Positions 1 through 64,000 of a stretch of 64,000 bases of DNA are shown here, piece by piece. Origin of the DNA: an uncultured Dehalococcoidia bacterium (GTDB lineage: Bacteria > Chloroflexota > Dehalococcoidia > Lucifugimonadales > UBA1123); the NCBI GenBank assembly GCA_951812505.1, contig CATOSI010000002.1:496001-560000 (forward strand). The letters are read 5' to 3'. Position 1 is the first letter of the stretch; each line of letters starts with the position of its first letter. The notes beneath the pieces were generated by a model. It had not been told where the DNA came from, did not search any database, and was given only the letters and a program-made list of their open reading frames with translations. The position numbers and the translations under genes are program-made.

Positions 1-1766
1 GAACTCTCATCCCGCTTCCGAGGCTCTGGTCCCTCAGCGATATATGGACTATCGGACTCTACGGTAAACGACGACGTGAGACGTTGCACATCGGACTTGA
101 TACGGGGTCTGTCTACGAACTCAAAGTATTCATGGATATCGTAAGCGAGCATCCGTGCGCTCAGTCTACGTTGGCGTTCATACACAGAACCGCGGCTCGG
201 ATCTTCCCCGTAGCTGTCGCGGGAAACGAACTTGGCAGGTTCTCCGCCAGATAGCTCGTGTTCGAGCCTTGCACCTTCAGCCGAGTCCTGCAGTATATAC
301 CAGTCATAGTGCTGGGCCAGCAGCCTCTGACGTGCAACGGCCACTGCAACCTCTGAGGAATCGGAAGTGATCCAGCGCCTACCCCATTTCTCCGCGGCAA
401 TGGCCGAAGTGCCTGAACCACAGGTCGGATCAAGGATAAGGTCGCCGGGGTCGGTGGTCATCAGGATGCACTGCTCTATGACAGCCTGTGGAGTCTGGAC
501 CACGTAGGTCTTGTTTCGGTCACCACGAAACACCCAGTTATTAGCACTGATTGGAGTGCCCAGCAGCTCGTCTTCATAGAGTATCCACCGAGGATTCTTT
601 CCCGTACTGAGATCCATCCGTCCTTGGGCAGCTATAGCGTCCATTCCTTCGTGGCTCACACGCCACTGATTTCCTGTTGGACACGGATAAACCGTCGAAT
701 TGTACGTCCAAGACTCTGACCTACCGGTTGTAGAATGACCAGCCGAATCAAGAGGTAGCCTCTGAAACAGCCTAGCGCCTGCCGGAATCAACTTGTCTGG
801 ATCCTCTCTTTCCCTCCGTGTGAGTGGACGGATAGAGTCATTTGACAACTCCAATCCCACATCAAAGCCCATGCGAGATATTTTGTCAGCCCGATCCGAG
901 GCTTCCTCGTGCAGTTGGTGATACTTCACCTGTGACTTGTCCTTCGCAAACCAGACCAACCAATTGCCGATTTCAGGCAGAAGCCTTGTGCTGTAGTTCA
1001 GACTGGTCACGTAAGGAATTGTTGCCACATGATGCTCATGACCGAATACCTCCGACATGAGCATCGCGGCGACATGTAGGTTGCCAGCTCCTATCTGCAA
1101 AAACATGCTGCCGGTGTCCGACAGCAGTGCCTTTGCCAGAACGAGCTGAAGACGTAGCTGATCCAGATAGCTGTGGACACCATTCTTGTAGCTGTCTCTG
1201 AATGCTTTGACCTGCTCTAGGTCGTAGGGAACGGACTCGAGTGTCTCGGTAACATTGAGGTCATCAATCAGGCCCTGCCAGTTGGAACGGAAGTCGATGT
1301 TGTACGGTGGGTCCATGTAGACCATGTCCACCTTTCCCCTCATACCCTCCCGTTCGAGCAGGGATGCCATCATGCGCTGGGATGGAGCTCTTACAAGGCG
1401 ATTCGTCCAGTTGCCGCTGTGCCGATATGGTTCGAACACCGCTCCATCAGGAGTGCCGTTGAACGTAGAGAACATATCGGACTGGATCGTCTCTGAGTCC
1501 TTCAACATAGAGTTCAGAAACCCCACCGCATTCACCTTCTCGTGGACGTAGAGAGGGCCGTGCATCACAGACACATCGTCGGCCTCCCTACCACGCTTCC
1601 AGGCAAGTCGCGGATAGCTGGACTCTTCCACCTCGATGCTAGCCCGTCTATCAGCGACCGTGGCCTCGTCAAGATCGATGGCCGACTCATGCGTGGGGAG
1701 GGCCAGGCGCTTCCTGCCGACATGTTCATATGCCTGCGCTTCGGAATTCTGAGTGTTTGTTGTCAT
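1..1766 (-). CDS. DNA methyltransferase (Type III Mod-like), runs off the left window edge
   Basis: Minus-strand frame open from ATG at 1766 to position 1 (absent from the ORF track because no stop lies in the window). Contains VYMDPPYNIDF and LILDPTCGSGTSAIAAEKW in the same frame. ATGA overlap with the upstream Res gene. Confidence 0.88.
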   Translation of the reverse strand, partial: MTTNTQNSEAQAYEHVGRKRLALPTHESAIDLDEATVADRRASIEVEESSYPRLAWKRGREADDVSVMHGPLYVHEKVNAVGFLNSMLKDSETIQSDMFSTFNGTPDGAVFEPYRHSGNWTNRLVRAPSQRMMASLLEREGMRGKVDMVYMDPPYNIDFRSNWQGLIDDLNVTETLESVPYDLEQVKAFRDSYKNGVHSYLDQLRLQLVLAKALLSDTGSMFLQIGAGNLHVAAMLMSEVFGHEHHVATIPYVTSLNYSTRLLPEIGNWLVWFAKDKSQVKYHQLHEEASDRADKISRMGFDVGLELSNDSIRPLTRREREDPDKLIPAGARLFQRLPLDSAGHSTTGRSESWTYNSTVYPCPTGNQWRVSHEGMDAIAAQGRMDLSTGKNPRWILYEDELLGTPISANNWVFRGDRNKTYVVQTPQAVIEQCILMTTDPGDLILDPTCGSGTSAIAAEKWGRRWITSDSSEVAVAVARQRLLAQHYDWYILQDSAEGARLEHELSGGEPAKFVSRDSYGEDPSRGSVYERQRRLSARMLAYDIHEYFEFVDRPRIKSDVQRLTSSFTVESDSPYIAEGPEPRKRDES

Positions 1767-4753
1767 CAGGACAACTCCTCTTTCGCGTCATCTATCATTG
1801 CGTTCAGATTCGATGGGGAGGTCACATACAGGTATTCCCATCTTCCGTACTCGCTGAGATCAGGGTGGGTGTTGACACCAGGAATCCAGTACTCCTCTGC
1901 GTACCTCCGCTTCACATGGTCGCTGCTGCGCTCCTCGCCCTTCACCTCTATCACGATGTTCAGGATGCTGGCGTCATCCAGTTTCACCTGTGCGACAAAG
2001 TCCGGATGATATCGACGCCAGACGCCACCACTGTCGGAATCGAGCCAAGGGATGTGCCAGCCAAGCCGTTCGTTCCTCACCCATCTGAGTACGTCATCGC
2101 GGAGGTCCAGGGCCTGTGCAACCTGCACCTCCCACCCACTATCACATACGGCATGGCTGATTTCGGACTTGCTCGTTTCACACACGTCCTGACGTCGGGT
2201 CTCGAACTCATCGAACGGCGCGGTGAACCGCCACGCAACGTTGTCGTCAAGCCTTGCGTCGACTCGGCGAGCCCGGGCCCGCTCACCGGCCCTGGTCGCT
2301 CGCTCCAGCCATTCGGCGAGTCCATAGGCCTCCGCGTCCGACGAGTCAGTGTAAACGCTTCCGTCAGTGACGGTTAAGAGTCCGCGGAACATGGCCCTGT
2401 CGACAACTCTGAGAGACTGCCGGAACAGTGCTGCTCTATCGATGCTGGCCGACCCCTCATGCTCTCTGACGAGCTGCCCGGCAAACTGCGCCGCAGCCAG
2501 AAAGGCGACCCTGCGGAATCCAATCGGATCCGCGGTTAGCGTCTCCTCCGGGCCGAGGGTTGCGCCGAGCATCGTCTCGCGCTGGCTGAGGGGGACAAGC
2601 TCCAGTTCCGGAACTTCCTCCCAGTCCTCCACACCGACCACCATCTCCTCATCTCCGCCGAATGCCTCATATTCAACCACATTCGGCCATCGCACACGAT
2701 ACTCTTCGCGTCCCGGCACCAGACCGACAGTGTAGGTTTTCACCGGTTCCTTTGGTTCCGAGGATCCTGTTTCTTCAGATGGGGGAACATAGCTCCAGGG
2801 GACGCCAACGACTGTGGAGTATTCGGGATCGAACCGCCTGGTGTCGTCATCGATTTCGTATATGCGCCTCCGCAGTGTCCTGCCACCCACCTGTTCACAA
2901 AGGAGTTGAGAACCGAACGCCCGGAACCCCACCATGTGTGTAACGGTCCTAGCATCCCACCCCTCGGTGATCATACCAACGCTGACAACGCAGCGGACGC
3001 GAGCGCCTGGCAAGCCAGGCTTCCCAACTGTATTTAGGACACGCCTGAGAACCTCCCGGTCATCCCCTTCTGACAGCCTGCGCTTGTCGCGCCTGTCCTC
3101 GCTCAATCGCGCGTTGGGAAATCTGTCCCGATACAGGTCTGCCAAGACACGTATCGGCTTGGCCAGCGCCTGGTTGAGATCGCCCTCGTTCGATTCCATC
3201 TTCGAGTGCATCAGGATGGTGCTCGGCTCGTCGTATGGCCTGCCGTTGGCGTCCCAGTTACTGAGAAGCTCTCCCAGGCGTCCTGGGTATGCAACTCCTT
3301 CTTCTTGCTCATACCCGGCGATGTACCTGTACAGACCGTTGGCATTGTTGATCGTATTGCTGACCACAACAAATGCTGGCACCTTCGAGTCACTCCGGTG
3401 CCGCTCCCATTCCTGACTCTCCCTCTCGTAGTCGCTGTACATCGTCTGGAGGGCCGACTCCAGGTCTGAGTTGATACGTCGCTCGCTGAACGGACCCTTG
3501 GTATCCTTCGTCTGATTGTAGATGTCCCTGTAGATCGGTATCTGCTCAACGGACAGATTGTCCGACACCGGGGCCCGCGGTATCTTCACGATGCCTGCCT
3601 CGATTGCGTCCACGATGGAGTAGTCTGATATGACCCAGGGGAAGAGTTTGCCCTTCTGATTGCGGTCGCCTGATATAAACGACGGTGTCGCCGAGAAGTC
3701 CACTGCCGAGTGCAGCTTGGACGCCCTGTGGAGCGCACGAATCGCGCCGTACCAGATCATCGCCTCCCTGCCTTCGACACTTCCTCCCCCGCGCTGGTAG
3801 CAGTGGTGACCTTCATCGTTCAGCACTATGACGGGATCATGTCCATACTCGAAGAGGTCCCCAAGGGCACGGGCCAACGCCTCGCTAGAAGCCTCCCGCT
3901 TGGCGGTGTATCCGGAGACTATCTTGCCCATGCTGGACACACCCATCATATCGACGTTCCTCTGCATGAAAGTCTGGAAGTTGACAACTTCAATCTGAGC
4001 AGAGTTGATGCGCCGGCGATACCCTCCGACCGGCGGCAGCAAGTCCATCTCTGTGTAGACGTCGTTCTGATCCGTCGAGTCAGTCCGTAGACCTGACAGG
4101 AGCCTGTCGCGAACAGTTATGCCCGGCGTGATGGCAACGAACCTGTTCGTGAACCGCTCGTCAGCGACGTACTCCCACCGATTCGCAGCCTGCCACAGCA
4201 CCGTCATAGCCATGACTACCGTCTTGCCGACACCCGTCGCCATCTTTACCGCCCAGCGCCGTATGTTGTCGTTGTACTCCGCATTCACCGCCATAAGGAA
4301 CTCGTTAGTCCGGTCCTCGGGCGCAGCTTCTGTCAGGTAGATGAGCGTTCTGATGGCATCGAGCTGTGCAAAGTAGAGACGAATGCTACGCTCAGAATCC
4401 TCCCAGTATCGTAGGAGAGTCAGCGTGACATCGGTGACTCCCGGATATCCCTTCCGGCGCCAGTCTTCAACCCTCTGCCTGAGCTGGTTGATGTGGTCCA
4501 TCGAACTGAGGGGATCCTGTGTCCCGGGCAGGACCTGCTGGTATCCCATGGGCAGGGGTACGGGGGACAGATACGCTTCCGTTGGACGCCGGCCGGGACT
4601 TGCGTCACCCTTGATCGCCAGTCCGCTGTTATCGACGCGGTAGTGCCAGCACGGAAAGTCGTACGGAGAGTTGATGACAGGTTGACGTACGGGATCGTTC
4701 GGTGGTTTCCCGCACCCTGATTCGCACATTGTCACTCCTCCTGCCTCGACCAT
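1766..4753 (-). CDS. Type III restriction enzyme Res-like subunit (DEAD/DEAH helicase plus C-terminal nuclease-like region)
   Basis: 995 aa; MATGVGKTVVMAMTVLW Walker A, VIVLNDEGHHC Walker B-like, EQVGGRTLRR helicase motif VI-like, C-terminal IEVKGE nuclease-like motif. Confidence 0.88.
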   Translation of the reverse strand: MVEAGGVTMCESGCGKPPNDPVRQPVINSPYDFPCWHYRVDNSGLAIKGDASPGRRPTEAYLSPVPLPMGYQQVLPGTQDPLSSMDHINQLRQRVEDWRRKGYPGVTDVTLTLLRYWEDSERSIRLYFAQLDAIRTLIYLTEAAPEDRTNEFLMAVNAEYNDNIRRWAVKMATGVGKTVVMAMTVLWQAANRWEYVADERFTNRFVAITPGITVRDRLLSGLRTDSTDQNDVYTEMDLLPPVGGYRRRINSAQIEVVNFQTFMQRNVDMMGVSSMGKIVSGYTAKREASSEALARALGDLFEYGHDPVIVLNDEGHHCYQRGGGSVEGREAMIWYGAIRALHRASKLHSAVDFSATPSFISGDRNQKGKLFPWVISDYSIVDAIEAGIVKIPRAPVSDNLSVEQIPIYRDIYNQTKDTKGPFSERRINSDLESALQTMYSDYERESQEWERHRSDSKVPAFVVVSNTINNANGLYRYIAGYEQEEGVAYPGRLGELLSNWDANGRPYDEPSTILMHSKMESNEGDLNQALAKPIRVLADLYRDRFPNARLSEDRRDKRRLSEGDDREVLRRVLNTVGKPGLPGARVRCVVSVGMITEGWDARTVTHMVGFRAFGSQLLCEQVGGRTLRRRIYEIDDDTRRFDPEYSTVVGVPWSYVPPSEETGSSEPKEPVKTYTVGLVPGREEYRVRWPNVVEYEAFGGDEEMVVGVEDWEEVPELELVPLSQRETMLGATLGPEETLTADPIGFRRVAFLAAAQFAGQLVREHEGSASIDRAALFRQSLRVVDRAMFRGLLTVTDGSVYTDSSDAEAYGLAEWLERATRAGERARARRVDARLDDNVAWRFTAPFDEFETRRQDVCETSKSEISHAVCDSGWEVQVAQALDLRDDVLRWVRNERLGWHIPWLDSDSGGVWRRYHPDFVAQVKLDDASILNIVIEVKGEERSSDHVKRRYAEEYWIPGVNTHPDLSEYGRWEYLYVTSPSNLNAMIDDAKEELS

Positions 4754-5138
4754 TCATATCTTGGACGACGCATGACAGATGCTCAACTAAGAGCGCCACG
4801 CTGTCAAGGGCGGGGAGATAGAGAAGTGGGCCTTATGGAACTTCGGTGCACTGGGCACCTAGATCTGCCAGAGTAAGTCGTAGATCCTGACACCTATGAG
4901 GTGTGATCATCGGGACCAGTATATCCGTTCTCGGATGAACCGTCCGTGCGATGAGAATGGCACCAACTATCTCAAGCGCAGGCACACTATTGAGGCCCGA
5001 GGTCTTTGAGGTCTGGGAGACTTCCGCCAAAGCCCGCGAGTCCCGGACGATCCTTTCACGCCAGCCTCATTCCAGCGTGAGACGTATCCACCGGATGGGA
5101 CGGGAACTTTGTCGCCCTGCTCGAGTGACCCTCTAACC

Positions 5139-5594
5139 CTATTCGCGCCCTATCAGATAGACGTCTGCCAAGCCGCCGAGTATCTCTTGGAGAGACTTAC
5201 GAACCGACTGGCACACCTCTAGCGCTCGTGAATCTTCCGTCCAGCTGGCGTAGCTAAAGCTTCCGAGGTCATCAATAGCCATGTCCAAGTTCTGCCAGAC
5301 CGCGCGCAGCTTTGCCTCATTTTCGTTGTTGCCCTCACTTTGCCCAATGAGTTCGCTTATCAGAAGATCCTGGGTATCCTGTCCCTCGATTTCGTCCTGC
5401 ACGCTCAACCTCGCCTCCCGAAGGTGGCCCTGTGCAATAAGCTGCCGGACTCTCGCCTGCTCTCCAAACCGTCTTGCCATGGAGGGTGCAGTTCCCCTTC
5501 GGGGTGCGTACGTCTGGTCCTCCAGACAGCTAGCGGCCTGTCCCATCAGCAATTCCGCCATTCTCAAACTGTCTTCAAGAGTGTCCTGCATCAA
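5139..5594 (-). CDS. hypothetical protein
   Basis: 151 aa ORF without obvious homology. Confidence 0.4.
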   Translation of the reverse strand: MMQDTLEDSLRMAELLMGQAASCLEDQTYAPRRGTAPSMARRFGEQARVRQLIAQGHLREARLSVQDEIEGQDTQDLLISELIGQSEGNNENEAKLRAVWQNLDMAIDDLGSFSYASWTEDSRALEVCQSVRKSLQEILGGLADVYLIGRE

Positions 5595-5729
5595 TTGGTC
5601 AGATCCTTCTCATCTATCATGTGTTCATGATCATGTCCACCAGCCGCAGGAGAACCAGCTGACCGAACTTAGACCGGATTCAAAGACCTTTTTCAGCGCT
5701 GTCGCTACGGTACCCCTACCGGGCGTCCA

Positions 5730-7093
5730 AGTAGTGTCCCTTAGAGTGGTGTAATAGAGAAGGTGGCCTAGCATAGATAAAGCCACCGCGTCATCCTTAG
5801 AGAAGTAGAAGCTCAATGCAAGGAGGACGGCGATGGCAAGAGACAGTATCGATATTTTGGAGCTATTGCGCAAGCGGGGTGTGGACGGAGACGTGGACTT
5901 TCTTCGCGAGGCGCTGCGGGTGTTGATGGATGCGATCATGGATGCCGAGGTCTCAGCGAGGATCGGCGCCGATCATGGTGAACGGACTCCCGACCGGCTC
6001 ACTCATCGCAACGGGTACCGCTCCCGCACGTGGGACACGAGGGTCGGCACCATGGAGCTTCGCATACCCAAGCTGAGGGAGGGGAGCTACTTCCCTTCTC
6101 TGCTGGAGCCTCGAAGACGCAGTGAGCGAGCACTTCTGGCGGTGATCCAGCAGGCGTACGTCGAGGGTGTGTCGACGAGGCGGGTGGACGACCTGGTCAA
6201 GGCGCTGGGATGCGAGGGCATCTCCAAGAGCCAGGTGTCTCGTATCTGTGTGGAACTCGACGGTGTGGTCGACAGCTTCCTGGGTCGGCCGCTGGACACA
6301 GGACCGTACTGCTACGTGTGGCTGGACGCGCTGAGCCAGAAGGTCAGAGAGGAAGGCAGGATAGTCAACGTATCTGTGGCTGTGGCGACCGCGGTCAACG
6401 CCGAGGGCAAGCGTGAGATAGTGGGTATAGACGTGGGAACGAGTGAGGACGGTGCTGGCTGGCGTTCCTGCGATCCTTATCCGCCAGGGGCCTTACTGGT
6501 GTTCAGTTGGTGACCTCGGATGCACACCGTGGACTGAGGGACGCGATAGCGACTGTGTTCGCCGGCGCCAGTTGGCAGAGATGCCGCACCCACTTCATGA
6601 CCAACCTTCTCACCCGCGTACCCAAGAGTGCCCAGCCCTGGGTTGCGACCATGGTCCGCACGATCTACCAGCAGCCGTCTGCCGAGGAGGTGCACTCCCA
6701 GCTCGACAGAGTCGTGGATCAACTGAGTCCCCGGTTCCCGGAAGCATCCTCGATGTTGGCAGAAGCCGGAACTGACATCTTGGCCTTCACATCCTTCCCC
6801 AGCGCTCACTGGAAGCAGGTGTGGTCGAACAATCCCCAGGAGCGGCTGAACAAAGAGATAAGGCGCAGAACCGACGTGGTGGGCATCTTCCCGAACCGGC
6901 CTGCGGTGCGTCGGCTGATCGGAGCCGTACTGGCCGAGCAGCACGATGAGTGGGTAGTGGGCAGACGATACCTGACGCCGGCTTCAGCGACCTATGACAA
7001 AACGCTGCCGGAGGCCCAGATCACACAGCCGACTGCGGCCTGACTAGAACAAAAGGATTGACGAACTCCCACACCACGTACGGGGACTTGACC
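5730..7093 (+). mobile_element. IS256-family element, copy 1, transposase frameshifted
   Basis: 8-bp direct repeats GGCGTCCA at 5722-5729 and 7094-7101; near-identical to copy 2; 1364 bp against 1368 bp. Confidence 0.9.
5833..7043 (+). pseudogene. IS256-family transposase, frameshifted
   Basis: ORFs 5833-6513 and 6507-7043 together match the intact 404 aa copy at 20912-22126; 4-nt deletion near 6453. Confidence 0.9.
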
Positions 7094-7126
7094 GGCGTCC
7101 ATGAGCATGAGCCAGGGATCAGCCCG

Positions 7127-7459
7127 CTAGGTTGTCTCACTTTCTCCAGCGCGAGCAAAGTTCGTGATCACAACTTCCCCCTCCGGGAACTCGGCCACGA
7201 TCTTCAGCCGACCTCCCACTGCCTCGATGTAGGAGCGAAGACTGGAAACGTACACGTCAGCGCGCTGCTCCAGCTTGGCCACCGCCGGCTGGTTCACCTT
7301 CAGCGTCCTGGCGACATCCACCTGCGTCAGTTCCCTGGCGCGGCGAAGCTCGTGCAGCGGCAACTCCGCAATCAGGTCCCTCTTCATGGCGTCAACGCGC
7401 CTGCGGCGCTCCGGGCCGAAGTCCGCGGTCAGTTCACCGAATGGGTGTCGTCCGCTCAT
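7127..7459 (-). CDS. XRE-family antitoxin (HigA-like)
   Basis: HTH pattern ELTQVDVARTLKVNQPAVAKLEQRADVYVSSLRSYIEAVGG; adjoins toxin-like ORF. Confidence 0.85.
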   Translation of the reverse strand: MSGRHPFGELTADFGPERRRRVDAMKRDLIAELPLHELRRARELTQVDVARTLKVNQPAVAKLEQRADVYVSSLRSYIEAVGGRLKIVAEFPEGEVVITNFARAGESETT

Positions 7460-7818
7460 CAGATCAGTCCCTCCCGTCTCAGTTCCTCCAGATGCTCGTC
7501 GTAGAGCGCGTCCGCGATTGGAACGTACTTCTCGTAGAACCTGTCATTGCCGGTCTTGTCCCCTCCGATGAGGAGTATCGACGCCCGCCTGGGGTCGAAG
7601 GCGTAGAAGACCCGGACCGGCCTGCCGCGTCTCTGCACCCGGAGTTCGCGCATGACGCCGTGCCGTGAACTCCTTATGTCCGATGAGTACGGGTGCGGCA
7701 GGTTCGGGCCATACTCCATGAGCAGCTCGACCCTCGCCGCCACGGCGTCCTGCTGGTCCACGGTCCGACCATGCCACCACTCTCCGAACTCGTCGTTGTA
7801 CTCAACTTCCCAGGACAT
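7459..7818 (-). CDS. RelE/HigB-family toxin (Gp49-like)
   Basis: GVMRELRVQRRGRPVRVFYAFDPRRASILLIGGDKTGNDRFYEKYVPIAD; immediately upstream of the antitoxin. Confidence 0.85.
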   Translation of the reverse strand: MSWEVEYNDEFGEWWHGRTVDQQDAVAARVELLMEYGPNLPHPYSSDIRSSRHGVMRELRVQRRGRPVRVFYAFDPRRASILLIGGDKTGNDRFYEKYVPIADALYDEHLEELRREGLI

Positions 7819-8091
7819 GAATCGATTGTATTCCTATCAGGGAATAACCTGCAATATTCCAGCGCCATTTTCTCAGTTAGATCAGACGAGGTCGACAGGA
7901 GAGGTTCCATCGAATCCGGAGATGAGCGCCGTCGTCGCATTCAGGCACATAATCGCAACGACCACGGTTACGAGTCCAATTAATCTATAAACCATGCCGT
8001 CCGGTCGCTCATACTTGTTCCAAGCTCACAGTCGCCAGATATTCTATCCCATCAGCGAGTTCCAATTCCCCTGTGCTCCGACGTCCGCAGC

Positions 8092-8594
8092 CATGAGAGC
8101 CCTCACGCTACACCAGCCCTGGGCGAGCCTCATCGCCCTGGGACACAAGACGACCGAGACCCGCAGCTGGCCCGCGCCGAAGATGCTGGTCGGCTCCCGT
8201 ATCGCCATCCACGCCGCCAAACGCAGGTCCAGGCGCGACGAGTGGAACGACCGGGTGGCGGAGGCCGTGGCCGGCATGGATATTCCTCTCGGCGTAATTG
8301 TCGCCACCGCCCGGGTGGACGGCTGCGTGAGGGTTCTGAGCAACGGCTTCGCCAGGCTGTCGGAGCCGGCCGACGCCGGGAAGGTATGGGTCGCGAACAG
8401 GTTCAGGCAGGAAACACAGGGACGCCCACCGGATGAATTCTGATCCCTACGGCGATAACTCGGAGGGACGCTGGATATGGCCGCTGTCGCGCGCCAGGCC
8501 AATCAAACCGCCCATCGAGGCGAGGGGCAGACGGGACGTCTGGACACTGCCGCACGACGTCCGCGCGCAGCTGGGAGCCCCATCTGTCCCATAA
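8092..8594 (+). pseudogene. ASCH-domain protein, probably frameshifted near 8440
   Basis: MRALTLHQPWASLIALGHKTTETRSWPAPKMLVGSRIAIHAAKR; C-terminal EGRWIWPLSRARPIKPPIEARGRRDVWTLP lies in another frame just downstream. Confidence 0.6.
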
Positions 8595-8823
8595 CGGGAG
8601 CTTATCGCGGACCGCGGTATCTCTTTATCCACGTCGACGTCTGCAGGAAATCGCCGGGTCGCAGGACTGCCGCGTTGACAGTCGAAATCAACACGGCACA
8701 TCTTTGGGCGAGACAGCAGTTCTGACATTCCGGCACGAATCCGGAGAGTGCATGTCCATCACACCTCAGCCAGAACGCGCCAGCGCGCCGGACGAAGCTC
8801 CCAACCCGCGCCAGCAGTCCGCT

Positions 8824-9058
8824 GGCCTACCTGGCCGCGCCCTTCAGCCACCCGGACCCGGAGGTCAGACGGCGCAGGCTCAAAGAGGTGAACGGGTACG
8901 CCGCCCACCTGCTCAGCCGCGGCATACTCGCGTTCTCTCCCCTCTCCTATGGAGCGCAGTTCGACTCGCCGGATATTCCGGACAGCGTGTGGTACGAACT
9001 CGGACTATGGATCATGGAAGGCTGCGACCAACTCTGGCTGATCGTGCTCGCCAGGTGA
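8824..9058 (+). CDS. DUF1937-like / nucleoside deoxyribosyltransferase-like fragment, start not resolved
   Basis: Manual translation: LAYLAAPFSHPDPEVRRRRLKEVNGYAAHLLSRGILAFSPLSYGAQFDSPDIPDSVWYELGLWIMEGCDQLWLIVLAR*; no clear ATG in frame. Confidence 0.5.
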
Positions 9059-9470
9059 TCAGTCGCCGCCGCGCAGTCCTTACGATTCGTTTTGCCGGCA
9101 GTGCTTCAATTTCCACACTGGGTTACCTTTCGCTTCGTAATTGGATAATCATGAACAGGCCCTCACGCTCTCAACTCCTCTTCCGCATATAACCCACCCT
9201 CGCCACCTTTTATACATCACTATGCCAGATCACTTCCGATTCACCGCTGCCTTTTCACCAGACTCCCGAACAGTTCCGCCATGTTGCATTTCTTCAAACT
9301 CCACCCAGTTGAGGTCCCTCCCCCATTCGGGCACGAAGACCTGATTTGGAGCCACGAGATTTACAGCCATTCGAGACACCACGCTGGCCTATTTGCGAGT
9401 AACCCTGCTGTGATAGAGTGGCGAGAACTTTGAAGAACTCGCCCTATTCGACCAACCGGAGACTTTCACG

Positions 9471-10919
9471 ATGGTTGACCGAATCAACGCCGAAATCCAA
9501 AATCGCACGCTGTTCATCGGGGACAACCTCGACATACTCCGCGGCATCAACTCCGAGTCCGTGGACCTCATCTACCTCAACCCACCGCGCAACGCTGGCG
9601 AGGCGCAGGAGGGTGGCCCCAGCACCGCAGCACGAGGCGTTTCCTTCCGAGATGTCTGGACGGGCTCTGACCTAAAGGCCGAATGGACAGCAGAGATTGA
9701 CCTCCGCCAACCGGACATCCTGTATGCCATCAACGCGGCGAAGGTCACTCATGGAGATTCGATGGCCGGATATCTCACCTACATGGCCGCTCGTCTGATT
9801 GAACTCCAGCGCATCCTCAAGCCCGCCGGCAGCATCTACCTCCACACAGGACCAGAGGCCACTCACTATCTCAGGGCCGCGATGGACGCTCTATTTGGGC
9901 ACGAGAACTTCAAGAGCGAGATAGTCTGGCAGAGAGAGGCTCGGTACGCCGGTGGTCGCAGATGGAGATGGGCGCACGACACACTCCTCTTCTACACGGG
10001 ACCGCATAGGCACAGATGGAACACAGTCCACATGGAACAGCCACTCGATTATCTGGAGCGTAACTACAGGCACGAGGACGAGAGAGGCAGATACCAGCTG
10101 GGTCCCATCACCGCCAAGGGACGCAGAAGTGGCGAGTTGAACATCGAATGGGGCGGTTTTGTTCCAGGTAGTCGCGGTCTACACTGGAGCCTGCCCCTGG
10201 CCGCTATCAGGAGAGAGTATCCAGATCGAGACGACCTGGCCGAGCTTAGTACGCACCAGAAGCTGGATTTAATGCTCCAGGCAAGACTGATACACAAAGC
10301 TGAATCAACTACGATACCGCGTTATAAGATATACGCCGACGACATGGCCGAGCGCGGCCCTCTCCTGGATATCCTGACCAACATAGGTCGGGTGGAATGG
10401 AACTCCAGAGAGCGCACTGGATGGCCGGGTCAGGTTCCAGAATCGCTTCTGAAACTGATCGTCAGAGCCTCTACTAATGAAAACGACATAGTCCTGGATC
10501 CCTTCTGCGGGTCGGGAACCGCATGCTGTGTTGCCGAGACTCTGAAGAGACGCTGGATCGGTATCGAGCAGGTCCCAAAGGCCAAGGACATACTTGGCAG
10601 TCGGCTTCCGAGCGGAGACGCCGACCGGATGACCGTCCGCGACACGGCACCCAAGAGGACAGACTGCTCGGAAAAGCTCGACCCGACGAAAACCTGGGAA
10701 CTACTGCATCACCGACAGTCCGGCACCTGCAACGGGTGTGGCTACGAGTTGCCTTCTCACCTCTTGACAATAGATAGGGTCGCCCCGATACCTCGACGCG
10801 CACCCGACAGCCCCGATAACCTTCAGTTTCTGTGCCTCGGCTGCAAGACTATAAAGGGCGAGAACGACATGAATCACCTGCGGATAGAGCTTCACCAGCG
10901 GGGCATCCGTCCACTCTAG
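9471..10919 (+). CDS. DNA methyltransferase fused to C-terminal HNH-like domain
   Basis: [11 protein letters not shown] motif IV-like, [27 protein letters not shown] motif I-like; C-terminal [44 protein letters not shown] is HNH-like. Confidence 0.85.
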
Positions 10920-13005
10920 GATCATCCCTGCCAGAATGCTTCTCAGGGCGACCAACGCACGCTTGGAATTCACATTGGGATGGTTGACAAATTGCACCCT
11001 CCCACGTACAATCCAGCTACGAATCTGAGCGGACATATGTACCAAAAGAGCTAATTCCGCCCATACTGAAGCAATTCTTCAAAACAGCTCAGAAACAGCA
11101 CATTTTTTGAGAAAACAGGACGATTTATCCCTAGCGAGCCCTCTAATGTTGGTTGCCAAATAGAGTCACTATCTCAACTGTAAAGAGGCCGCGGAATGGA
11201 GTCCGCGACCTCGACAGGCCATCACCACCGTGAGAAAGGAGGATGTGCCATGTCTTTATCTTATTCTCCCTGCCCGCCTCGACGCAACGAGCCAGGGACG
11301 CACAATACATGGAATTCCCTCGCAAGCCGGTGCGAATGGGCAGTAGCATACGCTTCCTACCTCTCATTCTCCACCGTTTGCTGCCTGTCACGCAGCAGCG
11401 GCAGTCATATCGAGCAGGACGTGGTCCGAGGAAGACGACCGTGATTACGGCAGCCGCTTCACCGCCACGGAAAGGAGAGAGTATGAACAGAACTATCTAA
11501 GCCAATACGAGTACACACAGATAGGTCTTCGTATGAGGAGCGAAGGCATGAAGAAAGGTACAAGGACCGGATCAGACCATCCGTCGCGCTTACCACGGCA
11601 TTCGACGGACGGTCCTCTCACAGGAGACATGGTATATGGCTCAATTGCAGTCTATAAAAAGCCTCAGTCCGTTACAAGACCATTTCAGTACCTCTGACGT
11701 CGTATCCGACACCGGTTGGCGCGACTCTGGGAATTTATTGGTACGCACCATCATAGTCGGCCACCAGCAAAGCGAGCTTCGAAAGAAGTGGTTCGAGCAG
11801 ATGACTTTGGACAGCGAAACAATCACATAGACCGCCAAGGGGTGGGTGGAGGGAAATAACACTGCCGAAATTCCATTATCGACTTTGATACTACCGGAAC
11901 ACATGAACGGCACGCAGGGAGAACAATATGCTCAGGAATGCCGCCATTTATACACGCGTCAGCACCACAAAGCAGGAAGATGGAACATCACTGGAAACAC
12001 AACTAGCCGCATGCCTCAATTTGGCAACTGAGTTGGGATGCACCGTAGATAATGCCCACATCTGGCAAGAGGTAGCATCCGGGGCAGACATCATCAATCG
12101 GCGCGGATTCAAAGAAATGCGGGACCTGATTGATATAGGAGTCTTCACGGATGTCTTCGTTCACGCCACTGACCGTGCCTCGAGGGATCCCATCGACTTG
12201 CTGAATTTCTGTCGTCAGTGCTCGAGGGCAGGTGTCCGGCTTCATTTCATCGTTGGACCTCAAGGAAACGACGACTACGCTGATCTCATCAGATTCGTCT
12301 CAGGATTCGCTGGAAAGCAAGAGCGAGCGATGATAGCAGAGAGAACCGCAAGAGGCAAAATAGCGGTAGCTCGCTCTGGTCGACTGCCCAACGGTACAGG
12401 AGCGGGATTGTATGGCTATGATTACGACCGCGCGACCAAGACCCGTACGATCAACGAAGCCCAGGCAAACGTGGTCCGGCGCATATTCAAGATGACTGCT
12501 GCAGGCCGGTCAGCATGGAACATAGCCTTAAAGCTCAACGAAGAGGGAATTCCCACAATGCGTGGGAAGAAATGGTGTTCGATAGCAGTCTCACGCACTC
12601 TGCAGCACACTGCCTACTACGGTCTCAACTACTACGGTCAAACGAGATCCTTAATTGATGAATTTGGTCGACGGCAGGTTGAAGAGCGTCCGAAGGAAGA
12701 GTGGATAGAAATAACGGGATTCACACCCCCGATAATCAGCGAGGCACTTTTTGAGGCGGCCAAAGAGCGTCGCGGGAATCCCATCGCGCTCAGATCAACG
12801 AAACAATCATATCTGCTTACCGGGTTCACGTCATGCGGCACCTGCGGTACATCAATAACAGGCGCATCCAGAATGGGTAAGACCAGACAGTACAGATGCC
12901 GTGCGACATACAAGACTTCAGTCTCCGGCGCGACCTGTCATGAAAGTTACTTCAACGCGGACGAAATGGAGGCAATCGTATGGGCAGAGGTTACGAGGGC
13001 ACTAA

Positions 13006-14357
13006 CAGGCTGCGGAAGAATGGGTTGCAGAGCGGCGTAGGAGCAAGACTCGCTGCCTTGAAGAGCCTCATTCCGGCGCTTTTTGGCTCTCAGGAGGTTC
13101 CTGCACCGCTGTAATCGGCTTTCAGAAGGTTCGGCAGACACACCTCGCCCTGGGCAGAGCTATGCGAAGACGGGGACTCTGGCCTCTTCCTCAGCTATCA
13201 GTCTCGACATTCTCACCAGGTTGTACGCAGTAGCCACCAACTCCCCATACAGTCCGGTTCTCTCCACTCCGCGATACCGACTCCGACGAAAGCCTCCCAC
13301 TGTCTTCATCCACCCGAAGATCGACTCCACACGCTTGCGAACCTTCTGACTCGCCGCATACCCGGCATGATGGGTCGTCCTCCCGTCTATCGCAGACCAT
13401 CTCTTCTTCTGGGCCACGTGCGGAGTGATGTTCAGGTCCCTGCACTCGGCAACGAAGTCCCTGCTGTCGTAGCCCCTGTCCGCTCCAACAGTCAGACGGC
13501 GGCTACCGGGTATCCGGATCAACATGTCCAGCGCCGCATCCCTCTCTGCCATGCCATTGGCCTCGGTCAGTCGGAAGTCGCTCACAAGACCGTGCCTGTT
13601 GTCCATAAGCGCATGGGCCATGAACACCAGCTTCGCCTCCTTACCCTTGCCCTTCCTCATCAGCCTGGACTCGGGGTCGGTCGTGCTCTCGTGTGTCTCG
13701 TTGCTCAGCTTCTCCCCCCGAAAGTCCTCCGTACGGCTTCCACCTTCCCCCGGACCCTTCGGGTTATCGTCAGCATCCTCATCCCGTCTTCTGAAGCTCT
13801 TTATGCTCGCGGCAGCCTCTATCAGCGTACCATCCACGCTGAAGCGCTCGTCTGACATGAGACCTCGGCGGTCAGCCTCGTACGCCACCTCCTCGAACAG
13901 GGTCCTCCCCACCCTGTGTCTGAGCAGTCTTCTTCTGTTCTTGGTGAACACGGTCGCGTCGAAACTCGGCTCCATAAGGTCCATGTCCAGAAACCAGCGA
14001 TACAGCAGGTTGTAGTCCAGTTCCTGGCAGAATGCTCTCTCACTGCGTATCGAGTACAGGGAGATCAGAAGAAGAGACTTCAGCAGTCGTTCGGGTGGGA
14101 CGGAGGCTCGACCGACACTGGAGTACATCCTGTCGAAGTCGTCCGACATGCGGGAGAGAACGTCCTCGGCGACCTGTTTGATAGTCCTAAGAGGGTGGTC
14201 CGGTGGAACTCGTTCGTCGAGGTTGACGAAGGCAAGCATAGTGGACTGTGGGTTGCGTTTGCCTCTCATGGGACGGTCTCCTCTGTTGTCGCTTGTGGAG
14301 CTATTTTACTCCACAGACTCAGGGAAGACCTCCTATGCGGCTTTTTTCAGCAGCCTG
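13006..14357 (-). mobile_element. IS5-family insertion sequence
   Basis: Terminal inverted repeats CAGGCTGCGGAAGAA / CAGGCTGCTGAAAAAA; 4-bp TSD CTAA at 13002-13005 and 14358-14361 (fits the YTAR target preference of IS5). Confidence 0.92.
13160..14269 (-). CDS. IS5-family transposase
   Basis: 369 aa DDE transposase with DERFSVDGTLIEAAAS, LTVGADRGYDSRDFV and RKRVESIFGWMKTVGG motifs. Confidence 0.93.
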   Translation of the reverse strand: MRGKRNPQSTMLAFVNLDERVPPDHPLRTIKQVAEDVLSRMSDDFDRMYSSVGRASVPPERLLKSLLLISLYSIRSERAFCQELDYNLLYRWFLDMDLMEPSFDATVFTKNRRRLLRHRVGRTLFEEVAYEADRRGLMSDERFSVDGTLIEAAASIKSFRRRDEDADDNPKGPGEGGSRTEDFRGEKLSNETHESTTDPESRLMRKGKGKEAKLVFMAHALMDNRHGLVSDFRLTEANGMAERDAALDMLIRIPGSRRLTVGADRGYDSRDFVAECRDLNITPHVAQKKRWSAIDGRTTHHAGYAASQKVRKRVESIFGWMKTVGGFRRSRYRGVERTGLYGELVATAYNLVRMSRLIAEEEARVPVFA

Positions 14358-15649
14358 CTAAAGGACCCATCAGCCCTTGTTCGGGATTTGCAGCACCACA
14401 TCAGCACCGGCGACGGCAACGTAGGAGATGAAATTGCCAACCTGCGCCGACAGATCAATGATTTACGCCGTCAAGAAACAAATTTCGCAGCGCTGGCAAA
14501 GAATCCAGACTTTGACCCGGAGATAGTAGCAGCCCAAAACGCTCCGATATTTGCGCTAAGACGCGAGCTCGAGCAGTCTCTGAAGACGCTGGAGGACCTA
14601 CAGAGAAGCCACAATGAAGCAGCAGGACTCGGGAAGCAAATAATTGAATACTGTCAGATGATAAGCAAGAACATCGATTCAATCATTGACTTCGATCATA
14701 AACGGGAAACTTTCGCCGCATTCGGAGTCAAGGTGTGGGCAACGAAGAAATCACTGAAAATTGTAGCCCATGTAAACCCCCAAATAACTACCATTGAACA
14801 AACATCGGGATGACAGCTTGAATGTCATGGCATCGAGGAAGCTGTACGCAGGAGGACAGGTCCCGACACCTTCTACCTGTGGGAAGATTGTGGCTGGAAT
14901 GCCTTGTATTGGCGACCCGTGCGTTACTCGGTGAAAGGGGTGTTGCCCGTCTTTCTTGAGAGGAACTTGAGCCCTTCGACGGCAATACTTAATCTCGCGC
15001 TCGTCATTGAACGTCCAGCGTCTATCGCCTGTTCCTACAAGGTAATCCATACCCGGGACAGCCATGTGAAGAGATGATCGGCATTGTTGGCATGGAGGTC
15101 GGCAACAGGACCAGGCCTGAGGTACAATTCGGCCCAGGGATCCCTGTCAGGTGTCGTGACCTCCACCATGCGGCGATTTCCGTATCGTTGTACGCCGGCA
15201 GTTCCGGGTGCTACGGCGAGGGCATCAAGACTGCCTCTTAGTTGGCGAAGAACCAGCCTGGCTTCCTCGGGTCTGCGGGCAACAATAACCCGTGCATTGG
15301 CGTATCTTACCCGGAGTAGGGCGAGTTGATACGGACATTCAGGCAGATCGCAGCGCTTGCCATCATTGCGGACAAGAGCTGTATCAAATACTACGGGGCT
15401 GCAAGGTTCGGCGACCTGTGTTGACCTCGATGCGGTGTCAATATTTCGGTCGGAGACACACCTTTTGGACAGAGTCCCCTCGTCGGAGAACCGTTAGGGC
15501 CGTTCACCGCCTGTCATGGGGCGCTGTCAAAGAGCGAGTTTCACATGTAGCTTCTGGGTATAAGGCTCACAACAGATCTTTCCCAATTGACACTTTGGCC
15601 TGGCCGTTTGAACAGCGACAATCATTCTTGCCGGTGACGACAACGATTT

Positions 15650-17182
15650 TTGCCGGTCAGTAGATACGATGGTCTGGTACCAGGAGGTGCCAGATTGATC
15701 ACGGATCAACAGGTAGTTCTACTGAGGCAGAAGATTATGGAAGGCAAGACACAGAAGGCAGCGGCGGCGTCAGCCGCCATGAGTGAGAGATCGGCAAGGG
15801 ACTGGCAGTTGGGAGAGTTACCGTCGGATAGGAAGAAGGCAAGACGGAGGTGGAGAAGCAGACCGGACCCGTTTGCAGATGTGTGGGAGAGCGATGTCGT
15901 ACCGCTGCTGCGGACAGACCCCGACGGTGACCTGAGTGCAACAACCATTCTGGAGTGGCTCGACGAGCGACACCCGGACAGGTTCGGCGGATCGCAACTG
16001 AGGACGCTGCAGAGGCGCATGAGAGACTACAGAGCCCTTCATGGGCCGGACAAGGAGGTGTACTTCCAGCAGGACCATCCGCCCGGTCGCGAGGCCCAGT
16101 TGGACTTCACCCACTGTTCGGAACTGGGAGTGACCATAGGTGGACAGCCGTTCAGGCATATGCTTTTCCACCTAGTACTGAGCCACTCGGGTTGGAGCTA
16201 CGCGGAGGTGTGCTTTGGCGAGACGTTCGCGGCGCTGGTGAAGGGACTCCAGGGAGCGCTGTGGGATCTGGGCGGAGCGCCGAGGGTGGTGCGCACCGAC
16301 AACCTGTCGGCGGCCACGCACGACCTGAAGAACAGCAGGGGTCGCGCGATCAACGCCAGGTACGAGGCGGTGCTCGCGCATTACGGGGTGGAGCACACAA
16401 GGACCAACCCTCGCTCGTCTAATGAGAACGGTGTGGTCGAACAGGGACACCGTCGTCTCAAGAACAGGGTCCTCCAGGCGCTGATCCTGCGGGGCAGTCG
16501 CGACTTCGAGTCGGAGCGAGAGTACGTTGAGTTCATCAGACGGATCGTGGACCGGCGTAACAGACTGGCCCGCTCGAAGCTGAAGAGAGAGCGGCGTCAT
16601 CTGCTTCCGCTTCCCCCGGCGCCTGTGCCAGAGTACGTCAACTACAGCTGCAGGGTACGCAGGTGGAGCACGATCAGGGTGGCGAACCGGACATACTCGG
16701 TGCCGTCCCGACTGATAGGGATGGAGGTGAACGTAAGGCTGTACGCCGATCGCATCGAGGTGTACTACAAGGACCACCTGGTTGAGAGCATGGAGCGGAT
16801 ACACGGCGGGGGTGAGGCACAGATCGACTACCGCCATATCATAGCTTCACTGGTGCGCAAGCCTGGAGCATTCGCCAGGTACAGATTCAGGGAGCAAATG
16901 TTCCCAACCCATACGTTCAGACGAACCTATGATGCGCTGTGTGAGTGGAAGGGAGAGCGCGCCGACGTGGAGTACGTGCGCATCCTGCACCTGGCCGCGA
17001 CAACCATGGAGTCGGAGGTGGACAGAGTACTCAGAAGACTTCTGGAGTCGGGGTTGAGCTTCGACTACGCGATGGTTCGTCAACTATCGGCTCCCGACCC
17101 GCCGCCGGTCCCAGACCTGAAGAGGGTCGGTGTCGTGGATCTGAGCGTATACGACAGGCTGCTGGTGGGAGGTGTGCGATGA
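15650..17182 (+). CDS. istA: IS21-family transposase IstA
   Basis: DDE integrase core: REAQLDFTHCSELGVTIGG, PRVVRTDNLSAATHD, RSSNENGVVEQGHRRLKNRV. Confidence 0.93.
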   Translation: MPVSRYDGLVPGGARLITDQQVVLLRQKIMEGKTQKAAAASAAMSERSARDWQLGELPSDRKKARRRWRSRPDPFADVWESDVVPLLRTDPDGDLSATTILEWLDERHPDRFGGSQLRTLQRRMRDYRALHGPDKEVYFQQDHPPGREAQLDFTHCSELGVTIGGQPFRHMLFHLVLSHSGWSYAEVCFGETFAALVKGLQGALWDLGGAPRVVRTDNLSAATHDLKNSRGRAINARYEAVLAHYGVEHTRTNPRSSNENGVVEQGHRRLKNRVLQALILRGSRDFESEREYVEFIRRIVDRRNRLARSKLKRERRHLLPLPPAPVPEYVNYSCRVRRWSTIRVANRTYSVPSRLIGMEVNVRLYADRIEVYYKDHLVESMERIHGGGEAQIDYRHIIASLVRKPGAFARYRFREQMFPTHTFRRTYDALCEWKGERADVEYVRILHLAATTMESEVDRVLRRLLESGLSFDYAMVRQLSAPDPPPVPDLKRVGVVDLSVYDRLLVGGVR

Positions 17183-17967
17183 TCGCGGACATGCATCCAT
17201 CGATCGCGGTGGGAGACAGGATCAGACAGCTGTGCAGGGAGTTCAAGCTGCCGACGCTGGCTGCAGAGACCGTAACGAGGTTCGACGAGGCCGGACACGC
17301 CGATGCGCTTCCCACACTCGTTGAGGTCATGGAGCAGGAAGCGGAGGACCGTCGGATAAGGAGAGTGGACAGGCTGAGGAGGGCGTCCAAGCTGCCGGCG
17401 GGCAAGACCTGGGACACCTTCGAGCACGAGCGGACTCCGATCAAGCTCAGGCAGCAGCTCAACAGACTTGTCGAAGGGGACTTTGTGGATAGAGGAGTCA
17501 ACGTGCTGGCGTTCGGTATGCCGGGCACCGGCAAGACCCACGCCGTATGCGCCATCGGACACCGGCTGGTGGAGTCGAGTCGTTCCGTGCTGTTCATCCC
17601 TGCATACCGTCTGGTGCAGGACATGCTCGCTGCCAAGCGAGACCTGGAACTGCCGCGGATGCTGCGCAAGCTGGACAACTTCGACTTGCTCATCATAGAC
17701 GACCTGGGCTACCTGCCACAGGGGGCCGAGGAGTCGGAGGTGCTGTTCACACTCATAGCCGAGCGCTACGAGCGACGTTCCTTGGGCATCACCTCAAACC
17801 TGGTCTTCAGTGAATGGGAGAAGGTGTTCGACAACCCCATGGCGACCGCGGCGGCCATAGACAGGATCGTTCACCACTCGGTCATACTGGAGTTTGACGT
17901 GCCGAGTTACAGGACCGGCGCGGCGCAGAGTAGTCGCACAGAGCAGGAGTCAGACCGGCAAGAATGA
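17179..17967 (+). CDS. istB: IS21 helper ATPase IstB
   Basis: Walker A NVLAFGMPGTGKTHAV, Walker B FDLLIIDDLGYLPQG; ATGA overlap with istA. Confidence 0.93.
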   Translation: MIADMHPSIAVGDRIRQLCREFKLPTLAAETVTRFDEAGHADALPTLVEVMEQEAEDRRIRRVDRLRRASKLPAGKTWDTFEHERTPIKLRQQLNRLVEGDFVDRGVNVLAFGMPGTGKTHAVCAIGHRLVESSRSVLFIPAYRLVQDMLAAKRDLELPRMLRKLDNFDLLIIDDLGYLPQGAEESEVLFTLIAERYERRSLGITSNLVFSEWEKVFDNPMATAAAIDRIVHHSVILEFDVPSYRTGAAQSSRTEQESDRQE

Positions 17968-18215
17968 TTGTCGCATAACCGGCAAGAATGGTTGACGTGT
18001 AACACCGTTCGTGGCCCTAACCCATGCGACCGCCCATGAGCGGCAGTGGAGCCGAGACGGATGGACAATGATGTGTGCGACATCGTCTTCGCCCTCAAGT
18101 GAAATCCTGAGGCTATCCTTCGGCGTCGCTTCTGATATAGCCTCTTCCCCCTATGCAAGATCATAGTCCTGAGATTACCTGTCAATCCGCACTCTTTACG
18201 GTAGGCGGTAGTTCT

Positions 18216-18770
18216 TCAGGTGTGGTGGACATACACCCAATGGCGCGGCACGGGGCGACATCCATCTTCCCGGCAGGATCCCACCACAGTCTTGAGACGT
18301 CCGACTCTATCCAGGTTCGTCGTGATGTTCTGGGACGGGCCCGGAGGGATGCGCCCTCGAAATAGGGGCACGGCTCTGGTGAGTTCGTCCGTGTCGGGAC
18401 TGAAAGTCTTGACAGTTGCGGCCGCACGAGTTCTGGGCGCCGTCCGCCATCGACGGCCCTTTCTGAGGTCCGCGAGAGCCTCGGAGAGGGTCTTATTGGT
18501 CATCAGGGCGACGAGGTCAAGGACGTCACCGTGCATATTGCATCCGAAGCAGTGAAACCGCTGGTCCGGGTAGATCGCAAAGCTGGGATTGGTGTCCTCG
18601 TGACTGGGAAGAAGGCAGCGTGCGGTTCGCAGCTTGCCCCTCACCTTGAATTTGAAGCCAAAGCTCTCTGCCACCGCCTGTAGGTCGTATGCAGTCTTGA
18701 CTCTTTCGATTGGGTTGTCGCTATCGTGCGCGATGGGTTTCCTCCTCTCTCTGTAGGTATGGGGATACAT
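18216..18770 (-). CDS. stand-alone CHC2 zinc-finger (DnaG N-terminus-like) protein
   Basis: CLLPSHEDTNPSFAIYPDQRFHCFGCNMHGDVLDLVALM is a primase CHC2 zinc-finger pattern; 184 aa with no TOPRIM domain. Confidence 0.8.
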   Translation of the reverse strand: MYPHTYRERRKPIAHDSDNPIERVKTAYDLQAVAESFGFKFKVRGKLRTARCLLPSHEDTNPSFAIYPDQRFHCFGCNMHGDVLDLVALMTNKTLSEALADLRKGRRWRTAPRTRAAATVKTFSPDTDELTRAVPLFRGRIPPGPSQNITTNLDRVGRLKTVVGSCREDGCRPVPRHWVYVHHT

Positions 18771-19314
18771 CGTGCGATATTGGGCCTGAGCGCGTGTGTT
18801 TGGAAGGGCGGCTTCGGCGGGTCTGAGGGTTGGTCTTAGCTATGAGTGAGGCCTCTTTTCCGGGTTTGTTTGTCTTTAGAACGGTTGGTCTGCATTAGGT
18901 TTTGACTCAGTGGGCCGATATGTAGAAACCAGAGAAAGTGGGCTGTCGGTGAGGGACTCGAATCCGGCCCCAAAGGTGGTTTAATCTCGGCCTTGTCCCT
19001 TTCCATAGGGACGGCACTGAGGTCGTGGGCCGTTTTGACTGGCCCCGGTTGGCTGATTTCGGTGCTGAAATCGCCTCCCTGAAAATTGGCCTTGAAATTC
19101 GCGGCCAGATTTCGGGCAAAACCGTCGTTAGTGAGTGTTTTGGTAGCCTGAGGTCAGCCGCAACAGTCCCTTAGCCATTGTATAAGCGCAAGTTGACGCG
19201 GTCGACGATACATTTACATGGGGAAGCATCACAAGAGTGGTTGTTAGAAGAAGAGAGTGGTATGGGTTGAAGGGGGACTGGTCCTAATATTGTGTAAATC
19301 CAAACACATCCAGG

Positions 19315-19641
19315 GTGAAGACCAGTCCAATGCAGGGAACGATCACCCGCACAATACAGATACCAGACGGCGCACAGAGGATCAATGAGAACGAAGAACG
19401 GATTCACAGTTTTGGTCTGTCGCTGACACGAGAGTTGCTGAGGGAGGCTTGGCAGAACTCTCAGAACCGGCACTGGTCATGTGAGGTGTGCGGAAGCGAG
19501 AAGATAATACGACGGGGTTATCGAGACTACACAGTGATGACCATTCTCGGAAGGGTGAAGCTGAGACGCGCCAGGGTGAGATGTCATGAGTGCGGGAAAG
19601 CTGGTCGGGCGTCGGACAGTGGGTTGAAGAAAGTCGTGTGA
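19315..19641 (+). pseudogene. transposase N-terminal fragment (zinc-ribbon type, ISKra4/ISL3-like)
   Basis: WSCEVCGSEKIIRRGYRDYTVMTILGRVKLRRARVRCHECG; ORF ends soon after. Confidence 0.55.
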
Positions 19642-19797
19642 GCGCCAAGTTCGCTGAACTGGCGTCTTCATCGGAAGGGTCGTGGCCATACCGCCCTCAC
19701 ATGTGAGGACTCTGGCATTGTCGAGGTCGTCGTAGATGGGTCTGTCGAGGACGCAGAACGCGCGGAACGCGCGGACGTGAGACTCGGTCAGGACCAG

Positions 19798-20250
19798 TCA
19801 TGGTAGCCGCCGTGCCATGCATGACGGCGTCGGGAGCGTCGGAAAATCGTATCTTACTATCCTCACTATTGCGCTCCTCTGTAAGGCTTGAGAAATGATT
19901 AAGCCCACCCAGAAGGGCGGTTCCTGGTTCTCTTTCAGGTGATGGAAACTGAGGTAGACTGGCGGACTTTCCTCTAGTGGAATGATGAAGTAGCTTGCGT
20001 CCGCAACGACGTTGATGAGGTCCTGTAGGTGATGTTCAAGGGCCCATTTGCGCTCGTCTTCAGAGTCGAGTGCGGGGTCATCGAGGCTGCGCCGACGCTC
20101 TGCCTCGTAGCTCTCGGCGATCTTCAGAAGATCACGGAGGGCTGGTCCGCGGGTGCTGTCTTCGATGTCCCTGCTGTATTGGTTGATCTCGTTAAGGACG
20201 CTTATATTCATACTTGCCGTGATCGTCATGTCGGGGATTATTATCCTCAA
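19798..20250 (-). CDS. hypothetical protein
   Basis: 150 aa ORF without recognised motif. Confidence 0.4.
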   Translation of the reverse strand: MRIIIPDMTITASMNISVLNEINQYSRDIEDSTRGPALRDLLKIAESYEAERRRSLDDPALDSEDERKWALEHHLQDLINVVADASYFIIPLEESPPVYLSFHHLKENQEPPFWVGLIISQALQRSAIVRIVRYDFPTLPTPSCMARRLP

Positions 20251-20861
20251 TTACATCTCCGTTCATGATGACTGTAGGGGGATGGCAGTAGTCTTGGCCT
20301 GCCATCTCTCCTGTGGTCTTGGAGGTCGTTACAATCCCTTCATTGTGATCCCGTTCTGGCGGTCCTCGTGTGCATTCTCCTTTCTGTATTTGCCTTCTAT
20401 GCTTGGTCGCTCATCGTTCCCACTTGTGAACTTGCTGATATAAAAACGCCCGCGTGTAGGTATCTGCGCTGGTCCAATTACCAAGAATTTGAATTGTCTC
20501 TGGTGAGTCATTTTTCATGGGAGTTTTAACCGCGATGAGCATCTCGTCAGATGTCTCATACGGGTCCGCGATCGGCTCCGGAATCCTTCCGACCGCAGTT
20601 TCCTGTGTTTCGATCTGTCAATGGTGAGTCTGCCGCTGTTTCGAAACGGGACGGACGTGAGTTGCGGCGACGCGAGATCTCCACCTGCACGTCGTCGTTC
20701 GGCCCGTCCGGGTCTGCGCTTATGGCCGCTGCATCACACGGTTTTCTCCGGTGCGGCGGTTGAATTTGCGGGAACCTGCGAAAGCGGTTGAGTCCTTTTA
20801 CAGGCCGCGCTCGTTGGGGGTCCGGTGACGGGGCTGCGTCCTAGAGAACGTCCGCAGAGGG

Positions 20862-22229
20862 GGTCAAGTCCCCGTACGTGGTGTGGGAGTTCGTCAATCC
20901 TTTTGTTCTAATCAGGCCGCAGTCGGCTGTGTGATCTGGGCTTCCGGCAACGCTTTGTCGTAAGTCGCTGAAGCGGGCGTCAGGTATCGTCTGCCCACTA
21001 CCCACTCGTCGTGCTGCTCGGCCAGTACCGCTCCGATCAGCCGACGCACCGCAGGCCGGTTCGGGAAGATACCGACGACATCAGTCCTGCGCCTTATCTC
21101 CTTGTTCAGTCGCTCCTGGGGATTGTTCGACCATATCTGCTTCCAGTGAGCACTGGGGAAGGATGTGAAGGCCAGGATGTCAGTTCCGGCTTCTGCCAAC
21201 ATCGAGGATGATTCCGGGAACCGGTCGTTGAGTTGATCCACGACTCTGTTGAGCTGGGAGTGCACCTCCTCGGCAGACGGCTGCTGGTAGATCGTACGGA
21301 CCATGGTCGCCACCCAAGGCTGAGCACTCTTGGGTACGCGAGTGAGTAGGTTGGTCATGAAGTGGGTGCGGCATCTCTGCCAACTGGCGCCGGCGAACAC
21401 AGTCGCTATCGCGTCCCTAAGTCCTCGATGTGCATCCGAGGTCACAAGCTCCACACCCGCAAGGCCCCTGGCAGACAACGAGCGCAGGAACGCCAGCCAG
21501 AACGCACCGTCCTCACTCGTTCCCACGTCCATGCCCACGATCTCACGCTTGCCCTCGGCGTTGACCGCGGTCGCCACAGCCACAGATACGTTGACTATCC
21601 TGCCTTCCTCTCTGACCTTCTGGCTCAGCGCGTCCAGCCACATGTAGCAGTACGGTCCTGTGTCCAGCGGCCGACCCAGGAAGCTGTCGACCACACCGTC
21701 GAGTTCCACACAGATACGAGACACCTGGCTCTTGGAGATGCCCTCGCATCCCAGCGCCTTGACCAGATCATCCACCCGCCTCGTCGACACACCCTCGACG
21801 TACGCCTGCTGGATCACCGCCAGAAGTGCTCGCTCACTGCGTCTTCGAGGCTCCAGCAGAGAAGGGAAGTAGCTCCCCTCCCTCAGCTTGGGTATGCGAA
21901 GCTCCATGGTGCCGACCCTCGTGTCCCACGTGCGGGAGCGGTACCCGTTGCGATGAGTGAGCCGGTCGGGAGTCCGTTCACCATGATCGGCGCCGATCCT
22001 CGCTGAGACCTCGGCATCCATGATCGCATCCATCAACACCCGCAGCGCCTCGCGAAGAAAGTCCACGTCTCCGTCCACACCCCGCTTGCGCAATAGCTCC
22101 AAAATATCGATACTGTCTCTTGCCATCGCCGTCCTCCTTGCATTGAGCTTCTACTTCTCTAAGGATGACGCGGTGGCTTTATCTATGCTAGGCCACCTTC
22201 TCTATTACACCACTCTAAGGGACACTACT
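20862..22229 (-). mobile_element. IS256-family element, copy 2, intact
   Basis: 8-bp TSD GCAGAGGG at 20854-20861 and 22230-22237; terminal repeats around GTCCC...GTGGTGT. Confidence 0.93.
20912..22126 (-). CDS. IS256-family (mutator-type) transposase
   Basis: 404 aa; YCYMWLDALSQKVREEGRIVNVSVAVATAVNAEGKREIVGMDVG, WQRCRTHFMTNLL, WSNNPQERLNKEIRRRTDVVGIFPN. Confidence 0.95.
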   Translation of the reverse strand: MARDSIDILELLRKRGVDGDVDFLREALRVLMDAIMDAEVSARIGADHGERTPDRLTHRNGYRSRTWDTRVGTMELRIPKLREGSYFPSLLEPRRRSERALLAVIQQAYVEGVSTRRVDDLVKALGCEGISKSQVSRICVELDGVVDSFLGRPLDTGPYCYMWLDALSQKVREEGRIVNVSVAVATAVNAEGKREIVGMDVGTSEDGAFWLAFLRSLSARGLAGVELVTSDAHRGLRDAIATVFAGASWQRCRTHFMTNLLTRVPKSAQPWVATMVRTIYQQPSAEEVHSQLNRVVDQLNDRFPESSSMLAEAGTDILAFTSFPSAHWKQIWSNNPQERLNKEIRRRTDVVGIFPNRPAVRRLIGAVLAEQHDEWVVGRRYLTPASATYDKALPEAQITQPTAA

Positions 22230-22309
22230 GCAGAGGGTATCCTCTGTGCACAGCGGCCCCCAGTCAGGCGTCCCGAGGGCCTGGGAATTTCGATAGACAT
22301 ATCGTCCGA

Positions 22310-22965
22310 CTTGCTTCCGGCCTTCGGCCCACTAACCTGTGAAAAGCCCCTCTCTGTCAACGCAGAAGGGGGTCTTTCTCGTCAGGTTAGTGTTGCCCCT
22401 GCTGGTGCGGAGGGGCTGAATTTACAAAGATACCTCCCGCAGGAGGCTGTTTCAGCGTGTTTTGATGCGGAAGCAAGCTGCGACAGCAGCCGTCTCCGCA
22501 ACGCTGGTCCTGCCAGGACCGAGCGCGCTGTGCCGCCTTTCGGCGGCGCGTCATGGCGCCGTTGGGCGCGATGCGCGGCCGGGCTCCGGTCGCCTGGGAG
22601 AGCTGCGACAGCAGCTCTCAGTTCCGATGGTCACCGACAGGTGTCCGTCGGGGCGAGGTGAGCCCTGGTGAGACAGGGGGATCTGAGATGTAAATCTCAG
22701 GTCCCTTTCGATCAATAGGCCTTGGCCTGTGTATCCCCAAGTATTATGGGGCAAACATTGATCGGGCGTGCCTCGGTGCGCCCTGTGGGGGTGCATCTCC
22801 GGTTAATACGGAGCTGCCCTGTGGTCCTGCGCTTGGTATCCGTCTTTACTTTGCCGACAGGCAGTTCAATGCGGATGCTCTTGCGCTGGTCCGTTGACTG
22901 GTGTGGGTGGGTGTATCTCCGATGATACGGAGTTGGTGTATCTCCGATTAATACGGAGCATTCCT
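22310..22965. other. hairpin-dense noncoding segment
   Basis: More than ten short inverted repeats in a row, e.g. ACTAACCTG..CAGGTTAGT, GCCCCTgctggtgcggAGGGGC, GAGAGCTGCgacaGCAGCTCTC, CTGAGATgtaAATCTCAG, CCCCaagtattatGGGG, CTCCGattaataCGGAG. Confidence 0.6.
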
Positions 22966-23547
22966 TTCCCAGCCATTCACCTTGCGTCGTTCCTTCGATC
23001 TTCTACCGACAGATAGTCGATCTAAGGATGACCGCAAGGGTGAAGCGCGATATGCACTTCGAGAGTCCAGGTTCTTGTCCCTGTTCCTCCCTCCTATGTC
23101 ACTTATAGTGTGCCCAGAATGGGGTGTTGTCGCCATCTTCATAATCATGGCCTGATGTGGGGTATACCAATCTGTTCAGGGGTATATGGGACGTAATACA
23201 CATATCCGTCGGCGTTGATATGAGGAGATATGGGTATATTTGAGAATCTGTGAAAAACTGCCGATTTTGCCATTTTCCCAGGAAAATGGACGGTTCATAG
23301 CTGAGGAAGCCGGCCCGAGAGGGCTGCGGTGGTTTCCGAGTGTCGGTCGATTTTGCCAAGCAGGGGGGCGCAGGCGGGATAAATCCCGCTCTTTCTGGGG
23401 TGAATGCCGGTCGCTGAGCCCCTTGAAGCGTAAGCTGTTGGAACTGTGTCCTGTCCATCCTTGAAAAGCCGGCGTAAGTTTGCGCCGACTGTTCTACAAT
23501 GATGTCCAAATGGTCTTTTCTCTGAGAGTGTGAGGTGGTCTTTCGGC

Positions 23548-23910
23548 ATGACTACGGAGATAACTGAAAGAAAGCGGCGTGATCCCGGCCTCATCGTGGA
23601 GATATTCGCCGACGGCCGCATAGCCGTCAACCTGGGAAAGCGCGCGGGGGTAACTGAGGTCACCCGTCTGTTCGTGGTGCGCGACTACGACGAGATGCGC
23701 GACCCCCAGAGCGACAAGCCCCTCGGTCGCATCATGAACCCGAAGGTCGAGCTGTCGGTGGACACCGTGGACGACCACTTCTGCGTCACCTATCCCATCG
23801 TCTCCTTCGGCGATACCATCCGCCGCGCGCTGCCCTTCATGTCTGTGGACAGGGGGAAGGAACCGAGGGTGGCCGACGAGGTCGTTTTCGCCGACGACTG
23901 GGACCTTTAG
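23548..23910 (+). CDS. hypothetical protein
   Basis: ORF with coding-like composition (MTTEITERKRRDPGLIVEIFADGRIAVNLGKRAGVTEVTRLFVVRDYDEMRDP...). Confidence 0.6.
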   Translation: MTTEITERKRRDPGLIVEIFADGRIAVNLGKRAGVTEVTRLFVVRDYDEMRDPQSDKPLGRIMNPKVELSVDTVDDHFCVTYPIVSFGDTIRRALPFMSVDRGKEPRVADEVVFADDWDL

Positions 23911-23929
23911 CAGGGTCAGGGTACGCCTG

Positions 23930-24388
23930 TTGGAGCGATGCTACGGGTGCGATGAGATGATCGGCGCGACGCCTGTCGGAGAGGGCATCGCCGGCTGCGC
24001 ATTGTGCGACGCGGACCTGTCCATCTACGGAGTCGTGGACGCGCCCGGGACCGGCCCCGTCTGCCTGGGATGCGCGCTCGGTCTCAGGCGTGATCTCGAG
24101 GTGTTTGTGTCGAGCCAGCTGGCCCTGAATCTCGCGCGTCTTTCGGCCAACGAGATATCGTTCACAACGGCGCGAACGATGGGGATTTCATGCGGGTCCT
24201 GCGGGCGTCTGACGCCGCCGTCTCTGCCCCGATTTCCGGGGGCGGAAGGACGCTGCTTTCTGTGCAGCGTCTACGGCGTTCTGGGAGAAGAGTTCACGGC
24301 GATCCCGGTGGAAATTCTCAGGGCGATGTACGGCGCCGTCGCGGGCGGATGCCTGCACGGTCCGGAGATGAGGAGGACGGTCTCCTGA
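23930..24388 (+). CDS. cysteine-rich putative zinc-binding protein
   Basis: CYGCDEMIG..GCALCDADL..VCLGCALGL..CGSCGRLTP..CFLCSVYG; TTG start; convergent with cas6e. Confidence 0.55.
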   Translation: MERCYGCDEMIGATPVGEGIAGCALCDADLSIYGVVDAPGTGPVCLGCALGLRRDLEVFVSSQLALNLARLSANEISFTTARTMGISCGSCGRLTPPSLPRFPGAEGRCFLCSVYGVLGEEFTAIPVEILRAMYGAVAGGCLHGPEMRRTVS

Positions 24389-24479
24389 GGGGGCCGTCCG
24401 GCGCTCTCCGCTGCGGCGGAGACATGCCCTGGTGCGATAGGAATTTCTCGCGCCACACCCGCCCTGCGTCGGGTACTTT

Positions 24480-25169
24480 CTATGGCCGGAGAAGGCCCCT
24501 TATCATCATCATGCCATATCCGTACGCCCTGTGTCTTCCGATGCCGGCGAGCATGAACTCGCCGAGTCGGTCCGGCCGTCTTATCCGCAGCGTTCCCGTA
24601 ATATCGGCGCGGGTTATCGGCAGGGGACTGTGGCGTCTTCGCCTGATCTGGTAAGTAACGTCGTATGAGACGAGCCGCGCGGTCTCGACGGCGACGATGC
24701 CGGATCTCTCCGCTCTGTCCCTCAGCCAGTCGACGTAGGCGTCCTGCCGGCTGGTGCATCCGTCCCTCTGGGCGAGCCTGTAGGCGTCGATCTCGCGGAC
24801 GCCGTTGGACCTTCTGTGGGGGACCGCGAGCACGCTGAAGCTCAGCCGGTCGCAGGCCTGAAAGGACGGCAGCTCGATGGACCTCAGTATATCGACGGAC
24901 AGGGCCTTTTCCCGGGTCGTGCCGGCGGATTTGGCACGAGCGCGTTCTCTGATTTCGTCTGCGGTCATGGGGCTGTAGGCCAGCAGACGCCGCCGGTATC
25001 GGCCGTTTACGACTCTGAAGGGCCGGAGTATCCTCCCGGGTCCGAACGTCTCCCTGATGAGGCAGTGAATGCGGTATGAGGGATCGGTTCCCGCGTAGGC
25101 CGGGCGCTCCGCCCATCGTCCGTAGTATCTCTCGTCCATGTCGGTCGAAATCAGGTGAACTGTTGTCAT
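24480..25169 (-). CDS. cas6e: CRISPR-associated endoribonuclease Cas6e-like
   Basis: C-terminal GIGRHRAYGYGMMMIRGL glycine-rich motif; ATGA overlap with the upstream cas5e stop; operon position. Confidence 0.88.
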   Translation of the reverse strand: MTTVHLISTDMDERYYGRWAERPAYAGTDPSYRIHCLIRETFGPGRILRPFRVVNGRYRRRLLAYSPMTADEIRERARAKSAGTTREKALSVDILRSIELPSFQACDRLSFSVLAVPHRRSNGVREIDAYRLAQRDGCTSRQDAYVDWLRDRAERSGIVAVETARLVSYDVTYQIRRRRHSPLPITRADITGTLRIRRPDRLGEFMLAGIGRHRAYGYGMMMIRGLLRP

Positions 25170-25933
25170 GGCCTCTCCGGGGTCTCTATTTCAAAGAGCG
25201 CCGTCAGTTCCTCGCCTCCGTGAAGGCCGCCGTCGCTCCAGTTTCTTCTGTCGGTGGAGGAGACGGTCGTGGCGCGCGATGGCGCATATGAGATGTGGTC
25301 TCCCGACATGGCGACGGACTGGATTTCGCCCCGCATCTCGACGGACGTTGCGAGAGCGGTGAGCGGGTCGGGGGCGTCGGCCAGACCGAGCAGGACGCGG
25401 TCCTGCGGAGCGCAAGACTTTCTTCCGATGTAGAGCGGCCTTGTGGGTCTTGCGAGCGCTGCGGCGATATCCCGCAGGGTCGGGATTTCCGACGCGGGAT
25501 CGAGTGATATGGCGGCGTGAAGATGCAGGTCCTGTATGTAGTCCCTGTATCTCAGATACGGCGATACGGTGTTGGGTTTTATGGCGGTCCTGACGGCCTC
25601 CGCCCTGCCGGTCGTCGTCCAGGCCGACTTCGGCGCGGGGTCGATGACGGTCTGAAAATCGGTGAGGGTCGAGTATTGCTCCCCGCGTCTCTCTGCGACG
25701 CTCGTTATCGACATGCGTTCCTGAAGCCTGTCGAGGTCTTCTGCGTCCCGGGGATACCTGTATCCGAGGGCGCTTGCAAGCAGTCCGGTGAGCATCGAGA
25801 CGGGGGGATGATGCGAGGTGTGTCCGAGCGCGTCGCCCCGGACGTTTCCGAAGGATGCCAGGGGCGCGCTGAGTCGTACGAGGAGATATGTTTCGGTCTC
25901 CGGGGCTGGCGCGGCGAACCTGCTTCCGCTCAT
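25166..25933 (-). CDS. cas5e: CRISPR-associated Cas5e-like
   Basis: Manually set start at 25933: MSGSRFAAPAPETETYLLVRLSAPLASFGNVRGDALGHTSHHPPVSMLTGLLASALGYRY; ATGA overlap with cas7e stop. Confidence 0.9.
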   Translation of the reverse strand: MSGSRFAAPAPETETYLLVRLSAPLASFGNVRGDALGHTSHHPPVSMLTGLLASALGYRYPRDAEDLDRLQERMSITSVAERRGEQYSTLTDFQTVIDPAPKSAWTTTGRAEAVRTAIKPNTVSPYLRYRDYIQDLHLHAAISLDPASEIPTLRDIAAALARPTRPLYIGRKSCAPQDRVLLGLADAPDPLTALATSVEMRGEIQSVAMSGDHISYAPSRATTVSSTDRRNWSDGGLHGGEELTALFEIETPERP

Positions 25934-27120
25934 GCTGTTTCCGCCCGTCCCGATCGCACCGATTCGGCAACCCATTCGGCGACGTCGGGAAGGGACGTGG
26001 GGGCGGCCCCGGGCATCGGAACGTCGTCTGTGGAGGCGTATCTTCTGGCCTCCTGCCGTCCGTACATTCTGTCGGTATCTTCGAGATGGCCGCCGAGGGC
26101 GAGTGCGGCCTGCCGGGTTGTGGGAGCGCAGGGCGTTATGTACGCGCCTGAGAGCTGTCTGGGCTGCTGCTCGCCGATCTCCACCAGGACGGTGGAGGCG
26201 TATGAGAACGGAGCGGTCCGGCTTCTCATTCCGGTGGCCGGAACGGTCGCGGCGAGCATGACGATTCTTCGCGCGATCTCGGCGGCGAGGTCCCTGTCGG
26301 ACTCGAGCCAGTCGTCGGGGTCTTCGCCCTCGAGGTTGGAGACCAGTGTGGGCACGTCGATGCAGATGTATCCGTAGTAAACGGCGGTGGTGAGTTCGTT
26401 CTCTCCCATGTAGGCCGCGTCGTTCCTGAGCTGGCTGACTATGTCGTCCATGGCCTGAAAGTAGTCCATCTCCGACTCGATGGGAGATACGCCGATGCTG
26501 TGGGTCACCTGCAGGGCGGAGTGGATGTTGGCGAGTGGGTCGGCGGTCATTTTTCTGCCGAAGACGGCGGCCTGCACGCCGGCGTGGAGTCAGAGGCCCT
26601 GTCTGAACGCCTGGATGTTGGCGTCTGTGGTGGAGCGGCGAGAGGTCTGCCCGAAGATCGCTGAGGTCATGGAGCGGGCCTCCGCGGGGCTTGACGACTC
26701 TAGGTATATCCTGTCTGCCTGGGCCGAGAGCCACTCGGTCTCCGGCAGTCCGAGGACTATCGCCTGTCTGCTCTCTGCGGCGTCTGCCTTCGGGCCATGG
26801 AGTCCGAGGTTCATCTCCGATTCTATGGCGTCTATCGTCGGGTGGTCGGCGTCGTCGCGCTGTCTGAGGGACTGGCATATCCTGAGGGAGACTATCTCCC
26901 TGGACCGTACCGACAGGGGGATGCTGGGGATGTTCCTCAGGGAGTGTGGTCCGCTGTCGGTTCTCATGGCGTACTTTCGCGCCTGGCTGGAGATCCGCGC
27001 CCGGGTTATTCCCCCGAGCGAGATGCGCTTTGCGCGCCGGGTCCGGTCGCTGTTGGGCAGCGCCGGGCCGTGGGCGTGGAGCGTGTGAATCTGTACGAAC
27101 CGGGAGGCTGGCTCGCTCAT
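25930..27120 (-). CDS. cas7e: CRISPR-associated Cas7e-like, with one in-frame TGA at 26592-26590
   Basis: ORFs 26590-27120 and 25930-26577 share one frame. N-term RFVQIHTLHAHGPALPNSDRTRRAKRISLGGITRARISSQARKYAMR; C-term AAVFGRKMTADPLANIHSALQVTHSIGVSPIESEMDYFQAMDDI. Confidence 0.9.
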
Positions 27121-27309
27121 GGAGAGACTCTTTTGGTCTTCATGTCGTTGATGTTGGATGGGGTGGCCGTTTTGTCCGCTGACCTGTCCTGGGTTGGGTT
27201 GGTCAAGGAGTCTGTTTCAGCGCGTTTTGATGCGGAAGCAAGCTGCGACAGCAGCCGTCTCTGCAACCACGGTCTTGTGAAACGGCTCCTCGAGTTGGGT
27301 TTTGGGCGC

Positions 27310-27401
27310 GTGTTCCCGTCGCTGTCCAGCAGTAGCTCGCTGCTGGGTGTTCTGATCATGTGAAGTTGTATGAATCGGGGGTATGGATGTGGCTCGTTCA
27401 T
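27310..27401 (-). pseudogene. 5' remnant of a second cas7e
   Basis: MNEPHPYPRFIQLHMIRTPSSELLLDSDGNTRPK resembles MSEPASRFVQIHTLHAHGPALPNSDRTRRAK of the full cas7e. Confidence 0.6.
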
Positions 27402-27443
27402 GGTGAAACTCCTGTATTGTTCATATCATCGATGTTATAGGAG

Positions 27444-28013
27444 GTGGCGGTTTTGTCCGCTGACTTTTCGCGGGACGGGTTCGTCCGCAGCTGCCTGTGG
27501 CTCTGTGAGCTGCTGGGCTCCTACTCCTTTCCGCAGGACCTTCTGCGGGGCCTGCGTCATCCGGAATCCGGTGGGCCGGACCATCTGGTGGCCGAGCTTA
27601 TGGGGCGTGCGGAGACGGCGGTGGGGTTTGTGATGGATGAGCCTCTGGCGGGGGCGTGGGGCGCCGCGGTCTCCGCCGCCGCTCTCATGTCGGCGCGCGG
27701 GGTGTCGGCGCACGATCCCAGGATGGCCCTCGGCCGGGCGCTCTGTGGGGTCGCGGGCGAGGCGGACCTTGGCCTTCTTCTGTCGGCGTCCTCGCCTGCC
27801 GAGTTTGAGCGCGTCTTCGTCCGCATGGCATCCCTGATGGGCGCGGAGCGGCTCAGGGCGGACTGGACGGAGATGGCTGCTCTTCTCCATGACAAAAGTG
27901 GAACCAGTTCCACTCTTATTTCCGCGGACGGGTCGGGGGATGGGTCTCTTTTGGCGAAGGTCGCGGCGGACTTTCACAGGGCCGCCGCGTACCGGGGGCG
28001 GATGGGCCGCTGA
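27444..28013 (+). CDS. cse2: CRISPR-associated Cse2/Cas11e-like small subunit, opposite strand to the other cas genes
   Basis: GTG start after AGGAG. DPRMALGRALCGVAGEADLGLLLSASSPAEFERVFVRMASLMGAERLRADWTEMAALLHD parallels the E. coli Cse2 pattern SLGRAL..RIFQLIRADRTADMVQLRRLLTHAEPVLDWPLMARML; ends KVAADFHRAA. Confidence 0.78.
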   Translation: MAVLSADFSRDGFVRSCLWLCELLGSYSFPQDLLRGLRHPESGGPDHLVAELMGRAETAVGFVMDEPLAGAWGAAVSAAALMSARGVSAHDPRMALGRALCGVAGEADLGLLLSASSPAEFERVFVRMASLMGAERLRADWTEMAALLHDKSGTSSTLISADGSGDGSLLAKVAADFHRAAAYRGRMGR

Positions 28014-28095
28014 GTCTCATGCGAGGGAGGCTCTGGCATCGTCCGGTTCCGCGATCTTGTCGCGGTGGTCTATAATTGAAGGAGGAGACCATTGT

Positions 28096-29058
28096 ATGAC
28101 CATTCACATCAATACCACCGACGATTTTCTTCGCGCTCTCCGAGGCAGCGAGGAGTTCAGGTCCGCCGCCCGCCGCGAACTGCTGACAGAGGAACTTCTG
28201 GAAGTGCCGGGTCAGCTGGTCGATATTCGAAAGACCCAGAATGCCATGCTGGAAGAGCAGGGGGAGATGCGAAAGACCCAGAACGCCATGCTGGAAGAAC
28301 AGGGGGAGATGCGCGCCAAGTCCGACGCTCTTCAGGAGACCCAGAACGCCATGCTCGAAGAGCAGAGGGAGATGCGTAAGACTCAGAACGCCATGCTGGA
28401 AGAGCTGAGGGAGATGCGCGCCAAGTCCGACGCTCTTCAGGAGACTCAGAATGCCCTCCTTGAGACCGTGGCGACGCTGCTCAGGGATACGAGCGAGATC
28501 AAGACGGATACACGCGCGCTGCACGGCATGTACAGGCGCGAGCATCAGGACCTCCATAGGTTCAGGGGGAACTATGCAAGTCATGCGGCTCGCACGAACA
28601 GATACGAAATAGTCAAGCTGTTCGCCAGGTCCCGAATGATGAGGCGGATACGCTACAACGTGCTCAGCAGCGATGCGCTGGATATGATGATCGAGGAGAA
28701 TTACGATTCCCTGGACAAACTCGGTCTCAGCGACGAGGCGCTGAACTCCTTTCCCGTGGCAGACCTCGTCGTCGAGGTCACAGAACGAAGAACCTCCAGG
28801 CCGGGTTTCTACATCGTAGTGGAAGCGTCATACACGGTAACGGGTAGTGACGTGGCACGAGCGTCCGAGCGCGCCAGGATTTTACAATGCGCGACCGGTC
28901 TGGACGCATACGCCGTTGTCGCAGCCGTCAGGTTGGCCCCGAATATCCAGGATACTGTCGAGGGCAATATCGAGAGATACCTGGAGGCGGGAGACGAGGA
29001 TGGAGTTTTCTGGTTTCCCATAGTCGAGGAGGACCTGGAACCGCCGGATCCCTGTTAA
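28096..29058 (+). CDS. coiled-coil protein with C-terminal PD-(D/E)XK-like domain (DUF3782-like family)
   Basis: AGGAGG ribosome site before ATG at 28096; repeated KTQNAMLEEQGEMR coiled coil; C-terminal FYIVVEASYTVTGSDVARASERARILQCATGLDAYAVVAAVRLAPNI. Confidence 0.75.
   Translation: MTIHINTTDDFLRALRGSEEFRSAARRELLTEELLEVPGQLVDIRKTQNAMLEEQGEMRKTQNAMLEEQGEMRAKSDALQETQNAMLEEQREMRKTQNAMLEELREMRAKSDALQETQNALLETVATLLRDTSEIKTDTRALHGMYRREHQDLHRFRGNYASHAARTNRYEIVKLFARSRMMRRIRYNVLSSDALDMMIEENYDSLDKLGLSDEALNSFPVADLVVEVTERRTSRPGFYIVVEASYTVTGSDVARASERARILQCATGLDAYAVVAAVRLAPNIQDTVEGNIERYLEAGDEDGVFWFPIVEEDLEPPDPC
28231..28470 (+). repeat. in-frame tandem repeats, 42-nt-related units (TQNAMLEEQxEMRx)
   Basis: Five copies of TQNA(M/L)LE in about 240 nt. 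Confidence 0.85.
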
Positions 29059-29143
29059 GGCGAGTTGGCATTCAGAGTTAGCCTGTCCGTCAGCACACAG
29101 TCAGCCTTGTCGGTGAAGGCTCCGGCGGCGCTGTTGTCCGGAT

Positions 29144-30574
29144 TCAGTGTAGCCCGGCTTCGAGCAGGGAGCGGGCGATGGCGGCGGAACCATGTCTGTC
29201 GAGCGCTGCCGGTGCGTGAGTTTCGATGATGTGCTCCAGCGCCTGCCTCGCGCTGTGGGCCGCCGGGACCCCCGGGCTCCGTCCGGCGTCGTATATCCTC
29301 GGGGCGATTTCGGACGCGAGTTTTTTCGCGGCGTCGGACTGCCGGTTCATCCCGCCGGCGAGATAGGCTACGGCGGCGGTTCTCAGGGATCTGAGCGCGC
29401 GGCTGTGTTCGCCGGAGATGCGCATAGATTCGGGCGTGGGTCTGTCTGATCGGAGTGAGGTGATTACGCTCGCTGGGACCGGCGCGTAGGCCTCGTGATA
29501 TCCGGAGGTTCTGCCCCGTCCGCGCGATAGCGCCGAGGCCGAGAGATAGAGAGGACTGTCCTCGATGTTTTCGACCTCCTCGTTCGTCGGCAGGGCGAGA
29601 ATCGGCAGATCCCAGACGTCGGGCCTGGTGAGCAGGCTGTCGATGAGGCCGCGTGAGAATCCGGCGCTGTCGACGGTGAGCGGGGAGCCTGTTCTCTTTG
29701 ACTTCGGAGCCCATGGATCTGTAATTGACCCGCTGATTTCACTGGTTCTTTCTATGCGTGGGGAGGCGGCTGGTCTGGGACATGCGGATATGACGTTCTC
29801 GTCGGCTCTGAGGCGTATTATTCTGGCGACCTCTATGCACAGCGGATGGACGGAGTTGGGCTCAAGTGATTCGCTCTTGTTTCCGTTCCACGGGACGGTC
29901 CACAGAAGGGCTGGATCGCTGGAACTATGGCGTCCGTCGGCCAGTAGTATTCTGGCGTCGCGCTCTATCTGTTCTGAGAGGATGGGAGAGGTGGTGAGGG
30001 CGACGTGGGGTCTGCTGCCGAACCCGCCGCCCATGCGGGCGATTCCGTGGTTGCCCGTTCCCAGAAATCCCCCGTGGGTCTGGATGGATATGAGGGCGTA
30101 TATCCAGGCGTCGGGCGGTGCCGGTCTATCGGTCCTTCTGCGCGGCTCGAACTGCCTGCTGTGAATGGGTATGTCGATGTCGTCGGGGCTTGGGAGGTTC
30201 CTTGTAGGGGTCTGGTCCGTGGGCGGCTGCAGGAAGGCGGGCTGGTCGAGGTCGGGGCTTACGAGAGTCCATGGGGCGTCCGGGTCTTTGGATTCTGAGG
30301 TCAGGTCTCTGAGGAGTTTCTGCCATCGGCCTGGGGACCGCGGCGGAGCAGTCAGCCCGGCGCGCTGGCAGCCGATGACCGCGAGCTGCGCCAGAAATGC
30401 CTTGAGGGGATGTCTCTGGTGTCGTCTGGCTGTGATGAATGAGGCTATTCTTCCCTCTGTGGCCAGGGCGAGGGTCTGCGGCAGGGTGAGAACGCGCTTT
30501 CGTCCGAGCGTGTCCCTGACGGGCAGGACTGGATCTGTGAGCAGGTTGTTGGGATGGTTCATTGTAGGTCCCAT
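29144..30574 (-). CDS. cas8e: CRISPR-associated Cas8e (Cse1/CasA)-like; likely start at 30562 (MNHPNN)
   Basis: NLLTDPVLPVRDTLGRKRVLTLPQTLALA, LDQPAFLQPP, THGGFLGTGNHGIARMGGGFGSRPHVAL resemble the Cse1 pattern. Confidence 0.87.
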   Translation of the reverse strand: MGPTMNHPNNLLTDPVLPVRDTLGRKRVLTLPQTLALATEGRIASFITARRHQRHPLKAFLAQLAVIGCQRAGLTAPPRSPGRWQKLLRDLTSESKDPDAPWTLVSPDLDQPAFLQPPTDQTPTRNLPSPDDIDIPIHSRQFEPRRRTDRPAPPDAWIYALISIQTHGGFLGTGNHGIARMGGGFGSRPHVALTTSPILSEQIERDARILLADGRHSSSDPALLWTVPWNGNKSESLEPNSVHPLCIEVARIIRLRADENVISACPRPAASPRIERTSEISGSITDPWAPKSKRTGSPLTVDSAGFSRGLIDSLLTRPDVWDLPILALPTNEEVENIEDSPLYLSASALSRGRGRTSGYHEAYAPVPASVITSLRSDRPTPESMRISGEHSRALRSLRTAAVAYLAGGMNRQSDAAKKLASEIAPRIYDAGRSPGVPAAHSARQALEHIIETHAPAALDRHGSAAIARSLLEAGLH

Positions 30575-30750
30575 GGCTTGGCGATAGGGGATTGTCGCAT
30601 AGTTCGGAAATGCTCGGTCTGCGATACCGGAATGCCGGCGGCATCTTCAGGAGAGTGTGTCAGACTGTGTGAGGGCATGTCGTATTCAGGCGGCCCGGAC
30701 TTAGCGCGCGGAATATCCGGGAGAGAAACTGAGGCATCTGGAGGTGTGGA

Positions 30751-31323
30751 ATGAGTGGGAAGGGACGGAATAGCGAATACGATCTTCAGAGTGGTTTTGC
30801 CAGGGGGATGTTCCGTTTCATGCTGGTAATGACGGGGGTTCTGACGGCGCTTACTGCCTGGGATACGATTAGTCTGCTGGTGAATATGTTCTCGGAACAG
30901 TATTCCCTGGGCGAGCTGGGTGAGCATGCTCTCTTCGCTCTTGTGGTAGCTGAGGTATGGTTTATCTCCTGGCTGCTGGTGAGAGAGCACCCTGAGCGCT
31001 CGCGCGCCAATTGGTGGGGTTTCCGGTATGGGTGTCGCGAGGAGAACGGAGTTTCCAGGGTTCTTGATGATGCGGTAGTGAGTAACATTGCCTCTGGAAT
31101 TCTGTTCGTTTGGGTTGGGATGACACTGACGGTATTTCTTCAGACGGTGTTCGGGTTTACGATCTTCGGCATGGACTTTGAGATGACCGTGCTGATTGTG
31201 GTCAAAAGCCTTGGGGTGATGTTGGTTGGAATGATGACTGTCCTGAGTGTTTTGTTCTGGCTCAGGAGGTCGGAGACGGATGGGAACCGTCTGTCCGACT
31301 GCGGATGCGTCTGTGGGACCTGA
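30751..31323 (+). CDS. putative multi-pass membrane protein
   Basis: 190 aa with several hydrophobic segments, divergent from cas8e. Confidence 0.65.
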   Translation: MSGKGRNSEYDLQSGFARGMFRFMLVMTGVLTALTAWDTISLLVNMFSEQYSLGELGEHALFALVVAEVWFISWLLVREHPERSRANWWGFRYGCREENGVSRVLDDAVVSNIASGILFVWVGMTLTVFLQTVFGFTIFGMDFEMTVLIVVKSLGVMLVGMMTVLSVLFWLRRSETDGNRLSDCGCVCGT

Positions 31324-31509
31324 GACATCGCTTGGATAGCTGACTATCTTCCAAGAGTTAGTAACTTCAGTAAGAGAGGGTATCTCGTCAGCCGCTCTCG
31401 ATGGCTGTGTGGCGAACGACTTCGCAGTCAAGTCTGTTTTCTGTCGGGCGCGGTATGTTCAGGTGGCATTCGATGAACGGACGCTTTCTGCTGTCGAAGA
31501 AGCCTCTGA

Positions 31510-31821
31510 TCACAGGATGAGAACCGTGTCCTCGTCGTCGATGTATTCGACGATAGCGCCGGAAATGTCTATATTCCTTCTCTGGACCTCGTCTAGCACC
31601 TCTTCCTGCGAGGCTCCAACCACGAGAATCTCTTTCATATCCATGCAGACCCACTGGTTGGGATATATCTTCCGGAGCGCTGGGAACTCGGCCACTACTC
31701 TCATGTTGAGATCGTGAAACTGGTCCATCTCGGCGCGGACCGCGGCTATCCCTCCCCTTTTCCGGAAGGATTCGCGGACTGCGACCATTGCTTGGTCTTT
31801 CTGGTCCTGGGTCAGGGTCAC
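31510..31821 (-). CDS. DUF5678-like small protein
   Basis: FPALRKIYPNQWVCMDMKEILVVGASQEEVLDEVQRRNIDISGAIVEYID. Confidence 0.6.
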   Translation of the reverse strand: MTLTQDQKDQAMVAVRESFRKRGGIAAVRAEMDQFHDLNMRVVAEFPALRKIYPNQWVCMDMKEILVVGASQEEVLDEVQRRNIDISGAIVEYIDDEDTVLIL

Positions 31822-32218
31822 CTGCTTTCTCCTTCTGTGAGGTGTCTGAATTATATCAGTCGGGCCGTGTCAAGACTAGCGAATGGCGCGGTCACTGGAA
31901 TCAGCCGGTCAAGATGCGGAGAGGGTCTGGTATGTGTAAGGGCCTGAATTCAATCTGGTGAAATGCGGCGCGTCGGTGGTTTATGGGTATGCTCTCTGCG
32001 TTGTGATTATGATTCGGCGCTCTGTCGTCGAAAATTCATGCGGGAGCGTTCGGATGATTGAGGGCAAGCGGCATCTGGCCGCGCTGGCTGTGGCGACGGC
32101 GATTTTGATGGTGGGACTTCTGGCGACTCTCGCGTCGTTTGGTCGAGACGGACCGACGGGGGCGGCGTATGCCCAGTCGTCTGACATCGTTCTTGATAGG
32201 CAGCGAGACTGCGCGACG

Positions 32219-32589
32219 ATGAGCCACTGGCGGGGGCGTGGGGCGCCGCGGTCTGCGCCGCCGCTCTCATGTCGGCGCGCGGGGTGTCGGCGCACGATCC
32301 GAGGATGGCCCTCGGCCGGGCGCTCTGTGGGGTCGCGGGCGAGGCGGACCTGGGCCTTCTTCTGTCGGCGTCCTCGCCTGCCGAGTTTGAGCGCGTCTTC
32401 GTGCGCATGGCCTCCCTGATGGGCGCGGAGCGGCTCAGGGCGGACTGGGCGGAGATGGCTGCTCTTCTCCATGACAAAAGTGGAACCAGTTCCACTTTTG
32501 TTCCCTCGTCTGCGGGGGCCCGTCTTCCGGCGAAGATCGCGGCGGACTTTCATAGGGCCGCTGTGTACCGGGGGCGGACGGGTCGCTGA
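32219..32589 (+). pseudogene. partial second copy of cse2 (C-terminal two thirds)
   Basis: Near-identical to 27632-28013; ORF 32269-32589 has the same protein sequence with few changes. Confidence 0.92.
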
Positions 32590-32714
32590 GTCTCATGCGA
32601 GGGAGGCTATGGCCTCCACAGTTCTTCGAGCTCTCCGAGGCCGCGAGGAGTTCAGGTCCGCCGCGAGCTGCTGACAGAGGAACTTCTGGAGAGCAGCGCC
32701 GACGGTGAATATCT

Positions 32715-32840
32715 CTGGTTTCGATGCAGCCCGGCTTCGAGCAGGGAGCGGGCGATGGCGGCGGAACTATGTCTGTCGAGCGCTGCCGGTGCGTGAGTTT
32801 CGATGATGTGCTCCAGTGCCTGCCTCGCGCTGTGGGCCGC
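32715..32840 (-). pseudogene. partial second copy of the cas8e 3' end
   Basis: ATGCAGCCCGGCTTCGAGCAGGGAGCGGGCGATGGCGGCGGAACTATGTCTG... nearly identical to ~29148-29264. Confidence 0.9.
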
Positions 32841-32844
32841 CCAC

Positions 32845-33060
32845 CGCTTCTGCCGCGCCAACCGTATGCCATTGGCCATCCTGGCAGGACCGTTCAACGC
32901 AGCTAGGCGCGAGGACTACCCGTTCGTTACGGAAGTTGCAAGCCGGGTGCAGGAGGGCCCTTCATGGACTTCGGCGCCGTCCTACGCAACTGGCACGACC
33001 CGAAGCATACGGCAGGACCGCCCCGGTTCAGAAAGAAGCGCAGGAGTCTGAGCTACTTGC
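32845..33060 (+). pseudogene. possible TnpB-like N-terminal remnant
   Basis: YPFVTEVASRVQEG.. then MDFGAVLRNWHDPKHTAGPPRFRKKRRSLSY in a shifted frame. Confidence 0.4.
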
Positions 33061-33241
33061 CGTTTCCTTCGGCACGAGCGCGACTCAAAATCCAGTCGTC
33101 AATCTCCGCCTCGATCCAACCGACAGACCGTCCACCAAGTCGGATGGGCTTTGGAAACGAATGCGCCTTTATCAGTCTCCAAAGGGTTGATCGCGATATG
33201 CCCACGCGAGCGAGAACTGCCGGCAGTCGCAATACCTTCAT
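33053..33241 (-). CDS. AlpA-like regulator
   Basis: MKVLRLPAVLARVGISRSTLWRLIKAHSFPKPIRLGGRSVGWIEAEIDDWILSRA fits the AlpA HTH pattern. Confidence 0.82.
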   Translation of the reverse strand: MKVLRLPAVLARVGISRSTLWRLIKAHSFPKPIRLGGRSVGWIEAEIDDWILSRARAEGNGK

Positions 33242-34656
33242 AGGCCACCTCCATGGTCGCGAATCTGGTGTTTAAGAAACCTATAAACACACTCTTCCAC
33301 ATAACGTGTGGCAGTCGCGCTTTGCGTGAGGTGGTCCAGTCAGCGGGAATGGACGCTTTCGCCCAATTAAGCAATTCACGAATTTTTTTCATTGAATGCT
33401 CTTTTTTTGACGACTCCAAACGGCGAAGTTGCTCAAGTCGCCATACTATGCATACATGCTAAGCAATAGTTTTCAAATTCGAGAGGTGTTAAGTTTCGTG
33501 CTCTGCCAGGCCAAAATTTGACCATCTGGTTTCACTGACCTCTCCGCGCGAATTTTTCGTGCCCATCTCTCGGAAAATCAATTGAATTTGTTCTATGCAG
33601 GTGCAACAAACGATTCGGGCAGGCCCTTCACCTTAGGTTATATCGACTACCCCGCGCTGTGGAGACGAGGTCTGTGCTCCCGCGATAGCGCACGCCTGAG
33701 CCTCGAAAATAAAGTGATAAAAGAAGTGATAACTAAGATTACAAACAGCTCTATCGAAGCTAAATTTGGATAATTGTGGTGCCGAAGGTCGGCAACGCGG
33801 CCCTTCTCAGTAGCTACGAACTCCAGCATTTTAGGAAGAAAACCATCAAAATTCTGTACCATCAAACGAAGACAGACGCTTACCATACTGTTGACAGTCC
33901 CACGTCAGTATAGCACCTGCTGGATACTGTGGGGGAAATGACCCCAGACCGCTTGACCATTGGTTGCGCTGATTACATAATGGAGATAGTTCGGCTTTAG
34001 ACATTGCTGAGCTCCTTTCAAATCCGCTCCGTGTACTTGCCAGTTCGTCCTACGGAGCGGATTTTTACTTGTCAAAAAACGAACGTACACGAACTGCATT
34101 GACCGTGATTTGCACAGTCTGATACGTTGAGTTGAGGACGTAGATGAGCTGGCAGGCATCGCGCAACAGCGCACATCCCCATGTCCCACTGAGGGAGATC
34201 CTGGTACGAGCATGGCATGAGGCTTGGGTTGTAGGTGCCGTGTGCTTAATGGGTCCCTTTGCCTATTGCAGTTGTAACGGACGGCGAGTTGAGACTTAGG
34301 TTTGGTTCTCGCTAAGAACGAATAGGATTTCGGGCAGCAGCCTACGCTAACCCTGTTACTGTGGGTATCGGCATAGCAAGACGCGAGATTTGGAAGGACC
34401 GCAGCCGAGGGCTAGTACCAAGTCCACCTGAACCTTCCCAACCCCAATGAGGTACAGATCGGCGGGGGCTGTGATCTATATACGTTATGGTAGGCGATCC
34501 CATGTCCTACGCGCTGCTGTTGGCGGTCGAGGGAAAGATTTCTCTGTGATCGTCACATCAAATAAAATCCGAGGTTTCCAAAGGGGATGCTTGACATAGC
34601 AGCATCAATTTCTACGAAGTGAAAACGGACACGGTGTCCCTTTTGAGGAGGGTCAA

Positions 34657-34842
34657 ATGAATTTGGAATGCCCGACATGTAACGAAGTTCTAACAATTCG
34701 GTCTTTCGAGACAAGTACCGAATATGGGCAGAACTCGGTTGTTATTGTCCTGGAATGCGATTGCAACGGTAGAAGGACGGCCAGAGGTTCGCTTGGTGAG
34801 CCGCTGAAAATTCCAAAGGGGTTCAGACTGGCGGCTGTCTGA
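34657..34842 (+). CDS. small zinc-ribbon-like protein
   Basis: MNLECPTCNEVLTIR...ECDCNG; AGGAG upstream. Confidence 0.55.
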   Translation: MNLECPTCNEVLTIRSFETSTEYGQNSVVIVLECDCNGRRTARGSLGEPLKIPKGFRLAAV

Positions 34843-34959
34843 ACATAGATCACCGCTCTCGCACCTGGTTCCTATGCGGTGTTGTCATAGACGCATCATA
34901 GAGTTGCCATATGGACATTGCCTTACAAACCCTCTACGCTTCTTGGTAGGGGGTTTTTT

Positions 34960-35181
34960 ATGAAATGCATTAGATGTTCGGATAGCATAAGTCCGGGAAT
35001 CTTCTACTATCGAGCGGGTCCGGAGTATGCCGAGCCGCTCTGTATTCCCCATGTCATTCAGACATCGCTGAACGACCTGGCAGACATGGGGAAAGTGTAC
35101 GACGTTAGGGCCGTTATCTCTGGACTGCTTCAGGTGGCCAACGACGACTTGACTGAAACACCGAGAGGTTTTCGGATATGA
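34960..35181 (+). CDS. hypothetical small protein
   Basis: MKCIRCSDSISPGIFYYRAGPEYAEPLCIPH; ATGA overlap with the next gene. Confidence 0.5.
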   Translation: MKCIRCSDSISPGIFYYRAGPEYAEPLCIPHVIQTSLNDLADMGKVYDVRAVISGLLQVANDDLTETPRGFRI

Positions 35182-35675
35182 CCAGACCAGCCATCGAAAT
35201 CACTGCCAAGATAACTGGCGGCGACAGGGCAAAGGCCGTCCTGGATCGAATCGTTCGGCGGCGCAACAGAGGTGTTGACCGGATTGAAATCGGATACTTC
35301 GAGGACGCCAAGTATCCCGGCGATGGTCGACCAGTTGCTGAGGTCGCGGTCCGACACGAATTCGGCAGCAGGGACACATCGGGCAACGCACGGTTGCCGG
35401 CGCGACCGTTTCTCCGAAACAGCAACTATGCGATTTCGCGTGAACTGCCCGACCGACTCCGCAAGGTCGTCGACCCTGAGACGATGGTACTGACTGAACG
35501 GGATGCTGAGGACCTTGCAGACTGGATGCGCTCTGAGGTTCAGGAAAGCATAGACAAGATTACACCACCACCAGCGTCGGCAACGCTTGCAGAACGGGCA
35601 GGTTCAGGACACAAGGCGTTGCAGGACACAGGCAAATTGCGTGAGTCTGTTGATGCGCGGGTAGTAGGCGGATAG
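35178..35675 (+). CDS. HK97 gp10-like neck/head-tail protein
   Basis: IEIGYFEDAKYPGDGRPVAEVAVRHEFGS...LPARPFLRN...ALQDTGKLRESV. Confidence 0.65.
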   Translation: MTRPAIEITAKITGGDRAKAVLDRIVRRRNRGVDRIEIGYFEDAKYPGDGRPVAEVAVRHEFGSRDTSGNARLPARPFLRNSNYAISRELPDRLRKVVDPETMVLTERDAEDLADWMRSEVQESIDKITPPPASATLAERAGSGHKALQDTGKLRESVDARVVGG

Positions 35676-35774
35676 GGAACCCTGTTCGGAAATGTTCTAA
35701 ACGGGAGGGGGAACGCGGGAGGGACTTGACCGCTTTCACACAACCCTAGTCCACCGTCCACCGGGAGATAGGTT

Positions 35775-37385
35775 ATGCCGCTATCACCTTCAGCGGAGCG
35801 TTACAGAGGCAAGGCCAGACGCGCCCAGAAGCGCGTTAAGACGCTGGAGGCGCAACTCGCTACCCCAGAGCCTACGCTACCCTCTAAAGGCGATCTGGGG
35901 TCGTTCTTCGCATGGTGTGAGGATGTTCTACGGATACCCACCGGACCCTTGCGTGGCAATCCGTTTGCGATTCAGGACTGGCAGAGGGATTTCATTCAAG
36001 ACGCGCTCGCGCCGGGCGTTCGGGAAGCTGGATTGTCCGTTGCTCGGAAGAATGGGAAATCAGGATTGATTGCCGCGCTGTTGCTCGCGCACCTGGTAGG
36101 GCCATTGCGTAGTCCGCTTTGGCGCGGGGCGGTGGTCAGTCTTACGGGCGGCCTGGCGGCTGAATTGCGACACGCCATAGAACAGACGGCGGCGGCAAGT
36201 GGACTTGACGGCTTGATTAATGTCAAGCGGAGTCCACCACCCGGAAGCATTGAAGGTGTGGGTGGGGCGGTGCTGACCCTGTTGGCGAGTGACAGAGCCA
36301 CAGGACACGCTATCGGCGCGGACCTTGCGGTAATCGACGAAGCGGGATTGTTGGAAGAAAACCGACGCGAGTTGTGGAACGCTGTTTTGTCTAGCATATC
36401 CGGTCGAGACGGGCGGCTTATCTGCATTTCGATACAGGGACGTGGGCCGATGTTTGCCGAGATGCGCGAGCGGCGGGAATCCCTGTCAGTCGTATGGCAT
36501 GAATACGCGGCAGATTCCGACGCTCGGCTTGACGATCCTGAGCAATGGCGCCGGGCTAATCCTGGACTTGGCTCAATCAAGTCTCTGTCGTATATGCGGG
36601 ATGCGGCGGCGCGAGCGATAGCAACCCCAGCGGATGCACCGTCATTTAGAGCCTATGACTTGAATCTTCCCCAAGACCCAAACCGTCAGATGATTTGCTC
36701 TGTTCAGGATTGGCTCGCTTGTGTTCGCTCCGAACTACCAGAGCGAGATGGCAACGTGATACTCGGATTCGACGCTGGATACAGCGCGTCTATGACGTGT
36801 CTTGCCGCTCTCTGGCCGTCGACGGGAAGAATGGAAGTATGGGCGGCTCTCCCATGTGAGCCGGACCTGCTGACACGTTCGCGGGCGGATGGACAGGGGG
36901 ATTCGTATTGCAGGATGCAACGGCGCGGGGAATTGTGGACATATCCCGGACGGGTAACGCCTGTTGCTCAATTCCTGTTGGCTTGTGCGGATGCGCTTGA
37001 AGGAGAGCGAGTCATCTGCATGGGCGCGGATAGGGTAAGGCGAGCCGAGGTTGAGAACGTACTTGCCGAGTGTCGGCTTGGCTGGCCTGTTGAATGGCGT
37101 GGAACAGGTGCGAGCGCGTTTGCCCATGGATCCCATGATGTACGCGCTTTCCAGCGTCTTGTACTGGATAGAAGACTGCACATTGCCGAGTCTCTGGTAA
37201 TGGCGAGCGCGATTGCCGAAAGTGAAATCCGATTCGACAATGCGGGGAATCCCGCGCTGGATAAGTCAAGACACAAGGCGCGGATAGATGCGCTTCAGGC
37301 GTCTGTCATAGCGGCGGGATTGGCTGAGATATGGAACGCGCGGAAGCCTAAGCCGAGCCGCTACCTGGGGATGGTAGAGCCGTGA
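35775..37385 (+). CDS. phage terminase large subunit
   Basis: GLSVARKNGKSGLIAALLLAHL Walker A, IGADLAVIDEAGLL Walker B, NVILGFDAGYSASMTCLAALW nuclease motif. Confidence 0.93.
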   Translation: MPLSPSAERYRGKARRAQKRVKTLEAQLATPEPTLPSKGDLGSFFAWCEDVLRIPTGPLRGNPFAIQDWQRDFIQDALAPGVREAGLSVARKNGKSGLIAALLLAHLVGPLRSPLWRGAVVSLTGGLAAELRHAIEQTAAASGLDGLINVKRSPPPGSIEGVGGAVLTLLASDRATGHAIGADLAVIDEAGLLEENRRELWNAVLSSISGRDGRLICISIQGRGPMFAEMRERRESLSVVWHEYAADSDARLDDPEQWRRANPGLGSIKSLSYMRDAAARAIATPADAPSFRAYDLNLPQDPNRQMICSVQDWLACVRSELPERDGNVILGFDAGYSASMTCLAALWPSTGRMEVWAALPCEPDLLTRSRADGQGDSYCRMQRRGELWTYPGRVTPVAQFLLACADALEGERVICMGADRVRRAEVENVLAECRLGWPVEWRGTGASAFAHGSHDVRAFQRLVLDRRLHIAESLVMASAIAESEIRFDNAGNPALDKSRHKARIDALQASVIAAGLAEIWNARKPKPSRYLGMVEP

Positions 37386-37645
37386 GAGCATCAAGGGGGA
37401 TAGGCTCGCGTGAATGGTCAAGGATACGGCGGCTCGCGCTGGATAGAGACGAGTACCGTTGCCGTCAATGTTCGGCGGCGTCCCGCCTCGAAGTCCACCA
37501 TGTCAAGCGAGTTGCAGACGGCGGCGGGAACGAATTAGAAAATCTGATTTCACTTTGCCGCTCTTGCCATATCGGTTGCCATAGGAAGAGGTTGCGGCCC
37601 GAGCGACTGCGAGAGTGGCTTAAATTGGTGAATTCACTAACATAG
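37382..37645 (+). CDS. HNH endonuclease
   Basis: CRQCSAASRLEVHHVKRVADGGGNELENLISLCRSCH. Confidence 0.93.
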   Translation: MRASRGIGSREWSRIRRLALDRDEYRCRQCSAASRLEVHHVKRVADGGGNELENLISLCRSCHIGCHRKRLRPERLREWLKLVNSLT

Positions 37646-37661
37646 AGAGTTGGGTAGCTAA

Positions 37662-37793
37662 CTATCTCTGCGGAGGAGGATTCTCCTGTGGTGTCGGAGG
37701 TCTAGGCGGTGGCGGCTGGCTATCCCTTTCAATATCTCCGGGACGAGGTGTCGGTCTGCTTGGTCCGCTTGGCCTGCTTGGCCTACTTGTCAT
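37662..37793 (-). CDS. 43-aa proline-rich small protein
   Basis: Manual translation: MTSRPSRPSGPSRPTPRPGDIERDSQPPPPRPPTPQENPPPQR*; 7 nt downstream of the SLATT-like stop, same strand. Below the ORF-track length cutoff. Confidence 0.5.
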   Translation of the reverse strand: MTSRPSRPSGPSRPTPRPGDIERDSQPPPPRPPTPQENPPPQR

Positions 37794-37800
37794 GTATAGA

Positions 37801-38505
37801 TTATTTGGCATGTCTTCCCTTCATTACCCGTAAAGCATCTTTCCAATTTCTTGTATTTCGTTTTTCGTCTACATTCAATTCAAGCCTTGCAGCGACTGTA
37901 TTTATCCTAGTTAACAACTCGCGCTGTCTCTTACGCACCGCCTTTTCTTTGACTGCGTTCGTCTCAATATCAATCCAGAGCGACTTCCAGTCTGAGTGTA
38001 TGTAGGCACATTCGTCACTAGCAACAGTCAACTTGGCAGAGTTTTTAGCATCATTAGTTGTGGCATCAAAGACAGTAAGGCCGATTACGATAACACTAAT
38101 TATTCCGGTGAGAATTAGTTCCCCTGGATCAGGAATAGTCGTTGCAAGTGGCAGGACAATAATGGCTTCAACAAGGATAGCTCCAAGCAAAATAGACCTT
38201 ACCCAGTAATGTCGGGTTCGGTATTTGTCGGCTAATCCAGTGTAATAGCGCAGGTAGCGCTCGGAATCTGTGTAATCCTGCCAAACATCATTTCGAGTTG
38301 TTTCACTTATCTTTGCTATGGCCCAATGCTCCTTGCTATTGACCCAACTGCAGTTGAGCAAGGTTATCAGCGTTGCAGGTTGAGAGCAAGGTTTGACTCT
38401 ATGACTTTGGATTAAGTTCGTTCGGATTGTTATGTTAATATGTAAATAGCATAAAAAGCCACACGATGTAGCTCTATGGGGAGATTTCCAATGCTTGAAA
38501 GTCAA
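37801..38505 (-). CDS. SLATT-like two-transmembrane protein; true start probably internal
   Basis: ERYLRYYTGLADKYRTRHYWVRSILLGAILVEAIIVLPL..ILTGIISVIVIGLTVFDATTNDAKNSAKLTVASDECAYIHSDWKSLW. The 5' part overlaps the MCP start, so the start is uncertain. Confidence 0.6.
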   Translation of the reverse strand: MTFKHWKSPHRATSCGFLCYLHINITIRTNLIQSHRVKPCSQPATLITLLNCSWVNSKEHWAIAKISETTRNDVWQDYTDSERYLRYYTGLADKYRTRHYWVRSILLGAILVEAIIVLPLATTIPDPGELILTGIISVIVIGLTVFDATTNDAKNSAKLTVASDECAYIHSDWKSLWIDIETNAVKEKAVRKRQRELLTRINTVAARLELNVDEKRNTRNWKDALRVMKGRHAK

Positions 38506-39738
38506 CGAATCTCAATTGAAATGTCTGAAGTCCGGGAGCAAATCAACGGACTTTCAGACGATGCGGGCGCGGATGACTACAACGCGCTCACAAAGAAATA
38601 CGGACAACTAGAAGCACGATACCGGGCGGCTCTCATAACTGAGTCCGCAACCGCTCAAGACGACCCAGACCCAGACTCTCAGGACAACCCAGAGGGCCGG
38701 GAAATCCGACACCTTGTAGAGCGTTCCAGCATCGCGGATTTCGTCAATGAAGCCACTACCGAGCGCGAAGTCGACGGCGCGGCGCGTGAACTGCGCTCGG
38801 CTGTCTTGGGGGAAGAAGACACTTACGGTTACATGCCGCTGCAAATGCTGCTAGACCCTGAGACAGACGCCGGGATTGAGCATCGCGCCGATGCGGTGTC
38901 GAATATCTCAACCGCGATTCAGGACAATCAGCAGACCATAGCGGCGCGAGTATTCCCACGCTCAAGCGTCAACTATCTTGGCGTTATGACCCCAAGCGTC
39001 CCGGTCGGTACGACGACCTATCCCCGCTTGAGTTCAGGAACAGCGGCGGATGTTCGCTCAGACGGCGTAGAACTGGACGGCGCGGCGGCGGCTCTCGTAA
39101 CCGAGAGCGTCAACCCTGTTCGCTTGACCGCTTCCTATACATTCGGGCTGGAATCCCTTAGCCGAGTCAAAGGATATGAGGAAGCCTTAAGGCGAGATAT
39201 TCGGCAAGTCTTGGAAGACAAGCGGGATGCTCTCGCAATCAATGGTCAAGCGGCAAGTGGCTCTGACAGCCCAGCGGTTGAAGGTGTCATATCCAGTCTG
39301 ACCGATCCGACAGACCCCACAGACGTTGCAGACTGGCAGACATATTTGACGGCTTTCGACAACAGCGTCGACGGCAAGTATGCCGACTCCGATGAACAGG
39401 TCCGGTTGCTTGTCAACGTCGCAACCTGGAAACATGCCATGTCTCGACAAATCGTTGCCAGTGGGGATTTGCTGAGGGACAGGCTTGACCGCTCTCGCTT
39501 CCGGGCAAGCGCGAATATGCCTGCTACGGCTTCCACCATCGCAACGGCTATCGCTTATGCGGCTGGCGCACCAGCGAGGGGATTCGTCATGCCGACATGG
39601 GCGGGTGTCCAGTTGGTGGTCGACCCGTACACCAAGGCCAAAGCCGGGCAACGCCTGCTGACTGCGATCATGATGACGGGATTCCAGATGATAGATTCGG
39701 CGGCATATAGGCGTGTCGAATTCAAGGTTGCGACGTAA
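38491..39738 (+). CDS. HK97-family major capsid protein
   Basis: N-terminal coiled-coil region followed by YGYMPLQMLLDPETDAG..AARVFPRSSVNYLGVMTPSVPVGTTTYPRLSSG capsid core; adjacent to protease. Confidence 0.85.
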   Translation: MLESQRISIEMSEVREQINGLSDDAGADDYNALTKKYGQLEARYRAALITESATAQDDPDPDSQDNPEGREIRHLVERSSIADFVNEATTEREVDGAARELRSAVLGEEDTYGYMPLQMLLDPETDAGIEHRADAVSNISTAIQDNQQTIAARVFPRSSVNYLGVMTPSVPVGTTTYPRLSSGTAADVRSDGVELDGAAAALVTESVNPVRLTASYTFGLESLSRVKGYEEALRRDIRQVLEDKRDALAINGQAASGSDSPAVEGVISSLTDPTDPTDVADWQTYLTAFDNSVDGKYADSDEQVRLLVNVATWKHAMSRQIVASGDLLRDRLDRSRFRASANMPATASTIATAIAYAAGAPARGFVMPTWAGVQLVVDPYTKAKAGQRLLTAIMMTGFQMIDSAAYRRVEFKVAT

Positions 39739-40775
39739 TGACCGCAACGGAATTCCGGGCGTTTGAGTTTCGTCGAAACAGGCGGCGGCTTCAAGGAACT
39801 GCGATTCGATACGGCTCGGTTGCTCGGACTCCTCTCGGACCTGAGAGATTTGAGCCGGGCGCGTTCGGGGATGTGCAGGCGATTGACGCTATCTTGAATG
39901 TGCAGCACGACAGACGAAAGCCGCTTGTCAGAACGGACGGCGGCGGATTGACCCTTGCGGACTCGGCAACCGCTCTGACAATCAGAGCCGAGCTGCCAAG
40001 AACTCAGGAATCAGACGATGCGCTGACCCTGGTTCGCAACCGAGTTTTGCGCGGACTGAGTATCGAATTCAAAGCCTTGCGCGAGAGGGTAGAAAACGGA
40101 ATCCGAGTCATAAGCCGAGCCGCGCTAATCGGCATTGGCCTTGTAGATAGACCTGCATATCAGGACAGTCTTGTTGAGATTCGGCAAGACGGCTTGGGTC
40201 TGAGCGGCGCGTTCCTTTATGACCAAGAAACGATCATTAGTGACAGATACATCCCAGACGCTCACAGCGGCGCGGGGACCGGCTTTTCCGAGTCGTTAGG
40301 TGTCCTGAGTCCTGAGACGCGGGAAATCAGGCAAGGAACGCGAAAGCGGCGCGTGTCGCCGGGCGCGTTCAAGTTCGCGCTGGAAGATACCACGCGGGAA
40401 ATCAGCCTTATCTTGGGGGGATACGATAAACCCCTTGCCTCGAGGCTTGCCGGAACTCTCAAACTCGAAGACACGGCAACGGCTCTCCGATTCGAGACAG
40501 ACAGATTGCCTAGCACGTCTTACGTGTCGGACTTTCGGGAGTTGCTATCGAGCCGAGCGATTAAGCCGGGCGTAGAGCCGCGCTTTACGATTCCACCTGC
40601 TGAGACAGTGCCAAACGCAACTGAGATTATCCCTGAGCCGGGCAATCCAGAGGTGGGAATTGAGGTTGTAAAACAAGCCGTCTTGACCGCTCTGAATATC
40701 AGGTTCAGACCCCCAAGGGGTAACGCTGGAATAGTTGAACGGCGCGGACTCAGGAGGCGCAGACTATGGCTATAA
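39738..40775 (+). CDS. prohead protease (HK97 U35-like), apparently tandem-duplicated domain
   Basis: First domain LNVQHDRRKPLVRTDGGGLTLADSATALTIRAELP..DALTLVRNRVLRGLSIEFKA. Second domain RRVSPGAFKFAL..LILGGYDKPLASRLAGTLKLEDTATALRFETDRLP. Confidence 0.82.
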   Translation: MTATEFRAFEFRRNRRRLQGTAIRYGSVARTPLGPERFEPGAFGDVQAIDAILNVQHDRRKPLVRTDGGGLTLADSATALTIRAELPRTQESDDALTLVRNRVLRGLSIEFKALRERVENGIRVISRAALIGIGLVDRPAYQDSLVEIRQDGLGLSGAFLYDQETIISDRYIPDAHSGAGTGFSESLGVLSPETREIRQGTRKRRVSPGAFKFALEDTTREISLILGGYDKPLASRLAGTLKLEDTATALRFETDRLPSTSYVSDFRELLSSRAIKPGVEPRFTIPPAETVPNATEIIPEPGNPEVGIEVVKQAVLTALNIRFRPPRGNAGIVERRGLRRRRLWL

Positions 40776-41071
40776 CAATCTCTGTTGACCAACTGGCGGC
40801 GCACCTACGGCTTGGGGATGGTGTAACGGCATTGGAAGAGCCTACGAACGGGATTCTGACTAGACACCTTGCAACCGCAAAGGCTCTGATTGAGTCTTAC
40901 GCACCAAGCGCACCGGAAGCAGTTCAGAACGAAGCGGCAATAAGGTTCGTCGGTTGGCTCTATGACTCCCCAACTCACGGTATGCGCGGGATTCAGAATG
41001 CAATGAGCGCAAGCGGTGCGGCGGCTCTGTTAGGAAGATTCCGAGAGCGTAGGGTAGGGGTTGTGAGATGA
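40766..41071 (+). CDS. head-tail connector (gp6-like)
   Basis: LRLGDG..LTRHLATAKALIESYAPSAPEAVQNEAAIRFVGWLYDSP. Confidence 0.75.
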   Translation: MAITISVDQLAAHLRLGDGVTALEEPTNGILTRHLATAKALIESYAPSAPEAVQNEAAIRFVGWLYDSPTHGMRGIQNAMSASGAAALLGRFRERRVGVVR

Positions 41072-42102
41072 TGCGATTCTGGCCATTTAAGACTGAGCAA
41101 AGGGAAGCTGCTGAGGGCTTCACCAATCAACGCGAATCCGAGATCGTAGGTCAAGCCTACGGCAACGCTCAAACCGATGCGGCTAAGGTTGCCGTTGTGG
41201 AATTTGGCTTGAATTTGTATTCACGCGCTTTCGCGGCGGCGCGAGTGAAGCCGAGCATTGCCGCTCTGAGTCCTGAGTTGCTTTCGGGAATGGCGCGGCG
41301 GCTCTTGCTCAGGGGAAATGCCGTCTATGGGCTTCACGTCGACCAACTCGGCAATCTCGCGCTCAGAACAGCGGCAACGTGGGATATAACGGGCGGCGCG
41401 AGTCCTGAGAGTTGGCGTTACCATCTGGACTATCCCGGACCGAGCCGATTCGAGAAGGCGCGGCTTCCAAGTCAGAGCGTGATTCACGTCAAGGTCAACG
41501 CTTCTGATTCGACCCCTTGGGTTGGCGTGAGTCCGTTGAAATCGGCGGGATTTTCGAGCAAGGCAATCGCCATGTTGGAACGTCGTCTGTCGGAGGAATC
41601 AGGATCCCGGACAGGACATCTTTTCATCGTTCCTGAAGGCGCAGACACAGACCAGTTGAAAGCCGACTTGGGAAATCTAGCGGGCGGCATTGGCCTGATA
41701 GAGACTACCCAATCAGGCTATGGCCAAGGGCGGGAATACGCACCAAAGCGTGACTGGGAACTGGTGAGATTCGGGGCGAATATCCCAACTGGCAACCTTG
41801 AAGCGCGGCGGGATGTTGCCGCTCATATCCTGAGTGCGTTAGGCGTGCCAAGCGGGATGCTCGGCAACTCAGACGGAACGCATTTGCGAGAGTCTTATCG
41901 GCAATGGCTTACGAGCGGAGTCTTGCCAATGGCGCGGCTTATCGAATCCGAACTATCTCAGAAGTTAGAGCGGACAATCACACTTGATTTCAGCACATTG
42001 GCGGCGGCTGACATAGCATCCAGAGCGAGAGCGTTCGGAGTCTTGGCGAGTAACGGCATTCCAGCAGACGAAGCGAAGCAACTGGCAGGATTGAGCGAGT
42101 GA
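41068..42102 (+). CDS. phage portal protein
   Basis: NLYSRAFAAARV..LLLRGNAVYGLHVDQLGNL...VIHVKVNASDSTPWVGVSPLKSAGF...ALGVPSGMLGNSDGTHLRESYRQWL. Confidence 0.9.
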   Translation: MMRFWPFKTEQREAAEGFTNQRESEIVGQAYGNAQTDAAKVAVVEFGLNLYSRAFAAARVKPSIAALSPELLSGMARRLLLRGNAVYGLHVDQLGNLALRTAATWDITGGASPESWRYHLDYPGPSRFEKARLPSQSVIHVKVNASDSTPWVGVSPLKSAGFSSKAIAMLERRLSEESGSRTGHLFIVPEGADTDQLKADLGNLAGGIGLIETTQSGYGQGREYAPKRDWELVRFGANIPTGNLEARRDVAAHILSALGVPSGMLGNSDGTHLRESYRQWLTSGVLPMARLIESELSQKLERTITLDFSTLAAADIASRARAFGVLASNGIPADEAKQLAGLSE

Positions 42103-42458
42103 AGGCAATCACGCTTGACCGGATGATTACGCTCAGGACACGGGGCCCACTGACAGGGCGAGACCCAAGGGGCGGGCCGACATTTGGGCAGTCAACAGAC
42201 CGCAAAGTTTGGGCGGCTCGCGTTCAAGTATCGGCACAAGACGACCTTGAAATCGAGTCCGCTCGGCTCAGTTCAGAGGATGCGAGACGCTACATTGTAA
42301 GACTCGAATCGGCGCGGGGAATCAGTGATCGGGATGTTGTGATTTCAGAGCATGGCGAGACTGGATACATACAAGGCGCGAGTGAAATTCCCGGGCGACG
42401 TTACGCTGAGTTGCGAGTGAATTTCCGACGTGAATCAGGAGATCGGCGGCTTCTATGA
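42099..42458 (+). CDS. phage head-tail adaptor/closure protein
   Basis: ITLDRMITLRTRGPLTGRDPRGGPTFGQSTDRKVWAARVQVSAQD; after portal with ATGA overlap. Confidence 0.7.
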   Translation: MKAITLDRMITLRTRGPLTGRDPRGGPTFGQSTDRKVWAARVQVSAQDDLEIESARLSSEDARRYIVRLESARGISDRDVVISEHGETGYIQGASEIPGRRYAELRVNFRRESGDRRLL

Positions 42459-43003
42459 CGATAGCGATTCAACGGCTCTGCGCCGACTGCCAAGCGGACA
42501 TATCCGAGCGCAGGGCAGATGCTATCCGATGCTTCAATTGTTCGCGGCGGCATAGGCGCGAATATAACAGACGATTCAATAAGACGCTGAGAGAGCCAAA
42601 GCCGCGCTACTGCCAAGATTGCCGCTCGGATATATCCGAGCGGGGAAACAGCGCAAGGCGTTGTATAGAATGCGCGAGAATTGCCAAGTCCAATTATGAG
42701 GGAGGGGGCAGGCGGCTTGCGTGGGGGTCTTCGCTAGTCGACTGGAACTGCGTTGAACTTCATTGGCGAGACGGCGGCGGCGGCGCGATGTGTGGCTCTG
42801 AGAGACTGGGGGATGTCTTCGCTCTCAGGATCGGATTGCTCACCTGCTCGGAATGCTTCCGGGCGTTGTGTCGTAAGGATGTTTCGGAATACTACTCGCG
42901 CCAATCCGTAATGACAGATTGGCGCGATGGTGGTTATGGGCATACGGGGATCGGCATGGCAACCCCGTACACTAGCAAGCGGGATTATGTCGGCATGATG
43001 TAG
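42455..43003 (+). CDS. double zinc-ribbon protein
   Basis: CADCQADISERRADAIRCFNC and CQDCRSDISERGNSARRCIEC repeats. Confidence 0.65.
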   Translation: MTIAIQRLCADCQADISERRADAIRCFNCSRRHRREYNRRFNKTLREPKPRYCQDCRSDISERGNSARRCIECARIAKSNYEGGGRRLAWGSSLVDWNCVELHWRDGGGGAMCGSERLGDVFALRIGLLTCSECFRALCRKDVSEYYSRQSVMTDWRDGGYGHTGIGMATPYTSKRDYVGMM

Positions 43004-44178
43004 TCTGCCCAGTCTTGCATTAGCTCACGGCGTTGAAGCAACATATTGGATCGGAAATATGCCCTTTCGACATTTGACCCTACTGTGTGGGATAGACTGA
43101 TTTCGATTGCGGCCCAGTCCGCGCTTGTCTGTTCCTCTGACCAATCCTTAAACGCGCTCCTCATACCGTGTGGTGTTCCATTGATCCCCAGCTTCCTAAA
43201 CAGTAGGTTCATTGCATTTTCGGAGATAGGCTTGTCAATGATTCGGGGATTCGTCTGGTGAAAGATGTGATCAAATTCAGTATCGGCAAGCAACCGCGCT
43301 TGTCTAAGAATGTCCATTGCCTGATTCGATAGAGGTACAATGTGCGGCTTGTTCATCTTCATTCGCTCGGCGGGGATGGTCCAGAGTTTTTCAGACCAAT
43401 TGATTTCATCCCAAGTTGCACCCCTTGATTCCCTTGACCTTGTTGCCGTCAAGGTTGTGAATCTGACACACAGTTTAGTAGGCCATGCCGAGCTGGATTG
43501 TTCAACTTGCGCTAGTGCTTCAGACACTTGCGAGTAGTGCAGAGCCTTGAAATGCTCTCTGATTTGCCGTCCATACGGCAATCCCCCTTCAAGGTATTGG
43601 CTGGGGTCTGACTGTATGAGTCCAATCGTTAGGCTTCTCATAAAGGTCTGCTTTGCAATCAGTTTCAACCGATAGGCAGTCTCGCGCTTGGTTCCCCAAA
43701 GAGGTTCAATCACTTTCAACAGGTCAAGAGGTGTAACGTCGGTTATCGGCATTGAGCCAATCGCAGGAAATAGATAGGTCTCAGCCCGCTGTAACCATAT
43801 CTTGCGATTCTTTAGATTTGTCCATCGGATGGTTTCATTCTCCGCATGGAATCGTCTTGCTTCCATTTCAAATGTCGGAACGGACGGTGCAACTGCTTTC
43901 CGACGATTCCGCGCTGTCGTAGGGGTATTGCCCTGTTTTATCTCAGCACGGAGCCTGGCGGCTTCATTGCGAGCGTCTGAGAGCGAGACAGTAGGATATC
44001 CACCAAGTCCAATGTCTTGACGCTTCCCGTCTTTCATGATTCGGAGAATCCAAGACTTTGTACGATTCTTTGACCAGCTGACCCTTAGATACAAGCCTTG
44101 ACCATCGGCATACATGCCGGGATCACGGAACGACTTAACTTGTAAGTTAGTGAATTTCTTAGCCTTGCGCTTTGCCAT
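42985..44178 (-). CDS. int: tyrosine integrase (P4-type, DUF4102 N-terminus)
   Basis: AKFRDPGMYADGQGLYLRVSWSKNRTKSWILRI...ARSRESRGATWDEI..PHGMRSAFKDWS..ALSHTVGSNVERAYFRS pattern; adjacent to tRNA-Leu. Confidence 0.93.
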   Translation of the reverse strand: MAKRKAKKFTNLQVKSFRDPGMYADGQGLYLRVSWSKNRTKSWILRIMKDGKRQDIGLGGYPTVSLSDARNEAARLRAEIKQGNTPTTARNRRKAVAPSVPTFEMEARRFHAENETIRWTNLKNRKIWLQRAETYLFPAIGSMPITDVTPLDLLKVIEPLWGTKRETAYRLKLIAKQTFMRSLTIGLIQSDPSQYLEGGLPYGRQIREHFKALHYSQVSEALAQVEQSSSAWPTKLCVRFTTLTATRSRESRGATWDEINWSEKLWTIPAERMKMNKPHIVPLSNQAMDILRQARLLADTEFDHIFHQTNPRIIDKPISENAMNLLFRKLGINGTPHGMRSAFKDWSEEQTSADWAAIEISLSHTVGSNVERAYFRSNMLLQRRELMQDWADYIMPT

Positions 44179-44334
44179 GTCTGCCCTCCTAAACCATCAA
44201 ATCTGTACCATCAAAAATTGATGGTTTAGGAAGACTAGCGGACCGCAAAAGCAGTGCCAAGGCTTTGACAGGCTGTCGCCAAAGCTAAATCAAAGGAGAA
44301 ATTGGGGAATTTTTGAGATCAGGTATAAAGTAAG

Positions 44335-44417
44335 TGCCGAAGGTCGGAGTCGAACCGACACGGGATCACTCCCAACGGTTTTTGAGACCGTCGCGTCTAC
44401 CATTCCGCCACTTCGGC
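44335..44417 (-). tRNA. tRNA-Leu (anticodon CAA)
   Basis: Reverse complement GCCGAAGTGGCGGAATGGTAGACGCGACGGTCTCAAAAACCGTTGGGAGTGATCCCGTGTCGGTTCGACTCCGACCTTCGGCA folds as a class II tRNA with a CTCAAAA loop. Confidence 0.93.
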
Positions 44418-44460
44418 ACGCTGCCAGTCCTAATAGTGTACAGACTTGCGCCGTCGGTTG

Positions 44461-45267
44461 TCAGTCTTCCTTCAGGAAGTTGGAGAGGATGCGAGTGAAC
44501 TCGTCGGGCTGCTCGATCTCGGGCCGGTGACCGCAGTCGTCCAGTACCGCGAGACGCGATCCGGGTATGGACTCGTTGTACAACTGACCCGCGCTCAGTG
44601 GGATGATGGCGTCGTCTCGGCCCCAGACTATCAGCGTCGGCAGCCGCTTGAGCCTGTGCAGAAGATGCGGAAGGTTCGGGTTGTGCATGTAGGGACGCCA
44701 GCCGAGTATACAGGCAACCTCGCGCGCATCCTCCCAATCCATTGCCTGCTCGGGAGTTGGCTCGTCAGGGCAAATTATGGGGAACTCGGCCACGCTGTCC
44801 TTGTCGGCTACCGATGCTTCCAGGAAGATCGGAACGGTTATCAGGAATATGTCGAGAATCTCGCCGGCCGGCGGCCTGACTCCGGCTGCCGACACGAGCG
44901 CGAGTTTCTTGAAACGTTCGGGATTCATGGTGGCAAGCTCGGCGGCGAGCCATCCGCCCAGAGAGAAGCCGACTACGCTGACCTGCCCTATGTCCATGTC
45001 GTCCAGAGCCTCGAGATACCAGCCGGCCATGTCGCGCATCGTCATCGCCCAGTCCAGATTCGCTGAACCGCCGTAGCCCGGCATCATCGGAATTTGCAGG
45101 TTGAAATCCTGAGAAAGGTTTTCGTGCCACCGCATCCATCCCGGATGTCCGGTCTCGTCATGGAGAACCAGCAGCGGCTCGCCCTGTCCCCCGGTCACCA
45201 GCGCTGTCTGTATTCCGGCAAGTTCGCGGGTATGGCGTGTGGACGTGAGTTCGGCGGTCATTGTCAT
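44461..45267 (-). CDS. alpha/beta hydrolase
   Basis: VVGFSLGGWLAAELA nucleophile elbow; MPGYGGS. Confidence 0.88.
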   Translation of the reverse strand: MTMTAELTSTRHTRELAGIQTALVTGGQGEPLLVLHDETGHPGWMRWHENLSQDFNLQIPMMPGYGGSANLDWAMTMRDMAGWYLEALDDMDIGQVSVVGFSLGGWLAAELATMNPERFKKLALVSAAGVRPPAGEILDIFLITVPIFLEASVADKDSVAEFPIICPDEPTPEQAMDWEDAREVACILGWRPYMHNPNLPHLLHRLKRLPTLIVWGRDDAIIPLSAGQLYNESIPGSRLAVLDDCGHRPEIEQPDEFTRILSNFLKED

Positions 45268-45350
45268 GGCGATGCTCCCAGTATGTATAGATTTTCAGTC
45301 CTGAGTCTAATCCAGTGCGGGATGTATCTTACACCTTCCAGCCTGTGTTT

Positions 45351-46307
45351 TCAGTCCGACCGTTCATCCGACCCGAACAGGCTCTCGACAAAATCGCGGG
45401 GGTCGAAGATGGCCATGTCTTCGGGGCTCTCTCCCGTGCCGATGAACAGGACAGGCAGTTCAAGTTCGTCGGTAATGCCGAGAACGACCCCCCCTTTCGC
45501 CGAGCCGTCCAGCTTGGTGAGGAACACACCCGCACAGCGCAAATCTTCAATGAAAGCGCGCGCCTGTATCAGCCCATTCTGGCCGGTGGTGGCGTCCAGG
45601 GCGAGTATGACCCGGTGAGAAGACTCGAATCCTTGCCTGTCTATGACCGTCCGCATCTTGCGTAGTTCGGCCATGAGGTTGGAGCGCGTGTGCAGTCTGC
45701 CCGCTGTGTCAATTATCACGACGTCAATACCGCGCGAAACCCCGGCCTGTATGCTGTCGAACGCGACCGCGGCGGAGTCGGCCCCGTGTCGGTGCGCTAT
45801 CACATCCACGCCCAGTCGGTCTCCCCACTCACTGAGCTGCTCGATGGCCGCGGCCCTGAAAGTGTCGCCCGCGCCGAGAAGTACGCTTTTGCCCTCGTCT
45901 TTGTAGAGCCTGGTCAGCCTTGCGATGGCGGTCGTCTTTCCGACCCCATTCACGCCCACCATGAGAATGACGAGGGGGGATTCCTCCGCCTCCATGACGC
46001 TGTCCGCGCCCTCGATACTGAGCATCGCCACCATCTCGTCCTTGAGCACTTGGAACGCTTCATCCGGCCTGGTTATACCGTACTCACGTATCCGGTCGCG
46101 GAGAGTGTCGAGGAGCTTCATCGTGGTTTCGACGCCTACATCCGAAGATACCAGGGACTCTTCCAGTTCGTCCCACATATCATCGTCAATTTCGCTTCGC
46201 TGGAAGACGTCGGTGAGCCGACTGAACCATCGGCGGCGGGTCCTGCGGACGGCGGCCTGCGTTCGTTCGCGGTCTTCGCGTTCGTCTCTTCTGAAGAATC
46301 TTAGCAT
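45351..46307 (-). CDS. ftsY: signal recognition particle receptor FtsY
   Basis: VGVNGVGKTTAIARL, DTAGRLHTRSNLMAEL, TKLDGSAKGGVVLGI, FIGTGESPEDMAIFDPRDFVESLF. Confidence 0.97.
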   Translation of the reverse strand: MLRFFRRDEREDRERTQAAVRRTRRRWFSRLTDVFQRSEIDDDMWDELEESLVSSDVGVETTMKLLDTLRDRIREYGITRPDEAFQVLKDEMVAMLSIEGADSVMEAEESPLVILMVGVNGVGKTTAIARLTRLYKDEGKSVLLGAGDTFRAAAIEQLSEWGDRLGVDVIAHRHGADSAAVAFDSIQAGVSRGIDVVIIDTAGRLHTRSNLMAELRKMRTVIDRQGFESSHRVILALDATTGQNGLIQARAFIEDLRCAGVFLTKLDGSAKGGVVLGITDELELPVLFIGTGESPEDMAIFDPRDFVESLFGSDERSD

Positions 46308-46473
46308 TCGGACAAGTCCTGATTCGGGTTATATATAGTCCATTCATATGCGGCTCAGATCGCTCGAACCTGAGCGCATATTGTAGCAAAGCACGGTATA
46401 GCTACGTCATAAATCTGGAAACCCGACCGACCACATATACCTCGATTCACGTTCCGAGTTATAATGCGGCGGC

Positions 46474-48834
46474 ATGTCTGATATTCTGCTTTGGCTGATA
46501 ACTGTCGAGATAATCGGGCTGGCGGCTTTCGCGCCGGCCTATTTTTTGTTGCCCAAACTCGCCGACCGGGGCTGGGGATTAAGCAAGCCGCTCGGCATTC
46601 TGGTCGTAGGCTACATCGCGTGGATACTCAGCGCCCTGGGACTGGTTCCGAGCGTCCGCCTTACTCTGCTTGTGATGGTTATAATCCTGGCCGCACTCGC
46701 GGCAGCGCTGTTTTATGCGCGCCGGGATGAGATTATCGCGTTCATAAAGCGTGAGTGGCGGCTTTTGTTGGCCGCCGAGGTGGTATTCCTTGCCTTCTTT
46801 GCGCTCTGGACCCTGTTCAGGGCGTTCGACCCCGCGATAAACCACACCGAGCAGCCTATGGATTTCGCGTTCCTGAACGCTTCCATACGATCCACGTTCG
46901 GGCAACCCGAAGACCCCTGGATGCGTGGGGAGTCTATCAGCTACTACTACTTCGGATACTGGATGATGGGCGCGCTCAGCGAGATCTCCGGTGTGGCGTC
47001 CAACATCTCCTACAACCTTTCGCTGGCGCTCATTCCCTCCCTGTCGGCAATGGGCATCTTCTCGGTCGTATCCAGCCTGGTCAGGTCGGAGGGCGCGGGG
47101 CTCAGATTGAGCTTGACCTGCGGAGTGGCCGGAGGACTCGCGCTGGGAATCGTCTCCAACCTCGAAGGCGTGCTGGAGTTCATGCGCGCCAATGCCATCG
47201 GCTCCCAGAGACTGTATGAGTTGATTGGCGTGGACGGAGTGGACGGGCCGGCCGAAACACCGTCCGACAACTGGTACCCTGACGAATTCTGGTGGTGGTT
47301 CAGGGCGACGCGCGTCATCAACACCTTCGTGGACGGGCATGGGATTGACTACACGATCCAGGAGTTTCCGTTCTTCAGCTTCATTCTGGGCGACCTGCAT
47401 CCCCACATGTCGGTCATACCCTTCGCGCTTCTGTTCACGGGCCTGGCGCTGAACTTCTTCAGGGCCGACCTGCCGAACATACTCAGTACCAACTATCTGG
47501 CATATGCTGGTCTGGGCGTCATGGCGCTGTCGCTGGGCGGACTGGCCTTCACCAATATGTGGGACCTGCCGACATACGCCGCTCTTCTGGTTGTGGTCGC
47601 GGGCCTCAAAGCGTATTACGAGCATTCTCGGCAGTCCGAAGACGAAGGCGAGGGTGAGAGTGAAACACTCGGCGCCAGGATAATAGATGCGATGGCGATC
47701 TCATTCATGGTCGTCGCTATCGCTATCCTGCTGTATCTGCCCTATTACATAGGATTCTCGGCCTCCGTCTCCGGAATTGGAGCGATCGTCACCCCGACAC
47801 GCTACGTTCATACGCTCATAGTGTGGGGGGTGCCCCTGGTACTGGTAGCGCCATTCGTAATCGCCAGCTTCTGGCAGACGGTGGTCGGCCCCGACTGGCG
47901 CGGCATGACCCTGATTTCGCTGCTTGTATCCCTCGGCCCCTTCGTCGTGTGGTTGGTTCTGCGACTCCAATCGGCAGACCCGGTCGGAAGTCCTGAGAGC
48001 CGTCTTATACACATACTTCCGCTGGTTATCCTCATCGGAATGAGCGCATGGTCGGCGCTGCACGAAGTCAAGTCGCGCGGACCATCGGGCAAGGCGTTCG
48101 CCCTGGTTCTGGCGACGTTTGGACTCTTGCTCATCATGGGACCTGAGCTCCTGTTCGTGGACGACTCTTTCGACACTCCCAGCCAGCGCATGAACACCGT
48201 ATTCAAGCTGTACTACCAGGCATGGATCCTGCTCGCCTCGGCAGGAGGATTCGCGCTGTACTTCTGGGTGTCGTCGCGCCCCAGGCTGAAAGGCTGGGGA
48301 AGAGCGCTCTCCACGCTGTGGGCGATAGCGGCCGTCGCGCTCGTGTCGGGCAGCCTGTACTACACTGCTGCGGCGTTCGTGAGCAAGTCGCAGGACTCCA
48401 CCCAGACGGTCACGCTCGACGGCCTCGCATTCGTGAGAGAGTCCGACCCCGCCGAGTACGGCGCGATTCAGTACATAAAGAACAACCTGCCCAAAGACAC
48501 CGCCATCCTGGAAGGCGTCGGCGAGTGGTTCAACTCTGGACTCATATCTCGCAGCACTGGAATACCGACGGTTTACAACTGGCCCGGACACCAGTTGCAG
48601 TGGCGCGGCCCATCCCCGGAATTCGTCCGGCGTGAGCAGGACGTGGCGACTATATACCAGACAGCCGACTTTGAAGAGGCGCGCGAACTGCTGGCGAGGT
48701 ACGATTTGGAGTACGTTTATATCGGACCGAGAGAGCGAAACAAATATGGCGGTCCCGGCTTGGACAAGTTCCCCGAATTCATGGATACGCTCTACGAGTG
48801 GAACGATGTGGCCTTATACGGCCTACGCCGCTAG
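46474..48834 (+). CDS. DUF2298 / Chlor_Arch_YYY membrane protein (putative glycosyltransferase)
   Basis: 786 aa multi-TM; SISYYYFGYWMMGALSEISGVASNISYNL; EFPFFSFILGDLHPHMSVIPFALL. Confidence 0.9.
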   Translation: MSDILLWLITVEIIGLAAFAPAYFLLPKLADRGWGLSKPLGILVVGYIAWILSALGLVPSVRLTLLVMVIILAALAAALFYARRDEIIAFIKREWRLLLAAEVVFLAFFALWTLFRAFDPAINHTEQPMDFAFLNASIRSTFGQPEDPWMRGESISYYYFGYWMMGALSEISGVASNISYNLSLALIPSLSAMGIFSVVSSLVRSEGAGLRLSLTCGVAGGLALGIVSNLEGVLEFMRANAIGSQRLYELIGVDGVDGPAETPSDNWYPDEFWWWFRATRVINTFVDGHGIDYTIQEFPFFSFILGDLHPHMSVIPFALLFTGLALNFFRADLPNILSTNYLAYAGLGVMALSLGGLAFTNMWDLPTYAALLVVVAGLKAYYEHSRQSEDEGEGESETLGARIIDAMAISFMVVAIAILLYLPYYIGFSASVSGIGAIVTPTRYVHTLIVWGVPLVLVAPFVIASFWQTVVGPDWRGMTLISLLVSLGPFVVWLVLRLQSADPVGSPESRLIHILPLVILIGMSAWSALHEVKSRGPSGKAFALVLATFGLLLIMGPELLFVDDSFDTPSQRMNTVFKLYYQAWILLASAGGFALYFWVSSRPRLKGWGRALSTLWAIAAVALVSGSLYYTAAAFVSKSQDSTQTVTLDGLAFVRESDPAEYGAIQYIKNNLPKDTAILEGVGEWFNSGLISRSTGIPTVYNWPGHQLQWRGPSPEFVRREQDVATIYQTADFEEARELLARYDLEYVYIGPRERNKYGGPGLDKFPEFMDTLYEWNDVALYGLRR

Positions 48835-48986
48835 GGAGACACGATATTCCAAGAATCGGAGCGCCCCGCGCTTTCGTATATAGGGTTGATTCAGTTATCG
48901 CTTATGACTAATACTTGGGGGCGAGAATCCATAGTTCGCAACCAGTCCAAATGCGAGTGAAGGCTCAGCCTTCCTTTACCAGACCA

Positions 48987-51194
48987 ATGGCCTCAGAGCA
49001 GACAGCCCCAGACACCATCCCCCCCACCCCTTCCATTCCGATTACGTCGCGGCTGAGTTCCGCGTTGAGCGACGCTCGCGCCGGCATCCGCTGGTGGGAG
49101 GTATTGTGCTACGCCGCGCTTCTGGTTATCGGGTTGACGATGCGGCTCTGGGACCTGGGCGCGCGGGCGATGCACCACGATGAGAGTCTGCACGCTCTCT
49201 ACTCCTGGAAACTCTCCAACGGAGAGGGCTTCGCGCACAACCCTATGATGCACGGCCCTCTGCAGTTCGAAGTGAACGCAGCTCTGTTCTTCGTGCTTGG
49301 CGACAGTGAGACCACCGCCAGAGTCCTGTACGCTCTCATGGGGTCCGTTCTGATACTCATACCGTTCCTGTTCAGAAGCAGGCTTGGACGGCTTGGCGCG
49401 CTTTTCGCCGCCGCGATGCTGACTGTTTCCCCCGCTATGCTGTATTACAGTCGGTTCGCGCGCAACGACATACTGATGGCGGTGTGGACATTCGGCCTCG
49501 TCATCTGCATGTGGCGATACTTCGACGAGGGTCGCCACCGATACCTGTACATAGCCGCCGCGCTGCTCGCGCTCATGTTCGCCACCAAAGAGTCCGCTTA
49601 CATGGTCGTCGGCATGATGGGACTCTGGTGCTTCCTCATGGCCGTTCAGCCGAACCTGTCGCGAGTATGGGCGAATATCGAAGCACAGGGAGTCTCTCCC
49701 CCCGTAGCCCTGGGCCGCGTTGCGAACGGCGCATGGAATTCGGTCCTGGACGTACTGAATGCGTCAAAACATGGGGGCCCGGCAACTTTCATGGTGTTCC
49801 TCATCCTGGTGACGCTGCCGATGTGGTCTGCTTTCGCCGCCCTCTTCCAGGATACACCCCTTCTGAGCTGGATGAATCTCACTCTCGCGGCGGGCGAGGG
49901 CAGTCCGCGCATAGGAGACCCTGTGGGCGGCGGCAACGTCATCGCATTCGTGATCGTGGTCGGCATGATAGCGCTCTCCGCCTACTTCGGTTACCGCTGG
50001 AACCTATGGCTCTGGCTGGGATGCGCGAACATCTTCTACATCATCTGGATTCTGCTGTACACCACGTTCCTGACCAATTTCGCAGGCGTAAAGAGCGGCA
50101 TATGGCAGGCATTGGGCTACTGGATAGTGCAGCAGGGAGAGGGACGTGGAAGCCAGCCCTGGTACTACTACTTCCTGATCACCTCTGTGTACGAATTCCT
50201 GCCCTTCATGCTCGGAATCGTCGCGGCGATCTACTACATACGCAAGCGCGATACTTTCGGCGTGTTCCTGGCGTTCTGGTCTCTGATGACTTTCGTACTG
50301 TACACAATCGCCAGCGAGAAGATGCCCTGGCTCCTGGTGAACATCGCCCTGCCCTTCATCATAATGACCGGCAAATTCCTGTCGGAGATAGTGAACAAAA
50401 TCGCTTGGCGCGATATGGCGAGGGAGGGACGCTACCTTCTGCTATTAGGTGTTCCGGTATTCGCGATACTGCTGTGGAGCCTGATCATCTACTCATCAAG
50501 CGGTTCGGCTCTCCAGGACATATTGATTCAGGTGGTCGCCGCCCTCGCTCTGGTCGGGCTGTTTGCGGTGGGCGTGTACATGTATCGCAGAATCGGCCGG
50601 ACGCAGTTCCTGACCGTCTCCACTCTGGGCCTCGCCGCCCTGCTGCTGGCGCTGAGCGTGCGTTCCGGCGTCATCGCCGCCTACCAGAACGGCGACACCC
50701 CGGTCGAGCTGATCGTCTATACGCAGACCTCGCCGGATGTGACCAGTCTCCTGGACACCTTCGATGAGACCGGAGCCGGTACTGATATGCCCGTCGAGAT
50801 TGACGCCACCTCCGGCTTCAGCTGGCCCTGGGCCTGGTACTTCAGAGACGCTACCAACGTGCAGTACCCGGTGCATAACGAGAACTCCTTCGACAGGTCC
50901 CGCGACGACCGGGTACTCGTGGTTCACTCCACCAACCAGTCCTGGGCGGACACCGGCCTCGGAGAGAGCTATCTCGACGGCAAGCGCATCCGACACCGCT
51001 GGTGGTTCCCCGAGCACACATACAGGAACCTGACCCCCGGCAAACTGGTGAGCGGGCTGTTGGACAGGTCGGCGTGGCGCGGCGCGATGAACTACTGGCT
51101 GAACAGGGACGGAGTGTACGACATCCTGGGCAGCGAAGATTCCTACGTCTATTTCAACGCCAGCGTGCCCCAGTACTATCAGGGCGCGCCCTGA
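48987..51194 (+). CDS. TIGR03663-like (Agl23-like) membrane protein
   Basis: LGARAMHHDESLHALYSWKLSNGEGFAHNPMMHGPLQFEVNAALFFVLGDSETTARVLYALMGS. Confidence 0.88.
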   Translation: MASEQTAPDTIPPTPSIPITSRLSSALSDARAGIRWWEVLCYAALLVIGLTMRLWDLGARAMHHDESLHALYSWKLSNGEGFAHNPMMHGPLQFEVNAALFFVLGDSETTARVLYALMGSVLILIPFLFRSRLGRLGALFAAAMLTVSPAMLYYSRFARNDILMAVWTFGLVICMWRYFDEGRHRYLYIAAALLALMFATKESAYMVVGMMGLWCFLMAVQPNLSRVWANIEAQGVSPPVALGRVANGAWNSVLDVLNASKHGGPATFMVFLILVTLPMWSAFAALFQDTPLLSWMNLTLAAGEGSPRIGDPVGGGNVIAFVIVVGMIALSAYFGYRWNLWLWLGCANIFYIIWILLYTTFLTNFAGVKSGIWQALGYWIVQQGEGRGSQPWYYYFLITSVYEFLPFMLGIVAAIYYIRKRDTFGVFLAFWSLMTFVLYTIASEKMPWLLVNIALPFIIMTGKFLSEIVNKIAWRDMAREGRYLLLLGVPVFAILLWSLIIYSSSGSALQDILIQVVAALALVGLFAVGVYMYRRIGRTQFLTVSTLGLAALLLALSVRSGVIAAYQNGDTPVELIVYTQTSPDVTSLLDTFDETGAGTDMPVEIDATSGFSWPWAWYFRDATNVQYPVHNENSFDRSRDDRVLVVHSTNQSWADTGLGESYLDGKRIRHRWWFPEHTYRNLTPGKLVSGLLDRSAWRGAMNYWLNRDGVYDILGSEDSYVYFNASVPQYYQGAP

Positions 51195-51322
51195 GGAGGC
51201 GCGGCAGCTCCAACCGCCACACATCCCACCGCAAGAAATGAGTCAGCGTAAATGAGACACTCTCCGGTCCGCAGCCGTCCTGTTCAAATAAGGGTGGAGG
51301 CTCAGCCTTCCTTCAAGGGAAT

Positions 51323-52342
51323 ATGAAATACTGGATCGGCATCGGAGTCAGCATAATACTGCTGGCTTATTTTCTGTTCACGGTGGACATACGGCGGATG
51401 CTGGACGCACTCGCAGGCGCGAACTACTGGTACATCATCCCGTCCGTTGCGATGTACTTCGTATCTGTGTACTTCCGCTCGATGCGCTGGAGCGTCATGC
51501 TCAGGCACCTCAAGCCGGTCGGTACCCACAGGCTGTTTCCCGTCGTCATTGTAGGATACATGGCCAACAACCTGCTTCCCATGCGTCTGGGAGAACTTGT
51601 GCGGAGCTACTACCTGAGTCAGCGCGAAGGTGTCAGCGCTACCTCAGCGCTGGTAACAGTGTTCGTCGAGAGGATATTCGACGCGCTCGCGCTGCTGTTC
51701 TTCATCGCGGTCATTACACCGTTCGTCCCGATTACAAGTCTTGCCGAGGACTTTTCCGCCTTCCTGGGCATACCGGCCGGCCTGCTGATGCTCGGACTCA
51801 CCCTGCCCTTCATCGGGGCGTTCTGCGTTCTTGCCCTGCTTGCCGCGTATCCTGAGCAGACCCATTCAATCGTCCTTCGTCTGCTTGGCAGGCTTCCCGA
51901 AAAGATAACGTCCATCCTGGACGGTCTGCTGACGAGGGCCCTGGAAGGCATCGCTCCACTTCGCGAACCGCGAATCCTGGCCGCGCTCTTCGGACTTTCT
52001 ATTCCGATATGGCTCACCGAGGTGGCAGTCTTCTGGCTAATGGGCTACTCTTTCGGAATAGACCAATACCACGACGGGCATATCCAGATGGCCGTGAATA
52101 TGGTCCTTACCACTGCCATTACCAACATCGGCGGCTCCATACCCGCCGCTCCCGGCGGCCTGGGACTGTTCGAGGTTATAGCGCGCGAGGTCCTGGTCCT
52201 GGGGCCGCTGGCCACAGTCGACAAGCCGGTCGCCGGCGGCTACGTGGTAGCGCTTCACGCGGTGATACTGCTGCCGGTCATTGTCCTGGGCCAGATAATA
52301 CTGTGGACGAGTCATCTCTCACTGAGAAGGCTGTCGAGATAA
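51323..52342 (+). CDS. lysylphosphatidylglycerol synthase-TM/UPF0104 family membrane protein
   Basis: MYFVSVYFRSMRWSVMLRHLKPVG, VVIVGYMANNLLPMRLGELVRSYYLSQREGVSATSALVTVFVERIFD. Confidence 0.9.
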   Translation: MKYWIGIGVSIILLAYFLFTVDIRRMLDALAGANYWYIIPSVAMYFVSVYFRSMRWSVMLRHLKPVGTHRLFPVVIVGYMANNLLPMRLGELVRSYYLSQREGVSATSALVTVFVERIFDALALLFFIAVITPFVPITSLAEDFSAFLGIPAGLLMLGLTLPFIGAFCVLALLAAYPEQTHSIVLRLLGRLPEKITSILDGLLTRALEGIAPLREPRILAALFGLSIPIWLTEVAVFWLMGYSFGIDQYHDGHIQMAVNMVLTTAITNIGGSIPAAPGGLGLFEVIAREVLVLGPLATVDKPVAGGYVVALHAVILLPVIVLGQIILWTSHLSLRRLSR

Positions 52343-52399
52343 TACATAAGGCCTGCGATTGTAATAACATCCGACCGCTGTACTAGGGGACGTGAGACT

Positions 52400-53722
52400 T
52401 TGAGAATCGGAATCATCGGCGCTGGGGCGACCGGACTTCCGGCGGCCTACGATCTGCTTAAGGCGGGCCATCAGGCCGTCGTTTACGAGCGAGCTCCCTT
52501 CATCGGCGGCCACGCCTCCACTTTTGACGTCGGTGGCGAGCGACTGGAGCGCGGGTACCACCACTGGTTCACGTCCGACACCGACATCCTCGACCTGCTC
52601 GAAGAGATCGGCCTTGGACACACCATCCGCTGGATAGACTCGACCGCCGGTACGCTCTACGACGGCCATATCTACGACTTCGTCACCCCGTTCGATCTGC
52701 TCAAATTCAAGCCGCTCAGCCTGCCCGACCGCGTTCGCCTCGGGCTTATGACTCTCTACCTGCAGCGTCAGAAGGACTGGCGCAAGTACGAGGGCGTTAC
52801 CACCGTCGAGTGGCTCAGAAAGTACGGTGGGCAGCGCATGTACGACACCTTCTGGGGGCCGATGCTGCGCGGCAAGTTCGGCGAGGACTACTACAACCAG
52901 GTCACGATGGCCTGGTTGTGGGGCAAGGTCAACACCCGCGTCAAGTCGCGCGGCAAGAGCATGGTGAAGGAGAAACTAGGCTACCCGATGGGCAGCTTCG
53001 GGTTGGTGTTCGACACGCTGGCCGACAAGATACGAGAGATGGGCGGCGAGGTGCATATCTCCGCTTCGGTGAACCGGATACAGGTTGAGAACGACGGCGT
53101 TCGCGGGCTGGAAGTCCAATTCGGACGGAACGACCCCGTTGACGAGCATTTCGACGTGGTTCTGGCGACCACGCCCTCCCCCGTCTTCACCCGGCTGGTG
53201 CCGAAACTGCCCGAGGACTACCAGGCACGGCTGGACAGCGCTCGCTATATGTCCGCTGTGCTCATAGTCATGGTGCTGGACCGGCAGATGTCAAACGTGT
53301 ACTGGCTCAACGTCGCGGATCGCTCCATCCCGTTCGTCGGCGTCATCGAGCACACCAACCTGATAGGCCCCGAACACTACGGCGGCAAGCACATCGTTTA
53401 CCTGTCCAACTACCTCACCACCGACAACCCGCTATACCGCATGGACCAGGACGAACTGCTCGAAGAGTACCTGCCCCATCTGCGCAAGATAAATCCCGAC
53501 TTCTCGCCCGACTGGATAGAGAAGGTCTATCACCATAGGGTGGACGGAGCCCAGCCCGTCATCGGCGTGAACTACTCCGATCACATACCCGGACACCGGA
53601 CGCCCTTCGACGGTGTCTATCTCGCCAACACCACCCAGATATACCCCGAAGACCGCGGCACGAACTACAGCGTGCGCATGGGTCGTCAGCTCGCGCGCAT
53701 GATCATGGAAGACAATCGTTAG
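52400..53722 (+). CDS. NAD(P)/FAD-dependent oxidoreductase (protoporphyrinogen oxidase/UGM-like)
   Basis: MRIGIIGAGATGLPAAYDLLKAGHQAVVYERAPFIGGHASTF FAD-binding motif. Confidence 0.92.
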   Translation: MRIGIIGAGATGLPAAYDLLKAGHQAVVYERAPFIGGHASTFDVGGERLERGYHHWFTSDTDILDLLEEIGLGHTIRWIDSTAGTLYDGHIYDFVTPFDLLKFKPLSLPDRVRLGLMTLYLQRQKDWRKYEGVTTVEWLRKYGGQRMYDTFWGPMLRGKFGEDYYNQVTMAWLWGKVNTRVKSRGKSMVKEKLGYPMGSFGLVFDTLADKIREMGGEVHISASVNRIQVENDGVRGLEVQFGRNDPVDEHFDVVLATTPSPVFTRLVPKLPEDYQARLDSARYMSAVLIVMVLDRQMSNVYWLNVADRSIPFVGVIEHTNLIGPEHYGGKHIVYLSNYLTTDNPLYRMDQDELLEEYLPHLRKINPDFSPDWIEKVYHHRVDGAQPVIGVNYSDHIPGHRTPFDGVYLANTTQIYPEDRGTNYSVRMGRQLARMIMEDNR

Positions 53723-53743
53723 ACACTCACGGAGGCCACCCAA

Positions 53744-54925
53744 ATGACCGATCTTATTCTCAAAGGCGGCAGAGTCCTTGACCCGTCACAGGGCATAGAC
53801 GCCCAGATGGACGTCGCGGTCGCGAACGGCGCGATCTCCGAAGTCGCCCCTGACATTGCCCCCGGCCCCGAGACCCGCGTGATTGATGTCGCCGGAAATC
53901 TGGTCACACCGGGACTGATAGACCTGCACACCCACGTCTATCACGGCGTCAACCAGACCGGCATAGACCCCGATCTCGCTGGAGTTTACGCGGGCGTCAC
54001 CACCGTCGTGGATGCCGGAAGCGCGGGCTGCTACTCCTTCGGAGGCTTCCCTGAGCACGTCGTACCCAATTCCAAGACCCGCATCGTCTGTATGCTCCAC
54101 ATATCCCGCACCGGGCTCAACTACCAGCCCGAACTGTCCCGCCGTGAGGACATTGACATCGAGGAGACCGTTCGCGTCATACTCGCCAACAAGCCCCTGA
54201 TACAGGGAGTGAAGATCAGGGCCATCGGCCCCGCCGTTCCCGTCATGGGCGTCGAGATAGTGAAACTGGCCAAGCAGGCCGCCAACGAGACGGGCGTCCG
54301 GCTCATGGTGCATATCGGCGACCGCTCCATCAACGACGAAGGCAAGACGATCACCCACGAACTTCTGCCCCTGCTCGAATCGGGCGACATCATCACCCAC
54401 CTGTTCAGTGGAAACGCGGGCCGCATCCTGGACGACGACGGCAAAGTCCTGCCCGAGGTGATGGACGCCCAGCAGAGGGGCGTATTCCTGGACACCGCGC
54501 ACGGACGACAGAACTTCAGCTTTGACGTAGCCAGATCAGCGCTCGACCAGGGCGTGGAGCCGCGCTCCATCAGCACCGATCTCACCATCCCCGGACGACT
54601 CAACACCGTCCACAGCATGGTCGAGATGATGTCCCGATTCCTCGCGCTCGGATTCAGCCTCGAAGACGTGATCCGAATGTCCACGATCAACCCCGCCTCC
54701 GCGCTCGACATGGAAGACACCCTCGGCAGCCTCGCCGTGGGACGCGAGGCCGACATCAGCGTGCTCGAGGAAGCCACGGGCAACTGGCTGTTCCACGACA
54801 CCGAGGGCGCGACCTTAACGGGCGACAAGGCTATCACCCCAGTCCTCACCGTCAAGGATGGCGAGGTCTTCACCGCCGAATGGGGCCCTCGCCCCTGGGG
54901 CTGGCTGCCGGACACCGCCGACTGA
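53744..54925 (+). CDS. amidohydrolase/deacetylase family metallohydrolase
   Basis: LILKGGRVLDPSQGIDAQMDVAVANGAISEVAPD..VTPGLIDLHTHVYHGVN. Confidence 0.92.
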   Translation: MTDLILKGGRVLDPSQGIDAQMDVAVANGAISEVAPDIAPGPETRVIDVAGNLVTPGLIDLHTHVYHGVNQTGIDPDLAGVYAGVTTVVDAGSAGCYSFGGFPEHVVPNSKTRIVCMLHISRTGLNYQPELSRREDIDIEETVRVILANKPLIQGVKIRAIGPAVPVMGVEIVKLAKQAANETGVRLMVHIGDRSINDEGKTITHELLPLLESGDIITHLFSGNAGRILDDDGKVLPEVMDAQQRGVFLDTAHGRQNFSFDVARSALDQGVEPRSISTDLTIPGRLNTVHSMVEMMSRFLALGFSLEDVIRMSTINPASALDMEDTLGSLAVGREADISVLEEATGNWLFHDTEGATLTGDKAITPVLTVKDGEVFTAEWGPRPWGWLPDTAD

Positions 54926-55088
54926 GTTCAGCGAAACATGGATTTCATACGCCCAACAACAGCGCTGATACTTCTGGGATCCTGTCTTGCGTTTGCAGGA
55001 TTCGCACTCGACAAAATAGCGGAGCGTACCGACGCAAGCGCGATGAGGAACTGAGTAGGGAACAGGAGAACTTCTCTGGAGAAACGCA

Positions 55089-55388
55089 ATGACCACTTTC
55101 TTGAAAGACCTCAGATGGCGAGAACATCCCGAAGATTTCAGTTGGGAAGAACAGAGAATCCTGCTGGCATTGTCAACCAAGCGTTGGCACTGGAGAACGC
55201 ACGACAATCTTCGTTGGGTGACCAGATTGCCCGAAGACGAATTCGATCATGCTCTGGCTTCACTTATGAAAGACGGGCTGGTTCGTGGATGGGTCTCCGA
55301 TGACTGGAAACCGATCTTCGGCCTGACCGAACGTGTAGGCCGCGGATCCCATCCTCTCAAAGACCGTAGGCTGGCTGCCAAGAACTAG
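55089..55388 (+). CDS. hypothetical protein
   Basis: 99 aa ORF with coding-like sequence. Confidence 0.5.
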   Translation: MTTFLKDLRWREHPEDFSWEEQRILLALSTKRWHWRTHDNLRWVTRLPEDEFDHALASLMKDGLVRGWVSDDWKPIFGLTERVGRGSHPLKDRRLAAKN

Positions 55389-55685
55389 ACTGCCACTACC
55401 CGAAGAGACTATCCATAGACCGCCCTGCGGTCTCGTGCGCTTCCACGAAATCCCAGCCGTACTCCACGCCGAGCCCAGGGCATTCTGGCGCATCCACCGC
55501 GTCGCGCCCGTCCCTGTCCTAGCCCTTCACCGGGATATTCATCCCCATGCCCATCTCATAACGGTTGGCGATTCGCATCGTCGCCTGTATCAGGATTTTA
55601 CCAGAACAACTGTTGCATTATATCCATGTCCTTTGCTAATATAACAGAACATAAATACTGCTGCAGTCGAAAGGTGATTCCATCC

Positions 55686-56393
55686 ATGTCCAACCGGAAA
55701 CCCCGATGCTCCGCCCTCAACAGCAAAGGAAAACCCTGCAACGCTCGCCCTATACAGCCCGAAGGTCTCTGCTTCGGACACCACCCCAAGGCCGACGAGT
55801 GGCGAAAGAAGGGCGGACGTCCCCGTGCTCGCAATCGCTCGCACATATCCGATCCGTCCCCTGTTTCCGACCTGATGGGAGACAGCGCGCTCAGTCCTCT
55901 GCTCCGCAACATGGAAGAAATCCTGGTCCAGCTCAGTCGTGACGACATCGAACCCGACAGGGCAAGAGCGATGGTAACGGTCACCAACGCCATGATGAAG
56001 ATAATGGACAAGACCGGCGACTACCCCGCGCCCGAGCCCGAACAGAGCGATGACCACCCCTTTAGCTGGATGTTCAACGACCCGCCGGACTGGTTTATTG
56101 AAGCCCGCGAACACGCACAGGCCATGGTCGAAACTCACGAAGAGCGACTTGTCTCCGACCCCGAATATGCCGAAGAATGGAGACTCCACGAGGAGGAGCA
56201 ACTGCGCGACGAGGAAGACTTCTACTACGCTATGACCGAAGCCGTCAAGAGCCTTGAGACCGTAGATCACTCGCAGCCGCCCAGTGATAGCCGGTACGAG
56301 GACGCCGCCCAGGAAGCTATGCACGAGACATTCAAGCAAGCTGTCGCCGAGCGCGAAGCCCAACGCACGCAGGCCGACCCCACACCAGTTTGA
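55686..56393 (+). CDS. HGGxSTG-like/zinc-finger protein of unknown function
   Basis: MSNRKPRCSALNSKGKPCNARPIQPEGLCFGHHPKADEWRKKGGRP. Confidence 0.65.
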   Translation: MSNRKPRCSALNSKGKPCNARPIQPEGLCFGHHPKADEWRKKGGRPRARNRSHISDPSPVSDLMGDSALSPLLRNMEEILVQLSRDDIEPDRARAMVTVTNAMMKIMDKTGDYPAPEPEQSDDHPFSWMFNDPPDWFIEAREHAQAMVETHEERLVSDPEYAEEWRLHEEEQLRDEEDFYYAMTEAVKSLETVDHSQPPSDSRYEDAAQEAMHETFKQAVAEREAQRTQADPTPV

Positions 56394-56484
56394 CGACAAT
56401 TCCGGTTATTGGCGAAACTGGTCTGATCCAACCAGTTTTCAACCAGTTTTTCCCCGAAACTGGTATCTGTTTCCGCACCAGTTT
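56384..56484. promoter_or_regulatory. cluster of six ACCAGTTT/AAACTGGT sites
   Basis: ACCAGTTT at 56384, 56431, 56442, 56477; AAACTGGT at 56415 and 56457. Confidence 0.65.
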
Positions 56485-56596
56485 CAAAGAGACGCCGATA
56501 CCGATCCGATAACCCGTTTGCCCAACCCGCCAGGCCGACTCTATAATCCACACCGCGACGACCAAACCCGATACTTGACCCGGAGATAAGACCCAC

Positions 56597-57385
56597 ATGA
56601 CCGACGACATTCTCGTATCCACACAGGACCGCATAGCGACCGTCACCTTCAACCGACCGCGACAGCGCAACGCCATCAGCTATCACGGCTGGCTCGAACT
56701 CAGGCGCATTGCCATGGACCTCGACCGCGACCCTGACGTCCGTGTCGTCATGTTCACCGGAGCGGGCGACGCCGCGTTCTCCGCCGGAGCAGACATCAAG
56801 GACTTCGAGGACTACCGCGACAACTCCGAGAAGGCGGTCGTGTACGCCGAGGCTTTCGACGGCGCGATGGACGCCATCGAGGCCATGTCCAAGCCCACCA
56901 TCTGCCTTATAAAAGGCTTCTGCGTCGGCGGCGGCTGCGAACTCTCCATGGCAACCGACATCCGAATCGCCGCCGACAACAGCCGCTTTGGAATCCCGGT
57001 TGCGCGCCTCTCCATCCTCGTCGCGTACAAGGAGATGCGTCGGCTCGTCCAGCTAGTTGGGCCCGGTAACGCCGCCTACATCCTGCTATCCGCCCGTTTG
57101 ATAGATGCGCAGGAAGCGCACAGAATCGGACTTGTGACCCAGGTCGTCCCGTTGGAAGAAGTGTCCGACGTAGCCTACGACCTCGCCCGTGAGATGGTAC
57201 CACTCGCGCCGCTGTCCCAGGCGCGCCACAAGAAGATACTCCAGACAGTCCTCAAGAACCCGGGCCTTGAGTCCCTGTCCGAAGAGGAAGAACTGCTCCC
57301 CTTCACCAACTTCGACAGCGAGGACTTCCAGGAAGGCCGCAGCGCATTCATCGAACGCCGCACCCCAAACTTCCAGGGCCGCTGA
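56597..57385 (+). CDS. enoyl-CoA hydratase/isomerase family protein
   Basis: VTFNRPRQRNAISYHGWLEL, AFSAGADIKDF, IKGFCVGGGCELSMATDIRIAADNSRFGIPVARL. Confidence 0.95.
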   Translation: MTDDILVSTQDRIATVTFNRPRQRNAISYHGWLELRRIAMDLDRDPDVRVVMFTGAGDAAFSAGADIKDFEDYRDNSEKAVVYAEAFDGAMDAIEAMSKPTICLIKGFCVGGGCELSMATDIRIAADNSRFGIPVARLSILVAYKEMRRLVQLVGPGNAAYILLSARLIDAQEAHRIGLVTQVVPLEEVSDVAYDLAREMVPLAPLSQARHKKILQTVLKNPGLESLSEEEELLPFTNFDSEDFQEGRSAFIERRTPNFQGR

Positions 57386-57414
57386 GGACATTCATAATCA
57401 GAGGAGCCGACATA

Positions 57415-57837
57415 ATGCGAGTCATGGTCCTGGTGAAGGCAACAAAAGACAGTGAAGCCGGCATCATGCCCTCCCCGGAACTCTTCGAGGCCATGGGCAG
57501 ATTCAACGAAGAGCTGATAGAGGCGGGCATAATGCAGACCGGCGACGGTCTTAAGCCGTCGTCCGAGGGCAAGCGAATCGCGTTCGACGGCCCTGGCCGC
57601 ACCGTCATAGACGGCCCATTCGTACACACCGGCGAACTCGTCGCAGGCTTCTGGCTGTGGGAAGTCGCGGACATGGACGAAGCGGTCGAGTGGGTGAAAC
57701 GCTGCCCCAACCCGATGCCCGGCCCAAGCGAAATCGAGATACGCCCCCTGTACGAACTCTCCGACTTCGCCGACGCCATCCCGCCCGAGGTCGCCGAGCA
57801 AGAAGGGCAATTGCGCGAGAAGCTATCCGAGCATTGA
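57415..57837 (+). CDS. YciI/DGPF-domain protein
   Basis: MRVMVLVKATKDSEAG..LIEAGIMQTGDGLKPSSEGKRIAFDGPGRTVIDGPFVHTGELVAGFWLWEVADMDEAVEWVKRCP. Confidence 0.92.
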   Translation: MRVMVLVKATKDSEAGIMPSPELFEAMGRFNEELIEAGIMQTGDGLKPSSEGKRIAFDGPGRTVIDGPFVHTGELVAGFWLWEVADMDEAVEWVKRCPNPMPGPSEIEIRPLYELSDFADAIPPEVAEQEGQLREKLSEH

Positions 57838-57900
57838 TAGCTCAGCCTTGATTCCACACCAAGTCACACCATCGCGGAAACGTATCGGTACGAGGCGCGG

Positions 57901-60549
57901 CTAGTACCGGAAACCGAGTATCATCTCCCATCTTTCGTCATCGTAGCGGTCATAGAGGTCATCCACAGGACCGCATACACTGGTAACCACCAGGAACCCG
58001 TACTCATACTCAGGATGATAGGAGGATAAGACCAATAACTCCACGTTGCCCGAAATACAGTGTTCTGAATCGGTCTGAGCTACGTAGGCAATCAGGTATC
58101 CTTCTCTAGCACCGGGGATTCCACCCAAACCGACCGTGCTGGTATGCTGGAACACCTCCCATGATCCTGCGAGTCTGTTGAGTATGCCAATGCGCCAATT
58201 CGCGAAGTCTTCAAGCGTCTCTGATGCCCCAACTTCAAAGGCTTCGACCTCGAAGATACCCTGTTTATCAGGCGCCCAGAATGCGGCGTAGTCGTTCGTC
58301 TCGGCGGCTTTGTCCAATGTCCAGCCCGGAGCTACATTCAGGCCGAAGGCGTGAGTGGCGTTCCAGTAGGGCATCCACTCGGTGAAGCTGTCCTGTATCG
58401 CGCTAGTAGTGGAAGATGGGTATCGACTGAGGCTGTCTTCACACACTCCGGTATTCACCTTATACCCATGAGGCTTATCAGGATACCAAGAAGATATGTA
58501 GATGCGTTCTATGACACGTTCAGCGCAGAATTCGTCTGTACTCTGGTAGCGATAGGCAAGTTCGTAGAATTCCTTCCCGCTATCTCGCTTTTTGGCGAAC
58601 GAGGTTATGCTGAATACGTTCCACGATTCATCCCGAGCGTATTCTGTCAACCAGTTCCGTCTCCACTCCGCCAACGCTTGGAGCGAGTAGGATGCTGGCA
58701 GGTCGTAGGATTTGACCGTGACGCCAGCCTTTTCGTCCGGCGGCCTGAAGTAGGCGTAGTCATCCCGTTCAGTATCCTCATTCACTGCCCATCCCGGAGG
58801 CGTGTCTATGCTGAATCCGTACACGCCGTTTTCGTACCTGTCCCAGCCTGCTCTGAGTGGTGGCGGCGTGGGCGCGGCGGCCGGCGTCGGAACCGGCGTA
58901 ACGGGCGTTGGTACTGGCGTGGGCGTGGTACTGGGCGCACTCCCGCCACTCTTGAGAGTCTCGAGCCTGGACTTCACCTCGTTTATGGATACCGCGAACG
59001 CTATATTGTCAGCTACGGTAAAGTCCACTCCCCAAGTGTTCACTCCAATGACCTGTCCGGCGCGGTTGAACAGCGGGCCGCCACTGTTGCCCGAATTTAT
59101 CGCCGCGTCCGTCTGGAGATGTTCCACCCCATCGTAGATTCGCTTTGAGGAAATTATTCCCCTGGTTACTGTCTGCGACTGTCCAAGTTGGAACCCCAGC
59201 GGATACCCTATCGCAATAACTTCTTCGCCCACCTGAACGAGCGACGAATCGCCCAACTGGAGGGGCGTGAGAGCGATTTCAGGCGTTATGTCAACGACGG
59301 CGAGGTCTGCTATCGCATCCACGCCCAGAACGCTTGCAGGATACTCAGTTCCATCGTTCATCCTGACGGTTACATTCAGGTTACCGCTTACGACGTGCTG
59401 GTTGGTAACCACCCGTCCGTCCGTGTCTATGATGAAACCCGAACCGGAGCTCGTAATGGTGAGTATCTGAACCACGCTGCCCTGAACGTTCCTGACCAAT
59501 TCTGCAATCGTCGGTGTGGCAGTCGAGGTCGGCGTCTGAGTCTCGGACGCCGCAGAGATGGCGTAGTCCGTCGAGTCGAAAGCATCGGCCAGAGTCGCGA
59601 TGTCGGCCCGCTTGAGAAACTCGGCTGAGGCGTTCAGGTCCGCCGCCGTGGTGAAGAATTCGACGTAGTACAAAGGCAGAAGTTGGTGGATTATGTCCAG
59701 CAGCAGAGGATCCGAGGCGAGACGGTACGACTCCACCATCACGGCGGTGAACCTGTCGTCTTCAGGGACGGACTGGAGACGCGCTTTCACCTGTTCGGGC
59801 GTCTCTCCGGTGTACGGAGTTATGAAGCCGGTTATGTATATGTCCGAGAGGGAGTTGTCCAGGGTGGCCAGGAAGGGAATGTTGGCCGACTTCACGTCGG
59901 AGGGCGTGGGCTGGGAGCGGATGTACTGCATGAGGGCCGCGAACGTGGCCAGGTCGTCGGAGTCCACATTGCTCGGCCCCCGAGTCGAGGGCGACGTCCC
60001 GCCGGGTGTCTGGGTCGTGGACGGTGCGGGGATGGCGTAGTCCGTAGAGTCGAAGGCGCCGGCCAGAGTCGCGATGTCGGCCCGCTTGAGGAACTCGGCT
60101 GAGGCGTTCAGGTCCGCCGCCGTGGTGAAGAATTCGACGTAGTACAGCGGCAGAAGTTGGTGGATTATGTCCAGCAGCAGAGGGTTCGAGGTGAGACGGT
60201 ACGACTCCACCATCACCGCGATGAACCTGTCTTCTTCTGGAACGGACTGGAGACGCACTTTCACCTGTTCGGGCGTCTCTCCGGTGTACGGAGTTATGAA
60301 GCCGGTTATGTATATGTCGGAGAGGGAGTTGTCCAGGATGGCCAGGAAAGGAATATTGGCCGCTTTCACGTCGGAGGGGGTGGGCTGGGAGCGTATGTAT
60401 TGCATCAGCGCCGCAAACTTGGCGAGGTCGTCGGATTCCACCTTGTTCTGCCCATGAACTTGGGTTGAAATCGGCGCCAGGGTTGCCAGCATGGTCCCTG
60501 CCAACACAAGGGCTATCATAATTGTGAGCGCGCGCGCCAGCTTGTTCAT
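57901..60549 (-). CDS. HtrA/trypsin-like serine protease with duplicated N-terminal module
   Basis: RVVTNQHVV, DLAVVDI, TDAAINSGNSGGPLFN triad motifs; N-terminal ~158 aa module present twice. Confidence 0.92.
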   Translation of the reverse strand: MNKLARALTIMIALVLAGTMLATLAPISTQVHGQNKVESDDLAKFAALMQYIRSQPTPSDVKAANIPFLAILDNSLSDIYITGFITPYTGETPEQVKVRLQSVPEEDRFIAVMVESYRLTSNPLLLDIIHQLLPLYYVEFFTTAADLNASAEFLKRADIATLAGAFDSTDYAIPAPSTTQTPGGTSPSTRGPSNVDSDDLATFAALMQYIRSQPTPSDVKSANIPFLATLDNSLSDIYITGFITPYTGETPEQVKARLQSVPEDDRFTAVMVESYRLASDPLLLDIIHQLLPLYYVEFFTTAADLNASAEFLKRADIATLADAFDSTDYAISAASETQTPTSTATPTIAELVRNVQGSVVQILTITSSGSGFIIDTDGRVVTNQHVVSGNLNVTVRMNDGTEYPASVLGVDAIADLAVVDITPEIALTPLQLGDSSLVQVGEEVIAIGYPLGFQLGQSQTVTRGIISSKRIYDGVEHLQTDAAINSGNSGGPLFNRAGQVIGVNTWGVDFTVADNIAFAVSINEVKSRLETLKSGGSAPSTTPTPVPTPVTPVPTPAAAPTPPPLRAGWDRYENGVYGFSIDTPPGWAVNEDTERDDYAYFRPPDEKAGVTVKSYDLPASYSLQALAEWRRNWLTEYARDESWNVFSITSFAKKRDSGKEFYELAYRYQSTDEFCAERVIERIYISSWYPDKPHGYKVNTGVCEDSLSRYPSSTTSAIQDSFTEWMPYWNATHAFGLNVAPGWTLDKAAETNDYAAFWAPDKQGIFEVEAFEVGASETLEDFANWRIGILNRLAGSWEVFQHTSTVGLGGIPGAREGYLIAYVAQTDSEHCISGNVELLVLSSYHPEYEYGFLVVTSVCGPVDDLYDRYDDERWEMILGFRY
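59570..60460 (-). repeat. 474-bp tandem duplication within the protease gene
   Basis: GTGGTGAAGAATTCGACGTAGTAC at 59648 and 60122; two protein modules nearly identical. Confidence 0.88.
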
Positions 60550-60663
60550 ATTACCTCGCTTGATGAACCCAGATCGGCATTGCCCATTATTCTACATGAC
60601 ATCGAGGAACTTGACACTGAGTCAAACAACACCCGACACCACGCGATTCGCTTTAGTGTTCGT

Positions 60664-60791
60664 CCAACAGCCCCTCCAGCACCATCCTCGCCACCTCTTT
60701 ATCCAGTGGCTGGTTGTTGTTGCCGCACTTCGGAGAGTGGATACAGGACGGGCATCCCGCCTCGCACGGGCACTGTAATATGACCTCGTAT
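60664..60791. repeat. 128-bp direct repeat, copy A (helicase 3'-end remnant)
   Basis: Identical by eye to 62193-62320. Confidence 0.92.
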
Positions 60792-61056
60792 CCGTGTTCG
60801 CCGACGCCATGCCCCCGAATGTCGCCGAGTTCAAAGAGCGAACATGCCATGAGATGGGAGATAACTGAGTGCTCGAGCCTCAACTTGGTGGTGGAGAACA
60901 GGGAAATGTCTCGCAATTTACAAGACCTGCCCAGACATCCTGAAATACTCCAAATGGCGATTTGCTGTATTGTGTACATAGCCAAGAGCATTTTCCATTA
61001 ACATCCATACGATGTTATATTGAAGCCAATAATAAACTTAGAGGAAATCCACAGAC

Positions 61057-62064
61057 ATGGCAAAGGAAATCGCTCCACGACCTGAGATCGATTCTTCCAT
61101 CCAAGGCTGGTTAGACAGCCTTGCCAAGAGACGTGAACGTCCATTGTTGCTTATTGTCGGCGAACTGAATGGGGAGATTGCAGACTTGCTACGTCTTTAC
61201 TGTTGGACCTCGCTACGGTCGCACAACAAGCTTTCCGTCATGCTACATTCGCCAGGAGGTTATCCAAAGTCTGCATATCAAATGATATTAACCTTGCGGC
61301 GATATGCCGAGGACATTGAAGTCTTGGTACCTGCTGAAGCCAAGAGCGCAGCAACTCTCTTCTGCCTTGGTGCCAACAAGATTTATATGGGACCTAAAGG
61401 TGAACTAGGGCCGCTTGATATGCAAATTCCTGATAGTAGGGGCAATTACCATTCTACGCTTGAGTCCTTCAAGGCATCTGACCAGTTGCTTGAGCATGCA
61501 ATGTTAGCCATGCAACGAACCACCGAGAATATGCTACCTCTCCCTAGGCAGCAGAGGCTGATGAGAAGTGAGGGGAACTATGTTCGCTCAAGTCAAGCTG
61601 GTAGTTTCATGAACTCAATAGTCACGAATTTGTATGAAGGTTTCGACGCTAGTGAACTGGGCAGGAACAGCAGATACCTATCTGAGATGGAGGAGTATGC
61701 AATACGCGCGATAAAGCGCGGAAATAATTTGTCAGATAAGAACGATGATGATATTCGCAACATCGCGCATAAGCTTGTTTGGGACTATCCTTCACATGAT
61801 TTCTTGATCGACTTACAAGAAGCACGAGAGTTGGGGATCAATGCCGCTCCGTTGGATGATACTGATATTGCGTATGACTATATAGTTTCGCATTTGATAC
61901 TAGAGGAGACATGTGCAGCGGATTTCGACGACTTGATGGATCGTACCGTGGATACATTCTTCGGCATCGGCTTTCCTAGTGTCGCAACCGATCACGATTT
62001 AAGTGATTCGGAAGAGGGCACAAAAAGCGAGGAAACTGGCGACGGTAGAAATTCAGGTGAGTGA
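61057..62064 (+). CDS. SDH-like ClpP-fold serine protease
   Basis: VMLHSPGGYPKSAYQMILTLRRYAEDIEVLVPAEAKSAATLFCLGANKIYMGPKGELGPLDMQI. Confidence 0.82.
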   Translation: MAKEIAPRPEIDSSIQGWLDSLAKRRERPLLLIVGELNGEIADLLRLYCWTSLRSHNKLSVMLHSPGGYPKSAYQMILTLRRYAEDIEVLVPAEAKSAATLFCLGANKIYMGPKGELGPLDMQIPDSRGNYHSTLESFKASDQLLEHAMLAMQRTTENMLPLPRQQRLMRSEGNYVRSSQAGSFMNSIVTNLYEGFDASELGRNSRYLSEMEEYAIRAIKRGNNLSDKNDDDIRNIAHKLVWDYPSHDFLIDLQEARELGINAAPLDDTDIAYDYIVSHLILEETCAADFDDLMDRTVDTFFGIGFPSVATDHDLSDSEEGTKSEETGDGRNSGE

Positions 62065-62175
62065 ATCTTGTTCTTTGCAACAGGATGTTAATCGTGCTTC
62101 TCAAGGAATATGCTGAACGATACAATTGAGCGAGTTTATGGGCGGTCTTGAACTAATATTCATAGAGTTTTGAAA

Positions 62176-64000
62176 CTATCCTGTCTCCCCTGCCAACAGC
62201 CCCTCCAGCACCATCCTCGCCACCTCTTTATCCAGTGGCTGGTTGTTGTTGCCGCACTTCGGAGAGTGGATACAGGACGGGCATCCCGCCTCGCACGGGC
62301 ACTGTAATATGACCTCGTATGTGGCGCGCCACAGGTCCTCGATCACCTCGTAGCCGTGTTCCGCGACCCCGACGCCTCCCGGGTGTCCGTCGTGGATGAA
62401 CACCTGCGGCCTGCCCGTGTCCGGGTGAAGAGGAGTGGAGATGCCGCCGATGTCGTTGCGGTCGCACATCGCGAACAGCGGCAGCAGTCCGATAGCGGCG
62501 TGCTCGACGGCGTGGAGTCCACCCGCCAGGTCGAGCTTCTCGGCATGAATCCGGTCCAGCGTGTAGCGGTCGGGTGTGAACCACAGCGCGGTCGTCTCGT
62601 ACTCCTGCGGCGGCAGCTCGACGTACTCGTCGCCAAGCACCTCCTCCGTCTGGTGCTTCACCCGCTTGAAACCCACCACATGCGTTGACACGTTCACCTC
62701 GCCCAGGAACACCGACACCTCCCCCACCTGCCTGCTCTTGTACGTGTTCAGGATGCGCGTCTCGGTATAGTCCCGTACCTGCGTGTAGTAGGGAGCGTCC
62801 GTAATCGAGCAGTACGCGGTGTGCGAGTCCAGGTCCAGGTCCTTCACCAGGTAGGACTCCCCTTGATGAAGGTATATCGCTCCCGGGTGTAGCTGCATGA
62901 ACGCCGTCTCCTCCGACACCGTCTCCAGTATAGCCCCCGTCTCCGAATCCACCAGCGTGTAGAATGCGCCCGACGCCGACCGTATGTTGACGCGCTCCGC
63001 CGGATACGAGACCTCAGGCAGCAGATGCCAGCGTCCGTGCCGGACGTGTATGTACTCGTCCTCGATGAGCTCGTCCGCGTACCACAGCATCTCGTGGCCG
63101 AAGAACTCGGTGTCGTTCATCGTGAGAGGCGCTTCGTACGCCGCGCAGATCAGGTGCGGCTTCATGATGTACGGGTTGGCCGGAGATATACGGGCGCTCT
63201 CGTGGCTCTTGCCGAAGAAAGATTCGGGATGGCGCATCAGGTACTGGTCAAGGGGATTGTTGTTGGCGACCATGACGCTGAGCGAGCGTTCGCCGCCCCG
63301 ACCGCTGCGGCCCGCCTGCTGCCACGCGCTCGCTATCGTGCCCGGGTAGCCAGTGAGTATCGTCGCGTCCAGGTTGCCCACATCCACTCCGAGTTCCATA
63401 GCATTGGTGGTGGATAGTCCTAGCAGCCTGCCCTCGAACAGGTCCCGCTCTATGCGCCGACGATCTTCGGGCAGATAGCTCGCACGATAGGGAGATATGC
63501 GCTTGGCCACGACTGGATGCGTCAACTTGAGCTGGTCGCGCGCGTAAACGTGAATCAGCTCCGCCTGCCGCCTGCTGCGGACGAAGGTCATAGTGCGCGT
63601 GTGACGCTTCAGAAGCTCCGCGAACACCTGCGTCGCCTCCGAGTTGGTCGAGCGACGCGAGCCGTCCGCCAGGTCAATCATCGGAGGATTCCACAGTACG
63701 AAGTCCTTGCCTCCGTAGGGCGATCCGTCGTCCTCCACCACGTCGAACGGCTCCCCGACCAGCCTCTCGGCGTGCTCGCCCGGGTTGGCTATGGTTGCCG
63801 AGCAAAGTATGAACTGCGGACTGCTGCCCACCAGCCGGCACAGACGCCTCAGCCTCCTCATAACATTCGCCACGTGCGTCCCGAACACACCCCTATATAC
63901 GTGCGCCTCATCCAGCACCACGTACTTCAGCCCCCGCAGCGTCCGATACCAGGCGCGATGGTTGGGCAGAATCCCCAGGTGCAGCATGTCAGGGTTGGTA
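62176..64000 (-). CDS. DEAD/DEAH-box helicase with DUF1998-like C-terminus, 5' end beyond the window
   Basis: LKYVVLDEAHVYRGVFGTHVANVMRRL, FILCSATIANPGEHA, ATNAMELGVDVGNLDATILTGYPGTIASAWQQAGRSGR, C-terminal [25 protein letters not shown]. Confidence 0.93.
   Translation of the reverse strand, partial: TNPDMLHLGILPNHRAWYRTLRGLKYVVLDEAHVYRGVFGTHVANVMRRLRRLCRLVGSSPQFILCSATIANPGEHAERLVGEPFDVVEDDGSPYGGKDFVLWNPPMIDLADGSRRSTNSEATQVFAELLKRHTRTMTFVRSRRQAELIHVYARDQLKLTHPVVAKRISPYRASYLPEDRRRIERDLFEGRLLGLSTTNAMELGVDVGNLDATILTGYPGTIASAWQQAGRSGRGGERSLSVMVANNNPLDQYLMRHPESFFGKSHESARISPANPYIMKPHLICAAYEAPLTMNDTEFFGHEMLWYADELIEDEYIHVRHGRWHLLPEVSYPAERVNIRSASGAFYTLVDSETGAILETVSEETAFMQLHPGAIYLHQGESYLVKDLDLDSHTAYCSITDAPYYTQVRDYTETRILNTYKSRQVGEVSVFLGEVNVSTHVVGFKRVKHQTEEVLGDEYVELPPQEYETTALWFTPDRYTLDRIHAEKLDLAGGLHAVEHAAIGLLPLFAMCDRNDIGGISTPLHPDTGRPQVFIHDGHPGGVGVAEHGYEVIEDLWRATYEVILQCPCEAGCPSCIHSPKCGNNNQPLDKEVARMVLEGLLAGETG

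Follow-up and report, generated by a model that had tools for sequence, protein, structure and literature searches.

Ectopic CRISPR repeats and the locus of this study

CreA and CreR are mini-CRISPR, ectopic-repeat RNAs encoded beside type I cas operons (PMC9458426, PMC12737573). The published pattern of their repeats is paired, degenerate and cas-linked (PMC9458426). Racr RNAs are solitary repeat units carried in prophages, described as lacking an association with cas genes (PMC10651486). GOLLD and ROOL are large phage RNAs (PMC12286853).

The window analyzed here is a 64,000-nt stretch, positions 496001–560000, of a contig from an uncultured Dehalococcoidia bacterium. Between positions 22310 and 22965 it contains a hairpin-dense segment next to a type I-E Cascade operon (Table 1). 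We read this segment as a two-layer noncoding RNA region at the end of a derived type I-E locus on a prophage remnant, with a mini-CRISPR on the minus strand and a folded RNA on the plus strand, and give this reading a probability slightly above one half (about 0.55). Most descriptions of ectopic CRISPR repeats concern short, simple units; at this locus, repeats of a degenerate I-E type appear within a large, strongly folded RNA locus, next to a prophage Cascade without acquisition and cutting. If true, this reading would join the question of how phages use nuclease-less Cascades with that of ectopic repeat evolution.

Like CreA and CreR, the locus has a few degenerate repeats (R1–R4) that lie on one strand, outside a normal array and adjacent to cas genes, with a spacer of array length and with stems kept while the sequence has diverged. 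Unlike in those systems, R1–R4 come after cas6e rather than before cas8e and sit inside a hairpin-dense region; neither a toxin gene nor a promoter target was found at the locus, and the window holds no main array.

Folding and hairpin density of the segment

The 656 nt of the segment fold at -347 kcal/mol on the plus strand, against a mean of -269 (sd 7.2) for 20 shuffles (z -10.9), and at -297 kcal/mol on the minus strand (z -12.2), with no shuffle folding as well on either strand. The original prediction had described a dense run of stem-loops and named, as its refutation, folding no better than shuffled controls together with an absence of homologues showing compensatory changes. The run and the better folding are borne out, and all six of the stem-loops it quoted lie where it placed them. 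It was also right to see no convincing open reading frame: the plus-strand frame open from 22020 to 22661 is antisense to the IS256 transposase and has no Pfam match at E ≤ 1.

In 120-nt tiles, the fold signal spans about 22320 to 23100. The energy is concentrated in 22310–22720 (z -12.3 on the plus strand, -10.1 on the minus strand), and 22720–22965 folds less strongly (z -3.2 and -3.9); a real CRISPR array of a relative gives a z of about -3. The genome background was a 464-kb sample of the same contig, which includes the window, from an assembly of 3.8 Mb. The top-folded 200-nt interval on the plus strand of this sample is that at 22601. Positions 22280–23060 contain 16 perfect hairpins (stem of at least 5, loop 3–8), where 780 nt of the sample have 4.8 on average (sd 2.3), and the hairpin-richest 780-nt interval of the sample starts at 22231 (n = 17). 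Further hairpin-rich stretches without an Rfam match occur on the same contig (L044 10530–11700, L037 2340–3900 and L035 17550).

Table 1. Positions of features in and around the hairpin-dense segment (window coordinates).
Feature	Position	Strand	Evidence or remark
IS256-family element	20912..22229	-	transposase 20912–22126; right end 22229 abuts hairpin segment
Main folded domain, compact stem-loop run	22290..22720	+	fold z; scattered hairpins to 23016
GACA-loop hairpin h1, CGATA-GACA-TATCG	22291..22304	+	
Near-perfect 63-nt hairpin CACTAACCTG...CAGGTTAGTG	22330..22392	+	outer helix probability 1.0
Terminator-like core AAAAGCCCC...GGGGGTCTTT	enclosed by 22330..22392	+	
GACA-loop hairpin h2, GCTGC-GACA-GCAGC	22477..22490	+	within 62-nt stretch copied at 27206–27267
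GACA-loop hairpin h3, GAGAGCTGC-GACA-GCAGCTCTC	22598..22619	+	
GACA-loop hairpin h4, CACC-GACA-GGTG	22632..22643	+	
Hairpin of 13–15 bp, GUAA (GNRA) loop, G-U pairs on plus strand	22677..22706	+	probability 0.98
R1, degenerate type I-E repeat GTTTGCCCCATAATACTTGGGGATACACA	22728..22756	-	PSSM 16.5 bits, rank 4 in 928 kb
Spacer-like 33-nt stretch CCCACAGGGCGCACCGAGGCACGCCCGATCAAT between R2 and R1	22757..22789	-	I-E spacer length
R2, degenerate I-E repeat GGCAGCTCCGTATTAACCGGAGATGCACC	22790..22818	-	PSSM 10.7, rank 62 of 928 kb
GACA-loop hairpin h5, TTGCC-GACA-GGCAG	22851..22864	+	
R3, repeat copy, direct tandem with R4, no spacer	22910..22934	-	
R4, degenerate I-E repeat GAATGCTCCGTATTAATCGGAGATACACC	22935..22963	-	PSSM 12.6, rank 22 of 928 kb
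GACA-loop hairpin h6, CTACC-GACA-GATAG, one mismatch	23003..23016	+	within long hairpin 22980–23039
Small ORF where relatives have cas1-cas2	23530..23910	+	
Small cysteine-rich ORF	23930..24388	+	CxxC motifs
cas6e	24480..25169	-	TIGR01907, PF08798
cas5e	25166..25888	-	TIGR01868, E 1e-36
cas7e, in-frame TGA (CTC TGA CTC) at 26590–26592, otherwise open	25930..27120	-	
62-nt copy of 22441–22502, at junction of duplicated cas7e 5' end	27206..27267	+	95%
cas11e (cse2), inverted relative to other cas genes	27444..28013	+	PADLOC Cas11e 1.8e-6, PF09485 5e-4
cas8e, divergent	29144..30574	-	PADLOC Cas8e 3.5e-88; 33–39% identity to relatives

Degenerate type I-E-like repeats on the minus strand

R1–R4 are four mutually diverged, paralogous 25-nt hairpins within 22729–22960. 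Read on the minus strand, which is the strand of cas6e, they show a stem followed by ATACACC, where the 3' handle of the relatives' repeats is ATAGACC. I-E systems are found in 22 genomes of the order, the present genome included, and the array repeat GGTTCCCCCGCACACGCGGGGATAGACC occurs in most of the relatives' I-E loci fetched. The relatives' arrays come after cas6e-cas1-cas2 and consist of tens of near-identical repeat copies.

A PSSM built from 11 array repeats of these relatives was scanned over 928 kb of strand, and the ranks of R1, R4 and R2 (4, 22 and 62) indicate an I-E-like repeat sequence and 3' handle. Among 400 shuffles, 4 reached the score of R1 and 1 had three hits at such a level on a single strand. 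Built from window positions 22594–22802 alone, a covariance model placed the relatives' CRISPR arrays among its top non-self matches in 920 kb, with the model-to-array alignments falling over R1 in the expected orientation. Because the repeat copies are paralogues, the PSSM and covariance evidence is partly one piece.

Between R2 and R1 lie exactly 33 nt, as long as an I-E spacer of the relatives (61-nt period). With the relatives' arrays the repeats further share the stem layout, the 3' handle (ATA-AC-) and the orientation and position relative to cas6e, downstream of which they lie by 1.5 kb with two small ORFs between. They differ from those arrays in several ways: R1–R4 are not near-identical direct repeats, R3 and R4 have no spacer, and neither Cas1 nor an over-cut-off Cas3 accompanies them. 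The repeat spacings (62 nt for R2–R1, about 119 for R3–R2 and 25 for R4–R3) do not follow the regular 61-nt period of repeat plus spacer. The stretch 22728–22963 is best read as a degenerate mini-CRISPR of ectopic repeats belonging to the prophage-borne Cascade. The 91-nt gap between R2 and R3 and the missing spacer between R3 and R4 count against a mini-CRISPR. No target of the 33-nt R2–R1 spacer was found in the window, where its best 9-nt seed matches have neither promoter context nor a PAM.

A decayed CRISPR-like locus was among the explanations first offered for the segment. This holds for the minus strand of 22728–22963 and fails for the remainder, and the notion of decay needs rewording: the sequences of R1–R4 have degenerated, yet changes in the stems are compensated, a trait of ectopic repeats, where simple decay would leave broken stems. 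An array of the ordinary I-E kind that became irregular once Cas1 was gone would explain the array position, the strand and the repeat likeness. However, two stem pairs distinguish R1 from the other copies, R4 among them, and both are compensated, which neutral decay does not yield; moreover, most of the hairpins (22310–22720) have neither repeat likeness nor a 61-nt period, and that region folds with a z of -12 against about -3 for the relative's real array. Plain decay of an array is thus improbable.

In many of the relatives' I-E loci, between one and three degenerate repeats lie outside the arrays, immediately upstream of cas8e and in divergent arrangement to the main array. In L096, they lie at 14148 and 14210 (ATTCCCCCACTACCGTGGGGATAGGCC then GGTTCCCCCGCACACGCGGGGATAGACG). 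Paired or single degenerate repeats at this place are also present in L086 (14074/14124), L091 (5353/5414, minus strand), L092 (6490/6545) and L094 (14234–14356), and further ones in L095 (9174/9235), L097 (6063/6126, minus strand) and L101 (7822). R1 is closest to the L101 unit (GTTTGCCCC...GGGGATA-AC) and to psiR1 of L092. These cas8e-upstream repeats look like CreA/CreR-type units, and the presence of paired copies in many Dehalococcoidia I-E loci makes a regulatory role directly testable. The 11-mer AGCTGCGACAG of hairpins h2 and h3 directly follows a degenerate-repeat GGGGAT at L090 6211 and L092 6568; these two loci belong to one relative, about 0.8 occurrences are expected by chance in 3.4 Mb, and the match may be a coincidence.

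A rearranged Cascade with no Cas1 or Cas3 match over cut-off

The type I-E Cascade of the locus is rearranged and prophage-borne, and has no Cas1 or Cas3 match over cut-off. Cas1 had no match in the genome, in a search that was positive in 9 of 14 control genomes, and for Cas3 nothing in the genome exceeded the cut-off. Because cas7e carries an in-frame stop, the CRISPR system may be dead or inactive, and this stop together with the inverted cas11e suggests that the effector may no longer assemble. The 5' end of cas7e is duplicated about 280 bp apart (window 27120–27460), with the 62-nt copy of part of the hairpin segment at the junction. In cas8e, the DMLVTSKNHDLK stretch, well conserved in relatives, is replaced by a different sequence.

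Under the mini-CRISPR reading, a transcript of minus-strand 22963–22728, laid out as R4–R3, the gap, R2, the 33-nt spacer and R1, would be cut at the R hairpins by the Cas6e of the locus itself, yielding one crRNA-like guide with the handle ATGCACC. Cascade (Cas8e, 11, 7, 5 and 6) would take this guide to DNA. It would bind and repress that DNA, in the manner of CreA/CreR-type ectopic-repeat RNAs. Cas6e processing of the minus-strand transcript and DNA binding without cutting are the likely ancestral working. Binding and repression are proposed rather than acquisition or cutting because the genome has no Cas1 match and no Cas3 over cut-off.

R1–R4 could instead form a Racr-type RNA anti-CRISPR, a set of prophage repeat mimics that titrate the Cas6e/Cas7e of competing I-E systems. 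They are indeed diverged I-E repeats in a prophage, as Racrs are solitary prophage repeat units (PMC10651486), and the order commonly has I-E systems. However, Racr units are described as not cas-associated, whereas R1–R4 are four units beside cas6e that adjoin a Cascade operon, and R2, the 33 nt and R1 together make up a spacer unit. Nor does the host genome contain a cas5e besides that of the locus. An anti-CRISPR of this kind is therefore doubtful.

A putative folded RNA on the plus strand

Pairing probabilities on the plus strand are about 1 over 22330–22392, 22433–22446, 22506–22520, 22530–22549, 22556–22569, 22598–22619, 22621–22654 and 22677–22706. Six of the stem-loops have GACA tetraloops, and the five among them with perfect stems fall within 560 nt. 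On the plus strand of the window, these five and the copy at 27247, inside the same cas locus, are the only ones, and the minus strand has two. As background, 800 kb of same-genome strand contain 16, and the relatives' 3.4 Mb contain 45, with no two of them less than 600 nt apart. The chance of five in 560 nt is about 1e-12, or about 1e-10 after correcting for loop choice. Within the family the loop is constant, and the stems vary yet remain paired. The covariation score over four distinct GACA stems is 0.90, against 0.30 in shuffles, and was reached by 1 of 500 shuffles; because no homologue of the folded domain was found, this support is limited to internal paralogous hairpins. The GACA hairpins were also considered as CRISPR repeats and rejected, as they show no repeat likeness and no period.

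In strand-neutral helices, G-U pairs outnumber A-C pairs on the plus strand by 15 to 1; shuffles give 6.1 and 3.5, and the observed difference was reached in 0 of 150. This asymmetry and the GACA family point to selection on a plus-strand RNA, and the C(UUCG)G, GUAA and CUUG loops in the folded region fit such an RNA. The structured noncoding RNA of the original prediction is thereby favored in part, by the folding, the 15:1 asymmetry and the compensated GACA stems, and remains without a homologue. We infer the plus-strand RNA from a single locus, because it has no known family or homologue. No sigma-70-like promoter was found.

Such an RNA would be a compact stem-loop structure over 22290–22720, with scattered hairpins to 23016, antisense through the mini-CRISPR, and its repeated GACA loop probably binds a protein. 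That the folded RNA and the repeats are on opposite strands counts against the two-layer reading. A more far-reaching possibility, which we hold tentatively, is an undescribed RNA class in which a GACA-loop stem-loop array is functionally tied to a phage-borne Cascade without Cas1/Cas3, with a degenerate guide coming from one strand and, from the other, a folded RNA that would regulate this guide or pair with it.

It is conceivable, at odds well short of those for the two-layer reading, that the segment encodes a single large, ornate, GOLLD/ROOL-like phage RNA on the plus strand, expressed by the prophage and folding into a multi-domain particle, with the CRISPR likeness of R1–R4 being incidental. 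As with GOLLD and ROOL, the segment is prophage-borne, roughly 650–800 nt, non-coding and dense in helices. A length of about 750 nt, a strong fold, the same three loop types, a plus-strand G-U bias that is greatest in 22720–23060 (9:0) and a prophage encoding terminase, portal, capsid protease and an integrase linked to a tRNA all agree with this explanation. Unlike those RNAs, however, the segment is not near a tRNA island; no homology was found, and no Rfam match comes near cut-off even at E ≤ 5. It would also have to be by coincidence that R1–R4 resemble I-E repeats, in that orientation and with the 33-nt geometry, and that they lie at the position of the array.

Palindromes acting at the DNA level, as a replication or packaging origin or as transposase hairpins, could also produce strong folding on both strands. 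Loops of the c(GNNA)g type are stable in DNA as well, and a 62-bp hairpin is copied 4.7 kb away. The 15:1 asymmetry, however, has no reason at the DNA level, and the stems share no common sequence. The suggestion that the segment is a palindrome array of a mobile element has no support: the latter point applies to it too, the one 62-bp copy lies in the same cas locus, and there is no other copy elsewhere in the genome. A function in DNA form accordingly appears unlikely. REP/BIME or other dispersed palindromes would be present in many copies, and only the one extra 62-nt copy was found in the genome. As to attC sites, inspection by eye gave no GTTRRRY/RYYYAAC pair, and no integron integrase was noticed. 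The rivals rank in the order GOLLD/ROOL-like RNA, Racr set, plain array decay and DNA palindrome array.

Searches for homologues and families

The Rfam search that had been proposed for the segment was run at gathering and permissive (E ≤ 5) thresholds and returned no family near cut-off, GOLLD and ROOL included. An RT-7-like match (19 bits against a cut-off of 116.8) was attributed to chance. When the segment was compared by BLAST with 60 relatives, 393 genomes of the class, 400 of the phylum, phages and plasmids, no homologue emerged; apart from the 62-nt copy, all matches were short, GC-rich and attributed to chance, most of them falling in 22507–22609. The covariance model of 22594–22802 matched only itself in the 393 class genomes. 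Altogether, the folded domain had no homologue, by DNA or model, in about 790 genomes, phages, plasmids and viral contigs. Viral contigs were scanned with five patterns, four of which had no match. The fifth, GAGCTGCGACAGCAGCTC, had 14 matches, nearly all without a second GACA hairpin nearby, and these were read as chance in coding sequence.

Prophage and insertion sequence setting

The right flank of the locus has genes for terminase, neck, capsid protease, portal and major capsid proteins, as well as a tyrosine integrase next to a tRNA, and to the left lie IS5-, IS21- and IS256-family elements; the region is therefore an IS-riddled prophage remnant. Because the hairpin segment begins at the IS256 end (22229), its 5' part may be missing or cut. 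The tRNA end, a second copy of which would mark the left prophage border, has none in 464 kb, and no viral relatives of the neighboring ORFs and the capsid protein were found.

A second IS256-family transposase, split across two frames, occupies window positions 5833–7043. Restriction-type genes stand left of the cas locus: one encodes a large ResIII helicase protein whose C terminus gives a weak TnsA-like match (1766–4753) and the other an N6/N4 DNA methylase with HNH (9471–10919). Tandem repeats of 42 and 105 nt lie at 28228–28455 within a coiled-coil ORF (27889–29058), and a 474-nt tandem duplication (2.1 copies, 83% match) is found at 59573–60568 within an ORF spanning 57901–60549.
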